From Bacteroidaceae bacterium (GTDB lineage Bacteria; Bacteroidota; Bacteroidia; Bacteroidales; Bacteroidaceae), in contig CABIVS010000005.1 of the NCBI GenBank assembly GCA_902362375.1, forward strand, positions 313,278-377,277: a DNA stretch of 64,000 nt, written 5' to 3'. The translations under genes and the position numbers were made by a program. The stretch's first letter is position 1, and every line of letters begins with the position of its first letter. Under the pieces are notes generated by a model. That model saw only the letters and a list, made by a program, of their open reading frames with translations, was not told where the DNA came from and did not search any database. Shown piece after piece: positions 1 through 64,000 of this stretch.

Positions 1-67
1 GAAACTAACCTATACCAATTGATATTTTATTTCCTGCAATAAAATGTAAATCTTAAGATTTTATTAA

Positions 68-107
68 ATTCTCCTTATATTATAAGGTAAGGAGAATCTT
101 TTTTTTT
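68..107 (+). terminator. Intrinsic terminator of a gene upstream of the window
   Basis: A perfect 10-bp inverted repeat (ATTCTCCTTA at 68-77 and TAAGGAGAAT at 88-97) is followed by a run of nine T at 99-107. This is a standard rho-independent terminator for a plus-strand transcript coming from outside the window. It directly abuts the -7 box of the topA promoter. Confidence 0.7.
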
Positions 108-114
108 ACTTTTG
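107..114 (+). promoter_or_regulatory. topA promoter -7 box
   Basis: TACTTTTG matches the Bacteroides -7 consensus TAnnTTTG. It lies 43 bp before the chosen topA ATG at 157. No clear -33 TTTG is visible, because that position falls inside the upstream terminator hairpin. Confidence 0.6.
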
Positions 115-156
115 TCCCCGAATATTGTGGTACAAGCCATTATAAAAGAAAGAATT

Positions 157-2502
157 ATGCAGAAAAACCTTGTCATTGTCGAGTCTCCGGCAAAAGCAAA
201 AACGATTGAAAAGTTTCTTGGGAAAGATTTTAAAGTCCTTTCTAGTTACGGACATATACGTGATCTGAAGAAAAAAGAATTCAGCATCGACGTAGAGAAG
301 AATTTTACACCCAGCTACGAAATTCCGGCAGACAAAAAGGCTCTGGTTAACACGCTGAAGACAGAAGCTAAAGACGCAGAAACCGTATGGCTCGCATCCG
401 ATGAGGACCGCGAAGGAGAAGCGATTGCCTGGCATCTTTATGAGGTCTTAAAACTAAAACCGGAAAACACAAAACGAATCGTATTTCATGAAATTACGAA
501 AAGCGCTATCTTAAAAGCGATTGAACAACCACGAGACATAGACCTCAATCTCGTAAATGCACAGCAAGCACGACGGATTCTGGACCGTATCGTAGGTTTC
601 GAACTCTCTCCCGTGCTTTGGAGAAAAGTGAAACCGGCACTTTCTGCCGGACGTGTTCAGTCAGTTGCTGTCCGCCTGATCGTTGAACGTGAACGTGAAA
701 TACATGCTTTCCAAACGGAAGCTGCTTATCGTATCACTGCCGTATTCCTCGTTCCGGATACGGACGGAAAACTGGTGGAAATGAAAGCTGAACTGGCTCG
801 CCGTATCAAAACAAAAGAAGAAGCAAAAGCTTTCCTCAACGCATGTCAGGGAGCAAGCTTTGCCATCGACGATATCACTACCCGCCCGGTCAAGAAAACA
901 CCTCCTGCTCCGTTCACAACATCTACGTTGCAACAGGAAGCCGCACGTAAACTGGGATATACCGTAGCGCAGACCATGATGCTCGCGCAACGCTTATACG
1001 AATCGGGATTCATCACTTATATGCGTACGGACTCTGTCAACCTCTCGGAATTTGCGACAGCAGGCAGTAAAGACGCTATCATTAAAATGATGGGCGACCG
1101 TTACGTACATCCCCGCCATTTCGAAACAAAGACTAAGGGTGCACAAGAAGCGCATGAGGCCATCCGTCCTACCTATATGGAAAACCAGTCCATTGAAGGA
1201 ACAGCACAGGAAAAGAAACTGTACGACTTGATATGGAAACGTACCATTGCCTCACAAATGGCAGATGCGGAACTGGAAAAAACAACTGCTACCATAACAA
1301 TAAGTGGCAGCAGCGATGTATTTACAGCCATCGGTGAAGTGATTAAGTTTGACGGATTCCTGCGTGTATACCGTGAATCTTATGACGATGACAACGAACA
1401 GGAAGATGAGAGCCACCTGCTTCCTCCTCTGAAAAAAGGCCAGAAGTTGGAACACGGCCCTATCACCGCAACAGAACGTTTCACCCAACGTCCTCCACGC
1501 TATACGGAAGCAAGTCTTGTACGCAAGTTGGAAGAACTGGGTATCGGACGTCCGTCTACGTATGCACCTACTATCTCTACCATCCAGCAACGCGAATATG
1601 TGGAAAAAGGTAATAAAGACGGGGAAGAACGGCAGTTTAATGTCATGACATTGAAAGATCGTCAGATTAAGGATGAAAACCATACTGAAATTACCGGTGC
1701 AGAAAAGGCGAAGTTATTCCCGACAGACACCGGCACTGTGGTAAATGATTTCCTTACCGAATATTTCCCGGACATTCTGGATTTCAACTTTACCGCCAGC
1801 GTAGAAAAGGAATTTGACGAGATTGCAGAAGGAGAAGTGAAATGGACTTCTATCATGAAGAATTTCTATGATAAGTTCCATCCGTCTGTAGAAAACACAT
1901 TGGCTATCAAGACGGAACATAAAGTAGGCGAACGTATTCTGGGAGAAGAACCGGGAACAGGTAAGACTGTTTCTGTTAAGATTGGTCGCTTCGGTCCTGT
2001 TGTACAGATTGGTACTGTAGAAGATGAAGAAAAACCACGCTTTGCACAAATGAAAAAAGGTCAATCCATGGAAACCATCACTTTGGAAGATGCACTGGAA
2101 TTATTCAAATTACCTCGTACACTGGGCGAATATGAAGGAAAATCAGTCAGTGTAGGCGTAGGCCGTTTCGGTCCGTATGTCCTGCATAATAAGGTATATG
2201 TATCGCTCCCGAAAACACTTGACCCGATGGAAATTACTTTGGAAGAGGCAGAACAGTTGATTCTGGAGAAACGCCAGAAGGAAGCGGAACGCCACATCAA
2301 GACGTTTGAAGAGGAGCCGGAACTTGAGATTCTGAATGGACGTTACGGACCTTATATTACCTATAAGGGTTCCAATTATAAAATACCTAAAGATATCGTC
2401 CCGCAGGATTTGAGTTTGGCTAGCTGTTTGGAACTCATCAAATTGCAAGATGAAAAAGGACCAGCGACCACAAAAAAAGGACGATTCGCAAAAAAGAAAT
2501 AA
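157..2502 (+). CDS. topA: DNA topoisomerase I (type IA)
   Basis: Relaxes negatively supercoiled DNA by single-strand cleavage through a 5'-phosphotyrosine. The 781-aa protein opens with the TOPRIM motif region (NLVIVESPAKAKTIEKFLG). The active-site tyrosine is Tyr288 in GFITYMRTDSV. The C-terminal part carries repeated GRFGPYV-like units (topoisomerase C-terminal repeats) and ends in a Lys-rich tail, with no four-Cys zinc fingers visible. A longer frame opens at a TTG at 112, but that codon lies inside the promoter -7 box. The ATG at 157 begins exactly at the conserved N-terminus, so I chose it. Monocistronic by appearance. Confidence 0.97.
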   Translation: MQKNLVIVESPAKAKTIEKFLGKDFKVLSSYGHIRDLKKKEFSIDVEKNFTPSYEIPADKKALVNTLKTEAKDAETVWLASDEDREGEAIAWHLYEVLKLKPENTKRIVFHEITKSAILKAIEQPRDIDLNLVNAQQARRILDRIVGFELSPVLWRKVKPALSAGRVQSVAVRLIVEREREIHAFQTEAAYRITAVFLVPDTDGKLVEMKAELARRIKTKEEAKAFLNACQGASFAIDDITTRPVKKTPPAPFTTSTLQQEAARKLGYTVAQTMMLAQRLYESGFITYMRTDSVNLSEFATAGSKDAIIKMMGDRYVHPRHFETKTKGAQEAHEAIRPTYMENQSIEGTAQEKKLYDLIWKRTIASQMADAELEKTTATITISGSSDVFTAIGEVIKFDGFLRVYRESYDDDNEQEDESHLLPPLKKGQKLEHGPITATERFTQRPPRYTEASLVRKLEELGIGRPSTYAPTISTIQQREYVEKGNKDGEERQFNVMTLKDRQIKDENHTEITGAEKAKLFPTDTGTVVNDFLTEYFPDILDFNFTASVEKEFDEIAEGEVKWTSIMKNFYDKFHPSVENTLAIKTEHKVGERILGEEPGTGKTVSVKIGRFGPVVQIGTVEDEEKPRFAQMKKGQSMETITLEDALELFKLPRTLGEYEGKSVSVGVGRFGPYVLHNKVYVSLPKTLDPMEITLEEAEQLILEKRQKEAERHIKTFEEEPELEILNGRYGPYITYKGSNYKIPKDIVPQDLSLASCLELIKLQDEKGPATTKKGRFAKKK

Positions 2503-2541
2503 AAAAAAACAGAAAAAGAGCAAATTATATAATTAAATGTA

Positions 2542-2549
2542 TATATTTG
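2542..2549 (+). promoter_or_regulatory. Promoter -7 box of the LruC lipoprotein gene
   Basis: TATATTTG is an exact TAnnTTTG match 28 bp upstream of the ATG at 2577. It implies a leader of only about 20 nt. No convincing -33 box is visible. Confidence 0.55.
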
Positions 2550-2576
2550 CTCTTTATCTATTTAATACACAAACTT

Positions 2577-4604
2577 ATGAAGCAAACAAATTTAAAGTAT
2601 TTAATGATAGGAGCACTTATCATATCTTCCATCAGTTGCATGGACAAAGAGCGTGACTTATCCTGGGAGAGAAGACATATGCCAAAAGAAGCATACTTCG
2701 ACTTCAACATGACCCAAGCTGTTGCTTTGGATATTGATTATTGTTTTAAAAGCGAAAATTATCGTGTCCTTTTTGATGTTTACGATCAAGATCCCATTGA
2801 ATACTCAACTGACGGCACCGCGTCCAAAAAAGACATAGAGCCTATCTACCGCGCAGTTACAGATGAAGATGGCAAATTCAGCGGGGAGATGAATAATATC
2901 TCGGCGGACATCTCGGAAGTATGGTTATCATCGGATTATTTAGCTACCGTATCTCCTCTTAAACTAACGATTGACGAGAGTCATCGGCTTTTATTTAATC
3001 AAGATGCATATATCGCTGCCTTACGTTCACAAACGGCATCAAAAACCAGAGGAGTAACCACGAACCAACATACCTATCTAAAAGAATGGAATGTTCTTCC
3101 CGATGCAGACTGGGATGACAGAGGAAGACCAACCAACCTGGAACCTAAAATAAATATACCGCCGGCAGACGTACTATACAACATCAAGTATGTTTTCCGA
3201 AAGGTTACAGTCAAAGATGAAAACGGTAAAAACAAGGTTATGAACATCAGTCAGAATTATCCGGAGTTTTTTGATGGTACCATTAAAATGACTTCAGATA
3301 TTCCAATTGTTAACCCGACCGAAGTGAGCCTCGTATTTATAACCAGCTCTGCTGCATGGTACAATACAGTTGGATATTATACCTATCCGACCGATAATCC
3401 GCCCCAGAGCGCAAGTGATATAAAACAAATAATCGCATTTCCAAACACCTCTCCTATTTACAAGACTTTAGGAGCAGGAGCATTAGTGTGTGGCGAAGAA
3501 ATAAAACTCAAATATTGGAATGAAGCTACACAAGAATACGAGGACAAATTTCCCGCCGGAGTCACAATTGGCTGGTGCCTGCAAGGTATGGGATTCAAGA
3601 GCAAACTCACCTCAGAAACAGATAAAGACAAAGTGGGTGATATTATAAAAGGTATGGGAGCACGCTACTCCACCAGGAATCTAAACACGAATAATACACA
3701 AAGAACCGTATCTCTCCGTGATTCCAAGTCCGGGCAGATTGTAGCGGTAGGATTTGAAGATAATACTGACTTTGATTATGCAGATGCCATATTCTATATT
3801 CATACGTCAGAAAAGAATGCGATTGACCCGACATTGCCTTCACTGCCTGAGGACCCCGAAGCAATCCCCGAGCAATATAAAATTTCTTATTCCGGCACAC
3901 TGGCTTTTGAAGATTTATGGCCTAAGTTAGGTGATTACGATATGAATGACGTAATGGTAAAGTACACCAGTACCATGACCCGAAACGCTCTCGACAATCG
4001 CATTTACGAAATAGAAGACAAGTTTATCTTACAGCACTGTGGAGGTTATCTGCAAAACGGATTTGGATATCAATTCCACAAGCTCTCAAACAGCAATGTC
4101 AAGAGTGTAAAAATAACGGGGCCTGATGCCAATGGTTTATCAAGTTCTATATACATGGAAGGAAAAGAAACAGAGCCTGGACAGTCTCACCCAACCATTT
4201 TGTTGTATGACGACATGACCAAATTCAAAAACGTCACTGATGAATCAAAGAAAGAATATACTGTAACCATCACGCTTGATGGAGCCAGTGAGAAAGATGT
4301 GGTACCTCCTTACAATCCGTTTATCTTCATCAGTTCCAATGAGGGTAGAGGCAAAGAATTACATCTGATAAATTACCCCCCGACTGACAAAGCCGACTTA
4401 TCAATACTGGGAACCGGAAAAGACATCTACAGACCGGAAGAAGGGATGTATTATGTTTCAGCAGACTTGATGCCGTTTGCTATCAATATGCCGGTAAGTA
4501 ATCTCCCGGTTCCGGAGGAAGGGAAACGAATCGATCAATCATATCCTAAGTTCGCAGGATGGGTATCATCGAATGGGAAACAAAATAAAGATTGGTACAA
4601 ATAA
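2577..4604 (+). CDS. LruC-domain (DUF4842-type) surface lipoprotein
   Basis: The 675-aa product begins with a lipoprotein signal (hydrophobic stretch, then lipobox ISSISC, acyl Cys about residue 21). The middle is unassigned beta-rich sequence. The C-terminal third contains the LruC signature (LAFEDLWPKLGDYDMNDVMV), an Asp-rich motif typical of calcium-binding, surface-exposed Bacteroidetes lipoproteins of unknown function. A longer frame would start at 2547 but would overlap the -7 box, so the ATG at 2577 is preferred. It stands alone between topA and the convergent argS. The family assignment is firm, but function is unknown. Confidence 0.8.
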   Translation: MKQTNLKYLMIGALIISSISCMDKERDLSWERRHMPKEAYFDFNMTQAVALDIDYCFKSENYRVLFDVYDQDPIEYSTDGTASKKDIEPIYRAVTDEDGKFSGEMNNISADISEVWLSSDYLATVSPLKLTIDESHRLLFNQDAYIAALRSQTASKTRGVTTNQHTYLKEWNVLPDADWDDRGRPTNLEPKINIPPADVLYNIKYVFRKVTVKDENGKNKVMNISQNYPEFFDGTIKMTSDIPIVNPTEVSLVFITSSAAWYNTVGYYTYPTDNPPQSASDIKQIIAFPNTSPIYKTLGAGALVCGEEIKLKYWNEATQEYEDKFPAGVTIGWCLQGMGFKSKLTSETDKDKVGDIIKGMGARYSTRNLNTNNTQRTVSLRDSKSGQIVAVGFEDNTDFDYADAIFYIHTSEKNAIDPTLPSLPEDPEAIPEQYKISYSGTLAFEDLWPKLGDYDMNDVMVKYTSTMTRNALDNRIYEIEDKFILQHCGGYLQNGFGYQFHKLSNSNVKSVKITGPDANGLSSSIYMEGKETEPGQSHPTILLYDDMTKFKNVTDESKKEYTVTITLDGASEKDVVPPYNPFIFISSNEGRGKELHLINYPPTDKADLSILGTGKDIYRPEEGMYYVSADLMPFAINMPVSNLPVPEEGKRIDQSYPKFAGWVSSNGKQNKDWYK

Positions 4605-4661
4605 AGATTAATACGATTTAAATAAGAGCAGGCCGGATATTGGATGGGGAGAATAAAACAT

Positions 4662-4693
4662 GCGGGGTTCCTTTTATATAAAAGAAACCCCGC
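4662..4693. terminator. Bidirectional terminator between the LruC gene and argS
   Basis: GCGGGGTTCC and GAAACCCCGC form the arms of a hairpin with an AT-rich centre (TTTTATATAAAA), placed between two convergent genes. T-rich sequence follows on the argS (minus) side, so it probably ends both transcripts. Confidence 0.7.
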
Positions 4694-4720
4694 AAAAGTA
4701 TATTTTATTCAGAGAAAGTC

Positions 4721-6538
4721 TTACATTCTGGAAGGAACCTCGATACCCAGTAAATTCATTCCTAAGCGAATGACTTTAGCCACATTAGCAGACAGAGCGA
4801 TACGGAATACTTTCACCGCTTCATTCTCTTCGCGCAGAATACTATAGTCATGATAGAACTGATTGTATTCTTTCACCAAGTCATAAGTATAATTGGCAAT
4901 AATAGACGGGCTGTAATCTTCACCGGCTTGTTTTACAACAGCAGCAAAGTCGGCAACCATCTGAATCAACCCTTCTTCCTTCTCACTCAATTCAATACCA
5001 GCCGGAATCTGTTCAGGAATTGTGATACCTGATTCGGCAGCTTTCCGAAGTACAGACTGGATACGTGCGTAGGTGTATTGGATAAACGGACCTGTATTAC
5101 CGTTGAAGTCGATAGATTCTTTCGGATTGAATGTCATATTCTTACGGGCATCGACTTTCAGAATGAAATATTTCAATGCTCCCAGCCCCACAATACGGGC
5201 AATATCATCAGCTTCTTCCTGTGTCAAACCATCCAGTTTTCCAAGTTCTTGTGAAGTTTCTTTAGCAGTGGCAATCATTTCCTCCATCAAGTCGTCAGCA
5301 TCAACTACCGTACCCTCACGGGATTTCATCTTACCTTCCGGCAGTTCCACCATTCCGTAAGAGAAGTGTACCAGACTCTTACCCCATTCGAAACCAAGTT
5401 TATCGAGCAAGATAGAAAGCACCTGGAAGTGATAGTTCTGTTCGTTACCTACTACATAAATCATCTTATTAATCGGGTAATCGGCAAAACGAAGTTTAGC
5501 CGTACCGATATCCTGTGTCATATAAACAGAAGTACCGTCACCACGGAGAAGGAGTTTATGATCCAGTCCTTCGGCAGTCAGGTCGGCCCATACGGAACCG
5601 TCTTCTTTCTTGTAAAAGAAACCTTTTTCCAGACCTTCCATAACCTTTTCTTTTCCTTCGAGGTAAGTATTGGATTCATAATAGATCTTATCGAAGCTGA
5701 CACCCATCTTCTTGTAGGTTTCGTCGAATCCGGCATATACCCAATTGTTCATCATTTCCCACAATCCGCGTACTTCCGGATCACCGGCTTCCCACTTCAC
5801 CAGCATTTCGCGGGCTTCCTGCATCAACGGAGATTCAGCTTCAGCCTTTGCCTTCGCCTCATCATCACTCATTCCCTGCGCTGTAAATTTAACCATCAGC
5901 TCCTTTACTTCCGCTTTATAATGCTTATCGAAAGATACATAATAATCGCCTACCAGATGGTCCCCCTTCTTACCCGAAGTTTCAGGAGTTTCACCGTTTC
6001 CGTATTTCTTCCATGCCAGCATGGACTTACAGATGTGGATACCACGGTCGTTTACAATATTTGTTTTGACTACCTTATTGCCGTTTGCCGCTACAATGTT
6101 AGCCAATGCGTTGCCTAAAAGGTTATTACGCACGTGTCCCAAGTGAAGCGGTTTGTTTGTATTCGGAGAAGAATACTCAATCATCACCAATGGAGAAGCG
6201 TCAGTAACCTGCACCAAGCCGTACTGTTCATCTGCCTGGATTTCGTTCAGCAACTCAATCCATGTAGCCGATGCAATAGTCAGGTTCAAGAAGCCTTTTA
6301 TCACATTAAACGCTGCTACAGCCGGATCGTTTACCTTCAGATATTCACCAATTTCCTGTGCCGTTTGTTCCGGTCCTTTTTTTGACATCTTCAGGAAAGG
6401 AAATACCACCAACGTCAAATGTCCTTCAAATTCTTTCTTCGTTTTCTGCAACTGCACCATCTTTTCAGGGACTTCCTGACCGTAAAGTGCTTTGAGTCCG
6501 CTGATAACGGACGCTACAAGTTTATCTTCTATCTTCAT
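4721..6538 (-). CDS. argS: Arginyl-tRNA synthetase
   Basis: Class I aminoacyl-tRNA synthetase charging tRNA-Arg with arginine, cytoplasmic; 605 aa, the usual length. Visible parts are the N-terminal additional domain (about 1-110), the HIGH-type signature HLGHVRNN after SSPNTNKPL, the KMSKS-equivalent loop KMKSREGTVV, and the C-terminal DALR anticodon-binding domain ending MNLLGIEVPSRM. The open frame extends 24 nt further upstream, but the ATG at 6538 sits just after a promoter and gives the conserved N-terminus MKIEDKL. It is downstream of and separately terminated from the HU gene. Confidence 0.96.
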   Translation of the reverse strand: MKIEDKLVASVISGLKALYGQEVPEKMVQLQKTKKEFEGHLTLVVFPFLKMSKKGPEQTAQEIGEYLKVNDPAVAAFNVIKGFLNLTIASATWIELLNEIQADEQYGLVQVTDASPLVMIEYSSPNTNKPLHLGHVRNNLLGNALANIVAANGNKVVKTNIVNDRGIHICKSMLAWKKYGNGETPETSGKKGDHLVGDYYVSFDKHYKAEVKELMVKFTAQGMSDDEAKAKAEAESPLMQEAREMLVKWEAGDPEVRGLWEMMNNWVYAGFDETYKKMGVSFDKIYYESNTYLEGKEKVMEGLEKGFFYKKEDGSVWADLTAEGLDHKLLLRGDGTSVYMTQDIGTAKLRFADYPINKMIYVVGNEQNYHFQVLSILLDKLGFEWGKSLVHFSYGMVELPEGKMKSREGTVVDADDLMEEMIATAKETSQELGKLDGLTQEEADDIARIVGLGALKYFILKVDARKNMTFNPKESIDFNGNTGPFIQYTYARIQSVLRKAAESGITIPEQIPAGIELSEKEEGLIQMVADFAAVVKQAGEDYSPSIIANYTYDLVKEYNQFYHDYSILREENEAVKVFRIALSANVAKVIRLGMNLLGIEVPSRM

Positions 6539-6559
6539 AATCAAGTTATTTCTTGCGCG

Positions 6560-6567
6560 CAAAGATA
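6560..6567 (-). promoter_or_regulatory. argS promoter -7 box
   Basis: Read on the minus strand this is TATCTTTG, an exact TAnnTTTG match, 22 bp upstream of the argS ATG. It is fused to the T-tract of the preceding HU terminator, so one gene's terminator ends where the next promoter begins. Confidence 0.65.
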
Positions 6568-6594
6568 CAAAAAAAGGAGACGCATCACGTCTCC
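6568..6594 (-). terminator. Intrinsic terminator of the HU gene
   Basis: On the minus strand the perfect 7-bp stem GGAGACG / CGTCTCC with loop TGATG is followed by seven T. It sits between the HU stop codon and the argS promoter. Confidence 0.8.
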
Positions 6595-6621
6595 TCTCTT
6601 AATTTCTTTCAACTATCTATC

Positions 6622-6894
6622 TTATTCAACAGCTGCAGATAATTCAGCACCAGCTTTAAATTTAGCTACTTTCTTAGCAGGAATAGTAATAGTTGCCTTT
6701 GTAGAAGGGTTAATACCAGTTCTTTCAGCTCTTTCGCTTACTGAGAAAGTACCAAAACCTACGAGAGATACTTTGTCACCAGCTTTCATAGCGTTAGTAA
6801 CTGAAGTGATGAAAGCATCAAGTGCTTTTTTTGCATCGGCTTTGCTCATTTGAGCTTCGGCAGCCATTGCACTAATAAGATCAGACTTATTCAT
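6622..6894 (-). CDS. HU-family histone-like DNA-binding protein
   Basis: The 90-aa protein has typical HU architecture: an N-terminal helical dimerisation half ([20 protein letters not shown]) and a C-terminal beta-arm half ([20 protein letters not shown], then [13 protein letters not shown]). HU dimers bind and bend DNA and help compact the nucleoid. Length and the GFGTF and NP (arm tip) motifs are canonical. It has its own promoter (-33 at 6988-6991, -7 at 6961-6968) and its own terminator, so it is a single-gene unit. Confidence 0.95.
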
Positions 6895-6960
6895 AATACG
6901 TAAAATGATTAATTAATATATATGTTACACAAAAGATTATCCCACAATGGATTGATTTCA

Positions 6961-6991
6961 CAAATATAGCCGAACAAAACAACATATCAAA
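6961..6991 (-). promoter_or_regulatory. HU gene promoter (-33 and -7)
   Basis: On the minus strand, TTTG (6988-6991) is followed by exactly 19 bp and then TATATTTG (6961-6968), a textbook Bacteroides primary-sigma promoter. The leader to the HU ATG is about 60 nt. Confidence 0.85.
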
Positions 6992-7074
6992 TAAAAACAT
7001 AAAAAAAACGCAGCAAATTATTGAAAAAGAGCTAATAGGAAGCATTTTTCATGCTTTAAAACAGAATTTATTCG

Positions 7075-7082
7075 TACTTTTG
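7075..7082 (+). promoter_or_regulatory. Promoter -7 box of the rhomboid operon
   Basis: TACTTTTG is an exact TAnnTTTG match 31 bp before the first rhomboid ATG. It shows that the longer frame opening at 7080 is not translated. The -33 region is weak (TTTA-like). Confidence 0.6.
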
Positions 7083-7112
7083 CGTCTATTATCTAAATAT
7101 TCAGAAATTAAA

Positions 7113-7790
7113 ATGATGCCAACTGTAACTAAAAACCTGATAATTATCAATGTACTAGTATTTTTCGGAACAATCGTAGCCCAACGTTACGGTCTGGATT
7201 TAACGAATTATCTGGGATTACATTTTTTCCTTGCAAGTGACTTTAATCCGGCGCAGCTAATCACTTATATGTTCATGCACGGCGGATTCAGCCACATTTT
7301 CTTTAATATGTTTGCCGTTTTTATGTTCGGACCGATTCTCGAACAAACCTGGGGCCCCAAACGTTTCCTCTTCTACTATATTCTATGCGGTATCGGTGCG
7401 GGACTTATTCAAGAAGGAGTACAGTATATTCAATATGTAACGGAACTTAGTCACTACGCACAAGTGAATATAGGTACAGGCGTTATCCCAATGGAAGAGT
7501 ATCTGAACATGATGACTACCGTAGGTGCTTCGGGAGCCGTTTACGCCATATTGCTGGCATTCGGTATGTTATTTCCCAATAACCGGTTGTTTATCTTCCC
7601 GCTGCCTTTTCCTATCAAAGCGAAGTTCTTCGTTATAGGATATGCCGCAATTGAATTATGGTCAGGACTTGCCAATAGCGCCGGAGACAATGTCGCTCAC
7701 TTTGCACATTTGGGAGGAATGCTGTTCGGATTGATCCTGATTTTGTACTGGAGAAAAAAAAGCAATAACAATGGGACATATTATAGCTGA
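7113..7790 (+). CDS. Rhomboid-family intramembrane serine protease (first copy)
   Basis: Cleaves transmembrane segments within the lipid bilayer; substrate unknown. The 225-aa protein has about six hydrophobic segments. The GxSG motif (TVGASGAVYAI) gives nucleophile Ser140, and the catalytic His is His199 in HFAHLGGML. The substrate-gate region (YMFMHGGFSHIFFNM) is typical. Two adjacent ATGs (7113, 7116) are possible starts. The stop overlaps the next gene's start by 20 bp, so the two rhomboids are translationally coupled. First gene of an apparent four-gene operon. Confidence 0.88.
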   Translation: MMPTVTKNLIIINVLVFFGTIVAQRYGLDLTNYLGLHFFLASDFNPAQLITYMFMHGGFSHIFFNMFAVFMFGPILEQTWGPKRFLFYYILCGIGAGLIQEGVQYIQYVTELSHYAQVNIGTGVIPMEEYLNMMTTVGASGAVYAILLAFGMLFPNNRLFIFPLPFPIKAKFFVIGYAAIELWSGLANSAGDNVAHFAHLGGMLFGLILILYWRKKSNNNGTYYS

Positions 7791-8676
7791 TTTAAAGGAG
7801 ACATTCAGAAGAGGAAATATTTTTATCCAACTGATTTATATCAACGTAGGCATCTTTGTAATCGGCACGTTGATCAACGTTTTCTTGCGACTGTTTGAAG
7901 TAAGCGCCCCCGATATATTCGGTATATTTGCCCTGCCGGCATCCTTTATCGGATTTATTCATCAGCCGTGGTCGTTATTTACTTATATGTTTATGCATGC
8001 CGGCATCCTGCATATTCTATTCAACATGCTTTGGCTGTATTGGTTCGGAAGTTTGTTTCTCTACTTTTTCTCGGCAAAACATTTAAGAGGTTTATACGTA
8101 CTGGGAGGTATTTGTGGAGGGTTGCTGTATATGGTTGCCTACAATGTATTTCCTTTATTCAGCTCGCAAGTAGCGGGGGCAACATTAGTAGGAGCATCGG
8201 CCTCCGTGTTAGCCATCGTAGCTGCCACAGCTTATCGTGAGCCTAATTACAGGGTACAACTTTTTCTTTTCGGTGCCATCCGTCTCAAATACCTGGCACT
8301 GATCGTTATCGGAATTGATGTATTGTCCATTACCTCAAGCAATGCCGGAGGACATATCGCCCACTTAGGCGGTGCCCTTGCAGGACTTTGGTTTGCCGCC
8401 AGCCTAAGCAAAGGAACTGATTTAACTTCCTGGATCAACTGGATTCTGGATGGTTTCATCTCCCTGTTTCAGAAAAAAACATGGAAACGGAAACCGAAAA
8501 TGAAAGTACACTATGGCAACAGTGCTACCGGTCGTGAGAAGGATTATGATTACAACGCTCAAAAGAAAGCACAGTCTGATGAAGTAGACCGTATCCTGGA
8601 AAAACTAAAAAAATCCGGCTACGACAGTCTGACAACAGAAGAAAAGAAAAGCTTGTTCGACGCAAGCAAAAGATAA
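7771..8676 (+). CDS. Rhomboid-family intramembrane serine protease (second copy, C-terminal extension)
   Basis: A second rhomboid of 301 aa, starting inside the end of the first. The membrane domain carries nucleophile Ser143 in VGASASVLAI (GxSA rather than GxSG) and catalytic His198 in HIAHLGGALAG. Beyond about residue 225 there is a hydrophilic, Lys-rich tail, predicted cytoplasmic, ending in a short helical motif (LKKSGYDSLTTEEKKSLF) seen in Bacteroidetes rhomboids. Both copies keep the Ser-His dyad, so both may be active. Only 4 bp separate it from the next gene. Confidence 0.88.
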   Translation: MGHIIADLKETFRRGNIFIQLIYINVGIFVIGTLINVFLRLFEVSAPDIFGIFALPASFIGFIHQPWSLFTYMFMHAGILHILFNMLWLYWFGSLFLYFFSAKHLRGLYVLGGICGGLLYMVAYNVFPLFSSQVAGATLVGASASVLAIVAATAYREPNYRVQLFLFGAIRLKYLALIVIGIDVLSITSSNAGGHIAHLGGALAGLWFAASLSKGTDLTSWINWILDGFISLFQKKTWKRKPKMKVHYGNSATGREKDYDYNAQKKAQSDEVDRILEKLKKSGYDSLTTEEKKSLFDASKR

Positions 8677-8680
8677 AAGA

Positions 8681-9766
8681 ATGGAACATATTGGCAAATT
8701 TGTCACATATCTGATACTTGCTGTCAACGCTCTCTTTGTGGGAACGTTGATATTAAGTGCTTATAGCCCTTACCTTAACCCGAAAATAAATCCACTTGCC
8801 TCCAGTCTGGGACTTGCATTTCCGATATTCCTGACTATTAATCTAATTTTTATCGGTTTCTGGGCATTCGTCAATTACCGCTATGCTCTTTTGCCCGCCA
8901 TTGGCCTTCTCATTTGTATTCCACAGATACGGACTTATATCCCTTTCAACTCCACCACTAAAACTATTCCGGAAGGAAGCATCAAAATCCTGTCGTACAA
9001 TGTAATGAGTTTCAGCAATCTGGAGAAGAAAGGCGGAAAGAACCCGATATTGTCTTATCTTGCAGATAGCAATGCCGATATTATCTGTCTGCAAGAATAT
9101 AACACTGCTACCAACAAAAAGTATCTGACAGAACAGGATGTAAAAAAAGCATTGAAGGCCTATCCTTACCAATCCATCCACCAGCAAGGAAAAGGAGATG
9201 TTCAGCTTGCCTGTTTCTCCAAATTCCCTATACTTTCGACACATCCTATCGAATATAAAAGCAATTATAACGGTTCCATGAGATATGTACTGAATGTGAA
9301 TAACGACACTCTTACATTAATCAACAATCATCTGGAATCTAACAAACTCACCAAAGAAGACAGAGGGATTTATGAAGATATGATTAAAGACCCGAATGCC
9401 AGGAAAGTAAAAACCGGACTCAGACAGTTAATAAGAAAACTAGCGGAAGCATCGGCCATTCGGGCTTCACAAGCAGATTCCGTGGCGAGAGTCATTGCCG
9501 AAAGTAAATACCCGACAACCATCGTATGCGGTGATTTCAACGATGGTTCCATTTCGTACACACACCGCATCCTGACTCAAGAGCTGGACGACGCATTCAC
9601 ACAATCCGGCAAAGGTCTGGGGATCTCCTACAATCTGAACAAGTTCTATTTCCGCATAGACAACATCTTGCTCAGTCCCAACCTGAAGGCCTACAATTGC
9701 ACCGTAGACCGGTCTATCAAGGCATCAGACCATTACCCGATCTGGTGCTATATCAGTAAACGATGA
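8681..9766 (+). CDS. Membrane-anchored endonuclease/exonuclease/phosphatase (EEP) family protein
   Basis: The 361-aa protein begins with two or three hydrophobic segments (about 1-90), followed by an EEP-fold domain (about 100-361). Motifs seen are the Asn in ILSYNVMSF, the metal-binding Glu in ICLQEYN, INNHLES, CGDFND and the C-terminal SDHYPIWCYI. Such proteins cleave phosphodiester or phosphomonoester bonds in nucleic acids, lipids or sugars; the substrate cannot be told here. The start lies 4 bp after the second rhomboid, suggesting a shared envelope-linked operon. Confidence 0.85.
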   Translation: MEHIGKFVTYLILAVNALFVGTLILSAYSPYLNPKINPLASSLGLAFPIFLTINLIFIGFWAFVNYRYALLPAIGLLICIPQIRTYIPFNSTTKTIPEGSIKILSYNVMSFSNLEKKGGKNPILSYLADSNADIICLQEYNTATNKKYLTEQDVKKALKAYPYQSIHQQGKGDVQLACFSKFPILSTHPIEYKSNYNGSMRYVLNVNNDTLTLINNHLESNKLTKEDRGIYEDMIKDPNARKVKTGLRQLIRKLAEASAIRASQADSVARVIAESKYPTTIVCGDFNDGSISYTHRILTQELDDAFTQSGKGLGISYNLNKFYFRIDNILLSPNLKAYNCTVDRSIKASDHYPIWCYISKR

Positions 9767-9798
9767 GAACTGAAAACTCTAATAAAAAAACACTTATG

Positions 9799-11883
9799 AT
9801 GATTAAAAAGACACTAACCATTTTAGCAGTAAGTTGTATGATGTACTCCTGTGCTACGAAAACAGAAAGCAATCCTTTCTTTACAGAGTTTCAAACCGAG
9901 TATGGTGTTCCTTCTTTTGACAAGATTGAATTAGAGCACTATGAACCTGCCTTTTTAAAAGGTATAGAAGAACAGAATCAAAACATCGAAGCCATCATCG
10001 AAAGTCCGGAAATTCCGACATTCGAAAATACGATTGTAGCTTTAGATAACAGCGCACCTATCTTAGACCGGGTAAGCGCCATTTTCTTCAATATGACAGA
10101 TGCGGAAACTACTGATTCGCTGACCGCACTTTCCATCAAACTGGCACCGGTTCTTTCGGAACATAATGATAATATCTCCCTGAATGGGAAACTATTCAAA
10201 CGGGTGAACGATGTCTACCAAAAGAAAGATTCATTGAATCTGACGTCGGAGCAAGAACGTCTGCTGGACAAGACTTATAAAAGATTTGTCCGTTCCGGAG
10301 CAAACCTTAGCGAAAAAGATCAAGCTCGCCTCCGCGAAATCAACAAGGAGCTTTCTACACTTGGTATCACTTTCAGCAACAATGTGTTGAATGAGAATAA
10401 TGCTTTCCAACTTTTCGTTGACAAGGAAGAAGATCTGGCAGGATTGCCTGAATGGTTCCGCCAAAGTGCCGCTGAAGAAGCGAAAGCAGCCGGACAACCG
10501 GGAAAATGGCTGTTCACCTTGCACAACGCCAGCCGTCTGCCTTTCCTGCAATATTCAGAAAATCGCCCTCTCCGGGAGCAAATATACAAAGCCTATATCA
10601 ACCGCGGCAACAACAACGATGGAAATGACAACAAGGAAAATATCCGCAAAATCGTTTCTCTCCGCCTGGAAAAAGCGAACTTATTAGGTTTCGACTGTTA
10701 CGCAAACTTCGTCCTGGATGAAACCATGGCAAAGAACGCCAGCAACGTAATGAACCTTCTGAACAATCTATGGAGCTATGCACTCCCCAAAGCGAAAGCA
10801 GAAGCTGGCGAACTCCAAAAGTTAATGGACAAGGAAGGAAAAGGAGAAAAGTTGGAAGCATGGGACTGGTGGTATTACACCGAAAAATTGCGGAAAGAAA
10901 AATACAATCTGTCAGAAGAAGATACAAAACCTTACTTCAAACTGGAAAATGTACGCGATGGTGCTTTCGCCGTAGCCAACAAATTATATGGCATCACCCT
11001 AAGCAAACTGGAAGGCATACCGACTTATCACCCGGATGTAGAAGTCTTTGAGGTGAAAGATGCAGACGGATCCCAGCTCGGTATCTTCTATGTAGACTAT
11101 TTCCCACGTTCCGGGAAAAGCGGGGGTGCATGGATGAGCAACTACCGTGAGCAATGTGGAACAACCCGTCCGTTGGTATGCAATGTTTGTAGTTTTACCA
11201 AGCCGGTAGGCGACACTCCTTCTTTATTGACCATGGATGAAGTGGAAACCTTGTTCCACGAATTTGGTCACGCCCTGCACGGACTGCTGACCAAATGTGA
11301 ATACAAAGGAACATCAGGAACCAATGTGGTACGTGACTTTGTAGAACTTCCTTCTCAAATCAACGAGCACTGGGCGACTGAACCGGAAGTGCTGAAAATG
11401 TATGCCAAACATTATCAGACAGGAGAAGTGATACCCGACGAAATCATCGAGAAGATACTGCAACAGAAAACTTTCAACCAGGGCTTCATGACCACCGAAT
11501 TACTGGCTGCCGCCATCCTCGACATGAACCTGCACACGATGACAGATGTAAAGAATCTGGATATGCTTGCATTCGAAAAAGAAGCGATGGACAAGCTTAA
11601 TTTGATTCCCGAAATAGCACCGCGTTATCGTGTGACTTACTTCAACCATATCATTGGCGGATACGCGGCCGGATACTATAGCTACCTATGGGCCAACGTA
11701 TTGGACAATGATGCTTTCGAAGCTTTCAAAGAACACGGAATCTTTGATAAAAACACCGCCGACCTGTTCCGCCATAACGTATTGGAGAAGGGAGACAGCG
11801 AAGACCCGATGGTGCTTTATAAAAATTTCCGTGGAACGGAACCAAGCCTGGAACCACTACTGAAAAACAGAGGAATGAAATAA
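9799..11883 (+). CDS. dcp: Peptidyl-dipeptidase Dcp-like M3 metallopeptidase, lipoprotein
   Basis: Zinc metallopeptidase of the M3 (thimet oligopeptidase) family, expected to release dipeptides from peptide C-termini. From the ATG at 9799 the product is 694 aa with a lipoprotein signal (MIKKTLTILAVSCMMYSC) and a mature part beginning ATKTESNPF, so it acts in the periplasm. The HExxH motif is HEFGHALHG with His487. The distal Glu helix and the C-terminal substrate region (HIIGGYAAGYYSYLWANVLD) are conserved. The frame opens at 9763, overlapping the previous stop, but the signal peptide argues for 9796 or 9799. Last gene of the rhomboid operon, followed by a terminator. Confidence 0.92.
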   Translation: MIKKTLTILAVSCMMYSCATKTESNPFFTEFQTEYGVPSFDKIELEHYEPAFLKGIEEQNQNIEAIIESPEIPTFENTIVALDNSAPILDRVSAIFFNMTDAETTDSLTALSIKLAPVLSEHNDNISLNGKLFKRVNDVYQKKDSLNLTSEQERLLDKTYKRFVRSGANLSEKDQARLREINKELSTLGITFSNNVLNENNAFQLFVDKEEDLAGLPEWFRQSAAEEAKAAGQPGKWLFTLHNASRLPFLQYSENRPLREQIYKAYINRGNNNDGNDNKENIRKIVSLRLEKANLLGFDCYANFVLDETMAKNASNVMNLLNNLWSYALPKAKAEAGELQKLMDKEGKGEKLEAWDWWYYTEKLRKEKYNLSEEDTKPYFKLENVRDGAFAVANKLYGITLSKLEGIPTYHPDVEVFEVKDADGSQLGIFYVDYFPRSGKSGGAWMSNYREQCGTTRPLVCNVCSFTKPVGDTPSLLTMDEVETLFHEFGHALHGLLTKCEYKGTSGTNVVRDFVELPSQINEHWATEPEVLKMYAKHYQTGEVIPDEIIEKILQQKTFNQGFMTTELLAAAILDMNLHTMTDVKNLDMLAFEKEAMDKLNLIPEIAPRYRVTYFNHIIGGYAAGYYSYLWANVLDNDAFEAFKEHGIFDKNTADLFRHNVLEKGDSEDPMVLYKNFRGTEPSLEPLLKNRGMK

Positions 11884-11893
11884 TTCAGCAAAA

Positions 11894-11924
11894 AAGCCCT
11901 TAAACATCAAATATTTGAGGGCTT
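11894..11924 (+). terminator. Terminator after the dcp-like gene
   Basis: AAGCCCTTAAA (11894-11904) pairs with TTTGAGGGCTT (11914-11924) with one G-T pair, just after the stop codon. The following tract is short (CTTAC), so termination may be partial. Confidence 0.6.
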
Positions 11925-11949
11925 CTTACATATAAATGTGAAAAAAAAA

Positions 11950-11957
11950 CTATATTT
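11950..11957 (+). promoter_or_regulatory. secDF promoter -7 box
   Basis: TATATTTG is an exact TAnnTTTG match giving a leader of about 85 nt before the secDF ATG. An A-run precedes it and no clear -33 box is seen. Confidence 0.6.
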
Positions 11958-12048
11958 GCAGCCTTGTATACGGCAAAAAGAACTTGTGTACGACAGAATT
12001 TAACTGAAAATTAAATTAAAAAAGTAATCATCATAAATTAAAAGTAAA

Positions 12049-15000
12049 ATGCAAAACAAAGGATTTGTAAAGGTTTTTGCGGTACTACTCACATTGGTAT
12101 GTTTGTTCTACCTTTCCTTCTCCTTCGTAACACGCCATTATACCAACAAGGCGAAAGAAGTTGCGAACGGTGACCCGAAAGTGGAACAAGACTACCTCGA
12201 CTCTCTCTCCAATGAGAAAGTATGGTTGGGTAACTGGACGCTGAAACAATGTCGTGAGATGGAGATTAGTTTAGGTTTGGACCTAAAGGGTGGTATGAAC
12301 GTTATCCTTGAAGTATCTGTACCTGATGTTATCAAAGCACTGGCTGACAACAAGCCGGATGAAGCTTTCAACAATGCATTGGCAGAAGCTGCAAAACAGG
12401 CTGTCAACAGCCAGGACGATATCATCACCCTGTTTGTTAGAGAATATCACAAAGCTGCTCCTAACGCAAAACTTTCCGAACTCTTCGCAACACAACAGTT
12501 GAAAGACAAAGTTAACCAAAAATCATCGGATGCAGAAGTTGAAAAAGTATTGAGAACAGAAGTAAAAGCTGCTGTTGAGAACTCATATAACGTACTTCGT
12601 ACCCGTATCGACCGTTTCGGTGTTGTTCAGCCGAATATCCAGAGCCTGGAAGACAAAATGGGGCGTATCATGGTGGAATTGCCGGGTATCAAAGAGCCGG
12701 AACGTGTGAGAAAACTTCTCCAAGGTTCTGCTAACCTGGAATTCTGGGAAACTTATACAGCTAAAGAAGTTCTTCCTGCCATGCAATCTGCAGACGCTAA
12801 ATTGCGCGCTATATTGGCACAGGAGACAGATGTAGACTCTGCCGCTGTAGATTCTTCCAAAGAAGCTCCGCTTGCAGAAGCTACTCCGGCCAAGAAAAGC
12901 GTAAGTGCTGCCGACAGTCTTGCTGCTGCCCTGAAAGGAGATGCAGTTGCTGAAGAGAATTCAACAGCCAACCTGGCAGAAATTAAAAAGCAATATCCTC
13001 TGCTGGCTATCCTGCAATTGAACTCTAGCGGACAAGGTCCTGTCATCGGTTACGCTAACTACAAAGATACTGCTGATATCAACAAATATCTGGCTATGCC
13101 GGAAGTTAAAGCAGAACTCCCGAAAGACCTTCGTCTGAAATGGGGTGTTTCTCCTTCTGAATTTGACAAGAAAGGACAGACTTTCGAATTATATGCTATC
13201 AAGTCTACCGAACGTAACGGCAAAGCTCCGTTGGAAGGCGATGTAGTAACAGATGCGAAAGACGAATTCGACCAATACAGCAAACCGGCTGTCAGCATGA
13301 CAATGAACTCTGACGGTGCACGTCGTTGGGCACAGTTGACCAAACAGAACATCGGTCGTTCTATTGCTATCGTTCTTGATAACTATGTATATTCTGCACC
13401 AAACGTAAACTCTGAAATCACAGGTGGACGTTCACAGATTACAGGTCATTTTACCCCTGAACAAGCAAAAGACTTGGCAAACGTATTGAAATCAGGTAAG
13501 ATGCCGGCTCCGGCTCACATCGTACAGGAAGATATCGTTGGTCCGTCATTGGGTCAAGAATCTATCAATGCAGGTGTATTCTCATTCGTAGTGGCTCTGA
13601 TTCTGTTGATGATCTATATGTGTATGATGTACGGCTTCATACCGGGTATGATTGCCAATGGTGCATTGTTCCTGAACTTCTTCTTCGTATTAGGTGTCCT
13701 CTCCTCCTTCCAGGCAGCATTGACAATGTCCGGTATTGCCGGTATGGTGTTGTCACTAGGTATGGCAGTGGATGCGAACGTACTTATCTACGAACGTACA
13801 AAAGAAGAACTTCGTGCGGGTAAAGGTGTGAAGAAAGCACTTGCTGACGGTTATTCCAACGCATTCTCCGCTATCTTCGACTCGAACCTGACATCCATCA
13901 TCACAGGTATCATTCTGTTTAACTTCGGTACCGGTCCGATCCGTGGTTTTGCCACGACATTGATTATCGGTATTCTGGTATCCTTCTTCACCGCTGTGTT
14001 CATGACTCGTATAGTTTACGAACACTTCATGAACAAGGACAAACTGTTGAACCTTACATTCACAACCCCTGTTTCAAGAAATTTGATGACCAACACACGT
14101 TTTGATTTTATGGGAACAAACAAAAAATCCCTTATCATCACTGTAGCCATCATCCTCGTTTGTATCGGTTCATTTGCCATGCGTGGTTTAAGTCAGAGTA
14201 TCGACTTTACCGGTGGACGTAATTTCAAAGTACAATTCGAGAATCCGGTAGAACCCGAACAGATTCGTGAATTGATCTCCAGCAAGTTCGGTGATGCTAA
14301 CGTTAGTGTTATCGCTATCGGTACAGACAAGAAAACTGTACGTATCAGTACCAACTACCGTATTGAAGATGCAGGAAACGATGTTGACTCTCAAATCGAA
14401 GCATACTTATATGAGACTTTGAAACCTGTGCTGACTCAAAACATCACTCTAGCTACCTTTATCGACCGTGATAATCACACTGGTGGTAGTATTGTAAGTT
14501 CTCAAAAAGTGGGTCCAAGTATCGCAGACGATATCAAGACAGGTGCTATTTATTCTGTAGTATTGGCATTGATTGCTATCGGTCTGTATATCTTAATCCG
14601 TTTCCGCAACATCGCATATAGTATTGGCTCTATCGTAGCTCTATCGTGCGATACCATCATGATTATCGGTGCTTACTCATTGTTATGGGGCATCGTTCCA
14701 TTCTCACTGGAAATCGATCAAACATTCATTGGGGCTATCCTGACAGCTATCGGTTACTCTATCAATGACAAGGTGGTAATCTTCGACCGTGTGCGTGAGT
14801 TCTTCGGCCTGTATCCGAAACGTGACAAACGTCAGTTGTTCAACGATTCATTGAACACTACACTTGCACGTACTATCAATACATCATTAAGTACATTGAT
14901 CGTATTGCTGTGTATCTTCATCCTTGGCGGTGATTCAATCCGCAGCTTTGCATTCGCAATGATCTTGGGTGTTGTTATCGGTACATTGTCATCACTGTTC

Positions 15001-15069
15001 ATTGCATCTCCGATTGCATACAACATGATGAAGAACAAAAAAGTTGTACCAGTAACTACGGAAGAATAA
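12049..15069 (+). CDS. secDF: Protein translocase subunit SecDF (fused SecD-SecF)
   Basis: Inner-membrane proton-driven factor that pulls preproteins through SecYEG into the periplasm. The 1006-aa protein joins SecD (about 1-660) and SecF (about 670-1006). The SecD part has an N-terminal TM, the LGLDLKGGMNVILEV motif, a large periplasmic domain with a low-complexity insert rich in Ala/Ser/Asp (about 255-310), and a TM bundle with LGMAVDANVLIYER. The SecF part has DFTGGRNFKVQF and a second TM bundle (LTAIGYSINDKVVIFDRVRE). The two Asp/Arg-containing TM motifs are intact. The fusion is usual in Bacteroidetes. Monocistronic, with its own promoter and terminator. Confidence 0.97.
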   Translation: MQNKGFVKVFAVLLTLVCLFYLSFSFVTRHYTNKAKEVANGDPKVEQDYLDSLSNEKVWLGNWTLKQCREMEISLGLDLKGGMNVILEVSVPDVIKALADNKPDEAFNNALAEAAKQAVNSQDDIITLFVREYHKAAPNAKLSELFATQQLKDKVNQKSSDAEVEKVLRTEVKAAVENSYNVLRTRIDRFGVVQPNIQSLEDKMGRIMVELPGIKEPERVRKLLQGSANLEFWETYTAKEVLPAMQSADAKLRAILAQETDVDSAAVDSSKEAPLAEATPAKKSVSAADSLAAALKGDAVAEENSTANLAEIKKQYPLLAILQLNSSGQGPVIGYANYKDTADINKYLAMPEVKAELPKDLRLKWGVSPSEFDKKGQTFELYAIKSTERNGKAPLEGDVVTDAKDEFDQYSKPAVSMTMNSDGARRWAQLTKQNIGRSIAIVLDNYVYSAPNVNSEITGGRSQITGHFTPEQAKDLANVLKSGKMPAPAHIVQEDIVGPSLGQESINAGVFSFVVALILLMIYMCMMYGFIPGMIANGALFLNFFFVLGVLSSFQAALTMSGIAGMVLSLGMAVDANVLIYERTKEELRAGKGVKKALADGYSNAFSAIFDSNLTSIITGIILFNFGTGPIRGFATTLIIGILVSFFTAVFMTRIVYEHFMNKDKLLNLTFTTPVSRNLMTNTRFDFMGTNKKSLIITVAIILVCIGSFAMRGLSQSIDFTGGRNFKVQFENPVEPEQIRELISSKFGDANVSVIAIGTDKKTVRISTNYRIEDAGNDVDSQIEAYLYETLKPVLTQNITLATFIDRDNHTGGSIVSSQKVGPSIADDIKTGAIYSVVLALIAIGLYILIRFRNIAYSIGSIVALSCDTIMIIGAYSLLWGIVPFSLEIDQTFIGAILTAIGYSINDKVVIFDRVREFFGLYPKRDKRQLFNDSLNTTLARTINTSLSTLIVLLCIFILGGDSIRSFAFAMILGVVIGTLSSLFIASPIAYNMMKNKKVVPVTTEE

Positions 15070-15083
15070 TAAATTCCAGAAAT

Positions 15084-15124
15084 AGAAAAAGCCTCTTCCG
15101 AACAATTCGGTAGAGGCTTTTTCT
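15084..15124 (+). terminator. secDF terminator
   Basis: AGAAAAAGCCTCT pairs perfectly with AGAGGCTTTTTCT; an inner CCGAA/TTCGG extends the stem after a T-T mismatch. The A- and T-rich ends make it workable on both strands, but the nearest minus-strand gene (the tRNA) lies downstream of it on plus coordinates. Confidence 0.85.
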
Positions 15125-15244
15125 ATTGATTATTAAAACAAATAGAAGCTATAAGACGTTCATCTTAAAAGAAGCCATTGTTAAACTTAAAACCAGATAC
15201 AGCATGAAAGCAAACCAAAACAACTTCTCACAGATTCTCCGTAG

Positions 15245-15316
15245 TAGCCCCGAGGGGAATCGAACCCCTATCTAAAGTTTAGGAAACTTCTATTCTATCC
15301 GTTGAACTACAAGGCC
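15245..15316 (-). tRNA. tRNA-Arg (anticodon CCU)
   Basis: On the minus strand a complete cloverleaf folds: acceptor GGCCTTG / CGGGGCT (several G-U pairs), D stem GTTC/GAAT, anticodon stem GAAGT/ACTTT with loop TTCCTAA (anticodon CCT, reads AGG), and T stem AGGGG/CCCCT with loop TTCGATT. The discriminator base is A. The genomic sequence continues CT rather than CCA, so CCA is added enzymatically. Confidence 0.95.
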
Positions 15317-15332
15317 GCTTCAAATTTGCTTG

Positions 15333-15363
15333 CAAAGATAACGGTTTCTGTCGATTTAACAAG
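15333..15363 (-). promoter_or_regulatory. tRNA-Arg promoter (-33 and -7)
   Basis: On the minus strand, CTTG (15360-15363), a 19-bp spacer and TATCTTTG (15333-15340) precede the tRNA 5' end by 16 bp. The spacing is canonical. Confidence 0.75.
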
Positions 15364-15433
15364 AATAAAAATACAGGTTCCTTTCAGATATTTCAAATAA
15401 TTGGCGTCAATAGGACAATAAAGTTCGATTTAT

Positions 15434-15464
15434 TTTGATAATTCGATTAACTTTCCGACCTTTG
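15434..15464 (+). promoter_or_regulatory. korAB promoter (-33 and -7)
   Basis: TTTG (15434-15437), a 19-bp spacer and GACCTTTG (15457-15464, lacking the TA of the consensus) lie 55 bp before the korA ATG at 15520. Confidence 0.65.
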
Positions 15465-15519
15465 CGCTCACAAATTGAAAGTAAAATCAGTTTTTAAATT
15501 AAATATAGTAATTAAAGTT

Positions 15520-17370
15520 ATGGCAGACGAAATGATGGTTAAAGAATTGGAGGAAGTAGTAGTACGTTTCTCCGGCGACTCCGGCGACGGTATGCAGCTG
15601 GCCGGCAACATCTTCTCGAACGTGTCGGCTACGGTAGGAAATGACATCTGTACATTCCCCGACTACCCGGCAGACATCCGCGCCCCACAAGGTTCACTGA
15701 CCGGTGTTTCCGGTTTTCAGGTCCACATCGGTGCCGGACAGGTTTACACTCCCGGAGACCGTTGCCACGTATTAGTGGCTATGAATCCTTCCGCACTGAA
15801 AACACAAATCAAATTCTGTAAACCGCAAGGACTTATCATTACCGACTCCGACTCATTCGAAGCCAGAGATTTGGAAAAAGCACAATTCAAGACTGACAAT
15901 CCTTTTGAGGAATTAGGCATAAAACAGGAAGTGCTGGAAGTTCCCATCTCTTCCATGTGTAAAGAGAGCCTGAAAGACTCCGGACTAGACAATAAATCAG
16001 CACTCCGTTGTAAGAACATGTTCGCACTCGGACTGGTTTGCTGGTTGTTCAACCGCAACCTTGCCGCTGCTGAAAAAATGTTGCGTGAGAAATTCGCCAA
16101 GAAACCCGAAATTGCAGAAGCTAATATTAAGGTATTGAACGATGGTTTCAACTATGGTGCCAACACACATGCTTCTGTCTCTACTTATAAAATTGAAAGT
16201 AAAGCTCCGAAATCAAAAGGACTTTATACAGATATCAACGGAAATAAAGCAACGGCTTATGGCTTGATTGCTGCTGCCGAGAAAGCAGGTCTGGAACTCT
16301 ACCTGGGTTCTTATCCTATCACTCCGGCCACTGATATTCTGCACGAATTAGCTAAACATAAATCACTGGGAGTAAAAACCGTACAGTGCGAAGATGAAAT
16401 CGCAGGTTGTGCTTCTGCCGTTGGTGCCGCTTTTGCCGGTGCTTTGGCTGTAACGACTACTTCCGGCCCCGGTATTTGTTTGAAAAGTGAGGCTATGAAC
16501 CTTGCTGTAATTGGCGAACTTCCATTGGTGATTGTGAATGTGCAACGTGGCGGTCCGTCAACAGGTTTGCCTACTAAATCAGAACAGACAGACTTATTGC
16601 AGGCACTTTACGGACGCAATGGTGAAAGTCCGATGCCGGTGATTGCCGCAACTTCACCGACAAACTGTTTCGATGCCGCATACATGGCATGTAAGATTGC
16701 TCTGGAACACATGACTCCGGTTGTACTGCTGACAGATGCTTTCGTTGCTAACGGCTCGGCTGCCTGGAAACTTCCTGACTTAAACGAATATCCTGCCATC
16801 AATCCTCCATACGTGACTCCGGACATGGCTGGTAACTGGACTCCATACCAACGCAATGAAGAAACCGGTGCACGCTACTGGGCGATTCCGGGAACTGAAG
16901 GATTCATGCACCGCATCGGTGGTCTTGAAAAGAGCAATGAAACAGGTGCGATCTCTACCGAACCTGAAAACCATAATAAGATGGTTCATCTCCGCCAAGC
17001 TAAAGTGAATAAGATTGCAGACTATATCCCCGAACTCGAAGTACTGGGTGATGAAGATGCAGATTTACTGATTGTTGGTTGGGGCGGCACGTATGGTCAT
17101 CTCCGTCTGGCTATGGACTTTATGCGCGATCATGGAAAGAAAGTGGCTTTCGCACACTTCCAGTACATCAACCCGCTGCCAAAGAATACAGCCGATGTAT
17201 TGCGTAAATACAAGAAGATCGTAGTAGCTGAACAGAATTTGGGACAATTCGCAGTTTTTTTACGGATGAAGATACCCGGATTGAACATCAGCCAGTTCAA
17301 CCAAGTGAAAGGACAACCTTTCGTTACGAGAGAATTGATAGATGCATTCACTAAATTATTGGAGGAATAA
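15520..17370 (+). CDS. korA: 2-oxoglutarate:ferredoxin oxidoreductase, alpha (gamma-alpha fused) subunit
   Basis: With KorB it converts 2-oxoglutarate and CoA to succinyl-CoA (or the reverse, reductive carboxylation), using ferredoxin. The 616-aa protein fuses the gamma-type domain (about 10-195, with GDSGDGMQLAGN) to the alpha pyrimidine-binding core (about 220-480, with GSYPITPATDILHELAKH and TTSGPGICLKSEAMNLA) and a C-terminal transketolase-like domain. The frame opens upstream at 15475, but the ATG at 15520 matches the conserved N-terminus and lies after the promoter. The exact 2-oxoacid preference is inferred from the fused KorA architecture. Forms an operon with korB. Confidence 0.92.
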   Translation: MADEMMVKELEEVVVRFSGDSGDGMQLAGNIFSNVSATVGNDICTFPDYPADIRAPQGSLTGVSGFQVHIGAGQVYTPGDRCHVLVAMNPSALKTQIKFCKPQGLIITDSDSFEARDLEKAQFKTDNPFEELGIKQEVLEVPISSMCKESLKDSGLDNKSALRCKNMFALGLVCWLFNRNLAAAEKMLREKFAKKPEIAEANIKVLNDGFNYGANTHASVSTYKIESKAPKSKGLYTDINGNKATAYGLIAAAEKAGLELYLGSYPITPATDILHELAKHKSLGVKTVQCEDEIAGCASAVGAAFAGALAVTTTSGPGICLKSEAMNLAVIGELPLVIVNVQRGGPSTGLPTKSEQTDLLQALYGRNGESPMPVIAATSPTNCFDAAYMACKIALEHMTPVVLLTDAFVANGSAAWKLPDLNEYPAINPPYVTPDMAGNWTPYQRNEETGARYWAIPGTEGFMHRIGGLEKSNETGAISTEPENHNKMVHLRQAKVNKIADYIPELEVLGDEDADLLIVGWGGTYGHLRLAMDFMRDHGKKVAFAHFQYINPLPKNTADVLRKYKKIVVAEQNLGQFAVFLRMKIPGLNISQFNQVKGQPFVTRELIDAFTKLLEE

Positions 17371-17373
17371 AAG

Positions 17374-18384
17374 ATGAGCGATAAAGTATATACCGTACAA
17401 GATTATAAATCAGGCCAACCTCGCTGGTGTCCGGGATGCGGTGACCACGCTTTCCTGAACTCACTGCACAAAGCTATGGCCGAACTGGGAGTAGCTCCGC
17501 ACAATATTGCCGTCATTTCCGGTATCGGTTGTTCTTCCCGCCTGCCCTACTATGTAAATACGTATGGCTTCCACACGATTCACGGACGTGCCGCTGCTGT
17601 TGCAACAGGTGCAAAAGTGGCCAACCCTGATTTGACAATCTGGCAAATTTCCGGTGACGGTGACGGTCTGGCAATTGGTGGTAACCACTTCATCCACGCA
17701 TTACGCCGTAACATCGATTTGAATATGATCCTGCTGAACAACCGTATCTACGGTTTGACAAAGGGACAATATTCACCGACTTCGGAACGTGGACTTGTTA
17801 CGAAATCATCTCCTTACGGTACCGTAGAAGATCCATTCCATCCGGCAGAACTTGCTTTTGGTGCCCGTGGACATTTCTTTGCACGTTGTATTGCAGTAGA
17901 CGGTGCCGCTTCTGTAGAGGTATTGAAAGCTGCTGCTAATCACAAAGGCGCCTCTGTTATAGAAGTTCTGCAAAACTGCGTGATCTTCAACGATGGCACT
18001 CATGCTTCTGTAGCCACCAAAGAAGGACGTGCCAAGAACGCTATCTATCTGGAACATGGCAAACCCATGTTGTTTGGTGAAAACAAGGAATTCGGATTGA
18101 TGCAGGAAGGTTTCGGACTGAAAGTGGTGAAACTTGGTGAAAATGGTATCACAGAAAAAGATATTCTTATTCACGATGCCCACTGCCAAGATAATACGCT
18201 TCAGTTGAAACTAGCGTTAATGGAAGGTCCTGATTTCCCGATTGCACTCGGTGTGATCCGCGATGTAGATGCTCCAACCTACAATGATGCTGTAATTGGA
18301 CAGATTGAAGAAATCAAAGGCAAGAAGAAATATCATAATTTCCAGGAGCTGTTGATGACGAATGATACTTGGGAAGTGAAGTAA
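17374..18384 (+). CDS. korB: 2-oxoglutarate:ferredoxin oxidoreductase, beta subunit
   Basis: Thiamine-diphosphate-binding partner of KorA, 336 aa, starting 3 bp after the korA stop. WCPGCGDHAFL carries the two cysteines usual for the 2-oxoacid oxidoreductase beta family. The ThDP/Mg motif is SGDGDGLAIGGNHFIHA, followed by NNRIYGLTKGQYSPTS. A terminator hairpin follows the stop codon, closing the two-gene operon. Confidence 0.94.
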   Translation: MSDKVYTVQDYKSGQPRWCPGCGDHAFLNSLHKAMAELGVAPHNIAVISGIGCSSRLPYYVNTYGFHTIHGRAAAVATGAKVANPDLTIWQISGDGDGLAIGGNHFIHALRRNIDLNMILLNNRIYGLTKGQYSPTSERGLVTKSSPYGTVEDPFHPAELAFGARGHFFARCIAVDGAASVEVLKAAANHKGASVIEVLQNCVIFNDGTHASVATKEGRAKNAIYLEHGKPMLFGENKEFGLMQEGFGLKVVKLGENGITEKDILIHDAHCQDNTLQLKLALMEGPDFPIALGVIRDVDAPTYNDAVIGQIEEIKGKKKYHNFQELLMTNDTWEVK

Positions 18385-18408
18385 TTCACTGCTCATCAAT
18401 AATAAAAG

Positions 18409-18444
18409 AGCTGGAGGAAGGATAAAACATCCCTTTCTCCAGCT
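18409..18444 (+). terminator. korAB terminator
   Basis: AGCTGGAG (18409-18416) pairs with CTCCAGCT (18437-18444) around a 20-nt loop that can itself pair partly. It is followed by TTCATTAT. Confidence 0.65.
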
Positions 18445-18550
18445 TTCATTATAAATACACCTCAAGCTTGCTTAAAGGTCATCTTCAGTCATCCCACAGC
18501 ATGCTGGACGTCACCCCACAAGCCGTGGTTTGTTTCATACCATGAAACCA

Positions 18551-18622
18551 TTTGTTGTACTAAATCCCGCATACGTAATAGCTAAAGTTTAGTTTTCTGT
18601 ATGCGGGATTTAGTATAACAAA
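18551..18622. repeat. 24-bp inverted repeat with 24-nt loop
   Basis: Left arm 18551-18574 (core TACTAAATCCCGCATAC) and right arm 18599-18622 (core GTATGCGGGATTTAGTA) are complementary at 23 of 24 positions around a 24-nt loop. A smaller dyad, GTTTCAT-ACC-ATGAAAC, lies just left of it. No gene or T-tract is attached. It precedes a decayed ATPase fragment, so it may be an end of a mobile or repeated element. Confidence 0.75.
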
Positions 18623-18655
18623 GTGTATACCTATAAGAAAGCATACTTTTGTTAA

Positions 18656-18931
18656 AATCTAGTGTATAACCACCTTTTATACAAAGGTTACGACATTAAG
18701 GTTGGCTATTACGGAGATAAGGAAATTGATTTTATCGGAGAAAAGAATGGAGAAAAACTATACATACAGGTCGCTTAAAAAATAGATGGCGACACAGCAG
18801 AAAGAGAATTTGGAAACTTACTAAAGATACAGGACAACTATCCCAAAATAGTGGTAACAGAAGATACATTCAGCGGAAATAGCTATGAGGGCATACGTCA
18901 TTGTCCTATACGCCAGTTCTTAATGGAGTAA
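18656..18931 (+). pseudogene. Remnant of a DUF4143-type AAA ATPase (C-terminus only)
   Basis: One reading frame encodes about 90 residues resembling the C-terminal domain of the Bacteroides AAA/DUF4143 ATP-binding protein family: NLVYNHLLYKGYDIKVGYYG, DKEIDFIGEKNGEKLYIQVA, then an in-frame TAA at 18776-18778, then EREFGNLLKIQDNYP and IRQFLME before the normal TAA stop. The internal stop falls where relatives carry Tyr (QVAY), so it looks like a single-base nonsense change. The N-terminal ATPase part is absent; upstream lies only the inverted repeat. Family recall is from memory, with no search run. Confidence 0.7.
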
Positions 18932-18952
18932 ACCATACGATATACGAAAAAT

Positions 18953-19012
18953 AAATGCAGTACACCATTAGGTTACCACGAGCAATCAAATCGCCTTTGG
19001 TGTGCTGCATTT
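18953..19012. repeat. 15-bp inverted repeat downstream of the ATPase remnant
   Basis: AAATGCAGTACACCA (18953-18967) and TGGTGTGCTGCATTT (18998-19012) match at 14 of 15 positions, with a 30-nt loop. It sits between the remnant and the end of the PUL and could act as a terminator for the minus-strand PUL or be a scar of the lost element. The rest of 19013-19077 shows nothing recognisable. Confidence 0.6.
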
Positions 19013-19077
19013 ACATTTGAGTCAAGTCATCTATAATACCATGGGGGTTGCTACAAGACAGGCGGCAATGTCCATTG

Positions 19078-19932
19078 TTAGTTAGTAATAGACAGCTCGG
19101 TTACCTTATACGGATGCTTTACTGCTGCATGGGCAGCTTTCTGGGCAACAGCTTTCCTCGCCTCATCCAACCCTTCCGGGGCATAAGGATTCCCGACTAC
19201 ATTGTGTTTGAAGATGCGTTCGAACCAGGTACAGGCAGCGGTATAACGCCCAATCTTCACATCCAGATGATAGCCATCCCGATTCAGATGGTCGCCGATG
19301 AAAGAGGTGCGCGCATTTTGTATGGCAGTGCCCGAAGGGATGACAATCTTTATCTTATTCACCTTAGCCGCTTTCTTCACAGCATCGGCAATTGCCTGAT
19401 ACATGGTCAGTTGATTGCAGTTGTAGTTTTTAAATCCACTATGCTTGGAAGTAGACGCATACGCCCAGGTTTGGTGCAGCATCAGCTTTGTTTTCTTTGG
19501 AAGGCGTGCTTTTACATATTCTATGAGCTCGGGAAGAGAGGCTTCATACGTCTCATACATTCCCGAAAAAGGACTTGCCTGTTGCAGGCTGACGTAATCC
19601 CAGTCTTCATCTGCGAGCACCGCTTCCAAAGACATCTTGCCCTTTTCCCCTTTCTTTCCATCCGTACCGATTTTCCGGTAGGCATAGGCAGGAGCATTTT
19701 CACGGGCATTTTTCACATGACGTTCTAGAGAACAGCCGCCAATAAACATATTGCCGATTATGGTTGAAATGCCTTCGGCTTCGGCAAGTTCATGCAGATA
19801 TTGCTCCACGGCATCCTGAGAGAAACTGTTGCCGATAGCAAGTATCCTGACCGTTTTTTGCTGCGCATACACTCCTCCGGCAAGAAGGAGCAGTATGCAC
19901 ATACAAATCACTACAATCTTATATTTCTTCAT
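19078..19932 (-). CDS. DUF4886-family SGNH-type hydrolase, exported
   Basis: The 284-aa product has a Sec signal peptide (MKKYKIVVICMCILLLLAGG, then VYAQQ). The block I motif ILAIGNSFSQDA supplies a presumptive nucleophile Ser36, and near the C-terminus DGYHLD supplies the Asp-x-x-His of SGNH esterases. These enzymes usually deacylate carbohydrates or lipids; this subfamily is uncharacterised to my knowledge. The frame could start at a TTG at 19941, but the ATG at 19932 is better. It is the last gene of the PUL, 21 bp after the GH2 gene, so an esterase role on the same glycan is inferred. Confidence 0.8.
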   Translation of the reverse strand: MKKYKIVVICMCILLLLAGGVYAQQKTVRILAIGNSFSQDAVEQYLHELAEAEGISTIIGNMFIGGCSLERHVKNARENAPAYAYRKIGTDGKKGEKGKMSLEAVLADEDWDYVSLQQASPFSGMYETYEASLPELIEYVKARLPKKTKLMLHQTWAYASTSKHSGFKNYNCNQLTMYQAIADAVKKAAKVNKIKIVIPSGTAIQNARTSFIGDHLNRDGYHLDVKIGRYTAACTWFERIFKHNVVGNPYAPEGLDEARKAVAQKAAHAAVKHPYKVTELSITN

Positions 19933-19953
19933 CACATTCAAATATAGCTAAAC

Positions 19954-21750
19954 TTATCGATTATTTCTCTTTTTTATGTAATAATCTCTCATCAGATACC
20001 ACGCTTTCTTACGCATACCCTGGTCGGATATGAGCCCTTTGCGGTTCCAGCCATCCTGATTGGTGGGGTGGAAACGGAACGGCGAACGGAAGTCGAACAG
20101 AATCCAGGGCGATACACCACGCAGGTTCGGGATATTGTCGAACATACGGATATTGTCTCTATACAAGCGTGCCTGGTATTCTTCACTCCAGGAGCTGATT
20201 ACGTTCTCATCACCGGACTGACCGTACAATGCTTCGCCGCCAAATTCCGAGATAATCAACGGTTTGTCCGTCACTACTTCCCATATAGCGTCTTTTGGTT
20301 CCACAGGCCACGGATGATACCAGCCCATATATTTATTGATAGCTACGACGTCCAGTTGGGAAGTAAAAGAATCTTCCATTACAAAACGCTGTTTTTCGCT
20401 ATTGAAGTGCACAAGGTCGAAAGCGGCAACATACAGGCGGGTAGTGTCCAGCTGTTTTCCCGTTTCGAGCAGGGAAGTAAGGAATTCATTCCGTTCTTTG
20501 GAAGGCTGTGTTTCATTGGCAACACCCCAATAACCTACCGCGCAGCGGTTTTGATCGCGCTTAATCATTTCAGAAAGCATCCTCTGCGCTTTCTTACGGG
20601 TATCATCGTCTGTAAAGTCAATGCCTTGCCAAATGGGAATCTCCTGCCAGAGAAGGAAGCCCATCTTTTCCGCCAGGCGTACCGTGTACTCATTCTGCGG
20701 ATAATGAGCCAGGCGAATCATGTTCACGCCAAGCGCTTTCGCTTCATTTAGTAACATGGCTGCATCGGCTTCCGAGAAAGCACGCCCCATACGTTGCGGG
20801 ATTTCTTCGTGGAAAGAGATACAGCACATAAATGTCGGCTTCCCGTTCAGGTAAATATCAGTTCCTTTCACGGTGATATTGCGGAAGCCTATTTGCTCTT
20901 CCACACGGTCGGCACTTGAAGATACAGTCACGCCATAGAGTTTCGGTTCTTCCGGCGACCAGTGTTGCAGCTTCTTCGCGTTCAATACGGTTTCCGCCTT
21001 TCCTTCTGCGTCGGTGGTGAGCTCCGCGTTGATTTTGAGTTCGGGGATGGCAACTGTTACTTTCTCACCTACTTTTTTATCAGAAAGACGCACGCGGGCG
21101 ATGATGCGATCGGGAGCATTTTTATCCAGTTGGACGAAATAATCTTCTATAAATGTCCGAGGAGTTTTCACCAGCAGCACATCTCTTGTGATGCCGCCAT
21201 AGTTCCACCAGTCGAATGCCAAAGCGGGAATGGCGTCTTTGGTACGGCGGTTGTTCACTTCTATTGCCAGGAAGTTGTCGCCGTCTTTCAACAGGTCTGT
21301 CACTTCCACTTGAAAAGGGGTGAAGCCGCCTTCGTGCTCTGCTATCTCTTTTCCGTTCAGGTAGACTTTGCAACGATAGCTGACAGCGCCGAAATAAAGG
21401 AACTGGCGTTTGTCTGCCAAGCGTTTGGCGTCAAAGTGACGGGCATACCATACAGTGCCTTCGTAATACTTCAATTCGGGCGATTGAGAGTTCCAGTCTC
21501 CCGGAACATTAAGACGCAACCCGCCTTCAAACGCGTATTCGTAGAAATCGATATTTCCTTCCGGTTGCCGGTTCTCATAGATTTTCATCCGTTGCCCCTG
21601 GTCGTACAGGTCGATGATAGCATTCCATTTACCATTCAGCGAATGGATGTTGCGACCATATACATTCGTTATCAGCTCCTGTGCCGCAACGCTTCCAGCA
21701 AAAACGATTAGCAACAATAGACATAGACTTAATTTCTCACCTGTTTTCAT
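19954..21750 (-). CDS. GH2 family glycoside hydrolase (beta-glucuronidase/galactosidase-like)
   Basis: A 598-aa exported enzyme with a Sec signal peptide (about 1-24). It shows the GH2 order: jelly-roll sugar-binding domain (about 30-200, with GDWNSQSPELKYYEGTVWY), immunoglobulin-like domain (about 205-295) and TIM barrel (about 300-590). The acid/base is Glu413 in YWGVANET and the nucleophile Glu502 in ISEFGGEA. The barrel start KPTFMCCISFHEEIP is like beta-glucuronidases, which favours glucuronide cleavage, but galactoside or mannoside specificity cannot be excluded. Length is short for GH2, with no extra C-terminal domains. Confidence 0.9.
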   Translation of the reverse strand: MKTGEKLSLCLLLLIVFAGSVAAQELITNVYGRNIHSLNGKWNAIIDLYDQGQRMKIYENRQPEGNIDFYEYAFEGGLRLNVPGDWNSQSPELKYYEGTVWYARHFDAKRLADKRQFLYFGAVSYRCKVYLNGKEIAEHEGGFTPFQVEVTDLLKDGDNFLAIEVNNRRTKDAIPALAFDWWNYGGITRDVLLVKTPRTFIEDYFVQLDKNAPDRIIARVRLSDKKVGEKVTVAIPELKINAELTTDAEGKAETVLNAKKLQHWSPEEPKLYGVTVSSSADRVEEQIGFRNITVKGTDIYLNGKPTFMCCISFHEEIPQRMGRAFSEADAAMLLNEAKALGVNMIRLAHYPQNEYTVRLAEKMGFLLWQEIPIWQGIDFTDDDTRKKAQRMLSEMIKRDQNRCAVGYWGVANETQPSKERNEFLTSLLETGKQLDTTRLYVAAFDLVHFNSEKQRFVMEDSFTSQLDVVAINKYMGWYHPWPVEPKDAIWEVVTDKPLIISEFGGEALYGQSGDENVISSWSEEYQARLYRDNIRMFDNIPNLRGVSPWILFDFRSPFRFHPTNQDGWNRKGLISDQGMRKKAWYLMRDYYIKKRNNR

Positions 21751-21790
21751 TTAAGTATGTTGTTATAATTAGTGTATATAATAAGTTCAG

Positions 21791-21865
21791 GCACGGATTA
21801 TACGGATTTCACGGTTTTTAGAATAGAATAGGTAAAACAACAGTGTTAATCCGTGTAATCCGTGC
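21791..21865. repeat. 18-bp imperfect inverted repeat between the esterase and GH2 genes
   Basis: GCACGGATTATACGGATT (21791-21808) and AATCCGTGTAATCCGTGC (21848-21865) are complementary at 17 of 18 positions. Each arm contains a near-direct repeat of the word CGGATT. The right arm ends at the esterase stop codon. It forms a hairpin in the PUL transcript and may be a stability or processing signal. Similar palindromes are frequent between Bacteroides genes, from memory. Confidence 0.65.
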
Positions 21866-23163
21866 TATTTCGATTTATTTTTCAGGAAATTCATTACCCA
21901 GTTCCAGGCTGCGCTCCACTGTTCGGCATAGGCATAATGAGCGGTCGTCTCAGCTACAAACAGCTCTTTCGGAGCATTAATCACGTTGTAAGCGGAGTAA
22001 GTAGTAGTAGGCGGACAAACCATATCATTATAACCAAAAGTATAGAATCCCGGAACTTTGACCTGTCGGGCAAAGTTCACCACATCAAAATACTGAATGG
22101 TTTTCATCTTTTCCGGTGTCCGGTTCTTCGCATCCTTCAACATATGCGGCCAACCGCCTGCACGACCGTGAGCATACCCCGCCATATCACACAAGGCTGG
22201 ATAGAAAGAAACCAATCCCTTGACACGGTCATCCAGTCCGGCAATTACAATGGAAAGCGCACCGCCCTGGCTTCCTCCAAAGGTCGCCAGATTACCATTG
22301 AATTCGGGAAGTGTGTAAATGAAATCAATGGCTCTCACACAGCCTGTATAAACCCGTTTGTAATAGTACTTGTCCCGATTGTCCATATTGAACGAGTGGT
22401 AATTCTTCAAAGCACCGTTATAAAGCCGGTGATACACATCTCCCGTCAGGTTGACCGGAATGCCGTGGATACCGATTTCCAGAATGATAAAACCTTTTCC
22501 GGCACGTTCGGCTTCTCCGTTATAGGCACGGATACCTGCACCCGGCACTTTCAGAATCGCCGGATATTTCCCGGAAGCCTTCGGAACACAAAGGATGCCG
22601 TACATACGGGACGCATAGTCATTGTTCGCGAAGGAGACATGATATACGTTCACCTTATCTGTACACCTTTCTGGCAGTAAAGTCATTATCGGTTCCAATG
22701 CCCACTTTTCTGCGGCTTCTTTGGTGCTTTTCCAAAATTCCAGAAAGTCGGCAGGCAACGGAGTGGTCGGTTGCAATTTCTCAGGAGAAAAGCCGACGGT
22801 AGCCACGCCTTCATACTCACGCCCTTGGCAAGTGACGAAAGCACGGCAACGCAGGAACCCTTCTTTTTTCATAGTCCCTGCGTTAATTTCAAGCTTTTCA
22901 TTCTTCAAAGGCTGTTTGCCTGTCTGATGAGGTTTCATCATGTCTTCCGAAATCTCATAGCGCACTTCCAGATTATCCTGCGGGATATTGCATTTCAATA
23001 CCGCCACTTTGAATTTCACTTTTTCTCCCGGTTTATACAGCCAATTGGTGTGGTCGGGAGTGACCTGCACTTGAACCAGTCTTTCCTGTGGCTGCCCCCA
23101 TGCAACTATCTGCATGGAGACAAATGCTATCAGGAGAAGAAGAAAACGTACACTTTTTATCAT
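21865..23163 (-). CDS. CE7-type acetylxylan esterase / deacetylase, exported
   Basis: A 432-aa alpha/beta-hydrolase with a Sec signal peptide (about 1-23), an N-terminal beta domain (about 25-130) and a CE7-like catalytic domain. The triad is visible: Ser298 in FGGSQGGALS, Asp380 in GYNDMVCPP and His409 in ETTAHYAY. CE7 enzymes remove O-acetyl groups from sugars and oligosaccharides. In this PUL it would deacetylate the target so the exo-glycosidases can proceed. Upstream lies an unusual 22-bp-period repeat array. Confidence 0.88.
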   Translation of the reverse strand: MIKSVRFLLLLIAFVSMQIVAWGQPQERLVQVQVTPDHTNWLYKPGEKVKFKVAVLKCNIPQDNLEVRYEISEDMMKPHQTGKQPLKNEKLEINAGTMKKEGFLRCRAFVTCQGREYEGVATVGFSPEKLQPTTPLPADFLEFWKSTKEAAEKWALEPIMTLLPERCTDKVNVYHVSFANNDYASRMYGILCVPKASGKYPAILKVPGAGIRAYNGEAERAGKGFIILEIGIHGIPVNLTGDVYHRLYNGALKNYHSFNMDNRDKYYYKRVYTGCVRAIDFIYTLPEFNGNLATFGGSQGGALSIVIAGLDDRVKGLVSFYPALCDMAGYAHGRAGGWPHMLKDAKNRTPEKMKTIQYFDVVNFARQVKVPGFYTFGYNDMVCPPTTTYSAYNVINAPKELFVAETTAHYAYAEQWSAAWNWVMNFLKNKSK

Positions 23164-23194
23164 AGTTCCCTATTTTATTTCATTTGTCATTGCT

Positions 23195-23340
23195 ATATTA
23201 ATATTCCATTTATCAGCTATTAATACCCATTGTCTCAACTATTAATACCTATCCGCCCAACTATTAATACCTAACAACTCAACTATTAACATCCAACAGC
23301 AGAGATATTAATACTCCTCTCCACACATCATAATACTCTG
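23195..23340. repeat. Array of six to seven 22-bp-period repeats with core TATTAATA
   Basis: The block CTATTAATACC or a close variant starts at 23195, 23217, 23239, 23261, 23283 and 23305, exactly 22 bp apart, with a weaker unit at 23327. About 13-14 bp of each unit are conserved and about 8 bp vary. The core TATTAATA is itself a palindrome. It occupies most of the gap between the GH36-like gene and the CE7 esterase gene, upstream of the latter. Two helical turns per unit suggests cooperative protein binding on one DNA face, but it could be a decayed minisatellite. Confidence 0.75.
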
Positions 23341-23397
23341 CTAATCAGAAGTTAACACATCATTCGTCATTAGCGTAAAATGCAGATAGCCGCCTTT

Positions 23398-25464
23398 TTA
23401 TGGTTTTACTTCGTATTGATAGAGTGCGAAAGAGTTCTTGTCATTTAGCTCGAAACTTACTCTACCCTGTGCGCCGACTTTTGCGGCAAACTTTTTGCCA
23501 CTTCCCATTACAGGGGTAAAAGTAACTTTCTTACCCTCAGGAAGCCAAGTATCAATAGTCCCCCTAGCTTGCTCATTATCTTCGCGGTAAACCACAAGAT
23601 AGCCTTGCGTGCCGGAGACGGTCGATTGGAATCCTGTCCACGAACGTCCCGAAGGTTCTTCACCAATGGGCAGTATGACGCCTTGATGAAACCGGAGTTG
23701 CAAGGGTTGGTATTTCTTGAGCAGAGATGCCGTAATATAAGCCTCTTCGGGCAGGTTCGAAGCCTCCATCCAAGCCAACGGCTGTGCCGCCAAGGTGATG
23801 GCAAAGAGGTAATCGAAACTGTAACGGGCGGGGGCAAAAGGGTCGGCAGCGTCATACTTGTCGGCATTACGCCATTTATTAAGGAACTCTATCTGCATCT
23901 TCTCCGCCGGTACATAGCGAGACAGCATCCAGAGGTTGCGCAAGGTGCGATAAGGGTAATAGTTGCCCCAATCGGTATAGCGGTTTTCCAGGAAGATATT
24001 ACCATACTCGTTCATATAGTGATACCCGCCGCGACGACCGGCAGTGGCATCGAGGTTGAAAATCACTTCATAGTTGGTTTGCTCCAACACGGTATCAAAC
24101 AGTCGGCGTAGATTCTGTTCGGCTATCTTGGTAGGTATCTGCAGGCCGTCTATCTTAAAACAGCAGATGCCGTACTTCTTATAAAGTCCGATAATGGCTT
24201 GCGCATCTTTTTGCCAATCGGCAAAATCATTCTGTATACTGGGATTGAACCATAATCCGATGCGAATACCCAATTTCTTGCCTTTCTCTACAATAGGTTT
24301 CAGCCCATGAGGGAACTTTATGGGGTTGGGCGTCCAGTAATCGCCACTTTTCCAGATATCCTTAAAACTACCTCCGGCGGTCTTTGAGTTAGGGCTTTTT
24401 CCGCTCTGCCAGCCATCGTCCAGTTGAAAGAGGGTGATGCCCATGCGTGCGGCACGGTCTAGTTCTGCCAAACAGAAAGCCTCATCTATTTTGGCATCCT
24501 GACTACGGTCGCCCCAGGTATTGAGCATAATCATCTCATCCTGTGCGGCGGTATGATGACGCAGTTGTTTCTGATAAAGGCGCAAGGCAGTAAGCGCTTC
24601 TTGCTCGCCGCCGGTATAGATGCCGGTAACGCATCCATAAACGCGGGTCCAGCTATCCGGCTTTACATCATGAGACGCAATGCCCAGCCCCACTACCATA
24701 AAATCGCTAAAGTCCGCCACGAAGTCAGAACCCGGATAATGTAATTGGGTACTGCTGCTAGGAGCCTCTTTCAAGAAAAAGAAGCCTTGACACGTAGTGA
24801 CGTCATGAGCAAAAAGCAAATTACCACGATACGTATTGCGACGATAAGGAAGCCAGGTACGCCCGGTCACCAGATTGTCGTTCCAATCGGTGTAGTCGAA
24901 AAACTCTATTGTGCGGGCACTCCAATGATTGCCGGATAGTTGCAGCCTGTCGAGCGTGGGAGTTTTCACCCCCGTAGCCATATCGGTCGTGTGCTCTATA
25001 TTTTTGCGGTCGGCGTTAGAACGGTTATCCTCCTTATTCTGATAAAGTTCCACTTGCCCTTTCAGATAGGTGTCGCAAGCAATGGCGGGACAGTCTGCGT
25101 AAATGCGATAGCGACGCTCTATATTCAGCGAACCGATAGTGCAAGCCACGGTAGCCTGTAGATAACTGGCGTGGATGCCGTTCGTCGGTATCTCGTTCAC
25201 GGTAAGTGTAGCATCCGTAGGGATACCTTTCACAATCGAGAAATCGGGTTGTTTGCCCTGTGCCGGAATGTTTTTTCCGTGTTGTTTGTCAGTAAGGCTG
25301 ATGGTAACAGGCGCACCGTTATTCCACAGCATGGCGCGTTCCATATAGTTATTGCCCATACGTAGCGTGTCACCTTTCAGAAAAGCGTAATACTGTTGTC
25401 CTCCCCAAAGCGGCAATGTCCATATTGCCGATAGAAATATCGTGATAATATTTTTTTTGCTCAT
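23398..25464 (-). CDS. GH36-like (clan GH-D) alpha-galactosidase-type enzyme, exported
   Basis: The 688-aa product has a signal peptide (about 1-22, ending WTLPLWGG), an N-terminal beta-sandwich domain (about 25-290) and a TIM barrel with the clan-D landmarks LFQLDDGWQSGKSP, GIRIGLWFNPS and the nucleophile motif CCFKIDG. The acid/base region is probably ENRYTDWGNYY, and a C-terminal beta domain closes the protein. Expected activity is removal of terminal alpha-linked galactose or a related sugar. The frame is open 81 nt further upstream into the neighbouring gene; the ATG at 25464 gives the signal peptide and is 7 bp after the FAD gene stop. Subfamily and specificity are uncertain. Confidence 0.78.
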   Translation of the reverse strand: MSKKNIITIFLSAIWTLPLWGGQQYYAFLKGDTLRMGNNYMERAMLWNNGAPVTISLTDKQHGKNIPAQGKQPDFSIVKGIPTDATLTVNEIPTNGIHASYLQATVACTIGSLNIERRYRIYADCPAIACDTYLKGQVELYQNKEDNRSNADRKNIEHTTDMATGVKTPTLDRLQLSGNHWSARTIEFFDYTDWNDNLVTGRTWLPYRRNTYRGNLLFAHDVTTCQGFFFLKEAPSSSTQLHYPGSDFVADFSDFMVVGLGIASHDVKPDSWTRVYGCVTGIYTGGEQEALTALRLYQKQLRHHTAAQDEMIMLNTWGDRSQDAKIDEAFCLAELDRAARMGITLFQLDDGWQSGKSPNSKTAGGSFKDIWKSGDYWTPNPIKFPHGLKPIVEKGKKLGIRIGLWFNPSIQNDFADWQKDAQAIIGLYKKYGICCFKIDGLQIPTKIAEQNLRRLFDTVLEQTNYEVIFNLDATAGRRGGYHYMNEYGNIFLENRYTDWGNYYPYRTLRNLWMLSRYVPAEKMQIEFLNKWRNADKYDAADPFAPARYSFDYLFAITLAAQPLAWMEASNLPEEAYITASLLKKYQPLQLRFHQGVILPIGEEPSGRSWTGFQSTVSGTQGYLVVYREDNEQARGTIDTWLPEGKKVTFTPVMGSGKKFAAKVGAQGRVSFELNDKNSFALYQYEVKP

Positions 25465-25471
25465 AGTTTGT

Positions 25472-27340
25472 CTACGGTTTGATGTAAGCTCCCGGAACTT
25501 CCAACAATTTGTTGGGTTCGTTGAAGCGTTGGTTATCGGGCACATCGCGTTTGCCCAGACCCGCTTGCATAAGTTGCTTCAGTTCCGGCAGGTGATGATG
25601 ATAGATGTCGCGCGGCTCTACACTATGCTTGTGGCAGAGTCCGGCTGCCATACCTACTACTTCACCCATCATGCCGGTAGTACGCATCACACGTACCGTA
25701 CCCAAAGCTACATGGGTGCAGCTCATATTGCGACCTGCCATAAAGAGGTTGTCCACATTGCGAGAATAGAGGCAGCGATAGGGAACGGCATAAGGATGAA
25801 TCCAACGATGCACCGTAGCCGACTTGAATTCATTGCCGGGAAAGCGGACACTGTTCACGCTGTCGGGGAAGTGAAGGTCGATGCTCCAAGTTGTGGTAAA
25901 CGAAGCATCCTCGTGCGCCACATTCTTATCAATATCGTCCTGTGACAGTACGTAGTCGCCCAAGAGACGGCGCGATTCGCGTTTGCCTGAAACATACGCC
26001 ACCCAGTCGAGGGAACGGTTGGCATACTTCTTATGGTCTTTATAGTGATTCTTCAGATAGCTCCAGTTGGAATATATCACCAAAAGTCCATAGTCGCGTA
26101 CACGTTCAGCTTCGCTGACTTGATTGCGGTTCATACCCGTTTCCCATTTCCACTCGCCCATAGTTACAGACTCACAGTTTTCAGCGTCAAAACGTACGCC
26201 ATATTCAAAATGAGGGAATGAGGTTTTCTTCTTCATATCCTTACTATACCATTGTATAGAGGCGCCCATCACCAATGAGTCGGGTTGCTCGGGAGCAAGG
26301 CTCTCGCCATATTCATCGCGACCTTCACGCCCCATAGCCCAATCGGCACCGGCTAAATAGCCTATGGTAGCATCACCTGTGCAGTCGCTAAAGAGAGGAG
26401 CGGTAAGTTCGGTTTGTTCGCCTGTCTCGATGTGCTGGATAGTGACTGACGAAATGCGGTCTCCTTGCATCTTCACGGCTACCGCACGTTGAGAAGCATA
26501 AAGGGTAATGTTCTTTTCGGCCTCTATAAAGTCTTCCTTCTTCTGGTCTTCATAGTAGTCGCCCGGTTGGGCATTGCCGGAACGCTCATGGCCAAACTCA
26601 CGTATCATACGACCCAATCCCTGATTAGGCCCCATTTCGATGATACCGCCGAGATGTACACGAATCTCTGACGAGTTATTGCCGCCCAATACAGGACGGT
26701 CGTTCACTAGTGCTACCTTACAGCCTAATCGGGCAGCAGATGCGGCAGCACACATTCCGGCTATTCCCCCTCCTACTACCACAAAGTCGTATTGATGAGC
26801 GGGTACCGTCTGTTGTTGTCGCAAGCGGGTACGAAGTGCGGCTGTCTCTGCCGCATCCCAGGTAGCAGGCTGCGTGTTCGCATCGGTCGTAAGGTAAATG
26901 GCATCGCAACGACCATCGAAACCAGTGAGGTCTTTCAGGGCAAGGGTGGTAGTCCCTGCTTTCAATACTGTCTTTCCGGCAAATTGCCATTGCCAGGAAT
27001 TACCAGTATGTCCTAACGTCATTTTCAGTAACTTGCCGCCTAAAGCCAGGCGGAACTTTCCGGGACCCTCGGCATTGGTCCAAGGCGAAGTCCAGTTGTA
27101 AGTACGGGCATATACGTAGTAAGTGCCCGCCTGGGGAATGTTGATTTCTGCCGTAGCATCCGCCACAGGGATGCCCATGCCATGTGCCATGAGATAGGGT
27201 GAACCCATTTGATCCATGAACTGCTGGTCGAGCACCCAGCCGCCTCGCTGGTTGAAGCTTTCTGCTTCGATGAGCAGTTCTTCGGCTACAGCCACAAGGC
27301 TACAGGCTACGGCTATGCATATCAGTAAGAATTTTTTCAT
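25472..27340 (-). CDS. FAD-dependent oxidoreductase with N-terminal beta-sandwich domain, exported
   Basis: A 622-aa protein with a Sec signal (MKKFLLICIAVACSLVAVA), a carbohydrate-binding-like beta domain (about 25-155), a linker, then a Rossmann FAD domain starting YDFVVVGGGIAGMCAAASAA (GGGIAG at 190-195) and continuing RPVLGGNNSSEIRVHLGG. The FAD family resembles PF12831. The C-terminal motif SCTHVALGTVRVMRTTGMMGE closes the fold. Relatives are found in many PULs and are sometimes labelled xanthan lyase without proof. It may oxidise a sugar hydroxyl. The GTG one codon upstream is an alternative start. Lies between GH105 and GH36 in the PUL. Confidence 0.85.
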   Translation of the reverse strand: MKKFLLICIAVACSLVAVAEELLIEAESFNQRGGWVLDQQFMDQMGSPYLMAHGMGIPVADATAEINIPQAGTYYVYARTYNWTSPWTNAEGPGKFRLALGGKLLKMTLGHTGNSWQWQFAGKTVLKAGTTTLALKDLTGFDGRCDAIYLTTDANTQPATWDAAETAALRTRLRQQQTVPAHQYDFVVVGGGIAGMCAAASAARLGCKVALVNDRPVLGGNNSSEIRVHLGGIIEMGPNQGLGRMIREFGHERSGNAQPGDYYEDQKKEDFIEAEKNITLYASQRAVAVKMQGDRISSVTIQHIETGEQTELTAPLFSDCTGDATIGYLAGADWAMGREGRDEYGESLAPEQPDSLVMGASIQWYSKDMKKKTSFPHFEYGVRFDAENCESVTMGEWKWETGMNRNQVSEAERVRDYGLLVIYSNWSYLKNHYKDHKKYANRSLDWVAYVSGKRESRRLLGDYVLSQDDIDKNVAHEDASFTTTWSIDLHFPDSVNSVRFPGNEFKSATVHRWIHPYAVPYRCLYSRNVDNLFMAGRNMSCTHVALGTVRVMRTTGMMGEVVGMAAGLCHKHSVEPRDIYHHHLPELKQLMQAGLGKRDVPDNQRFNEPNKLLEVPGAYIKP

Positions 27341-27393
27341 CACAGTACAGCGTTTTTATGATTATTGTTTACTATCTTCACAGAGGGAACAGA

Positions 27394-28506
27394 TTATCTC
27401 GCCATTTTATAAATTTCATTGCCTGCCATCAAAAAAGCACCAACTCCATAAACTTCCGTCATGTCACGAGTCACTTTCTTCGGGTCGGCACCGATTTGCT
27501 GCACATAACCCAGTTTCCCATTCGGTTCCACAGCCGAGACTAATGCATTCCAGCCTTTTACCAACACTGGAAGATAGGTTTCCTTATCCAATAAACCTTC
27601 GTTTATTCCATAAGCAATGGAATAGACAATGAAAGTAGTGCAACTCGTTTCCGGCGATGGATAAGAGGCAGGATCCAAAAGACTGGCATGCCAGAAACCG
27701 TCCGGATGCTGTAATCCGGCAACACGTGTGGCCAGTTTTACAAACAATTCCGCATAGAATTTGCGGTTCTTGTCTTTCTTGGGGAGTTCCTTTAATATTT
27801 CAACCAGACCACCAAGCACCCAACCGTTGCCACGTCCCCAAAAGACTTTCTTACCATTGGCTTCGCGCTTATCAAAATAACGCCAGTCACGGTAAAACAA
27901 GTTTTCTTCTTTATCGAACAAGTAACCATAAGTCGCTTTATACTCACGATTCATAAATTTGATATATTTTTTCTCTCCGGTCAGCATATACAGTTTGGCA
28001 TATACAGGGGGAGCCATAAAGAGAGCGTCACACCAAGTCCAACGTTCCAAGGTCTTTAAGTCTCCCTCCACCAGCTTGAAACTGCCTTCAGACGGATGAT
28101 TGACAATCCATTCCGTACGGGCGAGCGTAGGGATAATCATTGCTTCGTCTTTGTACTTGCGGTATAAATCCAAAAAGGACTGTGAAACAGCGATGTCATC
28201 AGCATGATAAAACCGTTTGTCCGGCTGCCAACAATTCCGCCGCCCGATACGAGTCAGCCACTTATAATATGTATCATCACCGTCTTCTTTTTCAGTTAAT
28301 TCCGCCCAATCCACCATGCCGACATAAAGAGCACCTTGCGGCCAGTTCAAGTCGTCATGTTCAGGAGCGGGGTGTGGATTGGCAATCTGCCAATCCGCCA
28401 CCTTTCGCATGATAGACTTTATTTCTGCTTTTTGAAAAGGAATCTCTGTTGCCATTATAAAAACGGAACATAACAGAGACGCTCCCAATAAAAGTGTTTT
28501 TTTCAT
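27394..28506 (-). CDS. GH105 unsaturated rhamnogalacturonyl/glucuronyl hydrolase-like enzyme
   Basis: The 370-aa protein has a Sec signal (about 1-19) and an (alpha/alpha)6 barrel of GH105/GH88 type: WCDALFMAPPVYAKLY, FWGRGNGWVLGGLVEILK and HPDGFWHASLLDP are the recognisable barrel motifs. GH105 enzymes hydrate the C4-C5 double bond of unsaturated uronic acids left by polysaccharide lyases and so release them. No lyase is evident in this PUL, so the unsaturated substrate must come from elsewhere or from unrecognised chemistry encoded here. Spaced about 30 bp after the GH3 gene. Confidence 0.9.
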   Translation of the reverse strand: MKKTLLLGASLLCSVFIMATEIPFQKAEIKSIMRKVADWQIANPHPAPEHDDLNWPQGALYVGMVDWAELTEKEDGDDTYYKWLTRIGRRNCWQPDKRFYHADDIAVSQSFLDLYRKYKDEAMIIPTLARTEWIVNHPSEGSFKLVEGDLKTLERWTWCDALFMAPPVYAKLYMLTGEKKYIKFMNREYKATYGYLFDKEENLFYRDWRYFDKREANGKKVFWGRGNGWVLGGLVEILKELPKKDKNRKFYAELFVKLATRVAGLQHPDGFWHASLLDPASYPSPETSCTTFIVYSIAYGINEGLLDKETYLPVLVKGWNALVSAVEPNGKLGYVQQIGADPKKVTRDMTEVYGVGAFLMAGNEIYKMAR

Positions 28507-28535
28507 TATATATTTATTTGTTTATCATTCGGTCA

Positions 28536-30989
28536 TTACAGTTCAACCATAGCCTTTAAAGGCAATTGACTGGAAGCAGGACCGACTAAGATCTCAAAGT
28601 CTCCTTTTTCCACTACAAAGCGGTGTTGATTCATATCATAAAAAGAGAATGCATCCTCATCCAGCACAACAGAAACCCGCTTCTTCTCCCCTTTCTTCAA
28701 GAATACCTTTTCATATCCTTTCAGTTCTTTCAACGGACGGGAAACAGAAGATTGTACATCATGCACATACACCTGTGCCACCTCCGAAGCATCCATCTTA
28801 CCTGTATTCTCTATATCAAAGCTAACGGTAACCTGATGCTCACCCGTTTGCTCCGCAGCCATATTACTATAAGCGAAAGTAGTATAAGACAAACCGTAGC
28901 CAAACGGATAGAAAGGTTCTTTTCCCGAACGGTCGTATCCACGATAACCGACAAAGACACCTTCGGAATAGTCTACACGCTTAATCTCCGCCTTTAAGTT
29001 CTCGTAATAACTGCCGTGCACCGGATTATCTTCCCATTTCCGCTCGATAGAAATCGGTAGCTTTCCACTTGGAGAAATCTTACCGGTCAGGATTTCAGCT
29101 ATCGCCTGGCCGCCTTCCTGTCCCGGATACCAGGCCATAAGAATCGCTTTTGCAGCATCATACCAGTTGGTGAAATCCACACCGCCACCAGCGTTCAGTA
29201 CAACCACAACATTGGGATGCATGGACGCAATCTTCTTGATAAACAATTCCTGATAGCGGAGCAAGGCAAACGGACGGTCAAAGCCTTCGCCTTCGGTATT
29301 ACTATTGAAACCTGTGCAGAACACAACATTATCCACCTTTGCCAATCCTTGACGAAGTTTCGCCTCATTAAGGCTATAAGCATTAAAACGAATGATGGCC
29401 GAAGAAATATTATCAAAGAATTCAATCCGGAAACGGTACTCCTTACCACCCTCAACCGGCAGTTCAACTTCACGGCTAGAGTATGAATGATTTCCCCAAT
29501 CTCCTGTAATATGCTTGTCATTCACAAACAGACGATAACCGTCATCACCACCGATATGAAGTTTCAACTGACCGTCAGTTTGTGGCATGTAGCAGGCTGT
29601 CCAACGGACAGAGAATCCATCTGTCGGAAAGCCGTCCAAAGGTGCTCCATATCCCCAGTCATAATCAACAGAGGATTCCGTGCGTATTACTTCAGGCTGG
29701 CCCGAAAGAGTCTTGTTTTTAAAGTATTCAGCTTTGAAGCCTTTCATCTGACGATTAGCATCAGTATAAAACTCATGGACAATATCTTCATAAATCACAT
29801 CATCCGTCAATAGTAACAGATTCCTTTTCTTCAATTCCTTCAAGCCTTGAGCCACTGAGACGGTAGAAAAAGGAGTGACAAACCCACTGCCGCCACCGGT
29901 AGGAATCAAACTTGCATTAGGTCCCATTACGGCTGTCTTTCCTTTCAGCGGGAGCAAGTTTCCTTCATTCTTCAACAGGACTACACCCTCGCGCGCCAGC
30001 TCTAAAGCTGTCTGGCGGGAGAAAGGATTATCCTCTGCGATGTTGCTGTCTTTCTGTTCCTTATCCAGCATACCATAAGCAATCAGAGTTTGCAGGATGT
30101 GTTGTACTTTCAGGTTGATGGTTTCTTCTGTCACTGTGCCGGCTTTGATAGCAGGCAACAGATTCTCCAAATTCATAAAACGTCCTTTCGGCATTTCGAG
30201 GTCAAGTCCGGCGTTAGCAGCGCCTACGGCGGAATATACAGAAGTCCAGTCAGACATCAGAATACCTTTGAAGCCCCAAAGATTGCGCAAGACATCAATA
30301 TTCAACCATTTATGTTCGGTGGCATGGACACCGTTCAACAGATTGTAGCTGTTCATTACGGCGCCGACATTGGCTTCCTGTACTGCTTTCCGGAAAGCCG
30401 GGAAATAGATTTCCTGCAAAGTACGCTCGTCTATGTCAGAGCTGGCATGGTGGCGGCTCCATTCCTGGTTGTTGGCAGCAAAGTGTTTGATTGTAGCAAT
30501 GACTCCTTCCGATTGTACTCCCAGGATATATTGTTTCGCCGTTTCACCTGTCAAGTAAGGGTCTTCACCGAAGTATTCAAAGTTACGGCCGCACAACGGA
30601 GCACGATAGATATTCACGCCCGGACCAAGCAGGATACTAACTCCTCTTGCCTTGGCATCCTGTCCCAAGCCTTGCCCTAACTTATAAAGTAATTCCCGGT
30701 TCCAAGTAGAAGCGGAAAGTATTCCGGAAGGATATAAAGTGCTCTTGGGAACATGATTACGAATTCCCTGCGGCCCGTCAGCCAACTTGATTTCAGGTAT
30801 TCCCAAACGGGGAATGGCACGCAGAGAAAAACTGGTATATCCGGAGATATACTCTATTTTCTCTTGCAAAGTCATTTTTGATACAATGTCCTTCGCACGT
30901 TGTTCGGCTTGGGGAGTGATTGTTTGTGCACAGGTTAATATGCTCCATGCAAGCATACATAAACCTATGCCTCCTATTTTCTTTTTCAT
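28536..30989 (-). CDS. GH3 beta-glucosidase-like enzyme with PA14 domain
   Basis: An 817-aa exported enzyme with signal peptide (about 1-21), GH3 TIM barrel (about 30-300) with nucleophile Asp247 in GILMSDWTSVYS, and an alpha/beta sandwich domain interrupted by a PA14 module (about 416-540, starting MKGFKAEYFKNK and containing GGDDGYRLFVND). A fibronectin-III-like domain lies at the C-terminus. PA14-containing GH3 enzymes usually cleave beta-glucosides, the PA14 shaping the active-site rim and specificity. It is the first of two unlike GH3 genes side by side. Confidence 0.92.
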   Translation of the reverse strand: MKKKIGGIGLCMLAWSILTCAQTITPQAEQRAKDIVSKMTLQEKIEYISGYTSFSLRAIPRLGIPEIKLADGPQGIRNHVPKSTLYPSGILSASTWNRELLYKLGQGLGQDAKARGVSILLGPGVNIYRAPLCGRNFEYFGEDPYLTGETAKQYILGVQSEGVIATIKHFAANNQEWSRHHASSDIDERTLQEIYFPAFRKAVQEANVGAVMNSYNLLNGVHATEHKWLNIDVLRNLWGFKGILMSDWTSVYSAVGAANAGLDLEMPKGRFMNLENLLPAIKAGTVTEETINLKVQHILQTLIAYGMLDKEQKDSNIAEDNPFSRQTALELAREGVVLLKNEGNLLPLKGKTAVMGPNASLIPTGGGSGFVTPFSTVSVAQGLKELKKRNLLLLTDDVIYEDIVHEFYTDANRQMKGFKAEYFKNKTLSGQPEVIRTESSVDYDWGYGAPLDGFPTDGFSVRWTACYMPQTDGQLKLHIGGDDGYRLFVNDKHITGDWGNHSYSSREVELPVEGGKEYRFRIEFFDNISSAIIRFNAYSLNEAKLRQGLAKVDNVVFCTGFNSNTEGEGFDRPFALLRYQELFIKKIASMHPNVVVVLNAGGGVDFTNWYDAAKAILMAWYPGQEGGQAIAEILTGKISPSGKLPISIERKWEDNPVHGSYYENLKAEIKRVDYSEGVFVGYRGYDRSGKEPFYPFGYGLSYTTFAYSNMAAEQTGEHQVTVSFDIENTGKMDASEVAQVYVHDVQSSVSRPLKELKGYEKVFLKKGEKKRVSVVLDEDAFSFYDMNQHRFVVEKGDFEILVGPASSQLPLKAMVEL

Positions 30990-31068
30990 GGTGATTCTGT
31001 GTTAATATAACATGTGTAAAAAACCAACTTAGCTATCAGCTCTTCACACACTTTTGTTCTTTACATTT

Positions 31069-33276
31069 TTAGTCTATCAGTTCTATTTTAACGGTCTGTC
31101 CTTGTACCAGAATATGATATTCACCGGCTTCAAGGAAGCGTTTACCATCCTCATTGACAAAACCGAAATCACGTTCCAGGTCGATGTCAAAACGGAAAGT
31201 CTTCGTTTCTCCGGCTTTGATAAGTTGTTTCTCAAAGTGTTTCAGTTCTTTCACCGGACGGGTGATAGAGCAATAAGGATCGGAAATAAACCAATGAACA
31301 GTCTCTGCTCCGTCGCGGGAACCGGTGTTGGTGACAGTCACTTCTGCCGACAGTTTATCGCCGCGCTTCACCTTAGTAGCAGAAGGGGTAACAGTGCCAT
31401 ACTTAAATTCGGTATAACTTAATCCATGCCCGAACGGATATAACGGATCGCTTGTTATATCTTTATAAAATCCCTGATGTCCGCGTCCGCTCTTGCGGCG
31501 ATTATAATAAATAGGAATTTGTCCTGTGGAATAAGGGAACGTCATGGCTAGTTTACCGGAAGGGTTGATACGCCCGGATAAAATTCCTGCCATTGAACGC
31601 GCACCATTTATACCCGGTTGCCATATCTCCAATATAGCATCACAAAGAGGTTCCATGCGATTTAACTCCAAGGGACGTCCATTAGAAAGCACCAATATAA
31701 TAGGTTTACCAGCCTCCTTTAGTTCTTTCACCAATTCTTCCTGAATCTGTGGCAAAGCAATCGTAGAACGGGAAGCATTCTCACCACTCCAGGTAAGCAT
31801 CTCACCCAAACAAACAATGACTACATCAGACCAACGAGCAACGTCCAATGCGCCAGCAAAACCTGAACGGTCATTGCCCTGCGGTTTGCATCCCATTGCA
31901 TAACGTAATTCGGCGTCTCCTCCAAACTCGGCAGTCAACCCATCATAGAGCATTTCCACATCCGTATCTTTTCCATGTCCGCACCAGGAACCCAATAAGT
32001 CCCAACCATTTTTTGCCATTGGACCTACTACGGCAATCTTTTTTTTGTTTGTAAGTGGTAATATCTGATTGTCATTTTTCAACAACACCATTGATTCTGC
32101 TGCCAGTTGAGCGGCCACAGCCATACTTTGCGGACGGAAAAAACGATCCTTCTCATTAGTAACCGGAGTATAAGGACGTTCGAACAAACCCAGACGGAAT
32201 TTTACACGCAATACTCGACGGACTGATTCGTCAACTTGTGCCATTGTTACCTTACCTTCCTCTACAAGCTCTTTCAGATGACGATCGTAGGCATGAGACA
32301 TCATATCCATTTCAAGCCCCGCATTAAAAGCATACCGAGCAGCATCTTTCTTTGTAGCGGCTAATCCCTGATTCTTTAACTGTTCCACAGCCCCCCAGTC
32401 AGACACAATGAACCCGTCATGTTTCCAGCGTTTCTTTAATATCTCGGTCATGATATAAGGATTAGCTGACCCAGGTACTCCACTGATGTCATTGAAAGAA
32501 CTCATCAAAGTGGCCGCACCAGCTTTCACTCCCATCTCATAGGGCAGTAGATAAGTATCCCAAAGAGTTTGAGCTGAAATTTCGGTATAAACATAATCTC
32601 GCCCAGCCTCCGAAGCACCATAACCTACATAGTGTTTCAGACAAGCAGCCATACGGTTCTCTGCTGCCATATCATCTCCCTGATACCCACGCACCGAAGC
32701 AGCGGCAAACACTCCATTTGTATAAGGATCTTCACCATATCCTTCGGCTACACGTCCCCATCGAGGATCACGTGCCACGTCGATCATGGGAGAAAAAGTC
32801 CAATCAACCCCAGACATGCGGGCTTCTTGTGCAGATACCGCACATGCCTGTTCTACCAATCCCGGATTCCATGAACAGGCTTGCCCCAACGAAATAGGAT
32901 ATATGGTGCGAAATCCATGAATAGCATCGTAGCCAAAAATGATGGGAATGCCCAAACGAGATTCTTCCATCGCTTTTTTCTGCATACTATTACGCAACTC
33001 TGGATTTATATCAAAGTAAATCAAAGAACCAATCTCTGACGGTACTTTTTTCACTTCTTCGCCAACATTATTCACATTGTTATTTCGTCCCAATGTATAT
33101 TGGTTTAGTTGTAAAACCTTCTCTTCCAATGTCATACGCGATATTAAATCATCAATACGTTTTTCAATTGGAGCTTTGGCATCCTTATACAAAGGAATAC
33201 TCTTTTTATCTTTTGACGAAAGAGAATGTGTGACTCCCAATAGGCACAATCCCAAAATCAAAACTTTTTTTCTCAT
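31069..33276 (-). CDS. GH3 beta-glucosidase-like enzyme (no PA14)
   Basis: A 735-aa exported enzyme with signal peptide (about 1-20) and the BglX-like three-domain order. The barrel has IPIIFGYDAIHGFRTIYPIS, DPRWGRVAEGYGEDPY and nucleophile Asp293 in FIVSDWGAVEQL; the second domain carries VVIVCLGEMLTWSGENASRS, and a fibronectin-III-like C-terminus closes it. Expected to remove terminal beta-linked glucose or similar residues in the periplasm. The start codon is the ATG at 33276; the TTG before it is unlikely. A 220-bp gap before the gene holds a gene remnant and may hold its own promoter. Confidence 0.93.
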   Translation of the reverse strand: MRKKVLILGLCLLGVTHSLSSKDKKSIPLYKDAKAPIEKRIDDLISRMTLEEKVLQLNQYTLGRNNNVNNVGEEVKKVPSEIGSLIYFDINPELRNSMQKKAMEESRLGIPIIFGYDAIHGFRTIYPISLGQACSWNPGLVEQACAVSAQEARMSGVDWTFSPMIDVARDPRWGRVAEGYGEDPYTNGVFAAASVRGYQGDDMAAENRMAACLKHYVGYGASEAGRDYVYTEISAQTLWDTYLLPYEMGVKAGAATLMSSFNDISGVPGSANPYIMTEILKKRWKHDGFIVSDWGAVEQLKNQGLAATKKDAARYAFNAGLEMDMMSHAYDRHLKELVEEGKVTMAQVDESVRRVLRVKFRLGLFERPYTPVTNEKDRFFRPQSMAVAAQLAAESMVLLKNDNQILPLTNKKKIAVVGPMAKNGWDLLGSWCGHGKDTDVEMLYDGLTAEFGGDAELRYAMGCKPQGNDRSGFAGALDVARWSDVVIVCLGEMLTWSGENASRSTIALPQIQEELVKELKEAGKPIILVLSNGRPLELNRMEPLCDAILEIWQPGINGARSMAGILSGRINPSGKLAMTFPYSTGQIPIYYNRRKSGRGHQGFYKDITSDPLYPFGHGLSYTEFKYGTVTPSATKVKRGDKLSAEVTVTNTGSRDGAETVHWFISDPYCSITRPVKELKHFEKQLIKAGETKTFRFDIDLERDFGFVNEDGKRFLEAGEYHILVQGQTVKIELID

Positions 33277-33370
33277 CAATGTTTTCGTCAGTTAATTATT
33301 ATTTCTAGTTTTCAGATGTATATCAAGCAATACGTAAGCAGATACTTATTCCAGCCATTCCATGCTCTTA

Positions 33371-33460
33371 TCATTTAGCTAAGTACCAGACACTTACAAT
33401 CAGTTCATTGGAGATATATGCCCAACGAGCCGGAGAACTATGCCCTGCCAATACATTCAT
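33371..33460 (-). pseudogene. Possible short C-terminal gene remnant
   Basis: In the 223-bp gap between the DUF4832 gene and the GH3 gene, the minus strand has a protein-like 29-codon frame beginning MNVLAGHSSPARWAYISNE and ending VWYLAK before a TGA. The frame continues upstream past one stop (YEIH, stop, LLEMN). It looks like the tail of a larger, lost protein, not a complete gene. I do not recognise the family. Confidence 0.3.
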
Positions 33461-33499
33461 TTCCAACAATTAATGTATCTCGTAGCAATTGACTATGAC

Positions 33500-35149
33500 T
33501 TACCGAGCGGTAACTTCAAATAATTTCAACCATCCGGCAGATGTTACATTGTTCTTCACAGCAAGGTGAATTCCAATCTCATTCTGCTTTGTCGTATCAA
33601 CAATACCAACAGCCCACATGTATTTACCTGCCTCCACGCCTTCAACCCGGGTTGTAAACGTATATGATTTAGCCGTACCTTTCACCCAATCACAAGCTTC
33701 CGGTTCTCCATCAACAAATACATACTTCGGTTTATCATTCTTGGTGTCCAATAAAGCAAAAGCCACTTTATATTTATTCTTCCACTGGGGAATATTCGTC
33801 GGACAATATCCCCAACCAAAATTATTCCAACGGTGCGCTATTTCAATCTGTTTACCATTAGAGATAGTTGTAGGCAAAGAAATTCTGTCCGGAAATAAAC
33901 GATAGCTTCCTTCTGTACAGAATTGTTTAACTAATTGGAAAGCTTCATTAAACCATGAATAAGTTTCTCCATTGCGAAAGTCTGAATTATAGCGTAAATC
34001 CATCATATTGACGCAGGCTGTTTTAGCCTCATCAAACTCACCCTGACGTACTTCTGCATAATTGGCATATCCATCTCCCTGAATCGAGTTTCCATGAGAA
34101 TTTTTCACCCAGCCACCTTCCATTACTACAGGAACGAGATACTTCCACTTGGCTATAAAATTGCGTTCCCAAGTAGAATAGTAAGTTTTCATACCAAACG
34201 CATCGTGACGTAATGAATATCCTTTAGCTACTGCTTTTCCTATTAATCTTTCAGTATCCTTATCATAATTATTGCCGTCCCATTCCTTGCTTGTACCTAT
34301 CCAACGATGATAATTTACAAACACAGGAACTTTATCAAATACTTGAGAATATAAATCTGTCACCCAATCGAAAACAGCCTCACGAGTCGGCAGCTCCGGT
34401 TTTCCCAACTCACGCACCTGATAGTACCATACACTATGATACTCTCCCCATTTTCCAAATCCTGAACCACTTACAAACTGTACTTTGTCGGGATCATTAA
34501 AATCCTTAGCCAAAGCCCTGATAAATTTCTCATAATATTTCTGGAAAATAGGATCATCCGGATAGGGAGACCATACTTTTACTGAACCTGTTTGTGTTTC
34601 ATATCCTTTCGCGCCAGCCTCTTTTACAAAATTCGGAGTAAAATTATAGTGCTTATCACGGCTATCCACCACAAAAGTAAAGGCCAATTTCATATTTCTT
34701 TGCTTAGCTCCCTCTATCAACATCTTCAGTCGCTTAGCCGAAGGGGTATCACAATCAGAATTCCATGCGTATTTTCCTTCTTCAGGATTAAAATCAGCCC
34801 AGGCACCACGAAGGTATAAGGTATTTGCATAATCAGAGACCTTTACAGTGCCTTCCGATGACGGGAAATTATCATAATCCTGCCAGAATGTGGAAGATAA
34901 ACCATCACCAATACCCGCATATAATACCCATCCGGAAAGAGGATTATGCAAAATGATATTTCGATTCTGCTTTACCGTGACAATGCTGTTCCCAGGAATA
35001 GAAGTATCTTCTACCAAACCATCATCACCATTATCACCTCCTTCTTTATCATTATCACTGCCACAAGCGACTAATGATATAGCCATAGAAAAAATAAGCC
35101 CGCAACTTATTTTTCTCAAACTGCACATATTTTGAAAATTAATCTTCAT
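33500..35149 (-). CDS. DUF4832 family lipoprotein (first paralogue), putative glycan-active enzyme
   Basis: A 549-aa protein with a lipoprotein signal ending SLVAC (acyl Cys about 29) and an acidic linker (GSDNDKEGGDNGDDG) suited to surface display. The body has a TIM-barrel flavour: WADFNPEEGKYAW, GSGFGKWGEYHSVWYY, FVNYHRWIG, RHDAFGMKTYY, VVMEGGWVK. The Glu in KWGEYH and the Glu in MEGGW are in positions that suit a pair of catalytic carboxylates, though this is inference. The C-terminus (about 430-549) is a beta domain. DUF4832 has no activity known to me. Paired with a close paralogue 11 bp upstream. Confidence 0.78.
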   Translation of the reverse strand: MKINFQNMCSLRKISCGLIFSMAISLVACGSDNDKEGGDNGDDGLVEDTSIPGNSIVTVKQNRNIILHNPLSGWVLYAGIGDGLSSTFWQDYDNFPSSEGTVKVSDYANTLYLRGAWADFNPEEGKYAWNSDCDTPSAKRLKMLIEGAKQRNMKLAFTFVVDSRDKHYNFTPNFVKEAGAKGYETQTGSVKVWSPYPDDPIFQKYYEKFIRALAKDFNDPDKVQFVSGSGFGKWGEYHSVWYYQVRELGKPELPTREAVFDWVTDLYSQVFDKVPVFVNYHRWIGTSKEWDGNNYDKDTERLIGKAVAKGYSLRHDAFGMKTYYSTWERNFIAKWKYLVPVVMEGGWVKNSHGNSIQGDGYANYAEVRQGEFDEAKTACVNMMDLRYNSDFRNGETYSWFNEAFQLVKQFCTEGSYRLFPDRISLPTTISNGKQIEIAHRWNNFGWGYCPTNIPQWKNKYKVAFALLDTKNDKPKYVFVDGEPEACDWVKGTAKSYTFTTRVEGVEAGKYMWAVGIVDTTKQNEIGIHLAVKNNVTSAGWLKLFEVTAR

Positions 35150-35160
35150 ACCTATAGCTC

Positions 35161-36723
35161 TTATTTATTTATGCTTACTTTCGACAATTTTAACCAGCCC
35201 GAATCCAATATATCCCCTTTGGCGGCAATATCCAGCCCTACGAGATCTTTATTACTCCGGTCAACCAAGCCCACAGCCCAAACATAAGTACCTGTTTCAG
35301 CTTTGGACATATCCGGCTCAAATACATATTCAGCGGGACTTCCTTTTATCCACTTGGATAAATCTGTATCCGTATCCACAAATGTATATCGCACCTCATT
35401 CGTTTCAGAATCAAGCAAAGCGAAAGCTACTTTATATTTTTGATTCCATTGCGGAATATTAGTAGGACAGTACCCCCATCCCAGATTGTTCCAGCAATGT
35501 TTAATAGTCGGCGTTGTTTTTTTAGAGACTTCTAACGGCAAAGAGATTTCACTGGGATAGAGCCTATACCCCCCTTCCCGAAGGAATCGGCGTACTAAAT
35601 CAAAAGCATCTTTAAACCAGGACTCTGTATCACCAAAACGAAAATCCATCATATTGACATGTGCCTCTTTGCTGTCATCAAACTCACCGCGTCTTACGTC
35701 CTCGTGTGAATCCTTGCGATATCCTCTAGGATCCTGCCAATAATTATGTGATTTGACAATCCAGCCACCTTCCATAATAATAGGGCATATATTACGATAT
35801 TTTTCTGCAAACCTACGTTCCCAACTGCCATAATAGGTTGTCATACCAAATGCATCATGACGTAATGAATATCCTTTCTTGATTGCTTCTTCCAGCATTT
35901 CTTCACTGTCAGCAGCAAAATGTTCATCATCTACCCAATCTTTTCCCGCACCAATCCATCTATGGTAGTTAATTACTACCGGAACTTTATCAAAAGCTTG
36001 AGAATATATATCTGTCACCCAATCGAAAACAGCTTTCTTTGGAGTATCATCACCTGTTGAATAAATCATTGTATGATATTCTCCCCATTTCCCAAGTCCG
36101 AATCCATCTATAAATTCAACTTTCGAAGGATCGTTGAAATCTTTAGCCAGAGCCTTCACAAATTTAGTATAGTACTTCTGAAAAACAGGATCGTCAGAAT
36201 AAGGTGACCATTTACTTTTATTCATAAATCCTTTTGCACCGGCATCTTTTACAAATTGAGGAGTAAATTCTGTTCTCTTATCACGACTGTCAACTACAAC
36301 ACGAAATGCCAAACGCATATTCCGCTGATAAGCTCCTTCAATATATGCTCTCAAATTAGAATCAATTTTCCAACCATATACATCTTCCTGTGGATTAAAA
36401 TCTGTCCAACTAGCGCGAATATAAAGCGTATGAGCATAATCTGTCACACTAACATTGTGTCCCAGTTCAGGAATATACATATGGTCATACTGTGCCCAAA
36501 AATCCGCAGCATCCACTCCCATACTTGCATAGAGCACCCATCCTGTAAGCGGGTTATGAAGAATACGCAAAGAATCAGGCTGAATCGTAACTATGTTATT
36601 CTCTGATAGTTCCTTATCAAATGAAACGGCTGAATTCTCGTCTCCGAAAACAGGAGATAAAAGAAACATAAACAGACAAAGAGACACAATTACTCTATAA
36701 TAACTAATCTTTCTTACAACCAT
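35161..36723 (-). CDS. DUF4832 family exported protein (second paralogue)
   Basis: A 520-aa paralogue of the neighbouring DUF4832 lipoprotein, sharing the landmarks WTDFNPQEDVYGW, GFGLGKWGEYHT, INYHRWIG, RHDAFGMTTYYGSWERRF, IIMEGGW and the beta-domain motif WNNLGWGYCPTNIPQWNQKY. It has an ordinary Sec signal (about 1-27, ending LLSPVFG) instead of a lipobox, so the two copies probably sit in different places. Starts at 36774 (ATG) or 36801 (GTG) would place translation inside a 15-bp hairpin, so I prefer the ATG at 36723 just after it. Function unknown; PUL context implies action on the target glycan. Confidence 0.78.
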   Translation of the reverse strand: MVVRKISYYRVIVSLCLFMFLLSPVFGDENSAVSFDKELSENNIVTIQPDSLRILHNPLTGWVLYASMGVDAADFWAQYDHMYIPELGHNVSVTDYAHTLYIRASWTDFNPQEDVYGWKIDSNLRAYIEGAYQRNMRLAFRVVVDSRDKRTEFTPQFVKDAGAKGFMNKSKWSPYSDDPVFQKYYTKFVKALAKDFNDPSKVEFIDGFGLGKWGEYHTMIYSTGDDTPKKAVFDWVTDIYSQAFDKVPVVINYHRWIGAGKDWVDDEHFAADSEEMLEEAIKKGYSLRHDAFGMTTYYGSWERRFAEKYRNICPIIMEGGWIVKSHNYWQDPRGYRKDSHEDVRRGEFDDSKEAHVNMMDFRFGDTESWFKDAFDLVRRFLREGGYRLYPSEISLPLEVSKKTTPTIKHCWNNLGWGYCPTNIPQWNQKYKVAFALLDSETNEVRYTFVDTDTDLSKWIKGSPAEYVFEPDMSKAETGTYVWAVGLVDRSNKDLVGLDIAAKGDILDSGWLKLSKVSINK

Positions 36724-36742
36724 ACTACTAATTGTTTTTTTA

Positions 36743-36805
36743 AAGAGTGCTATATCATTGTTCTCTTTATTCATATAAAAATCACGAGATTGATATAGCA
36801 CTCTT
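36743..36805 (-). repeat. 15-bp perfect inverted repeat between the SusE-like gene and the enzyme genes
   Basis: AAGAGTGCTATATCA (36743-36757) and TGATATAGCACTCTT (36791-36805) are exact complements with a 33-nt loop. It separates the susCDE block from the enzyme block in the PUL transcript. No T-tract follows on the minus strand, so it reads as an RNA-processing or stability hairpin, not a terminator. Confidence 0.7.
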
Positions 36806-36822
36806 AATATTATCCTGCTTGA

Positions 36823-38463
36823 TTATCTCTTATCAAAGAATACTGTCAGTTCTTTAATATCTAATTCTATGTAATTAACTCCTACAGGTACACTAAAGAA
36901 AGCATAGCGGTTGTTAGCTTGTCCACCGACTACAGTCTGTTTTTGATTGTAGTCACTCTCTGCAATATCAAGGCAACCGTCATAAGATCCTCTGATGGCA
37001 TCTGCTGTTGAGCCAAAGGTATAGCAACCTGCACTTTGCGGTCCGACTTTAAAGTTCAATCCACCCGGATGTGCATTTCCATCTTTATCTTTAATGGAAT
37101 TCTTTCTGGGTAACTCCGCTCCTTTGTATATAAACAAATAAGGATTTGCCAAACTAGGTGTCATAGAATGAGCCATAGTGAATCCTGTATCACCAGTGCC
37201 ATCTTTAGCCCATCCATCGTATGGTCCCCAAATAAAGACTCTTTCAATAGTGGTAGTCACCGTATTATTGTTCCATGTCCACGAAACAACCATTGGTTTA
37301 GGATCTGTTTCGGGGGAGTAAATCGTAACCTTTTTAGTATTTATGTTAATCACAATACGATAGACACCCGCAATCTTAATATTCCAATGATAACCAAGCG
37401 CAGCTGTTTCCGGACTCATTGTCGAGATATTCATTGCTGTACCATCTGTAAAATCGCCTGATTCTTCCGGAGCAATAGCCATATCTTTCTGTCCATTAAA
37501 CAAGATCGGGAAATAAATAGTACCTGGTTGCAGTTCTGCATGGAACGCATATTGATTTTCATCTTCTATCGTGCGAGTCATCTCTACATCTGCGCTAACA
37601 CAAGTTCCGGCAATATAGATTTTATCAGCTTCTATAAAATTACTAGCCAAACCTATAGTAACGGTACGTGTTTCAAAATCTACCACTACACGATACTGCC
37701 CATCTTCAGGAATCACCCAATATCCAGCATTATCTATCCCCTTAATTTTAGCTTCCATTGCTCCATCAGTTATCTGTTGTTCTGCAGCAACTGGTGAGAT
37801 GGCATTAATCTTATTTTCATCTTTCCAAACAATCGGGAAGTGAAGATTACCTGCCTTCAAGTCACAAATGGAAACATAACGCTTCGGCTGACTTTCCATT
37901 GGCAAGATTTCAATATCTTCACCATCAACAGCTGTGCCTGACATATAAAGATGGTCTGCTACAAAAGTCTTTTCAGAATACATCTTTACTTTTATAGTAA
38001 CTGTAGAAACTTCCGGTTTTACAAACTTAGGCCCTTCTACAGAACCGATAATACGGGCTTGTAACTTTACTAAATCACCAGGCTGCTGCTTCCACTTTGA
38101 CACCAATAAACTCTGCAATTCTTTATGAGTATAACTTTTAGAAAAATCATCATCAATATACTCCCTTATCATTGTGTTTGTTCCAAAACTGTTATTTTCC
38201 AGATCCATTTTATAAAGATAGGAAATATAATAGTCAGAGCCTATTGGGTCAGCTTCCGTCCAGTTTAACGTCAATGCAACCTCATCCGGGGTATCTTCCT
38301 TGAGTTCTATTTCATAATCAGAAGGAGTAAGAACTAAACTTGTACGATTGTCGAGCGAATTAGTAGCATCGTCATCATCATTGCATGCTACTATGAAACA
38401 CGAAGCAAGTGTCAGGAAGAAGAACCGTAAAAGGTTCTTCTTAAATATATATCCGTTTTTCAT
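36823..38463 (-). CDS. SusE/SusF-like outer-membrane glycan-binding lipoprotein
   Basis: A 546-aa lipoprotein with signal and lipobox FIVAC followed by an acidic stretch (NDDDDATN). The N-terminal domain (about 35-160) resembles the SusE fibronectin-like domain. Next come two or three repeats of about 110 residues of the SusE/F carbohydrate-binding kind (DHLYMSGTAVDGEDIEI..., DKIYIAGTCVSADVEM..., ERVFIWGPYDGWAKDG), and a C-terminal domain. The protein would bind the glycan at the surface beside SusC/SusD. The ATG at 38463 is chosen over an upstream TTG. It lies 32 bp downstream of the SusD gene. Confidence 0.85.
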   Translation of the reverse strand: MKNGYIFKKNLLRFFFLTLASCFIVACNDDDDATNSLDNRTSLVLTPSDYEIELKEDTPDEVALTLNWTEADPIGSDYYISYLYKMDLENNSFGTNTMIREYIDDDFSKSYTHKELQSLLVSKWKQQPGDLVKLQARIIGSVEGPKFVKPEVSTVTIKVKMYSEKTFVADHLYMSGTAVDGEDIEILPMESQPKRYVSICDLKAGNLHFPIVWKDENKINAISPVAAEQQITDGAMEAKIKGIDNAGYWVIPEDGQYRVVVDFETRTVTIGLASNFIEADKIYIAGTCVSADVEMTRTIEDENQYAFHAELQPGTIYFPILFNGQKDMAIAPEESGDFTDGTAMNISTMSPETAALGYHWNIKIAGVYRIVININTKKVTIYSPETDPKPMVVSWTWNNNTVTTTIERVFIWGPYDGWAKDGTGDTGFTMAHSMTPSLANPYLFIYKGAELPRKNSIKDKDGNAHPGGLNFKVGPQSAGCYTFGSTADAIRGSYDGCLDIAESDYNQKQTVVGGQANNRYAFFSVPVGVNYIELDIKELTVFFDKR

Positions 38464-38495
38464 ATCTATATTCAATATATTAATATTATAACTAT

Positions 38496-40442
38496 TTATT
38501 GGTTTCCGACGGTCCAGTCAGGAGTTTGTACCAAATTCCAATTCTTATCAATATCGTCCTGTGGAATAGGCCACCAATAGCTTATAAATTTACGTGTCTG
38601 ATATACTGTACGAGTATAATATTTATTTCTATAGTCCGCATCGGATACTTTAATATAAGCATTCATGCCATAAAAATCACCATCCAATACTTTCTCGGCT
38701 AATTTCCAGCGACGCAGATCATTAAAACGAAGTCCAGATTCACAATTCAATTCCACACGCCTTTCTTGACGAATTAACTCGCGCATTTCTACAGGATCTG
38801 ATGGGGCTGTTATCTTGCCTTCTTCAGCTGAAACACTATATTCAGGAATACCCGCACGCTCACGAATCAAATTGACATATTTCAGAATCTCTTTTTGATT
38901 AGCAGTATAAGTGCCCTTCTCAATGCTATATTCATTTAACGCCTCAGCATAACTTAAATAGATCTCTGCCAAACGACATAATGCACCATGACGGTTTTTA
39001 TAATCTCCACTGCCTTCTTTGGGATTTGCAGATGGGTCTACTCTCTTACGTACCAGATAGCCGCTCCATGGAGCGTCGTGAGAAGGACCACCGTCTTTAC
39101 CATCCATATAGAAATCTGTATTTCTCTTACCACCAATATGCCATTGTTCGTTATGCAATACTGAAATATAAAAACGAGGTTCGCGGTCACAATACATTTT
39201 ATATGTATTGGCATCTACAACTACATTTTCATCTTTATTACGATCTCCTTCTGAAGACCCATACTGCCACTTTGTAGAATAAGTCTCTTTTTGCGTACTA
39301 AAGCCTGTCTCTGAATAATTAGCATCAGGGTTAACTTTAGGAGAACCATCCGAATTATAGCCTATAATAGGTCTTTGACCGTTTCTCATGAAAAAAGCAT
39401 CAACCAAAGATTGGGTTATTCCGATCGCTCCCACTCCATTAATACCCAAACCACGTGGAATACAGTTTTTATCATACCATCCACCGGAATCCATTGTACG
39501 AACAAACAGTAATTCTCTGTTTGCTTCGTTCCATCTCTTCATCACTGCATTCTGATAAGAAAGAAAAGGATCAATATCACCGTTATCCAAATATTCATAA
39601 TGCAAATGATAGCCAGCAGCTTCCGCCTCATCGATAACCAGTTTACAAGCATCTACTGCTCTTTTCCATCGTTCCGGATCATGTGCAGAATTAAAGATAG
39701 GAGTTCCATCAATGTTTTTTATATTCGCCAATGCAGGATTACCATTCACCAAGTCACTAGCAGCAAATAATAACATACGCGCACGCATTGCCAAACATCC
39801 AACAGAAGTCACACGGCCATATTTCTTATCTTCAGTTTGAGTGGCAGGCAATTGTTTTGAAGCTTCCAGCATTTCTTGATCTGCCCAATCAATTACATTA
39901 TAAAACGGCTCTTGTTTCAACATCAGATCATCAGCCGAAGTACTTTCACTAGCCTCGCGAATAATGGGAACCGAACCATAAGCTATAGCCATCATAGAAT
40001 TATAATAAGCTATAAAGAAACGACATTCAGCTTTCATAAAGTCCACTTCTTCAGCCGGTACAGCCTCCAGCGGGTGAGCATGTTTAATAAACAAATAAGC
40101 GGAACGGATATATTTAGGATAAGTATTCCAATAAGTAATTACTCCGGGATTGTCTGCTGTCCAGTTACCTTTTTGATATTGAATGGCTTTAAATCCTTGC
40201 GCTTCCCAACCAACCGAAGGAATCAGTTCATCAGCTATGGCATCCGGACCATCATAAGTATAATATTCAGGCAGGCCGCGATAAACATATGCCAGCCAAC
40301 GTTCCATATTCTTTTTATTCTCAAATACTGATTCTAAGTCCAACTGGTCATCCGGTTGCTTATCCAGATAATCAGAACAAGAAGAAAAAGCAAATGTCGT
40401 AATAATACTTAATACTATAAATTTTAATATGCTATTTTTCAT
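38496..40442 (-). CDS. SusD/RagB-type nutrient-binding lipoprotein
   Basis: A 648-aa surface lipoprotein that forms a lid on the SusC channel and captures the glycan. Lipoprotein signal with lipobox FSSC and N-terminal SDYLDKQPDDQLDLESVFEN, which is the standard SusD start. TPR-like helical region and the C-terminal RagB motif (EIYLSYAEALNEY, RRVELNCESGLRFNDLRRWK, WWPIPQDDIDKN) are present. It begins 11 bp after the susC stop codon, so the pair is co-transcribed and co-translated. Confidence 0.95.
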   Translation of the reverse strand: MKNSILKFIVLSIITTFAFSSCSDYLDKQPDDQLDLESVFENKKNMERWLAYVYRGLPEYYTYDGPDAIADELIPSVGWEAQGFKAIQYQKGNWTADNPGVITYWNTYPKYIRSAYLFIKHAHPLEAVPAEEVDFMKAECRFFIAYYNSMMAIAYGSVPIIREASESTSADDLMLKQEPFYNVIDWADQEMLEASKQLPATQTEDKKYGRVTSVGCLAMRARMLLFAASDLVNGNPALANIKNIDGTPIFNSAHDPERWKRAVDACKLVIDEAEAAGYHLHYEYLDNGDIDPFLSYQNAVMKRWNEANRELLFVRTMDSGGWYDKNCIPRGLGINGVGAIGITQSLVDAFFMRNGQRPIIGYNSDGSPKVNPDANYSETGFSTQKETYSTKWQYGSSEGDRNKDENVVVDANTYKMYCDREPRFYISVLHNEQWHIGGKRNTDFYMDGKDGGPSHDAPWSGYLVRKRVDPSANPKEGSGDYKNRHGALCRLAEIYLSYAEALNEYSIEKGTYTANQKEILKYVNLIRERAGIPEYSVSAEEGKITAPSDPVEMRELIRQERRVELNCESGLRFNDLRRWKLAEKVLDGDFYGMNAYIKVSDADYRNKYYTRTVYQTRKFISYWWPIPQDDIDKNWNLVQTPDWTVGNQ

Positions 40443-40453
40443 ATGCCCTATTA

Positions 40454-43400
40454 TTAGAATTTAATTTCAAAACCTGCAGATAACGATTTCATAATTGGGT
40501 ACGCAGCCCCTGTAGTATTCTCGACTTCCGGATCCCACAAATCAAATTTTGAGAATGTTAAAAGATTTGTTCCTCTCACGAAAAGACGAATGCCCGATAT
40601 AACTGTAGTATTTCTCCACAAATTCTTTGGTAAAGAATAACCAAGTTCAATGTTTTTTAAACGTAAAAAACTCATATTCCGCAGCCACCATGTAGATGGT
40701 TGGTTATTATTACTATTTATACCGTCATCCAAACGCGGATAAAATACGTTCTGACTTGGGTTGTCTACAGTCCAACGATCATTTGCATTAGTAAACATAT
40801 TGCCTGTCACTCCTCTATTGGCACCCGGAATAATGCTTGATCCTAATATATTCCAACTACGGCCTATTCCTTGAAAGAGAACCCCAAAATCTATATCTTT
40901 ATATTTCATATTCAGTCCAAAGCCATATACTATCTCCGGATCTTTTGTTCCTCCGATTGGAGATTTATCAAATACGTCCACTTTACCATCACCATTGACA
41001 TCCCTGTATCTGATATCCCCCGGACGTAATTTACCTACAAAACTTTGAGTCGGAATTCCTTCTTTCAGTTTACCTGTACTTACGTCTTCAAAGTCGTCTT
41101 CTGTAAACAAACCTTCTGCTATATAGCCAGTTAATTGCCCTACCGGATGTCCTGTTTCAGCACGGTTAGTACCAACTACTGCACTAGGTTCATCCTTTTC
41201 TGTTATTTCATTATGAGCATAGGTAAATGTTCCCATTAAGCTGACAAATAAGTCTTTGCCAAACTGTTTATTAACATTTAAAGAAACTTCTACACCCTGA
41301 TTAGTCACTTTTCCAAAATTCTTCCAAGGTTGCTTCATAAATCCAGCCGTCATCGGAACAGACTCACGTGGCATAAATATATCTTTACGGCGTTCATCGA
41401 AATAGTCTAATTGCAAATCAATCATACCATTCAGGAAACCTAGCTCAACCCCCAAATTCATCTTATTAACAATCTCCCATGTCAAATCTTGTACTGCAAA
41501 CTCACCTTCTGCCATACCAGTTAAGCCATAACTGCTATCCAATCCCCATTTATACATGTTTAATGTATCATAGTCATCAGTAATTGTAGAAAGGTATGCA
41601 AAACGGCGTCCACCTAAATTAGCATTACCTACCTGACCATAGGACGCACGCAATTTCAATTTAGATATGACCTTACGCAATGGTTGCATAAATGCCTCTT
41701 CCGATACAATCCAACCAATAGCTCCTGAAGGGAAAAAACCATAACGTTTACCTTTGGCAAAATTTTCAGAACCATTATAGCCAAAATTAAATTCACCTAC
41801 ATATTTACCCGAATAGGTATAAGATGCACGTCCTGCCAATCCCTGATTACGGTAAGGCAACTTGCTTCCATCATCATAATTACGACGATTAAACAATAAC
41901 ATTGCAGCAACGGAATGTTTCTCGGCGAATGTACGGTCATAAGACAAAGTAGCTTCCATATATACGCTCTTATTTCCATAATCACCGCTTTTTGAGTAAT
42001 CCAGGAAATTAGTACCATTGGATTTTGATGCTATAATCAAATTACCTTCATCATCACGTCCTGTAGCAGGTACATAATAATCCGGTGTCTTTCCACGAGA
42101 AACAGTACCTGAAGAAAACCTGTCAAATGAGAATGTACCTTTTACTTTCAATCCCGGAAGTAAGAATTTCAAATCTTGTTCTACAGAAAACAGTGTTTCA
42201 ATCTTACTGTCGCTTCTTCTTTTATATCCACTTTGAGTAGCCCATGCCCAAACGTTTGGCTCCTCTGTTGTCGGTATCTGCCCACTGGAATATTGTGCAG
42301 GGAAAGCATGAGGAACAGCAACGAACGCTTTCTGGAAAATTTGAGATATATCTTTCGTTGTAGAATTTCTATCTTGCAAATATCCACCAATATTAAAACG
42401 TAATTGCGTAGTAGGACTTAATTTCAAATCCACATTAGAACGAACGTTATAACGTTGCAATTTAATAGTAGGATCCCAATCATAACTTTTATCACGTTTC
42501 AAAATACCACGTTCATTATACGCAGCAGCAACAAAAGAATAACGTAATGTCTCTGTACCACCAGAAATATCTACTGTTACACGCTGATTCGAAGCATAAT
42601 CATTTGCAATTGCATCCATCCAATTCACGTCCGGATATAAATCAGGATCATAACCTGCACGAGTTTTTGCAATACGATCTGTATATTTAGGCTGTTGTCC
42701 TGTATCCATCAAGATATCATCCAAAACCTGCATATAATCTGCCGCACCCAAATACTCGGGAAGTTTAACTGGCTGTGTAGCTGCAAATTCAGCCTTTACA
42801 GTCACACGAGGTTTACCAACTTGTCCGCGTTTTGTATTAATTAAAATAACACCATTAGCTCCCCGCACTCCATAAACAGCACTTGCAGCAGCATCTTTCA
42901 ACACAGAAAAAGATTCTATCTCTTCAGGATCAATATTATTCAAATCGCGTTCTATACCATCAATCAAAACCAATGGGTTTTGTCCGGCATCCTGGAATGT
43001 ACTAATACCACGAATCCAGAAAGAAGAATTATCATATCCCGGTTCACCAGAACGTTGCACAGCTAATACACCAGCAACTGTACCAGCCAGATTATTACTT
43101 ATTGAACGAGTAGTAGAAACCTTTAACTTAGCAGGTTCAATCGTTGTGATAGAACCAACAACAGACTCTTTCTTTTGTGCGCCATAGGCAACCACTACAA
43201 CCTCATCTAATTGACCAACATCTTCTACCATTTGTACATTAACAACCTTCCGGTTATTAACAACCTCTTCTTTAGGAACAAAACCAATATAACGAAAAGA
43301 AAGTACAGATTTTCTTTCAGGAACAATAATACTATAATTACCATTCATGTCTGTCAACGCATGTACTGTAGAATCATTTTTCAAAATGATTGTTACACCA

Positions 43401-43843
43401 ATCAAAGGCTCACCTTTTTCATCTGAAACGTTACCTGTTACCTTAATACCCTTTTGCTGTGTAGTTTGCTGTACCTTAGGAGTTTCTGGCACCGAAATAG
43501 TAATTTGTCTTCCCGACATCTTATAATTCAGTCCTGTCTCTGAAAACAGCTCTTTTAACACAGCATCTATTTTCTTATTGGAAACTGAAATGGAGACTTT
43601 GTTATTCAGATTTTTCTGAACATTAGCAGAGTATATAAAAATATATTTACTATGTTTTTCGATATAATCTAAAATATCTTTAACTGTAGCATTCTCATAC
43701 TGTACTGAGAATAGATCTTCTTCGGAATTCCAACTAATAGAATTAGCACCGAATGAAGAAAATGGAATCATAAAAAAGACGTTTATAATGCAAAAAAGCT
43801 TAAGTCTTTTCTTTAAGTGTAAAAAAATACTTTTCTTTACCAT
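40454..43843 (-). CDS. SusC/RagA TonB-linked outer-membrane transporter with STN signalling domain
   Basis: An 1129-aa outer-membrane importer. Order: signal peptide (about 1-33), STN (secretin/TonB short) domain (about 45-115, VKDILDYIEKHSKYIFIYSA), CarboxypepD-regulatory-like domain (about 130-215, GVTIILKNDSTVHALTDMNG), TonB box region LDEVVVVAYG, plug (about 225-350, with LVLIDGIERDL and VLKDAAASAVYGVRGANGVI), and a 22-strand barrel to the C-terminal Phe. The STN domain is the sign of trans-envelope signalling to the FecR/ECF pair encoded just upstream. Its leader carries an opposite-strand terminator (see 43902-43937). Confidence 0.96.
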   Translation of the reverse strand: MVKKSIFLHLKKRLKLFCIINVFFMIPFSSFGANSISWNSEEDLFSVQYENATVKDILDYIEKHSKYIFIYSANVQKNLNNKVSISVSNKKIDAVLKELFSETGLNYKMSGRQITISVPETPKVQQTTQQKGIKVTGNVSDEKGEPLIGVTIILKNDSTVHALTDMNGNYSIIVPERKSVLSFRYIGFVPKEEVVNNRKVVNVQMVEDVGQLDEVVVVAYGAQKKESVVGSITTIEPAKLKVSTTRSISNNLAGTVAGVLAVQRSGEPGYDNSSFWIRGISTFQDAGQNPLVLIDGIERDLNNIDPEEIESFSVLKDAAASAVYGVRGANGVILINTKRGQVGKPRVTVKAEFAATQPVKLPEYLGAADYMQVLDDILMDTGQQPKYTDRIAKTRAGYDPDLYPDVNWMDAIANDYASNQRVTVDISGGTETLRYSFVAAAYNERGILKRDKSYDWDPTIKLQRYNVRSNVDLKLSPTTQLRFNIGGYLQDRNSTTKDISQIFQKAFVAVPHAFPAQYSSGQIPTTEEPNVWAWATQSGYKRRSDSKIETLFSVEQDLKFLLPGLKVKGTFSFDRFSSGTVSRGKTPDYYVPATGRDDEGNLIIASKSNGTNFLDYSKSGDYGNKSVYMEATLSYDRTFAEKHSVAAMLLFNRRNYDDGSKLPYRNQGLAGRASYTYSGKYVGEFNFGYNGSENFAKGKRYGFFPSGAIGWIVSEEAFMQPLRKVISKLKLRASYGQVGNANLGGRRFAYLSTITDDYDTLNMYKWGLDSSYGLTGMAEGEFAVQDLTWEIVNKMNLGVELGFLNGMIDLQLDYFDERRKDIFMPRESVPMTAGFMKQPWKNFGKVTNQGVEVSLNVNKQFGKDLFVSLMGTFTYAHNEITEKDEPSAVVGTNRAETGHPVGQLTGYIAEGLFTEDDFEDVSTGKLKEGIPTQSFVGKLRPGDIRYRDVNGDGKVDVFDKSPIGGTKDPEIVYGFGLNMKYKDIDFGVLFQGIGRSWNILGSSIIPGANRGVTGNMFTNANDRWTVDNPSQNVFYPRLDDGINSNNNQPSTWWLRNMSFLRLKNIELGYSLPKNLWRNTTVISGIRLFVRGTNLLTFSKFDLWDPEVENTTGAAYPIMKSLSAGFEIKF

Positions 43844-43901
43844 AAAAATTTCTTTTTAGGTTAACAATTTTGGATTTATTGATTTAACTCAAGGAATTAC
43901 T

Positions 43902-43937
43902 ATCGGGTAAATACGGCAATATTTATCCGATTTTTTT
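43902..43937 (+). terminator. Plus-strand intrinsic terminator inside the susC leader
   Basis: ATCGGGTAAATA (43902-43913) pairs with TATTTATCCGAT (43920-43931), 12 bp with one G-T pair, loop CGGCAA, followed by seven T. It only makes sense for a transcript on the plus strand, opposite the PUL. On the minus strand it is preceded by A's and has no T-tract. This suggests a short antisense RNA that ends here. Confidence 0.7.
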
Positions 43938-44006
43938 GTGTATCATGAATAGTATTATCTGTTTCTCATAGGCTATATTGGTTTTATAAGATTAATTAAA
44001 TTGTCA

Positions 44007-45125
44007 TTATTTACTCAAGTATATACTAGTATCACTTTTTTCTACTTCAATAGGGATTGTCTGCCGGATACATTCAATCACCTCATCAATATCATCTTTC
44101 AAATCCAGTTTTCCATAAACCTTTTCTTTACCTACCATCGGTTCGCATTGAATAGGAATGCCATAATAAATACTCAACTTCTGAATAATATGAGATAAAT
44201 CATTACCATTTAACAACATGACACCATCCACCCAGCTAATATATTCGGCTACGTCCACTTGCTTCTGATAGGCAATTGCGCCATTGGCTATATTCAGCAA
44301 ATCACTAGGTACCAGTTGCGCTTTTCTCTCATTCCTATCGGTCACCTCAACAGAACCTTCCACCAATACAATATTAGTTGCCTCCCCCTTGTAGTTTGAA
44401 ATATTAAACTTCGTACCTAATACCCGTAATTTGAAATCTTCAGATTCTACAATGAAAGGGTGTTGCTTATCATGAGCAACTTCCAGAAACACCTCTCCCT
44501 GGGCATATATTTTACGAATATCTCCATTAAAACGACAAGGATAAATCACTTTTGATTGAGAGTTGACAACCAATCGGGTTCCGTCAGACAGTTCAACCCG
44601 CACTCTTTTCCCTGCGGGAACAAGTAACTGGTTATATTCCGGTTCGACCTTTACTTTCTTTTCCTCTTTTTCTCTTATTACTTTAGAATTAACAGTAACC
44701 TTTCCTTCTTTTGAATAGGTAACAAAAGCATCCTCATCCAAATTGAGCTGTTCTTTAGCAGTGATAAGAGTCACTTCTTCAACAGACTGGCTGTCCATCT
44801 GTTCGGCAATAGCCTGAAAATCTAAATTAGTGTTTTCACTATGAGTTAAGAAGTGGATGGTTGAAATGCAAATTAAAATAGAAGCTGCGACAGAAGCAGA
44901 AGCTACTAAGAAATAATTTCTTCGACGCCTCATTACATCTCTCCGGATTTTTTGTTTAGTTCGCTCTATTATAGAAGAAGCATCAATCTTTTCATGCCCG
45001 CATTTTTCCCAAAAGAATTTCAGTTTCCCGCCTTCAGGTATAGTAGTAAAATCATCCTCAAGCTTTTCTTGAGAATTCAGTTTACCAAATAAATCAGCAA
45101 GGCAATGGTATCCTTTTAAGTCCAT
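44007..45125 (-). CDS. FecR-family anti-sigma factor
   Basis: A 372-aa single-pass inner-membrane protein. The cytoplasmic N-terminal part (about 1-88) would hold the ECF sigma factor; one TM segment follows (about 89-110, YFLVASASVAASILICIS), then a FecR periplasmic domain (VPAGKRVRVELSDGTRLVVN, GEVFLEVAHDKQHPFIV, VLGTKFNISNY) and a C-terminal STN-interacting domain. On glycan import the SusC STN domain would contact it and release the sigma factor. It lies 161 bp downstream of the sigma gene and 163 bp upstream of susC. Confidence 0.94.
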   Translation of the reverse strand: MDLKGYHCLADLFGKLNSQEKLEDDFTTIPEGGKLKFFWEKCGHEKIDASSIIERTKQKIRRDVMRRRRNYFLVASASVAASILICISTIHFLTHSENTNLDFQAIAEQMDSQSVEEVTLITAKEQLNLDEDAFVTYSKEGKVTVNSKVIREKEEKKVKVEPEYNQLLVPAGKRVRVELSDGTRLVVNSQSKVIYPCRFNGDIRKIYAQGEVFLEVAHDKQHPFIVESEDFKLRVLGTKFNISNYKGEATNIVLVEGSVEVTDRNERKAQLVPSDLLNIANGAIAYQKQVDVAEYISWVDGVMLLNGNDLSHIIQKLSIYYGIPIQCEPMVGKEKVYGKLDLKDDIDEVIECIRQTIPIEVEKSDTSIYLSK

Positions 45126-45286
45126 AATCTTCTTTAATGTTGTTCTATAAATAAAGACGCAACATTCAAAAAAATCTCCTAGTTAAAAATGAACTTTTTC
45201 TATTTTTCTCGAAAAGTAAAAATAGCAAGAAGCTCCTTTTAATAATTAAATCCTTAAAATACAAACAATTAACAGTAAGTCTTCAA

Positions 45287-45838
45287 TCATTTCTTACGCA
45301 AAACCAGATTCAGATTTTGAGCAATTTCTTCTAAAGCAAAAGCAATATGATTATTGATAGTCTTCACAGATATATTTAATATGTCTGCAATCTCTTTGTA
45401 AGGTAACCCTTCTATCTTCGCCAAGAAAAAGACATGTTTACATTTAGGTGGTAGCTGTTGGATAGCATTGTTTATTTTCTCCATCTCCTCTTTACTAATC
45501 ATCGCCTCGTCAGGTGACTGGATAGGAGCAAATATAAAATCCCCTATACCGTCAAGCGATAATTCAGTTTTTCCCGTTTCCTTCCTCAAATAAGAAATAG
45601 CTTTCCGATAAGTAATCGTCTGTATCCAGGCATTCATATTTTCTATACCACCCAAGGTTTTTCTGTTTTTCCAAACCTCATAGAAAACATCACTTACAAC
45701 CTCTTCAGCCGGTTCCTTTTGACCAATCAAAGCAAAAACATAATGATATAGACGTGAAGAATAACGTTCCATAAAACGGCAAAAAGCCGCTTCATCACTG
45801 TTTATAATTCTGTCTATGTCATTACTTTCAGGTTTCAC
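45287..45838 (-). CDS. ECF RNA polymerase sigma factor of the PUL
   Basis: A 183-aa ECF sigma factor. Region 2 (about 15-85) has FMERYSSRLYHYVFALIGQ and VVSDVFYEVWKNR; region 4 (about 125-175) has INNAIQQLPPKCKHVFFLAK and the helix-turn-helix LPYKEIADILNISVKTINNH. It would direct polymerase to the susC promoter and be held by the adjacent FecR protein. The start codon is GTG at 45838; a stop lies four codons upstream and no in-frame ATG exists nearby. Confidence 0.94.
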   Translation of the reverse strand: MKPESNDIDRIINSDEAAFCRFMERYSSRLYHYVFALIGQKEPAEEVVSDVFYEVWKNRKTLGGIENMNAWIQTITYRKAISYLRKETGKTELSLDGIGDFIFAPIQSPDEAMISKEEMEKINNAIQQLPPKCKHVFFLAKIEGLPYKEIADILNISVKTINNHIAFALEEIAQNLNLVLRKK

Positions 45839-45879
45839 GGAAGTGTTTTACAGATTATTTCTAATTAACAAAATTGTGC

Positions 45880-45887
45880 CAAATATA
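45880..45887 (-). promoter_or_regulatory. Promoter -7 box of the ECF sigma gene
   Basis: On the minus strand TATATTTG is an exact TAnnTTTG match, about 42 bp upstream of the GTG start, with a TTTT at the -33 position (19-bp spacing). The regulator pair thus appears to be transcribed by the primary sigma factor. Confidence 0.6.
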
Positions 45888-46030
45888 GTAGTATATCAGC
45901 AATTATAAAAATAAAAACCACAAAAACGGATTAAAAGTTATCAATTACGAAAGATTAAAAAGTAACTTGGCAGGACGTGCCATCAAAGATAGATTCTTTT
46001 ACGCCTCACGCAATAAGTTTTCAAACATGG

Positions 46031-46615
46031 AGTTCACCTTTCACCTTTTCTTCGAAACCCTTTATTCATCGATGGTAGCGGGTGAAGGCTCTTCTTTTCA
46101 CCGAATTTCTCTCTCTGAACGTTGTACCGTCCTTACTCTAGTGGTTCTTTTTCAATTTAGTTGACTGGTCATTGTAACCCACTACTTCATCTCCAATCTA
46201 TTAATAGATAACTTCTGTTTCATTAGGAGTAAAGTTACTTTCGTCTAATAATAAAGTTATTTCCGATAGTATGGAAACTATAAACGCAAATTCTGATCAT
46301 ATAAATGCAAGCTTTGTTTTTATAAACGCAAGCTTCATTTATAAAAACAAAACTTGTATTTATAGTTTGCATCCATTGAAAAACAACTTTACTCCTAGAC
46401 CAAAAGAAGTTTGCATAGGAGCAAAAGCAACTTATCCAGTAATAGACTACATGTAAGCTATTACTAAATTACATAAAAGAATGACACAATCATCATTCAT
46501 GCATTTGCATCCGGTACAATTCAATTTTTTAATTAAATACGAGGTGAAGGAGTGCCCCTTCACCCGCTATCGCTGATGAATAAAGGATTTCGAAGAAAAG
46601 GTGAAGAGTGAAGGG
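46031..46615. repeat. Mosaic repeat element: about 70-nt outer inverted repeat, nested 13-bp inverted repeat and 21-bp direct repeats
   Basis: The left arm (46031-46102) and right arm (about 46545-46615) are inverted copies with about 85-90% identity; shared cores are TTCACCTTTTCTTCGAAA, CCTTTATTCATC and TAGCGGGTGAAGG. Inside, TAGGAGTAAAGTT (46224-46236) and AACTTTACTCCTA (46385-46397) are exact complements. Between these, ATAAACGCAAGCTT-like words recur at 46280, 46301 and 46322 (period 21). The short open frame at 46271-46456 only reflects these repeats. It fills the gap between the PUL and the aroQ-pyk operon; 45888-46030 and 46616-46705 otherwise show only minor dyads. Confidence 0.7.
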
Positions 46616-46705
46616 TATGTTCTCAACATTTCCTGTATGGTCACTTAAAGTGATGCTTTTAGCAATCAGAAAGCATCGGGACTTTTGAAAGCCCCAAGTA
46701 TTGAT

Positions 46706-47932
46706 TTATAAAAGCCTCTTACTTAAATAACGTACAGGATACCACACAGAAAGGAATCCGACTGCCAAAACGGTGATAAAAATAAGTACCACATCCCAAG
46801 CATGAACGCTGACAGGATAGGCGTCTACAACAAAAGTACCACCACCGCCTCCCAATGAAATTATACCAAATTTCTGTTGGATAAAACATAGGATTAAGCC
46901 CAGGACAATACCGGAGATAGCGCCAAAAAGAGAAATGAGACGTCCTTCAAAGAGGAATATTCGGGAGATGAGTTTATCACTAGCTCCAAGACTCCGCAAA
47001 GTTACTACATCATCCTTCTTATCCAAGATCAACATAGAAAGAGAGCCTATCACATTAAAACAGGCTATCATTAAAATAAAAGTGAGGAACAAATAAGAGA
47101 TTAGTTTCTCTATCTCCATAATACGGAAAACATCTGCCTGTTGCTGATAACGATTCTGAACAACAAAATCATCACCTAGTATGTTTTCTATTTTAGATTG
47201 TACCGATGAAGTATTTACATTAGGTTTCAATTTCAATTCCATCGCAGAGACTTCTGTTGTATAATCCAGAAGCTGACGAAGAAAATCAAGAGAAGTCAGA
47301 ATATATTTTCCATCATATTCTTGCTGATTCACCACAAATACGACACCTGGAGAATACAGATAATCACGGTTAAAAGAAGCGCCGGGATTTGCCATGTTCA
47401 CTTTGGCATTTCGCTTGGGAAGATATACCTGAAGAGGATCGACAAACTCCAAACCAGTTCCCAAGGTCGCAACCAATTCCACTCCCATGACGCCATAATT
47501 CACGATCGAATCATGAAGAACAAATTCTCCCGCGCCATAAAGTATGCTGTCTATGGCTGTCAGTTCTTCAAAATTATCCTCCACCCCTTTTAGTACAACC
47601 ATAGCCTGACGGTCCTTGTATTGCACCATTGCATTCTCTTCGAGCGTCTCTGTAAACACCTCCACTTCAGGAAGCGCACAAACCGCACGAATCCGTTCAT
47701 CTTGTGCATCAAAAACCTTTCCTTCACGGACCGTAATTTTCAACTGCGGATCAAAAGCCGTAAAAAAGCTGGCCACCATATCCTGAAAACCATTAAAAAC
47801 AGAAAGAGTGCAAACCAAAGCAAGTGTAGCAAGAGCCACCCCACATACGGAAATGCCGGATATGATATTAATAGCATTATGCTTTTTCTTTGAAAAAAGA
47901 TAACGCCTGGCTATATAAAAAGGAAAGTTCAC
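46706..47932 (-). CDS. FtsX/LolC-LolE-type ABC transporter permease
   Basis: A 408-aa inner-membrane protein of the lipoprotein-releasing (LolCE) type. Four TM segments: about 24-46, then a large periplasmic domain (about 48-265), then three near the C-terminus (about 270-400). Motifs are YIARRYLFSKKKHNAINIIS at the start and MLILDKKDDVVTLRSLGASD before the third TM. It probably acts with a LolD-type ATPase encoded elsewhere to release lipoproteins. Start is GTG at 47932. Last gene of the aroQ-pyk-omt-rbfA run, 17 bp after rbfA. Confidence 0.85.
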   Translation of the reverse strand: MNFPFYIARRYLFSKKKHNAINIISGISVCGVALATLALVCTLSVFNGFQDMVASFFTAFDPQLKITVREGKVFDAQDERIRAVCALPEVEVFTETLEENAMVQYKDRQAMVVLKGVEDNFEELTAIDSILYGAGEFVLHDSIVNYGVMGVELVATLGTGLEFVDPLQVYLPKRNAKVNMANPGASFNRDYLYSPGVVFVVNQQEYDGKYILTSLDFLRQLLDYTTEVSAMELKLKPNVNTSSVQSKIENILGDDFVVQNRYQQQADVFRIMEIEKLISYLFLTFILMIACFNVIGSLSMLILDKKDDVVTLRSLGASDKLISRIFLFEGRLISLFGAISGIVLGLILCFIQQKFGIISLGGGGGTFVVDAYPVSVHAWDVVLIFITVLAVGFLSVWYPVRYLSKRLL

Positions 47933-47949
47933 CTCTGCAATGAGTTATT

Positions 47950-48282
47950 TCACTTCAGCAATGAATCTATTTTCTCAATATAATCCAATGAATCATCCAC
48001 GAAGAATTTCAGTTCAGGAATGATACGTAGCTGGTGACGTACACGAGTCCCAAGCTCATAACGAATGGATTTCATATTGTTATTGATATTCTTCACCATC
48101 TCTTCTGCTTTCTCTGAAGGGAAAACACTGAGGTAGACACGGGCAATACTCATATCAGGACTAATGCGAACTGCGCTAACAGAGACCAGTGTACCCGGCA
48201 TGGACTTTGTTTGAAGCAGGAATATCTCACTTAGTTCTTTTTGCAATAGGCGAGATATCTTATTCTGTCTGGTTGTTTCCAT
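47950..48282 (-). CDS. rbfA: 30S ribosome-binding factor A
   Basis: A 110-aa KH-fold assembly factor that matures the 16S rRNA 5' end in the 30S subunit and helps in the cold. Starts TRQNKISRLLQKELSEIFL and keeps VSAVRISPDMSIARVYLSVF and the C-terminal LRIIPELKFFVDDSLDYIEK, all typical. Length is normal. It sits in a tight minus-strand run between the O-methyltransferase (16 bp upstream) and the permease. Confidence 0.93.
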   Translation of the reverse strand: METTRQNKISRLLQKELSEIFLLQTKSMPGTLVSVSAVRISPDMSIARVYLSVFPSEKAEEMVKNINNNMKSIRYELGTRVRHQLRIIPELKFFVDDSLDYIEKIDSLLK

Positions 48283-48298
48283 AAAGTTATTTACTATT

Positions 48299-48955
48299 TT
48301 ACGATTTACTACTTACTATTTTCTTCCTTATGATCGTTAATCCGTCACGTAAAGGCAATATCACTTTTTCCACTCGCACATCTTCCGCCACCAAATCATT
48401 GAAGGCTTTAATACCAATCGTCTGTGCATCCGTGTTGCGAGGCTGTTCGAGAACATGACCGTCCCACAAAGTATTATCAGCAATGATATATCCGCCTGCA
48501 GATAGATGCACCAACGTCATCTCGTAATATTCAATGTACTTACGCTTATCACCATCAATAAAAGCCATATCAAAGGTAACACCTAAACGCGGAACAAGTT
48601 CTAAAGCATCACCTATATAAAAACGAATTTTATCGGCAAATGGTGATTTTTCCAACCATGGACGGGTAAAATCCTCTTGTTCATCATTGATCTCAAACGT
48701 ATGCAACATTCCACCTTCGGCCAGACCTTCCGCCAGACAAAGGGCAGAATAACCACTATACGTTCCTATTTCCAATATCTGACAGGGGCGAATCATTTCT
48801 ACAAACATTTTCAGCATCCGTCCCTGCAAATGCCCGGAAGCCATACGAGGACGGAGCAGTTTTACATGTGTGTCCCGGTAGAGCGATTTTAAATAATCGC
48901 TCTCGGGATCAATATGCTGCAAAATATATTCGTCTATCGATTCGGTTTCCTGCAT
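48299..48955 (-). CDS. SAM-dependent O-methyltransferase (class I, COMT-like)
   Basis: A 218-aa cytosolic methyltransferase of the O-methyltransferase family 3. The SAM-binding motif is QILEIGTYSGYSALCLAEGL; the metal/catalytic Asp region is DMAFIDGDKRKYIEYYE, followed by GGYIIADNTLWDGHV and a C-terminal LPLRDGLTIIRKK. The physiological substrate is not known; relatives methylate catechol-like compounds or tRNA hydroxyuridine (TrmR-like). Located 18 bp downstream of pyk. Confidence 0.9.
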   Translation of the reverse strand: MQETESIDEYILQHIDPESDYLKSLYRDTHVKLLRPRMASGHLQGRMLKMFVEMIRPCQILEIGTYSGYSALCLAEGLAEGGMLHTFEINDEQEDFTRPWLEKSPFADKIRFYIGDALELVPRLGVTFDMAFIDGDKRKYIEYYEMTLVHLSAGGYIIADNTLWDGHVLEQPRNTDAQTIGIKAFNDLVAEDVRVEKVILPLRDGLTIIRKKIVSSKS

Positions 48956-48973
48956 AAAAGTAGCTCTTACAAA

Positions 48974-50431
48974 TTACAAATAGCGGTTGTTATTAGGCAA
49001 TACAGTCTCCTCTGCATGCTTCAGAGCATCTTCCACCACATTAATTTCAAGGAATGATGTTTTCGTTCCCGCCTTACCACTACTCAAATAACCAACCATG
49101 TCAGAAGGCTGTAAACGACCTTCTTTCAACAAACGACGCAATGCTGCAAAGTAATACTCCTGCCCGTTAGCCAGTTCCGGCATATAGATAGCTTCCACAC
49201 CATAAGACAAAGCCAAATGACGCATCGTCTTTTCTTTATAACAGATAGCCAACACCGGATACTTTCCACGGAAAGCTGCCAAGTTACGGGCAGTGCGTCC
49301 GCTATAGCTATCAGTAATAATGGCACGTATTTTTAGTTTAGAGGTAGCTTTCACTGCCTGTTTAGCAAGGAATGCCGTAACATCATTACTATTCTCATCC
49401 AATGGAATACGGATATCATTTTCCTCCAATTTATCTTTTTCAGCCTGGGCAGCAATCTTAGTCATTGTTCTCACAGCCTCTACCGGATACTTACCATAAG
49501 CAGTTTCCCCACTCAACATCAATGCATCTGTACGATAGTAGATTGCATTAGCAATATCAGTCACTTCCGCACGAGTCGGACGAGGGTTATTTATCATCGT
49601 ATGGAGCATCTGAGTAGCAACGATTACCGGCTTCTTTGCCAAAATACATTTGCGAATCAGTACACGCTGGATCCCCGGAATACGTTCCTGAGGCACTTCG
49701 ATACCCAAGTCACCACGGGCCACCATTACACCATCTGCCACTTCCAGAATTTCATCGATATTATCTACCCCTTCCTGATTCTCAATCTTAGCAATAATCT
49801 TGATATCACTATTATGAGCATCCAGAATTTCACGAATATCAAGCACATCCTGACGATTGCGTACAAAAGAATGAGCGATAAAATCAATATCCTTTTCAAT
49901 AGCGTAAAGGATATTGTTACGGTCTTTTTCCGTTAATGAAGGAAGATTAATGCGAACACCCGGAACATTTACGCTCTTACGGCTTCCCAAAGTAGCATCG
50001 TTCTTGACTTCACACAACAAATAATCGTTAGTCTTATCAATAACTTCCAGTTCCAGATCACCATCATCAATCAGGATCGTACCACCGATATTCAGATCGG
50101 ACACAAAGTTCGGGTATGAAACAGCAATACATTCACGGGTTGTCTCCAAATCCGGATTACCTACAATCTTTACTTTATCACCTGTCTTATATGGAATTGG
50201 TTCTGCATTAGCCGTCGTACGAACTTCCGGACCTTTTGTATCCATCAAGATCGCAATACGGTTGGACACAGCACGTACATTTGCAATCAAAGCTTCAAAA
50301 CCTTCACGGCTAGCGTGCGCTGTATTCATACGCACCACATTCATCCCAGCTTCAAACAACTGTTTTATAAAATCCACATCGCAACGTCTATCCGAGATGG
50401 AAGCCACAATTTTAGTCTGTTTCAATAACAT
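48974..50431 (-). CDS. pyk: Pyruvate kinase
   Basis: Glycolytic enzyme making pyruvate and ATP from phosphoenolpyruvate and ADP. The 485-aa protein has the full order: N-terminal strand KQTKIVASISDRRCDVDFI, barrel with VVRMNTAHASREGF, inserted B domain (about 70-165), the active-site motif IIAKIENQEGVDN and MVARGDLGIEVPQER, and the C-terminal domain (about 350-475). Length is standard. Between aroQ (38 bp upstream) and the methyltransferase gene. Confidence 0.97.
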   Translation of the reverse strand: MLLKQTKIVASISDRRCDVDFIKQLFEAGMNVVRMNTAHASREGFEALIANVRAVSNRIAILMDTKGPEVRTTANAEPIPYKTGDKVKIVGNPDLETTRECIAVSYPNFVSDLNIGGTILIDDGDLELEVIDKTNDYLLCEVKNDATLGSRKSVNVPGVRINLPSLTEKDRNNILYAIEKDIDFIAHSFVRNRQDVLDIREILDAHNSDIKIIAKIENQEGVDNIDEILEVADGVMVARGDLGIEVPQERIPGIQRVLIRKCILAKKPVIVATQMLHTMINNPRPTRAEVTDIANAIYYRTDALMLSGETAYGKYPVEAVRTMTKIAAQAEKDKLEENDIRIPLDENSNDVTAFLAKQAVKATSKLKIRAIITDSYSGRTARNLAAFRGKYPVLAICYKEKTMRHLALSYGVEAIYMPELANGQEYYFAALRRLLKEGRLQPSDMVGYLSSGKAGTKTSFLEINVVEDALKHAEETVLPNNNRYL

Positions 50432-50469
50432 AGTCTTTCTACCTATTATATATTATATTACCTTATTTA

Positions 50470-50889
50470 TTATCTATCTAACAAAGCTTCCAAGGCCAAA
50501 CGGTACGAATTCAACCCAAAGCCACAAATCACTCCCTTGCAGGCACAAGCAATCATCGATACGTGTCGGAAAGACTCCCGACTATGCACATTGGAAATAT
50601 GTACCTCAATCACCGGAGACGTCACAGAGCGAATAGCATCCTGCAAGGCTATGGAAGTATGTGTATACGCACCTGCATTCAGAATAATGCCATCCACATC
50701 AAATCCCACCTGCTGTATGCAGTCTATCATTTCACCCTCAATATTCGATTGAAAATAGTCGATCTCCACGTCAACGTATCTTTTGCGAAGATCAGCCAAG
50801 TAATCTTCAAATGTAACGCTTCCGTAAATGGAAGGTTCACGCTTACCCAACAGATTAATATTCGGGCCATTAATAATTTGTATCTTCAT
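50470..50889 (-). CDS. aroQ: 3-dehydroquinate dehydratase, type II
   Basis: Shikimate-pathway enzyme, third step, converting 3-dehydroquinate to 3-dehydroshikimate. The 139-aa protein begins MKIQIINGPNINLLGKREP and contains the catalytic Tyr in PSIYGSVTFED, FFQSNIEGEMIDCIQ, ILNAGAYTHTSIALQDAI and EVHISNVHSRESFRH. The frame is open upstream to 50973, but those codons run through the divergent promoter region, so the ATG at 50889 is the start. First gene of the operon, divergent from xerD. Confidence 0.96.
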   Translation of the reverse strand: MKIQIINGPNINLLGKREPSIYGSVTFEDYLADLRKRYVDVEIDYFQSNIEGEMIDCIQQVGFDVDGIILNAGAYTHTSIALQDAIRSVTSPVIEVHISNVHSRESFRHVSMIACACKGVICGFGLNSYRLALEALLDR

Positions 50890-50912
50890 CGCGCAATCCT
50901 GTTTTTTATATA

Positions 50913-50920
50913 CCTTTGTA
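50913..50920 (+). promoter_or_regulatory. xerD promoter -7 box
   Basis: TACCTTTG is an exact TAnnTTTG match 42 bp before the xerD ATG. It lies within 25 bp of a minus-strand -7 box for aroQ. Confidence 0.55.
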
Positions 50921-50944
50921 TTCAAAGAACAATATTTCAAGGTG

Positions 50945-50952
50945 CAAAGGTA
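50945..50952 (-). promoter_or_regulatory. aroQ promoter -7 box
   Basis: On the minus strand TACCTTTG is an exact TAnnTTTG match 55 bp upstream of the aroQ ATG, with a GTTG near the -33 position. Together with the xerD box it makes two face-to-face promoters whose start sites should overlap by roughly 15 bp. Confidence 0.6.
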
Positions 50953-50962
50953 GAAAAAAGAA

Positions 50963-51922
50963 ATGGAAATCAACGAAAAAAAGAGGAAGAAGGAACAACA
51001 AGACGTGATAATCAGGAAGTATCAGCAGTATCTCAAACTGGAAAAGTCTTTATCTCCTAATACGCTGGATGCCTATCTTACGGATTTGGACAAACTGATA
51101 AACTTTTTAGAGCAGGAAAAGATAGATATATTAGACGTATGTTTATCTGATCTTCAACATTTTGCAGCCGGATTACACGACATTGGCATTCACCCTCGTT
51201 CACAGGCCCGCATCTTATCAGGAATCAAATCATTCTTCCGTTTTCTCATCATTGAAGACTACTTGGAAGCAGACCCCAGTGAGTTGTTAGAAGGACCTAA
51301 AATAGGCTTTAAACTTCCTGAAGTACTGACTGTGGAGGAAATTGACCGGATCATCTCTGCCGTTGACCGCAGCAAAACCGAAGGACAGCGAAACAGAGCT
51401 ATTTTAGAGACATTATACAGTTGCGGACTTCGCGTATCGGAGCTTGTCACTCTCAAGCTGTCCGACCTTTATTTTGATGAAGGTTTTATCAAAGTAGAAG
51501 GAAAAGGAAGCAAACAGCGCCTCGTCCCCATCTCTCCGCGAGCCATTAATGAAATAAAACTTTACATACCAGACCGCAATCAAATTGAAGTTAAAAAAGG
51601 GCATGAGGATTTCGTTTTCGTCAGCCAACGGAGAGGCAAAGGACTTTCCCGGATTATGATCTTTCACATGATAAAAGAATTAGCGGAAAAAGCAGGTATT
51701 ACCAAAAACATCAGTCCGCACACTTTCCGGCATTCCTTCGCCACTCATTTACTGGAAGGTGGAGCCAATTTGCGAGCTATTCAATGCATGCTCGGACATG
51801 AATCTATTGCGACAACGGAAATCTATACACATATCGACCGCAACATGCTTCGTAGTGAGATTATTGAGCATCACCCGCGAAATATCAAGTACCGGAAAGA
51901 AAAAGAGGAGTTATTTCATTAA
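50963..51922 (+). CDS. xerD: Tyrosine recombinase XerD
   Basis: Site-specific recombinase that, with XerC, resolves chromosome dimers at dif. The 319-aa protein has an N-terminal SAM-like core-binding domain (about 15-105) and the catalytic domain (about 125-310) with Arg in CGLRVSELVTLKL, Lys in EGKGSKQRLVPI, HTFRHSFATHLLEGG, His in MLGHESIATTEIYTHID, and the Tyr nucleophile in the last motif. All catalytic residues are present. The start matches the usual N-terminal extension. It is flanked by core genes, with no sign of a mobile element. Confidence 0.93.
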   Translation: MEINEKKRKKEQQDVIIRKYQQYLKLEKSLSPNTLDAYLTDLDKLINFLEQEKIDILDVCLSDLQHFAAGLHDIGIHPRSQARILSGIKSFFRFLIIEDYLEADPSELLEGPKIGFKLPEVLTVEEIDRIISAVDRSKTEGQRNRAILETLYSCGLRVSELVTLKLSDLYFDEGFIKVEGKGSKQRLVPISPRAINEIKLYIPDRNQIEVKKGHEDFVFVSQRRGKGLSRIMIFHMIKELAEKAGITKNISPHTFRHSFATHLLEGGANLRAIQCMLGHESIATTEIYTHIDRNMLRSEIIEHHPRNIKYRKEKEELFH

Positions 51923-51970
51923 ATTATGATAAAATCAGCCCCTTATCTATATATTTATATTAAGAATTAA

Positions 51971-51978
51971 TATCTTTG
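51971..51978 (+). promoter_or_regulatory. Promoter -7 box of the TPR/OmpA-like lipoprotein gene
   Basis: TATCTTTG is an exact TAnnTTTG match giving a leader of about 70 nt. The leader includes GCGAGCAGAAGGAGG and is otherwise unstructured by eye. Confidence 0.65.
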
Positions 51979-52057
51979 CGTTACTTTTTCTGTGCGAGCA
52001 GAAGGAGGTTGACAAATAGACGATATTTCAATTACAAACATTTAATTTATACCTAAA

Positions 52058-53752
52058 ATGACTAAGAAGTTGTACTTGCCTTTACTCATGGCAATGGTTG
52101 TTGCATTATTCTCTTCTTGCAGCAAAAAAATGGGTGAATTATCAGCTGATTACTTCACTGTTACTCCGCAAGTGCTGGAGGCAGTAGGTGGTAAAGTTCC
52201 TGCGACCATCAATGGTAAATTTCCTGAAAAGTATTTCAACAAGAAAGCGGTTGTAGAAGTTACTCCGGTTTTGAAATGGAATGGCGGCGAAGCTAAAGGC
52301 CAACCAGCTACTTTCCAAGGTGAAAAAGTGGAAGGTAACGACCAGTCTATCTCTTACAAGATGGGCGGTAGCTACACTATGAAAACTTCTTTCGACTATG
52401 TTCCGGAAATGGCTAAGTCTGAATTGTACCTGGAATTCAAAGCTACTATCGGTAAGAAAGTAGTTACTATTCCTGCTGTGAAAATTGCTGATGGTGTAAT
52501 TTCTACTTCTGAATTAGTAAACAATACATTAGGTAACGCTAACCCTGCATTGGGCGAAGACGCTTTCCAACGTATCATTAAAGAAAAACACGATGCTAAC
52601 ATCATGTTCTTGATCCAACAGGCTAACATTCGTTCCAGCGAATTGAAGACTGCTAAGGAATTCAACAAAGAAGTAGCTAACGTAAACGAAGCTGCTAACA
52701 AGAAGATCAGCAACATCGAAGTTTCTGCATACGCTTCTCCTGATGGTGGTGTAAGCTTGAATACAACTCTTGCTGAAAACCGCGAAGACAACACAACTAA
52801 GCTGTTGAGCAAAGACCTGAAGAAAGCAAAAATCGACGCTCCGATCGATGCTAAATATACTGCACAGGACTGGGAAGGTTTCCAAGAATTAGTTTCTAAA
52901 TCTAACATCCAAGACAAAGAGTTGATCCTCCGCGTTATTGCAATGTACCAAGATCCTGCTCAAAGAGAAAGCGAAATCAAAAACATCTCTGCTGTATACA
53001 AAGAATTAGCCAACACTATTCTTCCTCAGTTGCGTCGTTCTCGTTTGACTTTGAACTATGAAATCATCGGTAAGTCTGACGAAGAAATCACTAAACTGGC
53101 TTCTTCTAATCCTTCTGAACTGAATGTAGAAGAATTGCTGTATGCTGCTACACTGACTAGCGATCCTGCTAAACAAGAAGCTATCTATACTCAAGCTACC
53201 AAACAATTCCCGAACGATTACCGTGGTTACAACAACTTGGGTAAATTAGCTTACCAGGCTGGTAACATTGACAAAGCTGAATCTTACTTCAAGAAAGCTG
53301 CCAGCGTTAATGCTACTCCTGAAGTTAACATGAACTTAGGTTTGATCTCTTTGATGAAGGGTGACAAAACTGCTGCAGAAGCATACTTCGGTAAAGCTGC
53401 CGGAACAAAAGAACTTGGCGAATCTATGGGTAACCTGTACATCGCTCAAGGTCAATATGAAAGAGCAGTTAACTCATTCGGTGACTCTAAGACTAACAGT
53501 GCTGCTTTGGCTCAAATCCTTGCTAAGGACTACAACAAAGCTAAAAACACATTGGCTAACGTAACAAGACCGGATGCTTACACTGACTACCTGATGGCAG
53601 TTTTAGGTGCTAGAACTAACAATTCTTCTATGGTAACAAGCAGCTTGAAGAGCGCAGTTGCTAAAGATTCTTCATTAGCTAAGAAAGCAGCTACTGACCT
53701 GGAATTTGCAAAATACTTCACAAATGCAGATTTCATGAGCATCATTAAATAA
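52058..53752 (+). CDS. TPR and OmpA-like lipoprotein, probably an abundant envelope protein
   Basis: A 564-aa lipoprotein with signal and lipobox FSSC. The N-terminal half is beta-rich (about 25-160). An OmpA-like stretch follows (about 195-250), where ISNIEVSAYASPDGGVSLNT and LAENREDNT mirror the peptidoglycan-binding motif. The C-terminal half has TPR units (DYRGYNNLGKLAYQAGNIDK, EVNMNLGLISLMKGDKTAAE). Codons are strongly restricted (GCT, GAA, AAC, GGT), unlike most neighbours, which suggests very high expression. Own promoter and a strong terminator. Likely links the outer membrane to the cell wall or serves as a scaffold; the function is inferred. Confidence 0.8.
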   Translation: MTKKLYLPLLMAMVVALFSSCSKKMGELSADYFTVTPQVLEAVGGKVPATINGKFPEKYFNKKAVVEVTPVLKWNGGEAKGQPATFQGEKVEGNDQSISYKMGGSYTMKTSFDYVPEMAKSELYLEFKATIGKKVVTIPAVKIADGVISTSELVNNTLGNANPALGEDAFQRIIKEKHDANIMFLIQQANIRSSELKTAKEFNKEVANVNEAANKKISNIEVSAYASPDGGVSLNTTLAENREDNTTKLLSKDLKKAKIDAPIDAKYTAQDWEGFQELVSKSNIQDKELILRVIAMYQDPAQRESEIKNISAVYKELANTILPQLRRSRLTLNYEIIGKSDEEITKLASSNPSELNVEELLYAATLTSDPAKQEAIYTQATKQFPNDYRGYNNLGKLAYQAGNIDKAESYFKKAASVNATPEVNMNLGLISLMKGDKTAAEAYFGKAAGTKELGESMGNLYIAQGQYERAVNSFGDSKTNSAALAQILAKDYNKAKNTLANVTRPDAYTDYLMAVLGARTNNSSMVTSSLKSAVAKDSSLAKKAATDLEFAKYFTNADFMSIIK

Positions 53753-53779
53753 GAGAATTACCACTCTATTTTAAATATT

Positions 53780-53823
53780 AAGAATTGCCTGTCATTATAA
53801 ATGACGGGCAATTCTTTTTTTTT
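53780..53823 (+). terminator. Strong terminator of the TPR/OmpA-like gene
   Basis: A 17-bp stem (53780-53796 with 53800-53816, one G-T pair) and a 3-nt loop are followed by a run of T reaching 53823. It is the strongest terminator in the window, fitting a highly expressed gene. Confidence 0.9.
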
Positions 53824-53864
53824 ATCCATAAAAACCGTACTTTCGCAGAAAAGAATTCAAAGCA

Positions 53865-54935
53865 ATGAAAAAGAGCAGCATTTTAATCCTCATAATCATC
53901 TGTCTGTGCGGTTGTGGCAAATCGTCTAAGAAAACAAGCATAACCGGAGAAATCAAGGGACTGGGTACAGATACGCTCTACCTGTACGGAATGGACGAAT
54001 CCTTTGACCGGATAGATACTATTTTCGCGAAAGGAGACAAATTCTCCTACACCACCTCCATAGATACCATAACTTCGGCCTATCTGCTGATTGACAACCA
54101 AATAGAATATCCGATCTTCCTCGATAAAGGAAACCAAATCAAGATAAAAGGAAATATAGACCACCCCGAATTTCTGGACATCAACGGGAATAGATATAAT
54201 GAAGAGTTCACAGCCTTTCAGAAAGAGCTGAGTAGTTTAAACAACCCTTCCGAAAAAGATTTAGAGCAAAAGGCGGAAGAATTCATCAGGATACATCATT
54301 CTTCTTTTGTCAGTCTTTACCTGTTGGATAAATACTTTGTGCAGAAAGACTCTCCTGATTTCAACAAGATAAAGAAATTAATTGAAGTCATGACAGGAAT
54401 ACTGCAAGACAAGCTATATATCGAGAAATTGAACGAAGCTATCTCCTTGTCCGAAAAGACAGAGACAGGCAAATATGCTCCGTTTTTCAGCCTGCCCAAT
54501 ATAAAAGGAGAGAAAATTACCCGTTCATCCGAAGATTTCAAAAAGAAGAATCTGTTAATCAACTTCTGGGCCTCATGGGCAGATAGTATCTCCAATCATC
54601 AAAGCAACAGCGAGTTAAAAGAACTTTATAAGAAGTACAAAAAGAACAAACACATCGCTATGCTCGGAGTCTCCTTTGATATGGACAAGAAGGAATGGCA
54701 GGATGCTATTAAACGCGATACGCTAAATTGGGAACAAGTTTGTGATTTTGGTGGATTGAATTCCGAGGTTGCCAAACAATATGCTATCAAACAAGTTCCC
54801 AGCAACATTCTTTTGGCAGCAGACGGCAAGATTCTGGCAAAAAACCTCAAAGGAGAGCAGCTGAAAAAGAAAATTGAAGAAGTAGTCACAGCAGCTGAAG
54901 AAAAGGAAAAACAAGACAATAAAAAGAAAAAATAA
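53865..54935 (+). CDS. TlpA-like thioredoxin-fold lipoprotein lacking the CxxC motif
   Basis: A 356-aa lipoprotein (lipobox LCGC, acyl Cys17) with an N-terminal DUF4369-like beta domain (about 25-115), a helical linker, and a C-terminal thioredoxin/AhpC-like domain (about 203-340; APFFSLPNIKGEKITRSSED, VSFDMDKKEWQDA, KQVPSNILLAADGKILAKNL). Where active TlpA proteins read WCxxC, this one reads WADSIS (Trp238-Ala239 to Ile242), so both redox cysteines are missing. The cis-Pro (VPSN) is kept. It ends in a Lys-rich tail. It probably cannot do thiol exchange and may bind partners instead. Lies 13 bp before the YifB gene. Confidence 0.82.
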   Translation: MKKSSILILIIICLCGCGKSSKKTSITGEIKGLGTDTLYLYGMDESFDRIDTIFAKGDKFSYTTSIDTITSAYLLIDNQIEYPIFLDKGNQIKIKGNIDHPEFLDINGNRYNEEFTAFQKELSSLNNPSEKDLEQKAEEFIRIHHSSFVSLYLLDKYFVQKDSPDFNKIKKLIEVMTGILQDKLYIEKLNEAISLSEKTETGKYAPFFSLPNIKGEKITRSSEDFKKKNLLINFWASWADSISNHQSNSELKELYKKYKKNKHIAMLGVSFDMDKKEWQDAIKRDTLNWEQVCDFGGLNSEVAKQYAIKQVPSNILLAADGKILAKNLKGEQLKKKIEEVVTAAEEKEKQDNKKKK

Positions 54936-54948
54936 CCTGTAAGCAAAC

Positions 54949-56487
54949 GTGTTAATCAAAGTTTTCGGAGCGGCTGTTCAAGGGATTGATGCAACACTCA
55001 TCACAATCGAAGTCAACAGCTCGCGCGGCTGTATGTTTTATCTCGTCGGCCTTCCGGACTCTGCGGTCAAAGAAAGCCATCAACGCATTATCTCCGCATT
55101 GCAAGTGAATGGCTATAAAATGCCTACAAGCAATATAGTAGTCAATATGGCACCGGCTGACATCCGCAAAGAAGGTTCAGCCTATGATTTACCGCTTGCC
55201 ATCGGACTGCTGGGTGCCAGTGAAACAATCTCTTCCGAGAAATTCTCCCGCTATTTACTGATGGGTGAACTAAGTCTGGACGGAAGTATCCAGCCTATCA
55301 AGGGAGCACTCCCTATCGCCATCAAAGCCCGCGAAGACGGGTTCGAGGGACTTATCATTCCCCAACAAAATGCACGAGAAGCCGCCGTTGTCAACCAGTT
55401 AAAAGTATACGGAGTCAGTAATATCAAAGAAGTCATCGAGTTTTTCAACAACGAACGCGAACTGGAACCAACTATTGTCAATACCCGGGAAGAATTCTAT
55501 CAACAACAGAATCATAGTGACCTGGATTTTGCAGATGTAAAAGGACAAGAGAACGTGAAAAGAGCCTTGGAAGTTGCAGCAGCCGGAGGACACAATTTAA
55601 TCATGATAGGTGCTCCAGGCAGTGGCAAATCAATGATGGCTAAACGACTCCCGTCCATTCTTCCCCCTCTTTCATTAGGGGAAAGTCTGGAAACGACCAA
55701 GATACACTCGGTTGCCGGAAAACTGCAACGCGGGTCCTCATTGATTACCCAACGCCCGTTCCGCGATCCACACCATACGATCTCGCAAGTAGCAATGGTT
55801 GGTGGCGGAAGTTTCCCGCAGCCGGGAGAAATCAGTCTGGCACATAATGGGGTTTTATTTCTGGACGAGTTACCAGAGTTCAACAGGGGCGTGTTGGAAG
55901 TATTGCGCCAACCGCTGGAAGATCGACACATCACCATTTCCCGTATCAAAAGCACCATTAGTTATCCGGCTAACCTGATGCTTGTCGCATCTATGAACCC
56001 ATGCCCATGTGGATATTACAATCATCCGACAAAAGCATGCGTATGCAGTCCCGGACAAGTACAAAAATACCTGAATAAGATATCCGGCCCGTTATTAGAC
56101 CGTATAGACATTCAAATAGAGATAGTTCCCGTACCCTTTGACAAGATATCCGATCAAAGACAGGGAGAGTCGAGCAGTATCATCCGGCAGCGAGTAATAA
56201 AAGCGCGTCAGATACAGGAGAAACGGTATGCCGAATGTACGGGTATTTATTGCAATGCACAGATGAACAGCAGATTGCTGGCAACATATGCCCAACCGGA
56301 TGATAAAGGGCTTGTGTTATTAAAAAACGCCATGGAACGGTTCAATTTATCCGCCCGTGCCTATGACCGGATTTTAAAAGTAGCCCGCACCATTGCCGAT
56401 TTGGAAGAAACAGAGCAAATACTTCCCAGCCACCTGGCAGAAGCCATCAGTTATCGGAATCTCGACAGAGAGAACTGGGCAGGGTAA
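54949..56487 (+). CDS. YifB/ComM-family Mg-chelatase-like AAA+ ATPase
   Basis: A 512-aa cytosolic protein: N-terminal Lon-protease-like (ChlI) domain (about 1-165), AAA+ module with Walker A GAPGSGKSMMAKRLPSILPP and Walker B GVLFLDELPEF, and a C-terminal Mg-chelatase domain (about 395-505). Cysteines in MNPCPCGYYNHPTKACVCSP are conserved in the family. ComM homologues are branch-migration helicases that aid integration of incoming DNA during transformation; the role in Bacteroides is not established. Start is GTG at 54949, directly before the conserved LIKVFGAAVQGIDA. Confidence 0.93.
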   Translation: MLIKVFGAAVQGIDATLITIEVNSSRGCMFYLVGLPDSAVKESHQRIISALQVNGYKMPTSNIVVNMAPADIRKEGSAYDLPLAIGLLGASETISSEKFSRYLLMGELSLDGSIQPIKGALPIAIKAREDGFEGLIIPQQNAREAAVVNQLKVYGVSNIKEVIEFFNNERELEPTIVNTREEFYQQQNHSDLDFADVKGQENVKRALEVAAAGGHNLIMIGAPGSGKSMMAKRLPSILPPLSLGESLETTKIHSVAGKLQRGSSLITQRPFRDPHHTISQVAMVGGGSFPQPGEISLAHNGVLFLDELPEFNRGVLEVLRQPLEDRHITISRIKSTISYPANLMLVASMNPCPCGYYNHPTKACVCSPGQVQKYLNKISGPLLDRIDIQIEIVPVPFDKISDQRQGESSSIIRQRVIKARQIQEKRYAECTGIYCNAQMNSRLLATYAQPDDKGLVLLKNAMERFNLSARAYDRILKVARTIADLEETEQILPSHLAEAISYRNLDRENWAG

Positions 56488-56543
56488 TCACAGTAAATAT
56501 AAACAGATAAAAATTATTTCACCGTGAACGCTACCTTTTTTCA

Positions 56544-56562
56544 TATATTTGTTTTACATTTG
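56544..56562 (+). promoter_or_regulatory. Two overlapping candidate -7 boxes before the sensor-like gene
   Basis: TATATTTG (56544-56551) and TACATTTG (56555-56562) both match TAnnTTTG, 11 bp apart, upstream of the ATG at 56585. Neither has a clear -33 TTTG at 19 bp. Confidence 0.5.
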
Positions 56563-56584
56563 TGACAAACAAATAAGCAATAAT

Positions 56585-58138
56585 ATGAAAGCATCCATAA
56601 CAAGCCTCCTGATAATATTTTGTTTCACCATACTGACTTCTGCGCAAACTCCCCAAGACAGAGCTACAGAGCTAAAGGAACAAGCGCAGAGCAGCCTTAA
56701 ACAGAAAGATTATATCAAAGCGCGCTATTTATTCAAAAAAGCATACGAAGCATTTGCCGCCCGCGAAAACTACCCACAGGCAATAGAATGTGGTGTTCAG
56801 GCCAATGCTTTATATGTCAGAGAGAATTTCTATAAAGAAGGATTCGAGCTTTGCCGTGACATGGAGCAGCTTCTATGGACCGGAGAACAGAATAAAAAGA
56901 AAGTCTTTTATGACCTGCGTTTCCTTATCAATAAGGAACGATTGCAGATGTACACCGCACTGAAAAACCCCGCACAGGCAAAGACACAGTTGGATAAACT
57001 GGAAGAAACAGCTAATCTTGCAAAGAACGACTCCCTAACGGAGGCACTGCTGTATACAAAAGCCAACTATTATTATACTTTCAACCAGAACACACAAGGC
57101 GATGCCTGTTTCCGCAAACTTATCAACCAATATAAAGAAAAGAAAGACTATGCCAAAGTGAGCGATTGCTACAAGAACCTTATCAGTATTGCACGGAAAG
57201 GCAACAATGCTCCACTGATGGAACGCACTTACGAAAGCTTCATTGTCTGGACAGACTCTGTAAAAACGTTAACCGCACAGGATGAGCTAAATGTACTGAA
57301 GAGAAAATATGACGAAAGCCAACTGACCATACAGGAGAAAGACGACTCACTATCTGCCAAGCAGTATATTATCATAAGTCTCTGTGTGCTAGTGGCTATA
57401 TTGGTAGCCGGCCTGGCAATACTGGCTGTGATATTGCTGCGATTCATCGCCGGCAATCGTAAATTAAAGAAAAGCGTGAAAATTGCCAATGAACACAATG
57501 AACTAAAAACCAAATTTATACAGAATATATCTTCGCAAATGGAACCTACCCTGAATACGCTGGCTACTTCAGCCGAAGAACTGTCACAGAAGGCTCCTCA
57601 AGAAGCTGCCCAAATGCAGGGACAAGTTGCAGCTTTGAAGAAATTCAGTGATGATATTCAAGAACTGTCATCTTTGGAAAACTCACTAACCGAGTTCTAT
57701 GAACTAAGTGAAACCAATGTGGGAACTTTCTGTGAAAATGTGATGGATAGAGCCAAAGAACACATAAAACCGGATGTCACATCTTCAGTCAATGCACCAA
57801 AACTTCAGGTAAAGACAAACAAGGAACAGTTGGAACGCATTCTTCTCTATTTACTGAAAAATGCCGCTTTCTACACCGAACAGGGTCGTATCAGTCTCGA
57901 ATTCAAGAAACGGGGAGCACACACGCACCAATTCATCGTTACGGATACAGGGACAGGAATTCCGGCAGAGCAACAGGAAAATCTCTTTAAGCCTTTCACA
58001 GAAGTAAAAGACCTGACTACAGGGGATGGACTAGGATTACCGATCTGTTCACTGATTGCTGCCAAGATGAACGGAAGCCTGACACTGGATACGAATTACA
58101 CGAAAGGAGCACGGTTTGTTCTGGAACTTCACGTATAA
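56585..58138 (+). CDS. TPR-containing sensor protein with kinase-like ATPase domain, phosphoacceptor His missing
   Basis: A 517-aa membrane protein: signal peptide (about 1-20), periplasmic TPR-like helices (about 22-240), a coiled stretch, one TM (about 261-287), a dimerisation helix and a C-terminal HATPase domain. The N-box Asn426 (YLLKNAAFYTEQG), DTGTGIPAE (G1) and GDGLGLPICSLIAAKMNGS (G2) are intact. The H-box reads FIQNISSQMEPTLN (311-324), with Ser317 where active kinases have His. It may bind ATP without autophosphorylation, or signal through another protein. The ATG at 56585 is chosen because the longer frame (56549) starts inside a -7 box. Confidence 0.82.
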   Translation: MKASITSLLIIFCFTILTSAQTPQDRATELKEQAQSSLKQKDYIKARYLFKKAYEAFAARENYPQAIECGVQANALYVRENFYKEGFELCRDMEQLLWTGEQNKKKVFYDLRFLINKERLQMYTALKNPAQAKTQLDKLEETANLAKNDSLTEALLYTKANYYYTFNQNTQGDACFRKLINQYKEKKDYAKVSDCYKNLISIARKGNNAPLMERTYESFIVWTDSVKTLTAQDELNVLKRKYDESQLTIQEKDDSLSAKQYIIISLCVLVAILVAGLAILAVILLRFIAGNRKLKKSVKIANEHNELKTKFIQNISSQMEPTLNTLATSAEELSQKAPQEAAQMQGQVAALKKFSDDIQELSSLENSLTEFYELSETNVGTFCENVMDRAKEHIKPDVTSSVNAPKLQVKTNKEQLERILLYLLKNAAFYTEQGRISLEFKKRGAHTHQFIVTDTGTGIPAEQQENLFKPFTEVKDLTTGDGLGLPICSLIAAKMNGSLTLDTNYTKGARFVLELHV

Positions 58139-58279
58139 ATTTAGCCAACAGGAAAGCTGTTGCCTCATTTGATTACTTTCTGGTCTGTTAAGTATAGTTA
58201 CCTTTAACCAAGAATATTCTAAACGCAAACTTGAGAACATATAAAAATATGAACAATTTTCTATATAAACGGATCTCAC

Positions 58280-58336
58280 GTTTTTAATAAACTTTTGAGC
58301 AGTTTATTATAAATGGTATCTGAGTTTATTAAAAAC
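58280..58336. repeat. 14-bp perfect inverted repeat, AT-rich
   Basis: GTTTTTAATAAACT (58280-58293) and AGTTTATTAAAAAC (58323-58336) are exact complements; a second partial copy of AGTTTATT at 58301-58308 offers an alternative 8-bp pairing. It lies between convergent genes. No gene is visible in 58139-58380. Confidence 0.5.
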
Positions 58337-58380
58337 TCTGCAATCGGATTTCCAAGTTTTCAAATCCATCTTTTACAACA

Positions 58381-58417
58381 AAAAGGCTGCAAATTTCATA
58401 AAATTTGCAGCCTTTTT
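58381..58417. terminator. Bidirectional intrinsic terminator
   Basis: AAAAGGCTGCAAATTT (58381-58396) and AAATTTGCAGCCTTTT (58401-58416) form a perfect 16-bp stem with loop CATA; T-runs flank it on both strands. It can end the plus-strand sensor transcript and any minus-strand transcript from 58.5 kb. Confidence 0.85.
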
Positions 58418-58535
58418 GCCCATATCTGATACACCATTCCTGATACTTATCAGGAAACATGCCCGAATTTGTTATAATATTATATCATTTAAGTCATTTA
58501 TTTCATCTTCTTTTATCTGTTATTTATTAAAGCTC
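58381..58535 (-). ncRNA. Candidate small RNA
   Basis: A minus-strand transcript from a start near 58535 would end at the perfect terminator at 58381-58417, giving about 150-160 nt with no coding frame of note on that strand. A dyad TTCCTGATA-CT-TATCAGGAA (58437-58456) lies inside. The promoter is near-consensus (see 58542-58573). It lies in the 468-bp gap between convergent genes. Prediction only. Confidence 0.4.
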
Positions 58536-58541
58536 GTACTA

Positions 58542-58573
58542 CAAAGATACAACATTAAAAAGCATTTGTCAAG
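58542..58573 (-). promoter_or_regulatory. Candidate promoter of the small RNA
   Basis: On the minus strand, CTTG (58570-58573), a 20-bp spacer and TATCTTTG (58542-58549) resemble the tRNA-Arg promoter in this window (CTTG, 19 bp, TATCTTTG). It points away from the FAD oxidoreductase promoter region and toward no annotated gene. Confidence 0.5.
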
Positions 58574-58606
58574 ACGAATATCCTATAAAAATCGTTCTTA
58601 ACATAT

Positions 58607-59998
58607 TTATAAAAAGTATTGTCCTTCTTCTTTTAATCTTTTGCGTAGAAAACCGACATCAATCTTATGAACATCATTCTTTGCCTGTTTAATAGCGTGT
58701 ACCGCAGCCATTCCGGCAGCTTCACCAGTCACCAGACAAGGTGGCATCACTCGCAAGCTTCCAAAAGCTTCTTCATCAGTAGAAATACAGCGTCCGGCGG
58801 TCAATAGATTCTTCAGACCTTTAGGAGTCAAGCAACGATAAGGAATTCCATGAGATTCACCTTTTTTGTAACGCGTCTCTTTATGCCCCGGTTTATGAAC
58901 ATCAATATAGTAACAATTACGTCCGATCTCATCTTCAAATGTTTTACGCTCCAACCAATCTTGGAAAGTAAACGTATAATCCCCTTCAATCCGACGACTA
59001 TCTCTAACCCCCAACAAAGAGGCAGTCTTTACAACAAAAGCACTACCAAAAGTTTTAGGCTGAAGTTCTTTCAGTGCCTCCAAGTATTGTTCAGCGATTT
59101 GCCTACCGGTAGCCATCGCCCGCGTAGTAGCCCATGGGTCGGTCGAATCAACATTATCAATGTGTCCTGCATTGAATTGTACCACATCCGGGCCGATCAA
59201 ATTACTATTGAAATGTCTGCCTATCAATGGATATTTCCCGGACCTAATCGCGTCAAAGATAGGGCTATTTTTGTTACTCGTATGCAATGAAGGACCTATG
59301 AGATTGTAGTTATAGCTATCAACATTGGCAAACGAGAAGCACAAAGTAGAACTTTGCAGTATACCATCCTCACCTCCCTTTTTAAATGAAGCACCTGCCC
59401 AAGTAGCCACATCTCCATCTCCCGTCGCATCAATAAAGACTTTTGCTTTGAATGCAACAAGCCCGGATTTATTTGCTACAATAATAGCATCTACCGTATC
59501 ATCAGCTGACATCTCAACAGCAGCAACCCTCGAGAAGAAAAGGACTTTTGCCCCCGATTCAGCGACCATCCGATCGTAAACCTGCATCAAATATTCAGGA
59601 TTTATATTCACCCAATTCAGTTTTTGCTTTCTCTCATGAGGAACTCCTTTTCTCGATGCCTCGAATATCTTTTCCGCCAAACCTCGATAAATAATCTTTT
59701 CGCCATCAGAAAACGGACACCATGCCGGAACCATACCTGCTGTTCCCATACCGCCAAGTTGTCCCATTGCCTCAATCAGCAAAGTATTAGCTCCCTCCCG
59801 GGCTGCAGAAATCGCAGCAGTACACCCAGCAGGTCCTCCACCAATTACAATAACATCCCACCGATCATCCACCGCAATCTTTGTGTTCTTTAAACGTATC
59901 TTAGATTGCACTGTTTCCCCTTGCGCATTAAGAGCGGGGACAGCCAAAGATGCAGTGAGTAACCCTGCTTTTTTAAGAAAATCTCTTCTTGAAGTCAT
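58607..59998 (-). CDS. Tat-exported FAD-dependent oxidoreductase
   Basis: A 463-aa protein with a twin-arginine signal (TSRRDFLKKAGLLTASLAVP), so it is exported folded with its cofactor. FAD domain starts WDVIVIGGGPAGCTAAISAA and continues GQLGGMGTAGMVPAWCPFSDG; DATGDGDVATWAGASF is the second nucleotide-binding motif. The C-terminus LTAGRCISTDEEAFGSLRVM is typical of the same family (PF12831-like) as the FAD enzyme in the large PUL. Substrate unknown; neighbours (GH43, a probable all-alpha enzyme, GH105) point to sugar oxidation. It has no N-terminal beta-sandwich, unlike the PUL copy. Confidence 0.86.
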   Translation of the reverse strand: MTSRRDFLKKAGLLTASLAVPALNAQGETVQSKIRLKNTKIAVDDRWDVIVIGGGPAGCTAAISAAREGANTLLIEAMGQLGGMGTAGMVPAWCPFSDGEKIIYRGLAEKIFEASRKGVPHERKQKLNWVNINPEYLMQVYDRMVAESGAKVLFFSRVAAVEMSADDTVDAIIVANKSGLVAFKAKVFIDATGDGDVATWAGASFKKGGEDGILQSSTLCFSFANVDSYNYNLIGPSLHTSNKNSPIFDAIRSGKYPLIGRHFNSNLIGPDVVQFNAGHIDNVDSTDPWATTRAMATGRQIAEQYLEALKELQPKTFGSAFVVKTASLLGVRDSRRIEGDYTFTFQDWLERKTFEDEIGRNCYYIDVHKPGHKETRYKKGESHGIPYRCLTPKGLKNLLTAGRCISTDEEAFGSLRVMPPCLVTGEAAGMAAVHAIKQAKNDVHKIDVGFLRKRLKEEGQYFL

Positions 59999-60082
59999 AA
60001 TAATCTATTTGTCTATTTATAGTATTTAGATATAACTTACTGCTCTTGATAGATCAAAGAAGCTAAGTTATCGGCACAATCT

Positions 60083-61071
60083 TTATTCAGATGATTCTAC
60101 TACAGGCTTAATGACATTTCCCACGATAGAAATCACTCCATCATCTCCAAAAATCAAATCATTCAAATATGAGGTACGTGGTTCTACACGATTTACGCTC
60201 GAATGAGCATGATAAATATATTTGTAACTTCCATCCCTGCATAAAAAAGGTGCTCCATGCCCTGTTCCAACCAATCCTGCAGCCACATCCTTATCTCTGC
60301 ACAAAATAGGATTCCCGTCATATTTCTTCCAAGGTCCTAGCGGAGAGGTAGCTGTTGCATATCCCACTGCATAATCCTGACTTCTGAAATGATTAGCAGA
60401 GTAAATCAAATAATATACCCCGTTTCTTTTAAGAAGTGAGGGACCTTCCGCTACTTTAGCCTGCTGTAATTCCCAACTGGCATCAGCCTTTATACATTCT
60501 CTCAAAGTCTCTTCTTTGACACTTTTCAAATCGGAGTTCATCTCACACCCCAAATCACATTGCCTCCTGTAAAACGAACAAAATAGAGATAAGCTTTACC
60601 ATCATCATCCATGAACAACGAAGCATCAATGCCTTTTTCTTCTCTGACCGGCTTCTTTTCATCCTGCACAAAAGGCCCCTCCGGACTATCAGAAGTGGCA
60701 ACACAAATATGCTCATCTACCGTATAGAACATATAAAACTTCTTCTCTGACTCTATATAATACACCTCAGGGGCCCAGTACCACTTTGTTCCCCAAGAGT
60801 CTTGCGGTGACAAAGCCAGTCTATCCCCACGTCTCCAATGCTCTAAATCATCAGAAATATAAACTTCAAAACCATTTGTGCGAGTACCGTACGCATAGTA
60901 CTTATCCTCATAAAACAACACATAAGGATCGGCAATAGGCAAACGGTCCTCTATTATCAACATAGATGACTCATTTGCTCGCTCGAATAAAAGCGAATTA
61001 TCCGTTTCCCTTTCTAATGAAAGGGAAACGGATAAACAATAGAACAATAACGAATAAAAGAGTTTATTCAT
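60083..61071 (-). pseudogene. GH43 family glycosidase, split by a frameshift
   Basis: Two overlapping frames together encode one GH43 protein of about 328 aa. Upstream part (61071-60538): signal-like start MNKLFYSLLFYCLSVSLS, catalytic base Asp in RLPIADPYVLFYEDKYYAYG and the pKa Asp in GIDASLFMDDDGKAYLYF, ending GGNVIWGVR. Downstream part (60553-60083): CEMNSDLKSVKEETL, the acid Glu in AEGPSLLKRNGVYYLIYSA and a normal C-terminus. The frames join at a run of four G (minus strand; 60548-60551); restoring one base makes the protein continuous. All three catalytic residues exist, so the break is recent, a sequence error, or phase-variable. GH43 enzymes cleave arabinosides, xylosides or galactosides. 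Confidence 0.8.
60998..61035. repeat. 17-bp perfect palindrome inside the GH43 signal region
   Basis: TTATCCGTTTCCCTTTC (60998-61014) and GAAAGGGAAACGGATAA (61019-61035) are exact complements with a 4-nt loop (TAAT). It lies in codons about 13-25 of the frameshifted GH43 gene, right after the hydrophobic signal segment, and would form a very stable hairpin near the start of the mRNA. Confidence 0.85.
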
Positions 61072-61102
61072 ACTTTAAGAGACCCTATACCAGCAATTTA
61101 AA

Positions 61103-63136
61103 TTATTTTTCTAAGAAAATCTCGGCACGCCCAGGAGTAAATAATTCCCATAAAGAAGCAACAGTCCATCCGGGTGCGAAAATGTCATTATAATATCCTT
61201 TGCCATTCTTCCCGTAATCCCAACTGGTGTGTTGGACAACTTCCGGATAGTAACCCACTTTGGCAATGCCACACATGTGTCCTTCATAAGGCAATAACTG
61301 CCGCATAGAGGTTGAAATCACTTCTGCGAAGTCCGAGAAACGGGATTCTTTATATTCGTTCGATAACCAACGAAGTACATCGGCAAATTCAAATACAAAC
61401 ACATCGATATGATTATTTTCTACCGAAACATTTCCCCAACCACGTGTTTTCAAACCAATATCACCCAGCATCTGTCCGGGAGCAAAAGGAACATCCCACA
61501 AATAATACCACGATAATGCAAAATAAGCGGCTTGCTTCGTCAGATCAGCATAATGCTTGTGTTCCTCCCCTTTAGTAACTAATGAAAGATAATAGGTAGC
61601 AGTTGCAGCATAAAGTGACGCTTCTTTATCCTCACAATTTGCATCAAGGGTAGATGAAAAATAATCTGCCTTAGAAATCAATTCTTTCTCCAGATAACCC
61701 GCAGTCCGCTTGGCACTATCCAAGTAACGTTTATCCTTAAAGTATTTATATCCCATGACTAAAGGTAATGTAGCCGAAGGAGTACTTCCCCCGCTTTTAT
61801 CTACAACGGAAAAGTCATCACGGAACTTTCGTGGAAAACTACCATCAGCATTTTGCAATTGCAGAAACATATCCAACATCTTTTTCAATCGCTGTTCCCA
61901 TTCCGGATGCTTGCGCCCTTTTTCTTTTTCATAAGCCAGGAAATGGAAGATTGCATAAAGCCCTTCCGATTGACGACGGATACTATGAACAGGATCCTCA
62001 AAGTTCTTATCAAAGTTTACCGATTCCTTAAAAAAGCCTGCTACCGTGAAGCCGTTCTTCAAATAACTATCGAATATTTTGGTACTGTTAACTTTCAAAT
62101 CTTCCCGGTTACATTCCCAACCATATTCCCAGGCATTGAATGCATTCAGAAGAACACGTCCTATAAAACCAACTTCTGCCTGCCCATTACTTGTACATGC
62201 ATCTGTTCTAAGATGTATGCCCGAATTATATACCAACGGATATTTATCCACAAAACTACTTACAAAGAATTGGCTAAGAGTCTGCTTCATATATTCAATT
62301 GAATAGGGAGCATCTACAGGCTTGGGCAAATATGTATCATAACAATATTCCCAAGTATGGCGCACAAAATCAGAATAATCTTTTGCTTCACCTTCAGTAA
62401 TTTGCCAGGTCAACAAAATCGTCTCTCCTTTTCTAAGATGCTGATAAGCCGTTACAGCCGGAGCTAATGTCAATTTACGGATATAACTTTTAGGGGCCTC
62501 CCGATAAGGAAAGCCGAAAGAAAGAGTAGCAACCCCATCCTTATTTTCAAATCCGGTATACCCCAAAGAAGTCTTATCCGAAAGAATAACCTCCCCTTCG
62601 CGATGAGTAGCCAACGTGTTATTTACGAATTTATCCAATCTGTTGACAGTCATAAAACGTTGTTTCTTCTCACAGAAAATCCCGGTGAGAGGTGCGCTTA
62701 ACCTGTCCTCACTTACAATCCAACTGTCTGAAGTATGGAATGAAGGGGCTTCTTTGGGCGAACGCAGATTACGCCGATACCAGAATCCCGGCATATAGAA
62801 CAGGCAATCGTTATGGCGGAAGTCTGTTGCCACCTGCTGATTGTAATTAAAGTAAATATCTTCCAATGCAGTGATAGACACACTAATACATATCCCATCG
62901 TTACCATCCACTATGTTTTGAGACACAGTCAACGGTATTTTTTCCGAATTCTCCAAATAATAAGTGCCGTTATTATTCTGCGACTTCTGAAAAGTCAATG
63001 GATAACATTTCGCGCTATTTCCCGGGACTTTCAAGGAAATAGATGCCGAAATCGATTCCGGCACATTATTAAAAGCTTTAGCAATAGTAGCACATGCTAC
63101 AAAAGCTATCCCACAAAGTAAATATTTCAGACTCAT
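61103..63136 (-). CDS. Uncharacterised exported protein, probable (alpha/alpha)6-type glycan enzyme
   Basis: A 677-aa protein with a Sec signal (about 1-22). The N-terminal half (about 25-260) is beta-rich. The C-terminal half has helix-pair motifs typical of (alpha/alpha)6 barrels: DPVHSIRRQSEGLYAIFHFL, FLQLQNADGSFPRKF, TPSATLPLVMGYKYFKDKRY and EASLYAATATYYLSL. I do not recognise a family with certainty; a GH or PL-like role is inferred from fold and neighbours. It has conserved-looking acidic residues (EVGFIGRVLLNAFNAWEYGW) but no motif that fixes catalysis. A -7-like TAATTTTG lies at 63193-63200, about 57 bp upstream. Confidence 0.55.
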   Translation of the reverse strand: MSLKYLLCGIAFVACATIAKAFNNVPESISASISLKVPGNSAKCYPLTFQKSQNNNGTYYLENSEKIPLTVSQNIVDGNDGICISVSITALEDIYFNYNQQVATDFRHNDCLFYMPGFWYRRNLRSPKEAPSFHTSDSWIVSEDRLSAPLTGIFCEKKQRFMTVNRLDKFVNNTLATHREGEVILSDKTSLGYTGFENKDGVATLSFGFPYREAPKSYIRKLTLAPAVTAYQHLRKGETILLTWQITEGEAKDYSDFVRHTWEYCYDTYLPKPVDAPYSIEYMKQTLSQFFVSSFVDKYPLVYNSGIHLRTDACTSNGQAEVGFIGRVLLNAFNAWEYGWECNREDLKVNSTKIFDSYLKNGFTVAGFFKESVNFDKNFEDPVHSIRRQSEGLYAIFHFLAYEKEKGRKHPEWEQRLKKMLDMFLQLQNADGSFPRKFRDDFSVVDKSGGSTPSATLPLVMGYKYFKDKRYLDSAKRTAGYLEKELISKADYFSSTLDANCEDKEASLYAATATYYLSLVTKGEEHKHYADLTKQAAYFALSWYYLWDVPFAPGQMLGDIGLKTRGWGNVSVENNHIDVFVFEFADVLRWLSNEYKESRFSDFAEVISTSMRQLLPYEGHMCGIAKVGYYPEVVQHTSWDYGKNGKGYYNDIFAPGWTVASLWELFTPGRAEIFLEK

Positions 63137-63192
63137 ATAAAATATTAATGTGAATCAGCCTACCTGATTCTATTTGTACTAAATTGTTAAGG

Positions 63193-63200
63193 CAAAATTA
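63193..63200 (-). promoter_or_regulatory. Possible -7 box before the 61103-63136 gene
   Basis: On the minus strand TAATTTTG matches TAnnTTTG. The 172-bp gap between this gene and the GH105 gene otherwise shows nothing I can name, and no good -33 box is seen. Confidence 0.4.
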
Positions 63201-63308
63201 GGGAACATCCTCCACATTGAATAAAACAAATTGAGCTATAAATAGAAATAATTATCCAAATCGGCAGAAATTCTCCAAAGCCTCAACTATGATCCCATAC
63301 CCAAACGA

Positions 63309-64000
63309 TTATTTTTCCATAAGAGCGGCAGCACACCACAAATAAGGACCCTGTCCGTGATAATCACCCGTACGGCGCGGACGATCATAATAGTACTGTT
63401 TACTGTTCTTCTTATTCGTTCCCACACAAATTTCTCTCACCTGATTTTTATCATTAAGATATGAAACTAAAGCCATCCATGCTTTACGAGCCGCAGGAGC
63501 ATATTCTTCTGCATCTAGCCAGCCATTCTTAACCCCTTTGATAAATGCGAAAGTAAACATAGCCGAACCTGAAGTTTCAGTCCAACAATCAGACTGGTCG
63601 ATCAACTGATTCCACAGACCTTCCGGATTCTGATATTTCTTCAGACTTTCCATCATTGTCCGATAACCTTCTAAAATACGCGGACGGTCTTTATGATTCT
63701 TAGGCAAACATTGAAGCAACTCCGTCATACCTGCAGCCATCCAACCATTTCCACGTCCCCAATAATAAGGAACATCTGGTGCATGATAGAAAAGGCCATT
63801 CGGACGTTGTAGTTCATCCAGATACATCACCATCTCTTTAGCTGCACGATCGATATATTTCTTATCCTTCGTCACTTTATAAGCACGAGTCTGCACGATT
63901 GTAATCATATACATATCATCAATCCACAAACGTGTTTGCCAGGAATATCCTTTTTCAGCCCATTCTTTTTCCTCCGGTTTTGCGTTTGCTGGCACTTTCC
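63309..64000 (-). CDS. GH105-like unsaturated uronyl hydrolase (N-terminus beyond window)
   Basis: The C-terminal 230 codons of an (alpha/alpha)6 enzyme, with the 5' end outside the window. Motifs include YSWQTRLWIDDMYMITIVQT, GLFYHAPDVPYYWGRGNGWM, PEGLWNQLIDQSDCWTETSG and the terminal GDYHGQGPYLWCAAALMEK. These fit GH105 (unsaturated rhamnogalacturonyl or glucuronyl hydrolase). It differs clearly in sequence from the GH105 at 27394-28506. The cluster of FAD oxidoreductase, GH43, all-alpha enzyme and GH105 continues past the window edge. Confidence 0.85.
   Translation of the reverse strand, partial: KVPANAKPEEKEWAEKGYSWQTRLWIDDMYMITIVQTRAYKVTKDKKYIDRAAKEMVMYLDELQRPNGLFYHAPDVPYYWGRGNGWMAAGMTELLQCLPKNHKDRPRILEGYRTMMESLKKYQNPEGLWNQLIDQSDCWTETSGSAMFTFAFIKGVKNGWLDAEEYAPAARKAWMALVSYLNDKNQVREICVGTNKKNSKQYYYDRPRRTGDYHGQGPYLWCAAALMEK

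What the first reader, a model, noticed from the sequence alone, without database searches (positions are those of the whole stretch)
33500..36723. Tandem DUF4832 paralogues as candidate new glycan-cleaving enzymes
Seen: two adjacent paralogues share barrel-like landmarks with conserved carboxylates (KWGEYH and MEGGW, plus NYHRWIG and RHDAFGM). One is a lipoprotein, the other has a plain Sec signal. Known: PULs normally encode an endo-acting enzyme at the surface. Inference: no recognised endo-hydrolase or lyase exists among the 15 PUL genes, so the lipoprotein copy is a strong candidate for the missing surface endo-enzyme and the other for a periplasmic counterpart.
Basis: partly seen in the sequence, partly recalled or inferred. 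Interest (0 to 1): 0.75.

Follow-up and report, generated by a model that had tools for sequence, protein, structure and literature searches.

The report
Paired candidate sugar-chain-cutting gut enzymes
Two neighbouring unnamed proteins of a gut bacterium look like a matched pair of sugar-chain-cutting enzymes, one probably on the cell surface and one probably inside the envelope, built on a fold that has a tested relative which breaks up a biofilm sugar.

Summary
Observation confirmed. A (33500-35149, lipoprotein signal) and B (35161-36723, plain Sec signal) are 51% identical and carry all four motifs. A confident AlphaFold model of A is a TIM barrel plus a C-terminal beta-sandwich, closest to GH14 beta-amylases, GH35 and GH42. 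The Glu of KWGEYH lies just after strand 4, the Glu of MEGGW on strand 7; both are Glu in 362 of 362 aligned rows. Their distance could not be measured. The superfamily already has one functional hydrolase: Streptococcus intermedius SIR_1591 (DUF4832), which disperses Pel aggregates, so that general idea is not new. New here: a PUL-bound branch in which A and B are old, separate lineages, not a recent tandem copy; the A lineage has its own loop insertions; the B lineage lacks the lipoprotein signal that most relatives have; and the partners (GH2 glucuronidase-type, GH36-like, GH3, GH105/GH88, esterases, and UxuA/KduI in relatives) point to a glucuronate-containing glycan. A is the only hydrolase of the 15-gene PUL with a lipobox, hence the best candidate surface enzyme. 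Endo action is plausible, not shown; the top-ranked solved folds are mainly exo-enzymes. A lyase elsewhere in the pathway remains likely.

The parts
33500..35149 (-). Protein A: DUF4832-like lipoprotein, TIM barrel (about 60-417) plus C-terminal beta-sandwich (418-549); candidate surface glycoside hydrolase
34442..34444 (-). Codon of A Glu236 (KWGEYH), candidate general acid, loop after strand 4
34118..34120 (-). Codon of A Glu344 (MEGGW), candidate base or nucleophile, strand 7
35161..36723 (-). Protein B: DUF4832-like paralogue with plain Sec signal (520 aa from ATG; 546 aa from GTG at 36801); candidate periplasmic glycoside hydrolase
36079..36081 (-). Codon of B Glu241 (546 aa numbering), KWGEYH
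35770..35772 (-). Codon of B Glu344 (546 aa numbering), MEGGW
36823..38475 (-). SusE-family lipoprotein
38496..40442 (-). SusD-family lipoprotein
40454..43843 (-). SusC-like TonB receptor with STN domain
44007..45125 (-). FecR-type anti-sigma factor
45287..45838 (-). ECF sigma factor
31069..33279 (-). GH3
28536..30989 (-). GH3 with PA14 insert
27394..28506 (-). GH105/GH88 (PF07470), closest solved 4ce7, unsaturated 3S-rhamnoglycuronyl hydrolase
25472..27343 (-). FAD-dependent oxidoreductase with a sub-threshold golvesin-C match near the N-terminus
23398..25545 (-). GH36-like (melibiase) protein
21865..23163 (-). AXE1 (CE7-type) esterase
19954..21750 (-). GH2, beta-glucuronidase type, very close to PDB 6d8k
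19078..19941 (-). DUF4886, SGNH-clan protein

Best explanation
A and B are glycoside hydrolases of a DUF4832-like family with a (beta/alpha)8 barrel and a C-terminal beta-sandwich. Glu236 of A (Glu241 of B) in KWGEYH is the general acid and Glu344 in MEGGW the base or nucleophile. A, a lipoprotein with acidic residues after its cysteine, works at the cell surface beside SusC/D/E and makes the first cut or cuts in a glucuronate-containing, acetylated glycan. B works on imported fragments in the periplasm, where GH105, GH2, GH3, the GH36-like enzyme and the esterases finish the job. Shown: fold of A, invariant residues, signals by pattern, old A/B split, gene partners. Inferred: hydrolysis (about 0.87), surface placing of A (about 0.75), glucuronate in the substrate (about 0.7), endo action by A (about 0.5).
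Against: No activity data on these two proteins. The Glu-Glu distance was not measured (no coordinates given out). The top-ranked solved folds (GH14, GH35, GH42) are mainly exo-acting (general knowledge), though endo-enzymes (GH157, GH5, endoglycoceramidase) follow. hhalign against one B. cereus beta-amylase finds no sequence kinship; none of the 240 close relatives listed carries PF02449. The SIR_1591 passages name no catalytic residue and rest on aggregate dispersal; deletion of the gene gave no phenotype. The lipobox is the common state: 22 of 28 other non-fusion rows have it too, so it is not special to A. By the looser pattern the FAD oxidoreductase also matches a lipobox. A G001 PUL has GH36-like, GH97, GH2 and GH3 without DUF4832, so that kit does not need these proteins.
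Confidence: 0.55

Rival explanations
1. Both are exo-acting hydrolases (pocket enzymes like beta-amylase or GH35/GH42) that trim chain ends; the real endo-cut is made by a lyase or hydrolase outside this locus.
For: The top-ranked folds are mainly exo-enzymes. GH105/GH88 and KduI imply that a lyase acts somewhere; one related locus (G097) has a heparinase II/III-like gene and a GH5 gene near its DUF4832-like gene.
Against: A lipoprotein signal with acidic residues after the cysteine favours a first-cut role; SIR_1591 disperses whole aggregates. Extra loops in the A lineage differ from B and the rest.
Confidence: 0.28
2. The barrel works as a polysaccharide lyase and makes the unsaturated uronides for GH105/GH88.
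For: Fusion with PF07470 domains; GH105 without a recognised lyase in the PUL; KduI and UxuA beside a related locus.
Against: Two invariant Glu at strands 4 and 7 is the hydrolase pattern; GH42 kinship in the distant clade; the SIR_1591 polymer is described as GalNAc-rich. From memory, barrel-fold polysaccharide lyases are not usual.
Confidence: 0.06
3. Non-catalytic glycan-binding proteins like SusE/SusF that borrowed a hydrolase barrel.
For: Position next to SusE; the C-terminal beta-sandwich; a published remark that this domain resembles carbohydrate-binding domains.
Against: Both putative catalytic Glu are Glu in 362 of 362 rows; pure binders often lose them.
Confidence: 0.05
4. A and B are a recent tandem duplicate with redundant roles.
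For: Adjacent, 11 bases apart, 51% identical.
Against: The tree puts A in an 11-row group (SH-aLRT 100) and B in another five-row group (SH-aLRT 92); the strand 8 loop is 11 residues in 11 of 11 A-type and 5-7 in 35 of 35 others.
Confidence: 0.05

Closest known systems
SIR_1591 of Streptococcus intermedius (DUF4832), PMC12345266
   Same: TIM barrel like beta-amylases and beta-galactosidases plus C-terminal DUF4832 beta-domain; said to be extracellular; acts on a polysaccharide (section 21 read whole, other passages seen)
   Different: In a Pel biosynthesis operon, with a transmembrane helix; here a PUL with a lipoprotein and a plain-Sec paralogue. Its sequence was not fetched, so identity to A and B is not known.
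GH14 beta-amylase (1b90, 3voc)
   Same: Best fold match; by eye a similar acid motif, GGPAGELRYP in GH14 against GLGKWGEYH in B; the second Glu (E367, VLNGENAL) may correspond to E344
   Different: No sequence kinship by hhalign against one sequence; no PF01373 match; no alpha-amylase-type partner seen in the PUL
GH42 and GH35 beta-galactosidases
   Same: Barrel fold; PF02449 in 64 of 120 listed proteins of the distant DUF4832 clade
   Different: A and B themselves match neither profile; E236 lies nine residues past strand 4
DUF4874-DUF4832-dockerin protein of a Ruminococcus cellulosome, PMC7480376
   Same: DUF4832 in a secreted cellulosomal protein (one passage read)
   Different: Named with another N-terminal domain, DUF4874; listed in a metaproteome table, no function given in that passage

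Membership tests
DUF4832 (PF16116) | Pfam gathering score 29.2 bits | tested here: not met
   A 16.4, B 19.0 bits; hence 'DUF4832-like'. Relatives such as P0007 and P0012 (65% to B) do carry PF16116.
SIR_1591-type DUF4832 hydrolases | TIM barrel similar to beta-amylase and beta-galactosidase plus C-terminal beta domain | tested here: met
   for A; B only by 51% identity to A
SIR_1591-type DUF4832 hydrolases | Hydrolysis of a polysaccharide | not testable with these tools
   needs an assay
GH14 | Match to PF01373 | tested here: not met
   not among the families at E 0.01; hhalign against one GH14 sequence without a hit
GH14 | Barrel with acid Glu after strand 4 and base Glu at strand 7 | tested here: inconclusive
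GH42 | Match to PF02449 | tested here: not met
   A and B not matched; 64 of 120 listed distant relatives are
Glycoside hydrolases, two-carboxylate mechanism | Two invariant carboxylates, at strands 4 and 7 of a barrel | tested here: met
   E236 and E344, 362 of 362 rows; strands
Glycoside hydrolases, two-carboxylate mechanism | The two carboxylates face each other at a catalytic distance | not testable with these tools
   no model coordinates were given out
Surface PUL endo-enzyme | Lipoprotein signal | tested here: met
   A only, by my patterns; surface exposure itself not tested
Surface PUL endo-enzyme | Internal cleavage of the polymer | not testable with these tools
   needs product analysis

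The most novel reading that the evidence does not exclude
The PUL-bound DUF4832-like proteins are a new hydrolase family with a beta-amylase-like active site (acid on the loop after strand 4, base on strand 7), inverting and acting inside chains of a glucuronate-containing glycan, and they work as an old two-lineage relay: a surface lipoprotein form with extra loops at strands 2 and 8, and a periplasmic form.
Probability: 0.22. Interest if true: 0.72.

Novelty: new variant of a known kind. Interest (0 to 1): 0.5.

Why it matters
DUF4832-like genes of this type lie in PUL-like loci of Bacteroides, Dysgonomonas, Prevotella, Pedobacter and Paludibacter records. In the window's PUL no first-cut enzyme is recognised; whether each of the other loci lacks one was not checked. 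If A-type proteins make that cut, these PULs become readable, and a family known from one streptococcal hydrolase gains a catabolic branch, two candidate catalytic residues to mutate and a substrate class to test (glucuronate-containing glycans).

Tried and rejected
Recent tandem duplication: rejected by the tree and loop lengths. Membership of GH14 by sequence: not met. GH42 by sequence: not met for A and B. Identification with the GH35/GH144 PUL of B. xylanisolvens (PMC11739564; outline and passages seen): neither family was found in this PUL. Literature searches for the substrate gave listings that I did not read further, apart from PMC11739564; searches for PDB codes 6d8k, 7vqm, 5noa, 4ce7 gave, as far as listed, mostly chance strings and no usable paper. 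Searches for DUF4832 and DUF4874 listed 4 papers and 1 of the same 4; passages were seen in all four. No CAZy database was on hand, so whether a GH number exists for this family is not known. The second structural look spans mostly model residues 63-490; the C-terminal sandwich alone was not searched. A strict lipobox pattern was followed by a looser one for relatives and for the PUL; with the looser one the FAD oxidoreductase also matches, so A is 'the only hydrolase with a lipobox', not 'the only enzyme'. The fewest-changes count of the lipobox label (6) was not compared with shuffles.

A lipoprotein signal special to A: rejected. Outside the A and B groups 22 of 28 non-fusion rows also have one; the B group, without it, is the exception.

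Strict dependence of the partner kit on DUF4832: rejected. G001 has a second PUL with GH36-like, GH97, GH2 and GH3 but no DUF4832, and 8 of the 14 genomes with GH36-like have no DUF4832-like match. Four of the 10 genomes counted as DUF4832-positive (G330, G346, G392, G426) hold far-type proteins on the tree; in G330 the GH36-like gene is on another contig. In some searches only the best two or three first-look candidates per genome were scored, so counts are lower bounds.

Full report
What is there. A (33500-35149) and B (35161-36723; 546 aa if read from the GTG at 36801) lie on the minus strand 11 bases apart, 51% identical over 505 columns. A has a lipobox followed by acidic residues; B has none and a plain signal (my own patterns). 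The 15-gene locus reads ECF sigma, anti-sigma, SusC, SusD, SusE, B, A, GH3, GH3-PA14, GH105/GH88, FAD oxidoreductase, GH36-like, AXE1 esterase, GH2, DUF4886. Pfam on all 15 and NCBIfam on 11 name no endo-hydrolase or lyase. The closest named records are Bacteroides xylanisolvens XB1A, B. finegoldii and a Bacteroides MAG, each 98% identical in B. The window's own assembly is not held.

Candidate active site. In an alignment of A, B and the 360 proteins listed by three searches (120 each, of 1059, 354 and 3077 found), E236 and E344 are Glu in 362 of 362 rows. R114 and W117 are kept in 360 of 362 (two gaps), R314 in 360, D316 in 350. E236 sits nine residues after strand 4 (223-227), E344 on strand 7 (341-345). 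In B. cereus beta-amylase Glu172 lies in GGPAGELRYP and Glu367 in VLNGENAL (the sequence of 1itc has Ala at 172; that both are catalytic is recalled). The likeness of GLGKWGEYH to GGPAGELRYP is by eye; hhalign against this one sequence found nothing. In the distant clade, 64 of the 120 listed proteins carry GH42 PF02449 beside DUF4832 (counted by me); none of the 240 close relatives listed does. In the L008 protein the GH42 match ends at residue 196 and its WGE Glu is residue 206. Inversion or retention cannot be told.

Prior knowledge. The only experimental DUF4832 work found is PMC12345266 (section 21 read whole, other passages seen): purified SIR_1591 of Streptococcus intermedius disperses Pel aggregates; its predicted structure is a TIM barrel like beta-amylases and beta-galactosidases with a C-terminal DUF4832 domain. 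Deleting the gene had no phenotype there. A search for its locus name found that paper only. So the general idea, DUF4832 proteins as hydrolases, is in print. I found no paper on the PUL-bound branch in my searches, which cover open PMC papers only.

Two old lineages. On a 46-row tree A falls in an 11-row group (SH-aLRT 100) with proteins of other genomes; 10 of 11 have a lipobox, the exception being a fusion (L030). B falls in a 5-row group (SH-aLRT 92), 0 of 5 with a lipobox. Three rows in each group are the window's and two near-identical copies, so independent lineages are about nine and three. Of the other 28 non-fusion rows 22 have a lipobox: the lipoprotein state is common, and B's plain signal is the exception. 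Both types occur together in the window type, in a Dysgonomonas contig (L022) and in genome G010. A-type proteins have a strand 8 loop of 11 residues in 11 of 11 against 5-7 in 35 of 35 others, and a strand 2 loop of 10 (one of 20) against 4-5. In barrels these loops line the cleft (general knowledge), so A and B probably see different substrates or chain lengths (inference).

Partners. In 22 contexts of near-type relatives (window included; G001, L019 and L021 dropped as near copies, L020 kept) GH36-like occurs in 13, GH2 in 13, GH3 in 11, FAD oxidoreductase in 9, DUF4886 in 7, GH97 in 6, AXE1 in 5, GH105 in 3 (45% identity threshold; GH97 by cluster; stretches of 10-64 kb). In 7 contexts of far-type relatives these counts are 0, except GH97 in one. 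Among 392 genomes of the order, 10 have a strong match to the family profile (E at most 1e-100) and share GH36-like in 6 (0.36 expected, p 1e-7), FAD oxidoreductase in 7 (1.1 expected, p 1e-5), GH2 in 6 (1.0 expected, p 1e-4). Without G001 it is 5, 6 and 5 of 9. Four of the 10 are far-type; relatedness was not corrected for; only the best two or three candidates per genome were scored. Against a strict link: G001 has a second PUL with GH36-like, GH97, GH2 and GH3 and no DUF4832.

Substrate class. DUF4832-like proteins are fused to PF07470 (GH88/105) domains (P0024, P0026, P0028, P0039) and to DUF4886 (L030); FAD oxidoreductase is fused to GH36-like, and GH2 to GH3. KduI and UxuA lie near the G356 genes, and a protein of the same cluster as UxuA near the G233 genes; a PF07470 protein lies in the G056 locus; a glucuronoyl esterase, a GH5 and a heparinase II/III-like gene in the G097 locus. 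The window's GH105 is closest to 4ce7, an unsaturated 3S-rhamnoglycuronyl hydrolase; a match to the beta-galactosidase BglB model is far below its cut-off (86 of 420 bits). Together this points to a glucuronate-containing, partly acetylated glycan, with a lyase acting somewhere. The exact glycan stays unknown.

Verdict. Observation confirmed. Interpretation partly supported: hydrolase very likely, surface role of A likely, endo action an even bet. A new branch of a kind that has one tested member in the papers found.

Noticed in passing
L057:5557-6324: A 256 aa protein made only of GH35 accessory beta domains (PF21317, PF21467) stands next to a 908 aa GH2; its cluster occurs in six contexts (Pfam run on this one).
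   Followed up: partly
L030:3747-7457: One 1237 aa frame joins a DUF4886 SGNH domain, a long middle part and a DUF4832-like enzyme; both neighbouring genes match the right-handed beta-helix model, one of them below its cut-off.
   Followed up: partly
L048/L049 (G356 33698-37582 of the joined stretch): The FAD oxidoreductase and the GH36-like protein form one 1295 aa reading frame, so they probably act in one pathway; the role of the oxidoreductase is unknown.
   Followed up: no
L074/L075 (G330 contig 68): Four FAD oxidoreductase-like genes in a row, near a GH36-like and a rhamnosidase gene.
   Followed up: no
L064-L066 (G001, 3.93-3.985 Mb): A second PUL in the window's nearest held genome has GH36-like, GH97, GH3 and GH2 but no DUF4832, and a 790 aa protein without a Pfam match.
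   Followed up: partly
L020:16988-21636: In B. finegoldii a second ECF/anti-sigma set with a third DUF4832-like gene and a SusC start lies directly downstream of GH105; several window PUL genes are not in between.
   Followed up: no
L019:13524-15732: The GH3 gene reads as two overlapping frames in B. xylanisolvens XB1A, a frameshift or a sequencing error.
   Followed up: no
window 19954-21750: The GH2 matches PDB 6d8k with 1207 bits over nearly its whole length, so one PUL member has a very close solved structure.
   Followed up: partly
window 25472-27343: The FAD oxidoreductase starts with an AVAC that a loose lipobox pattern accepts and a strict one rejects; its place in the envelope is unsure.
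   Followed up: partly
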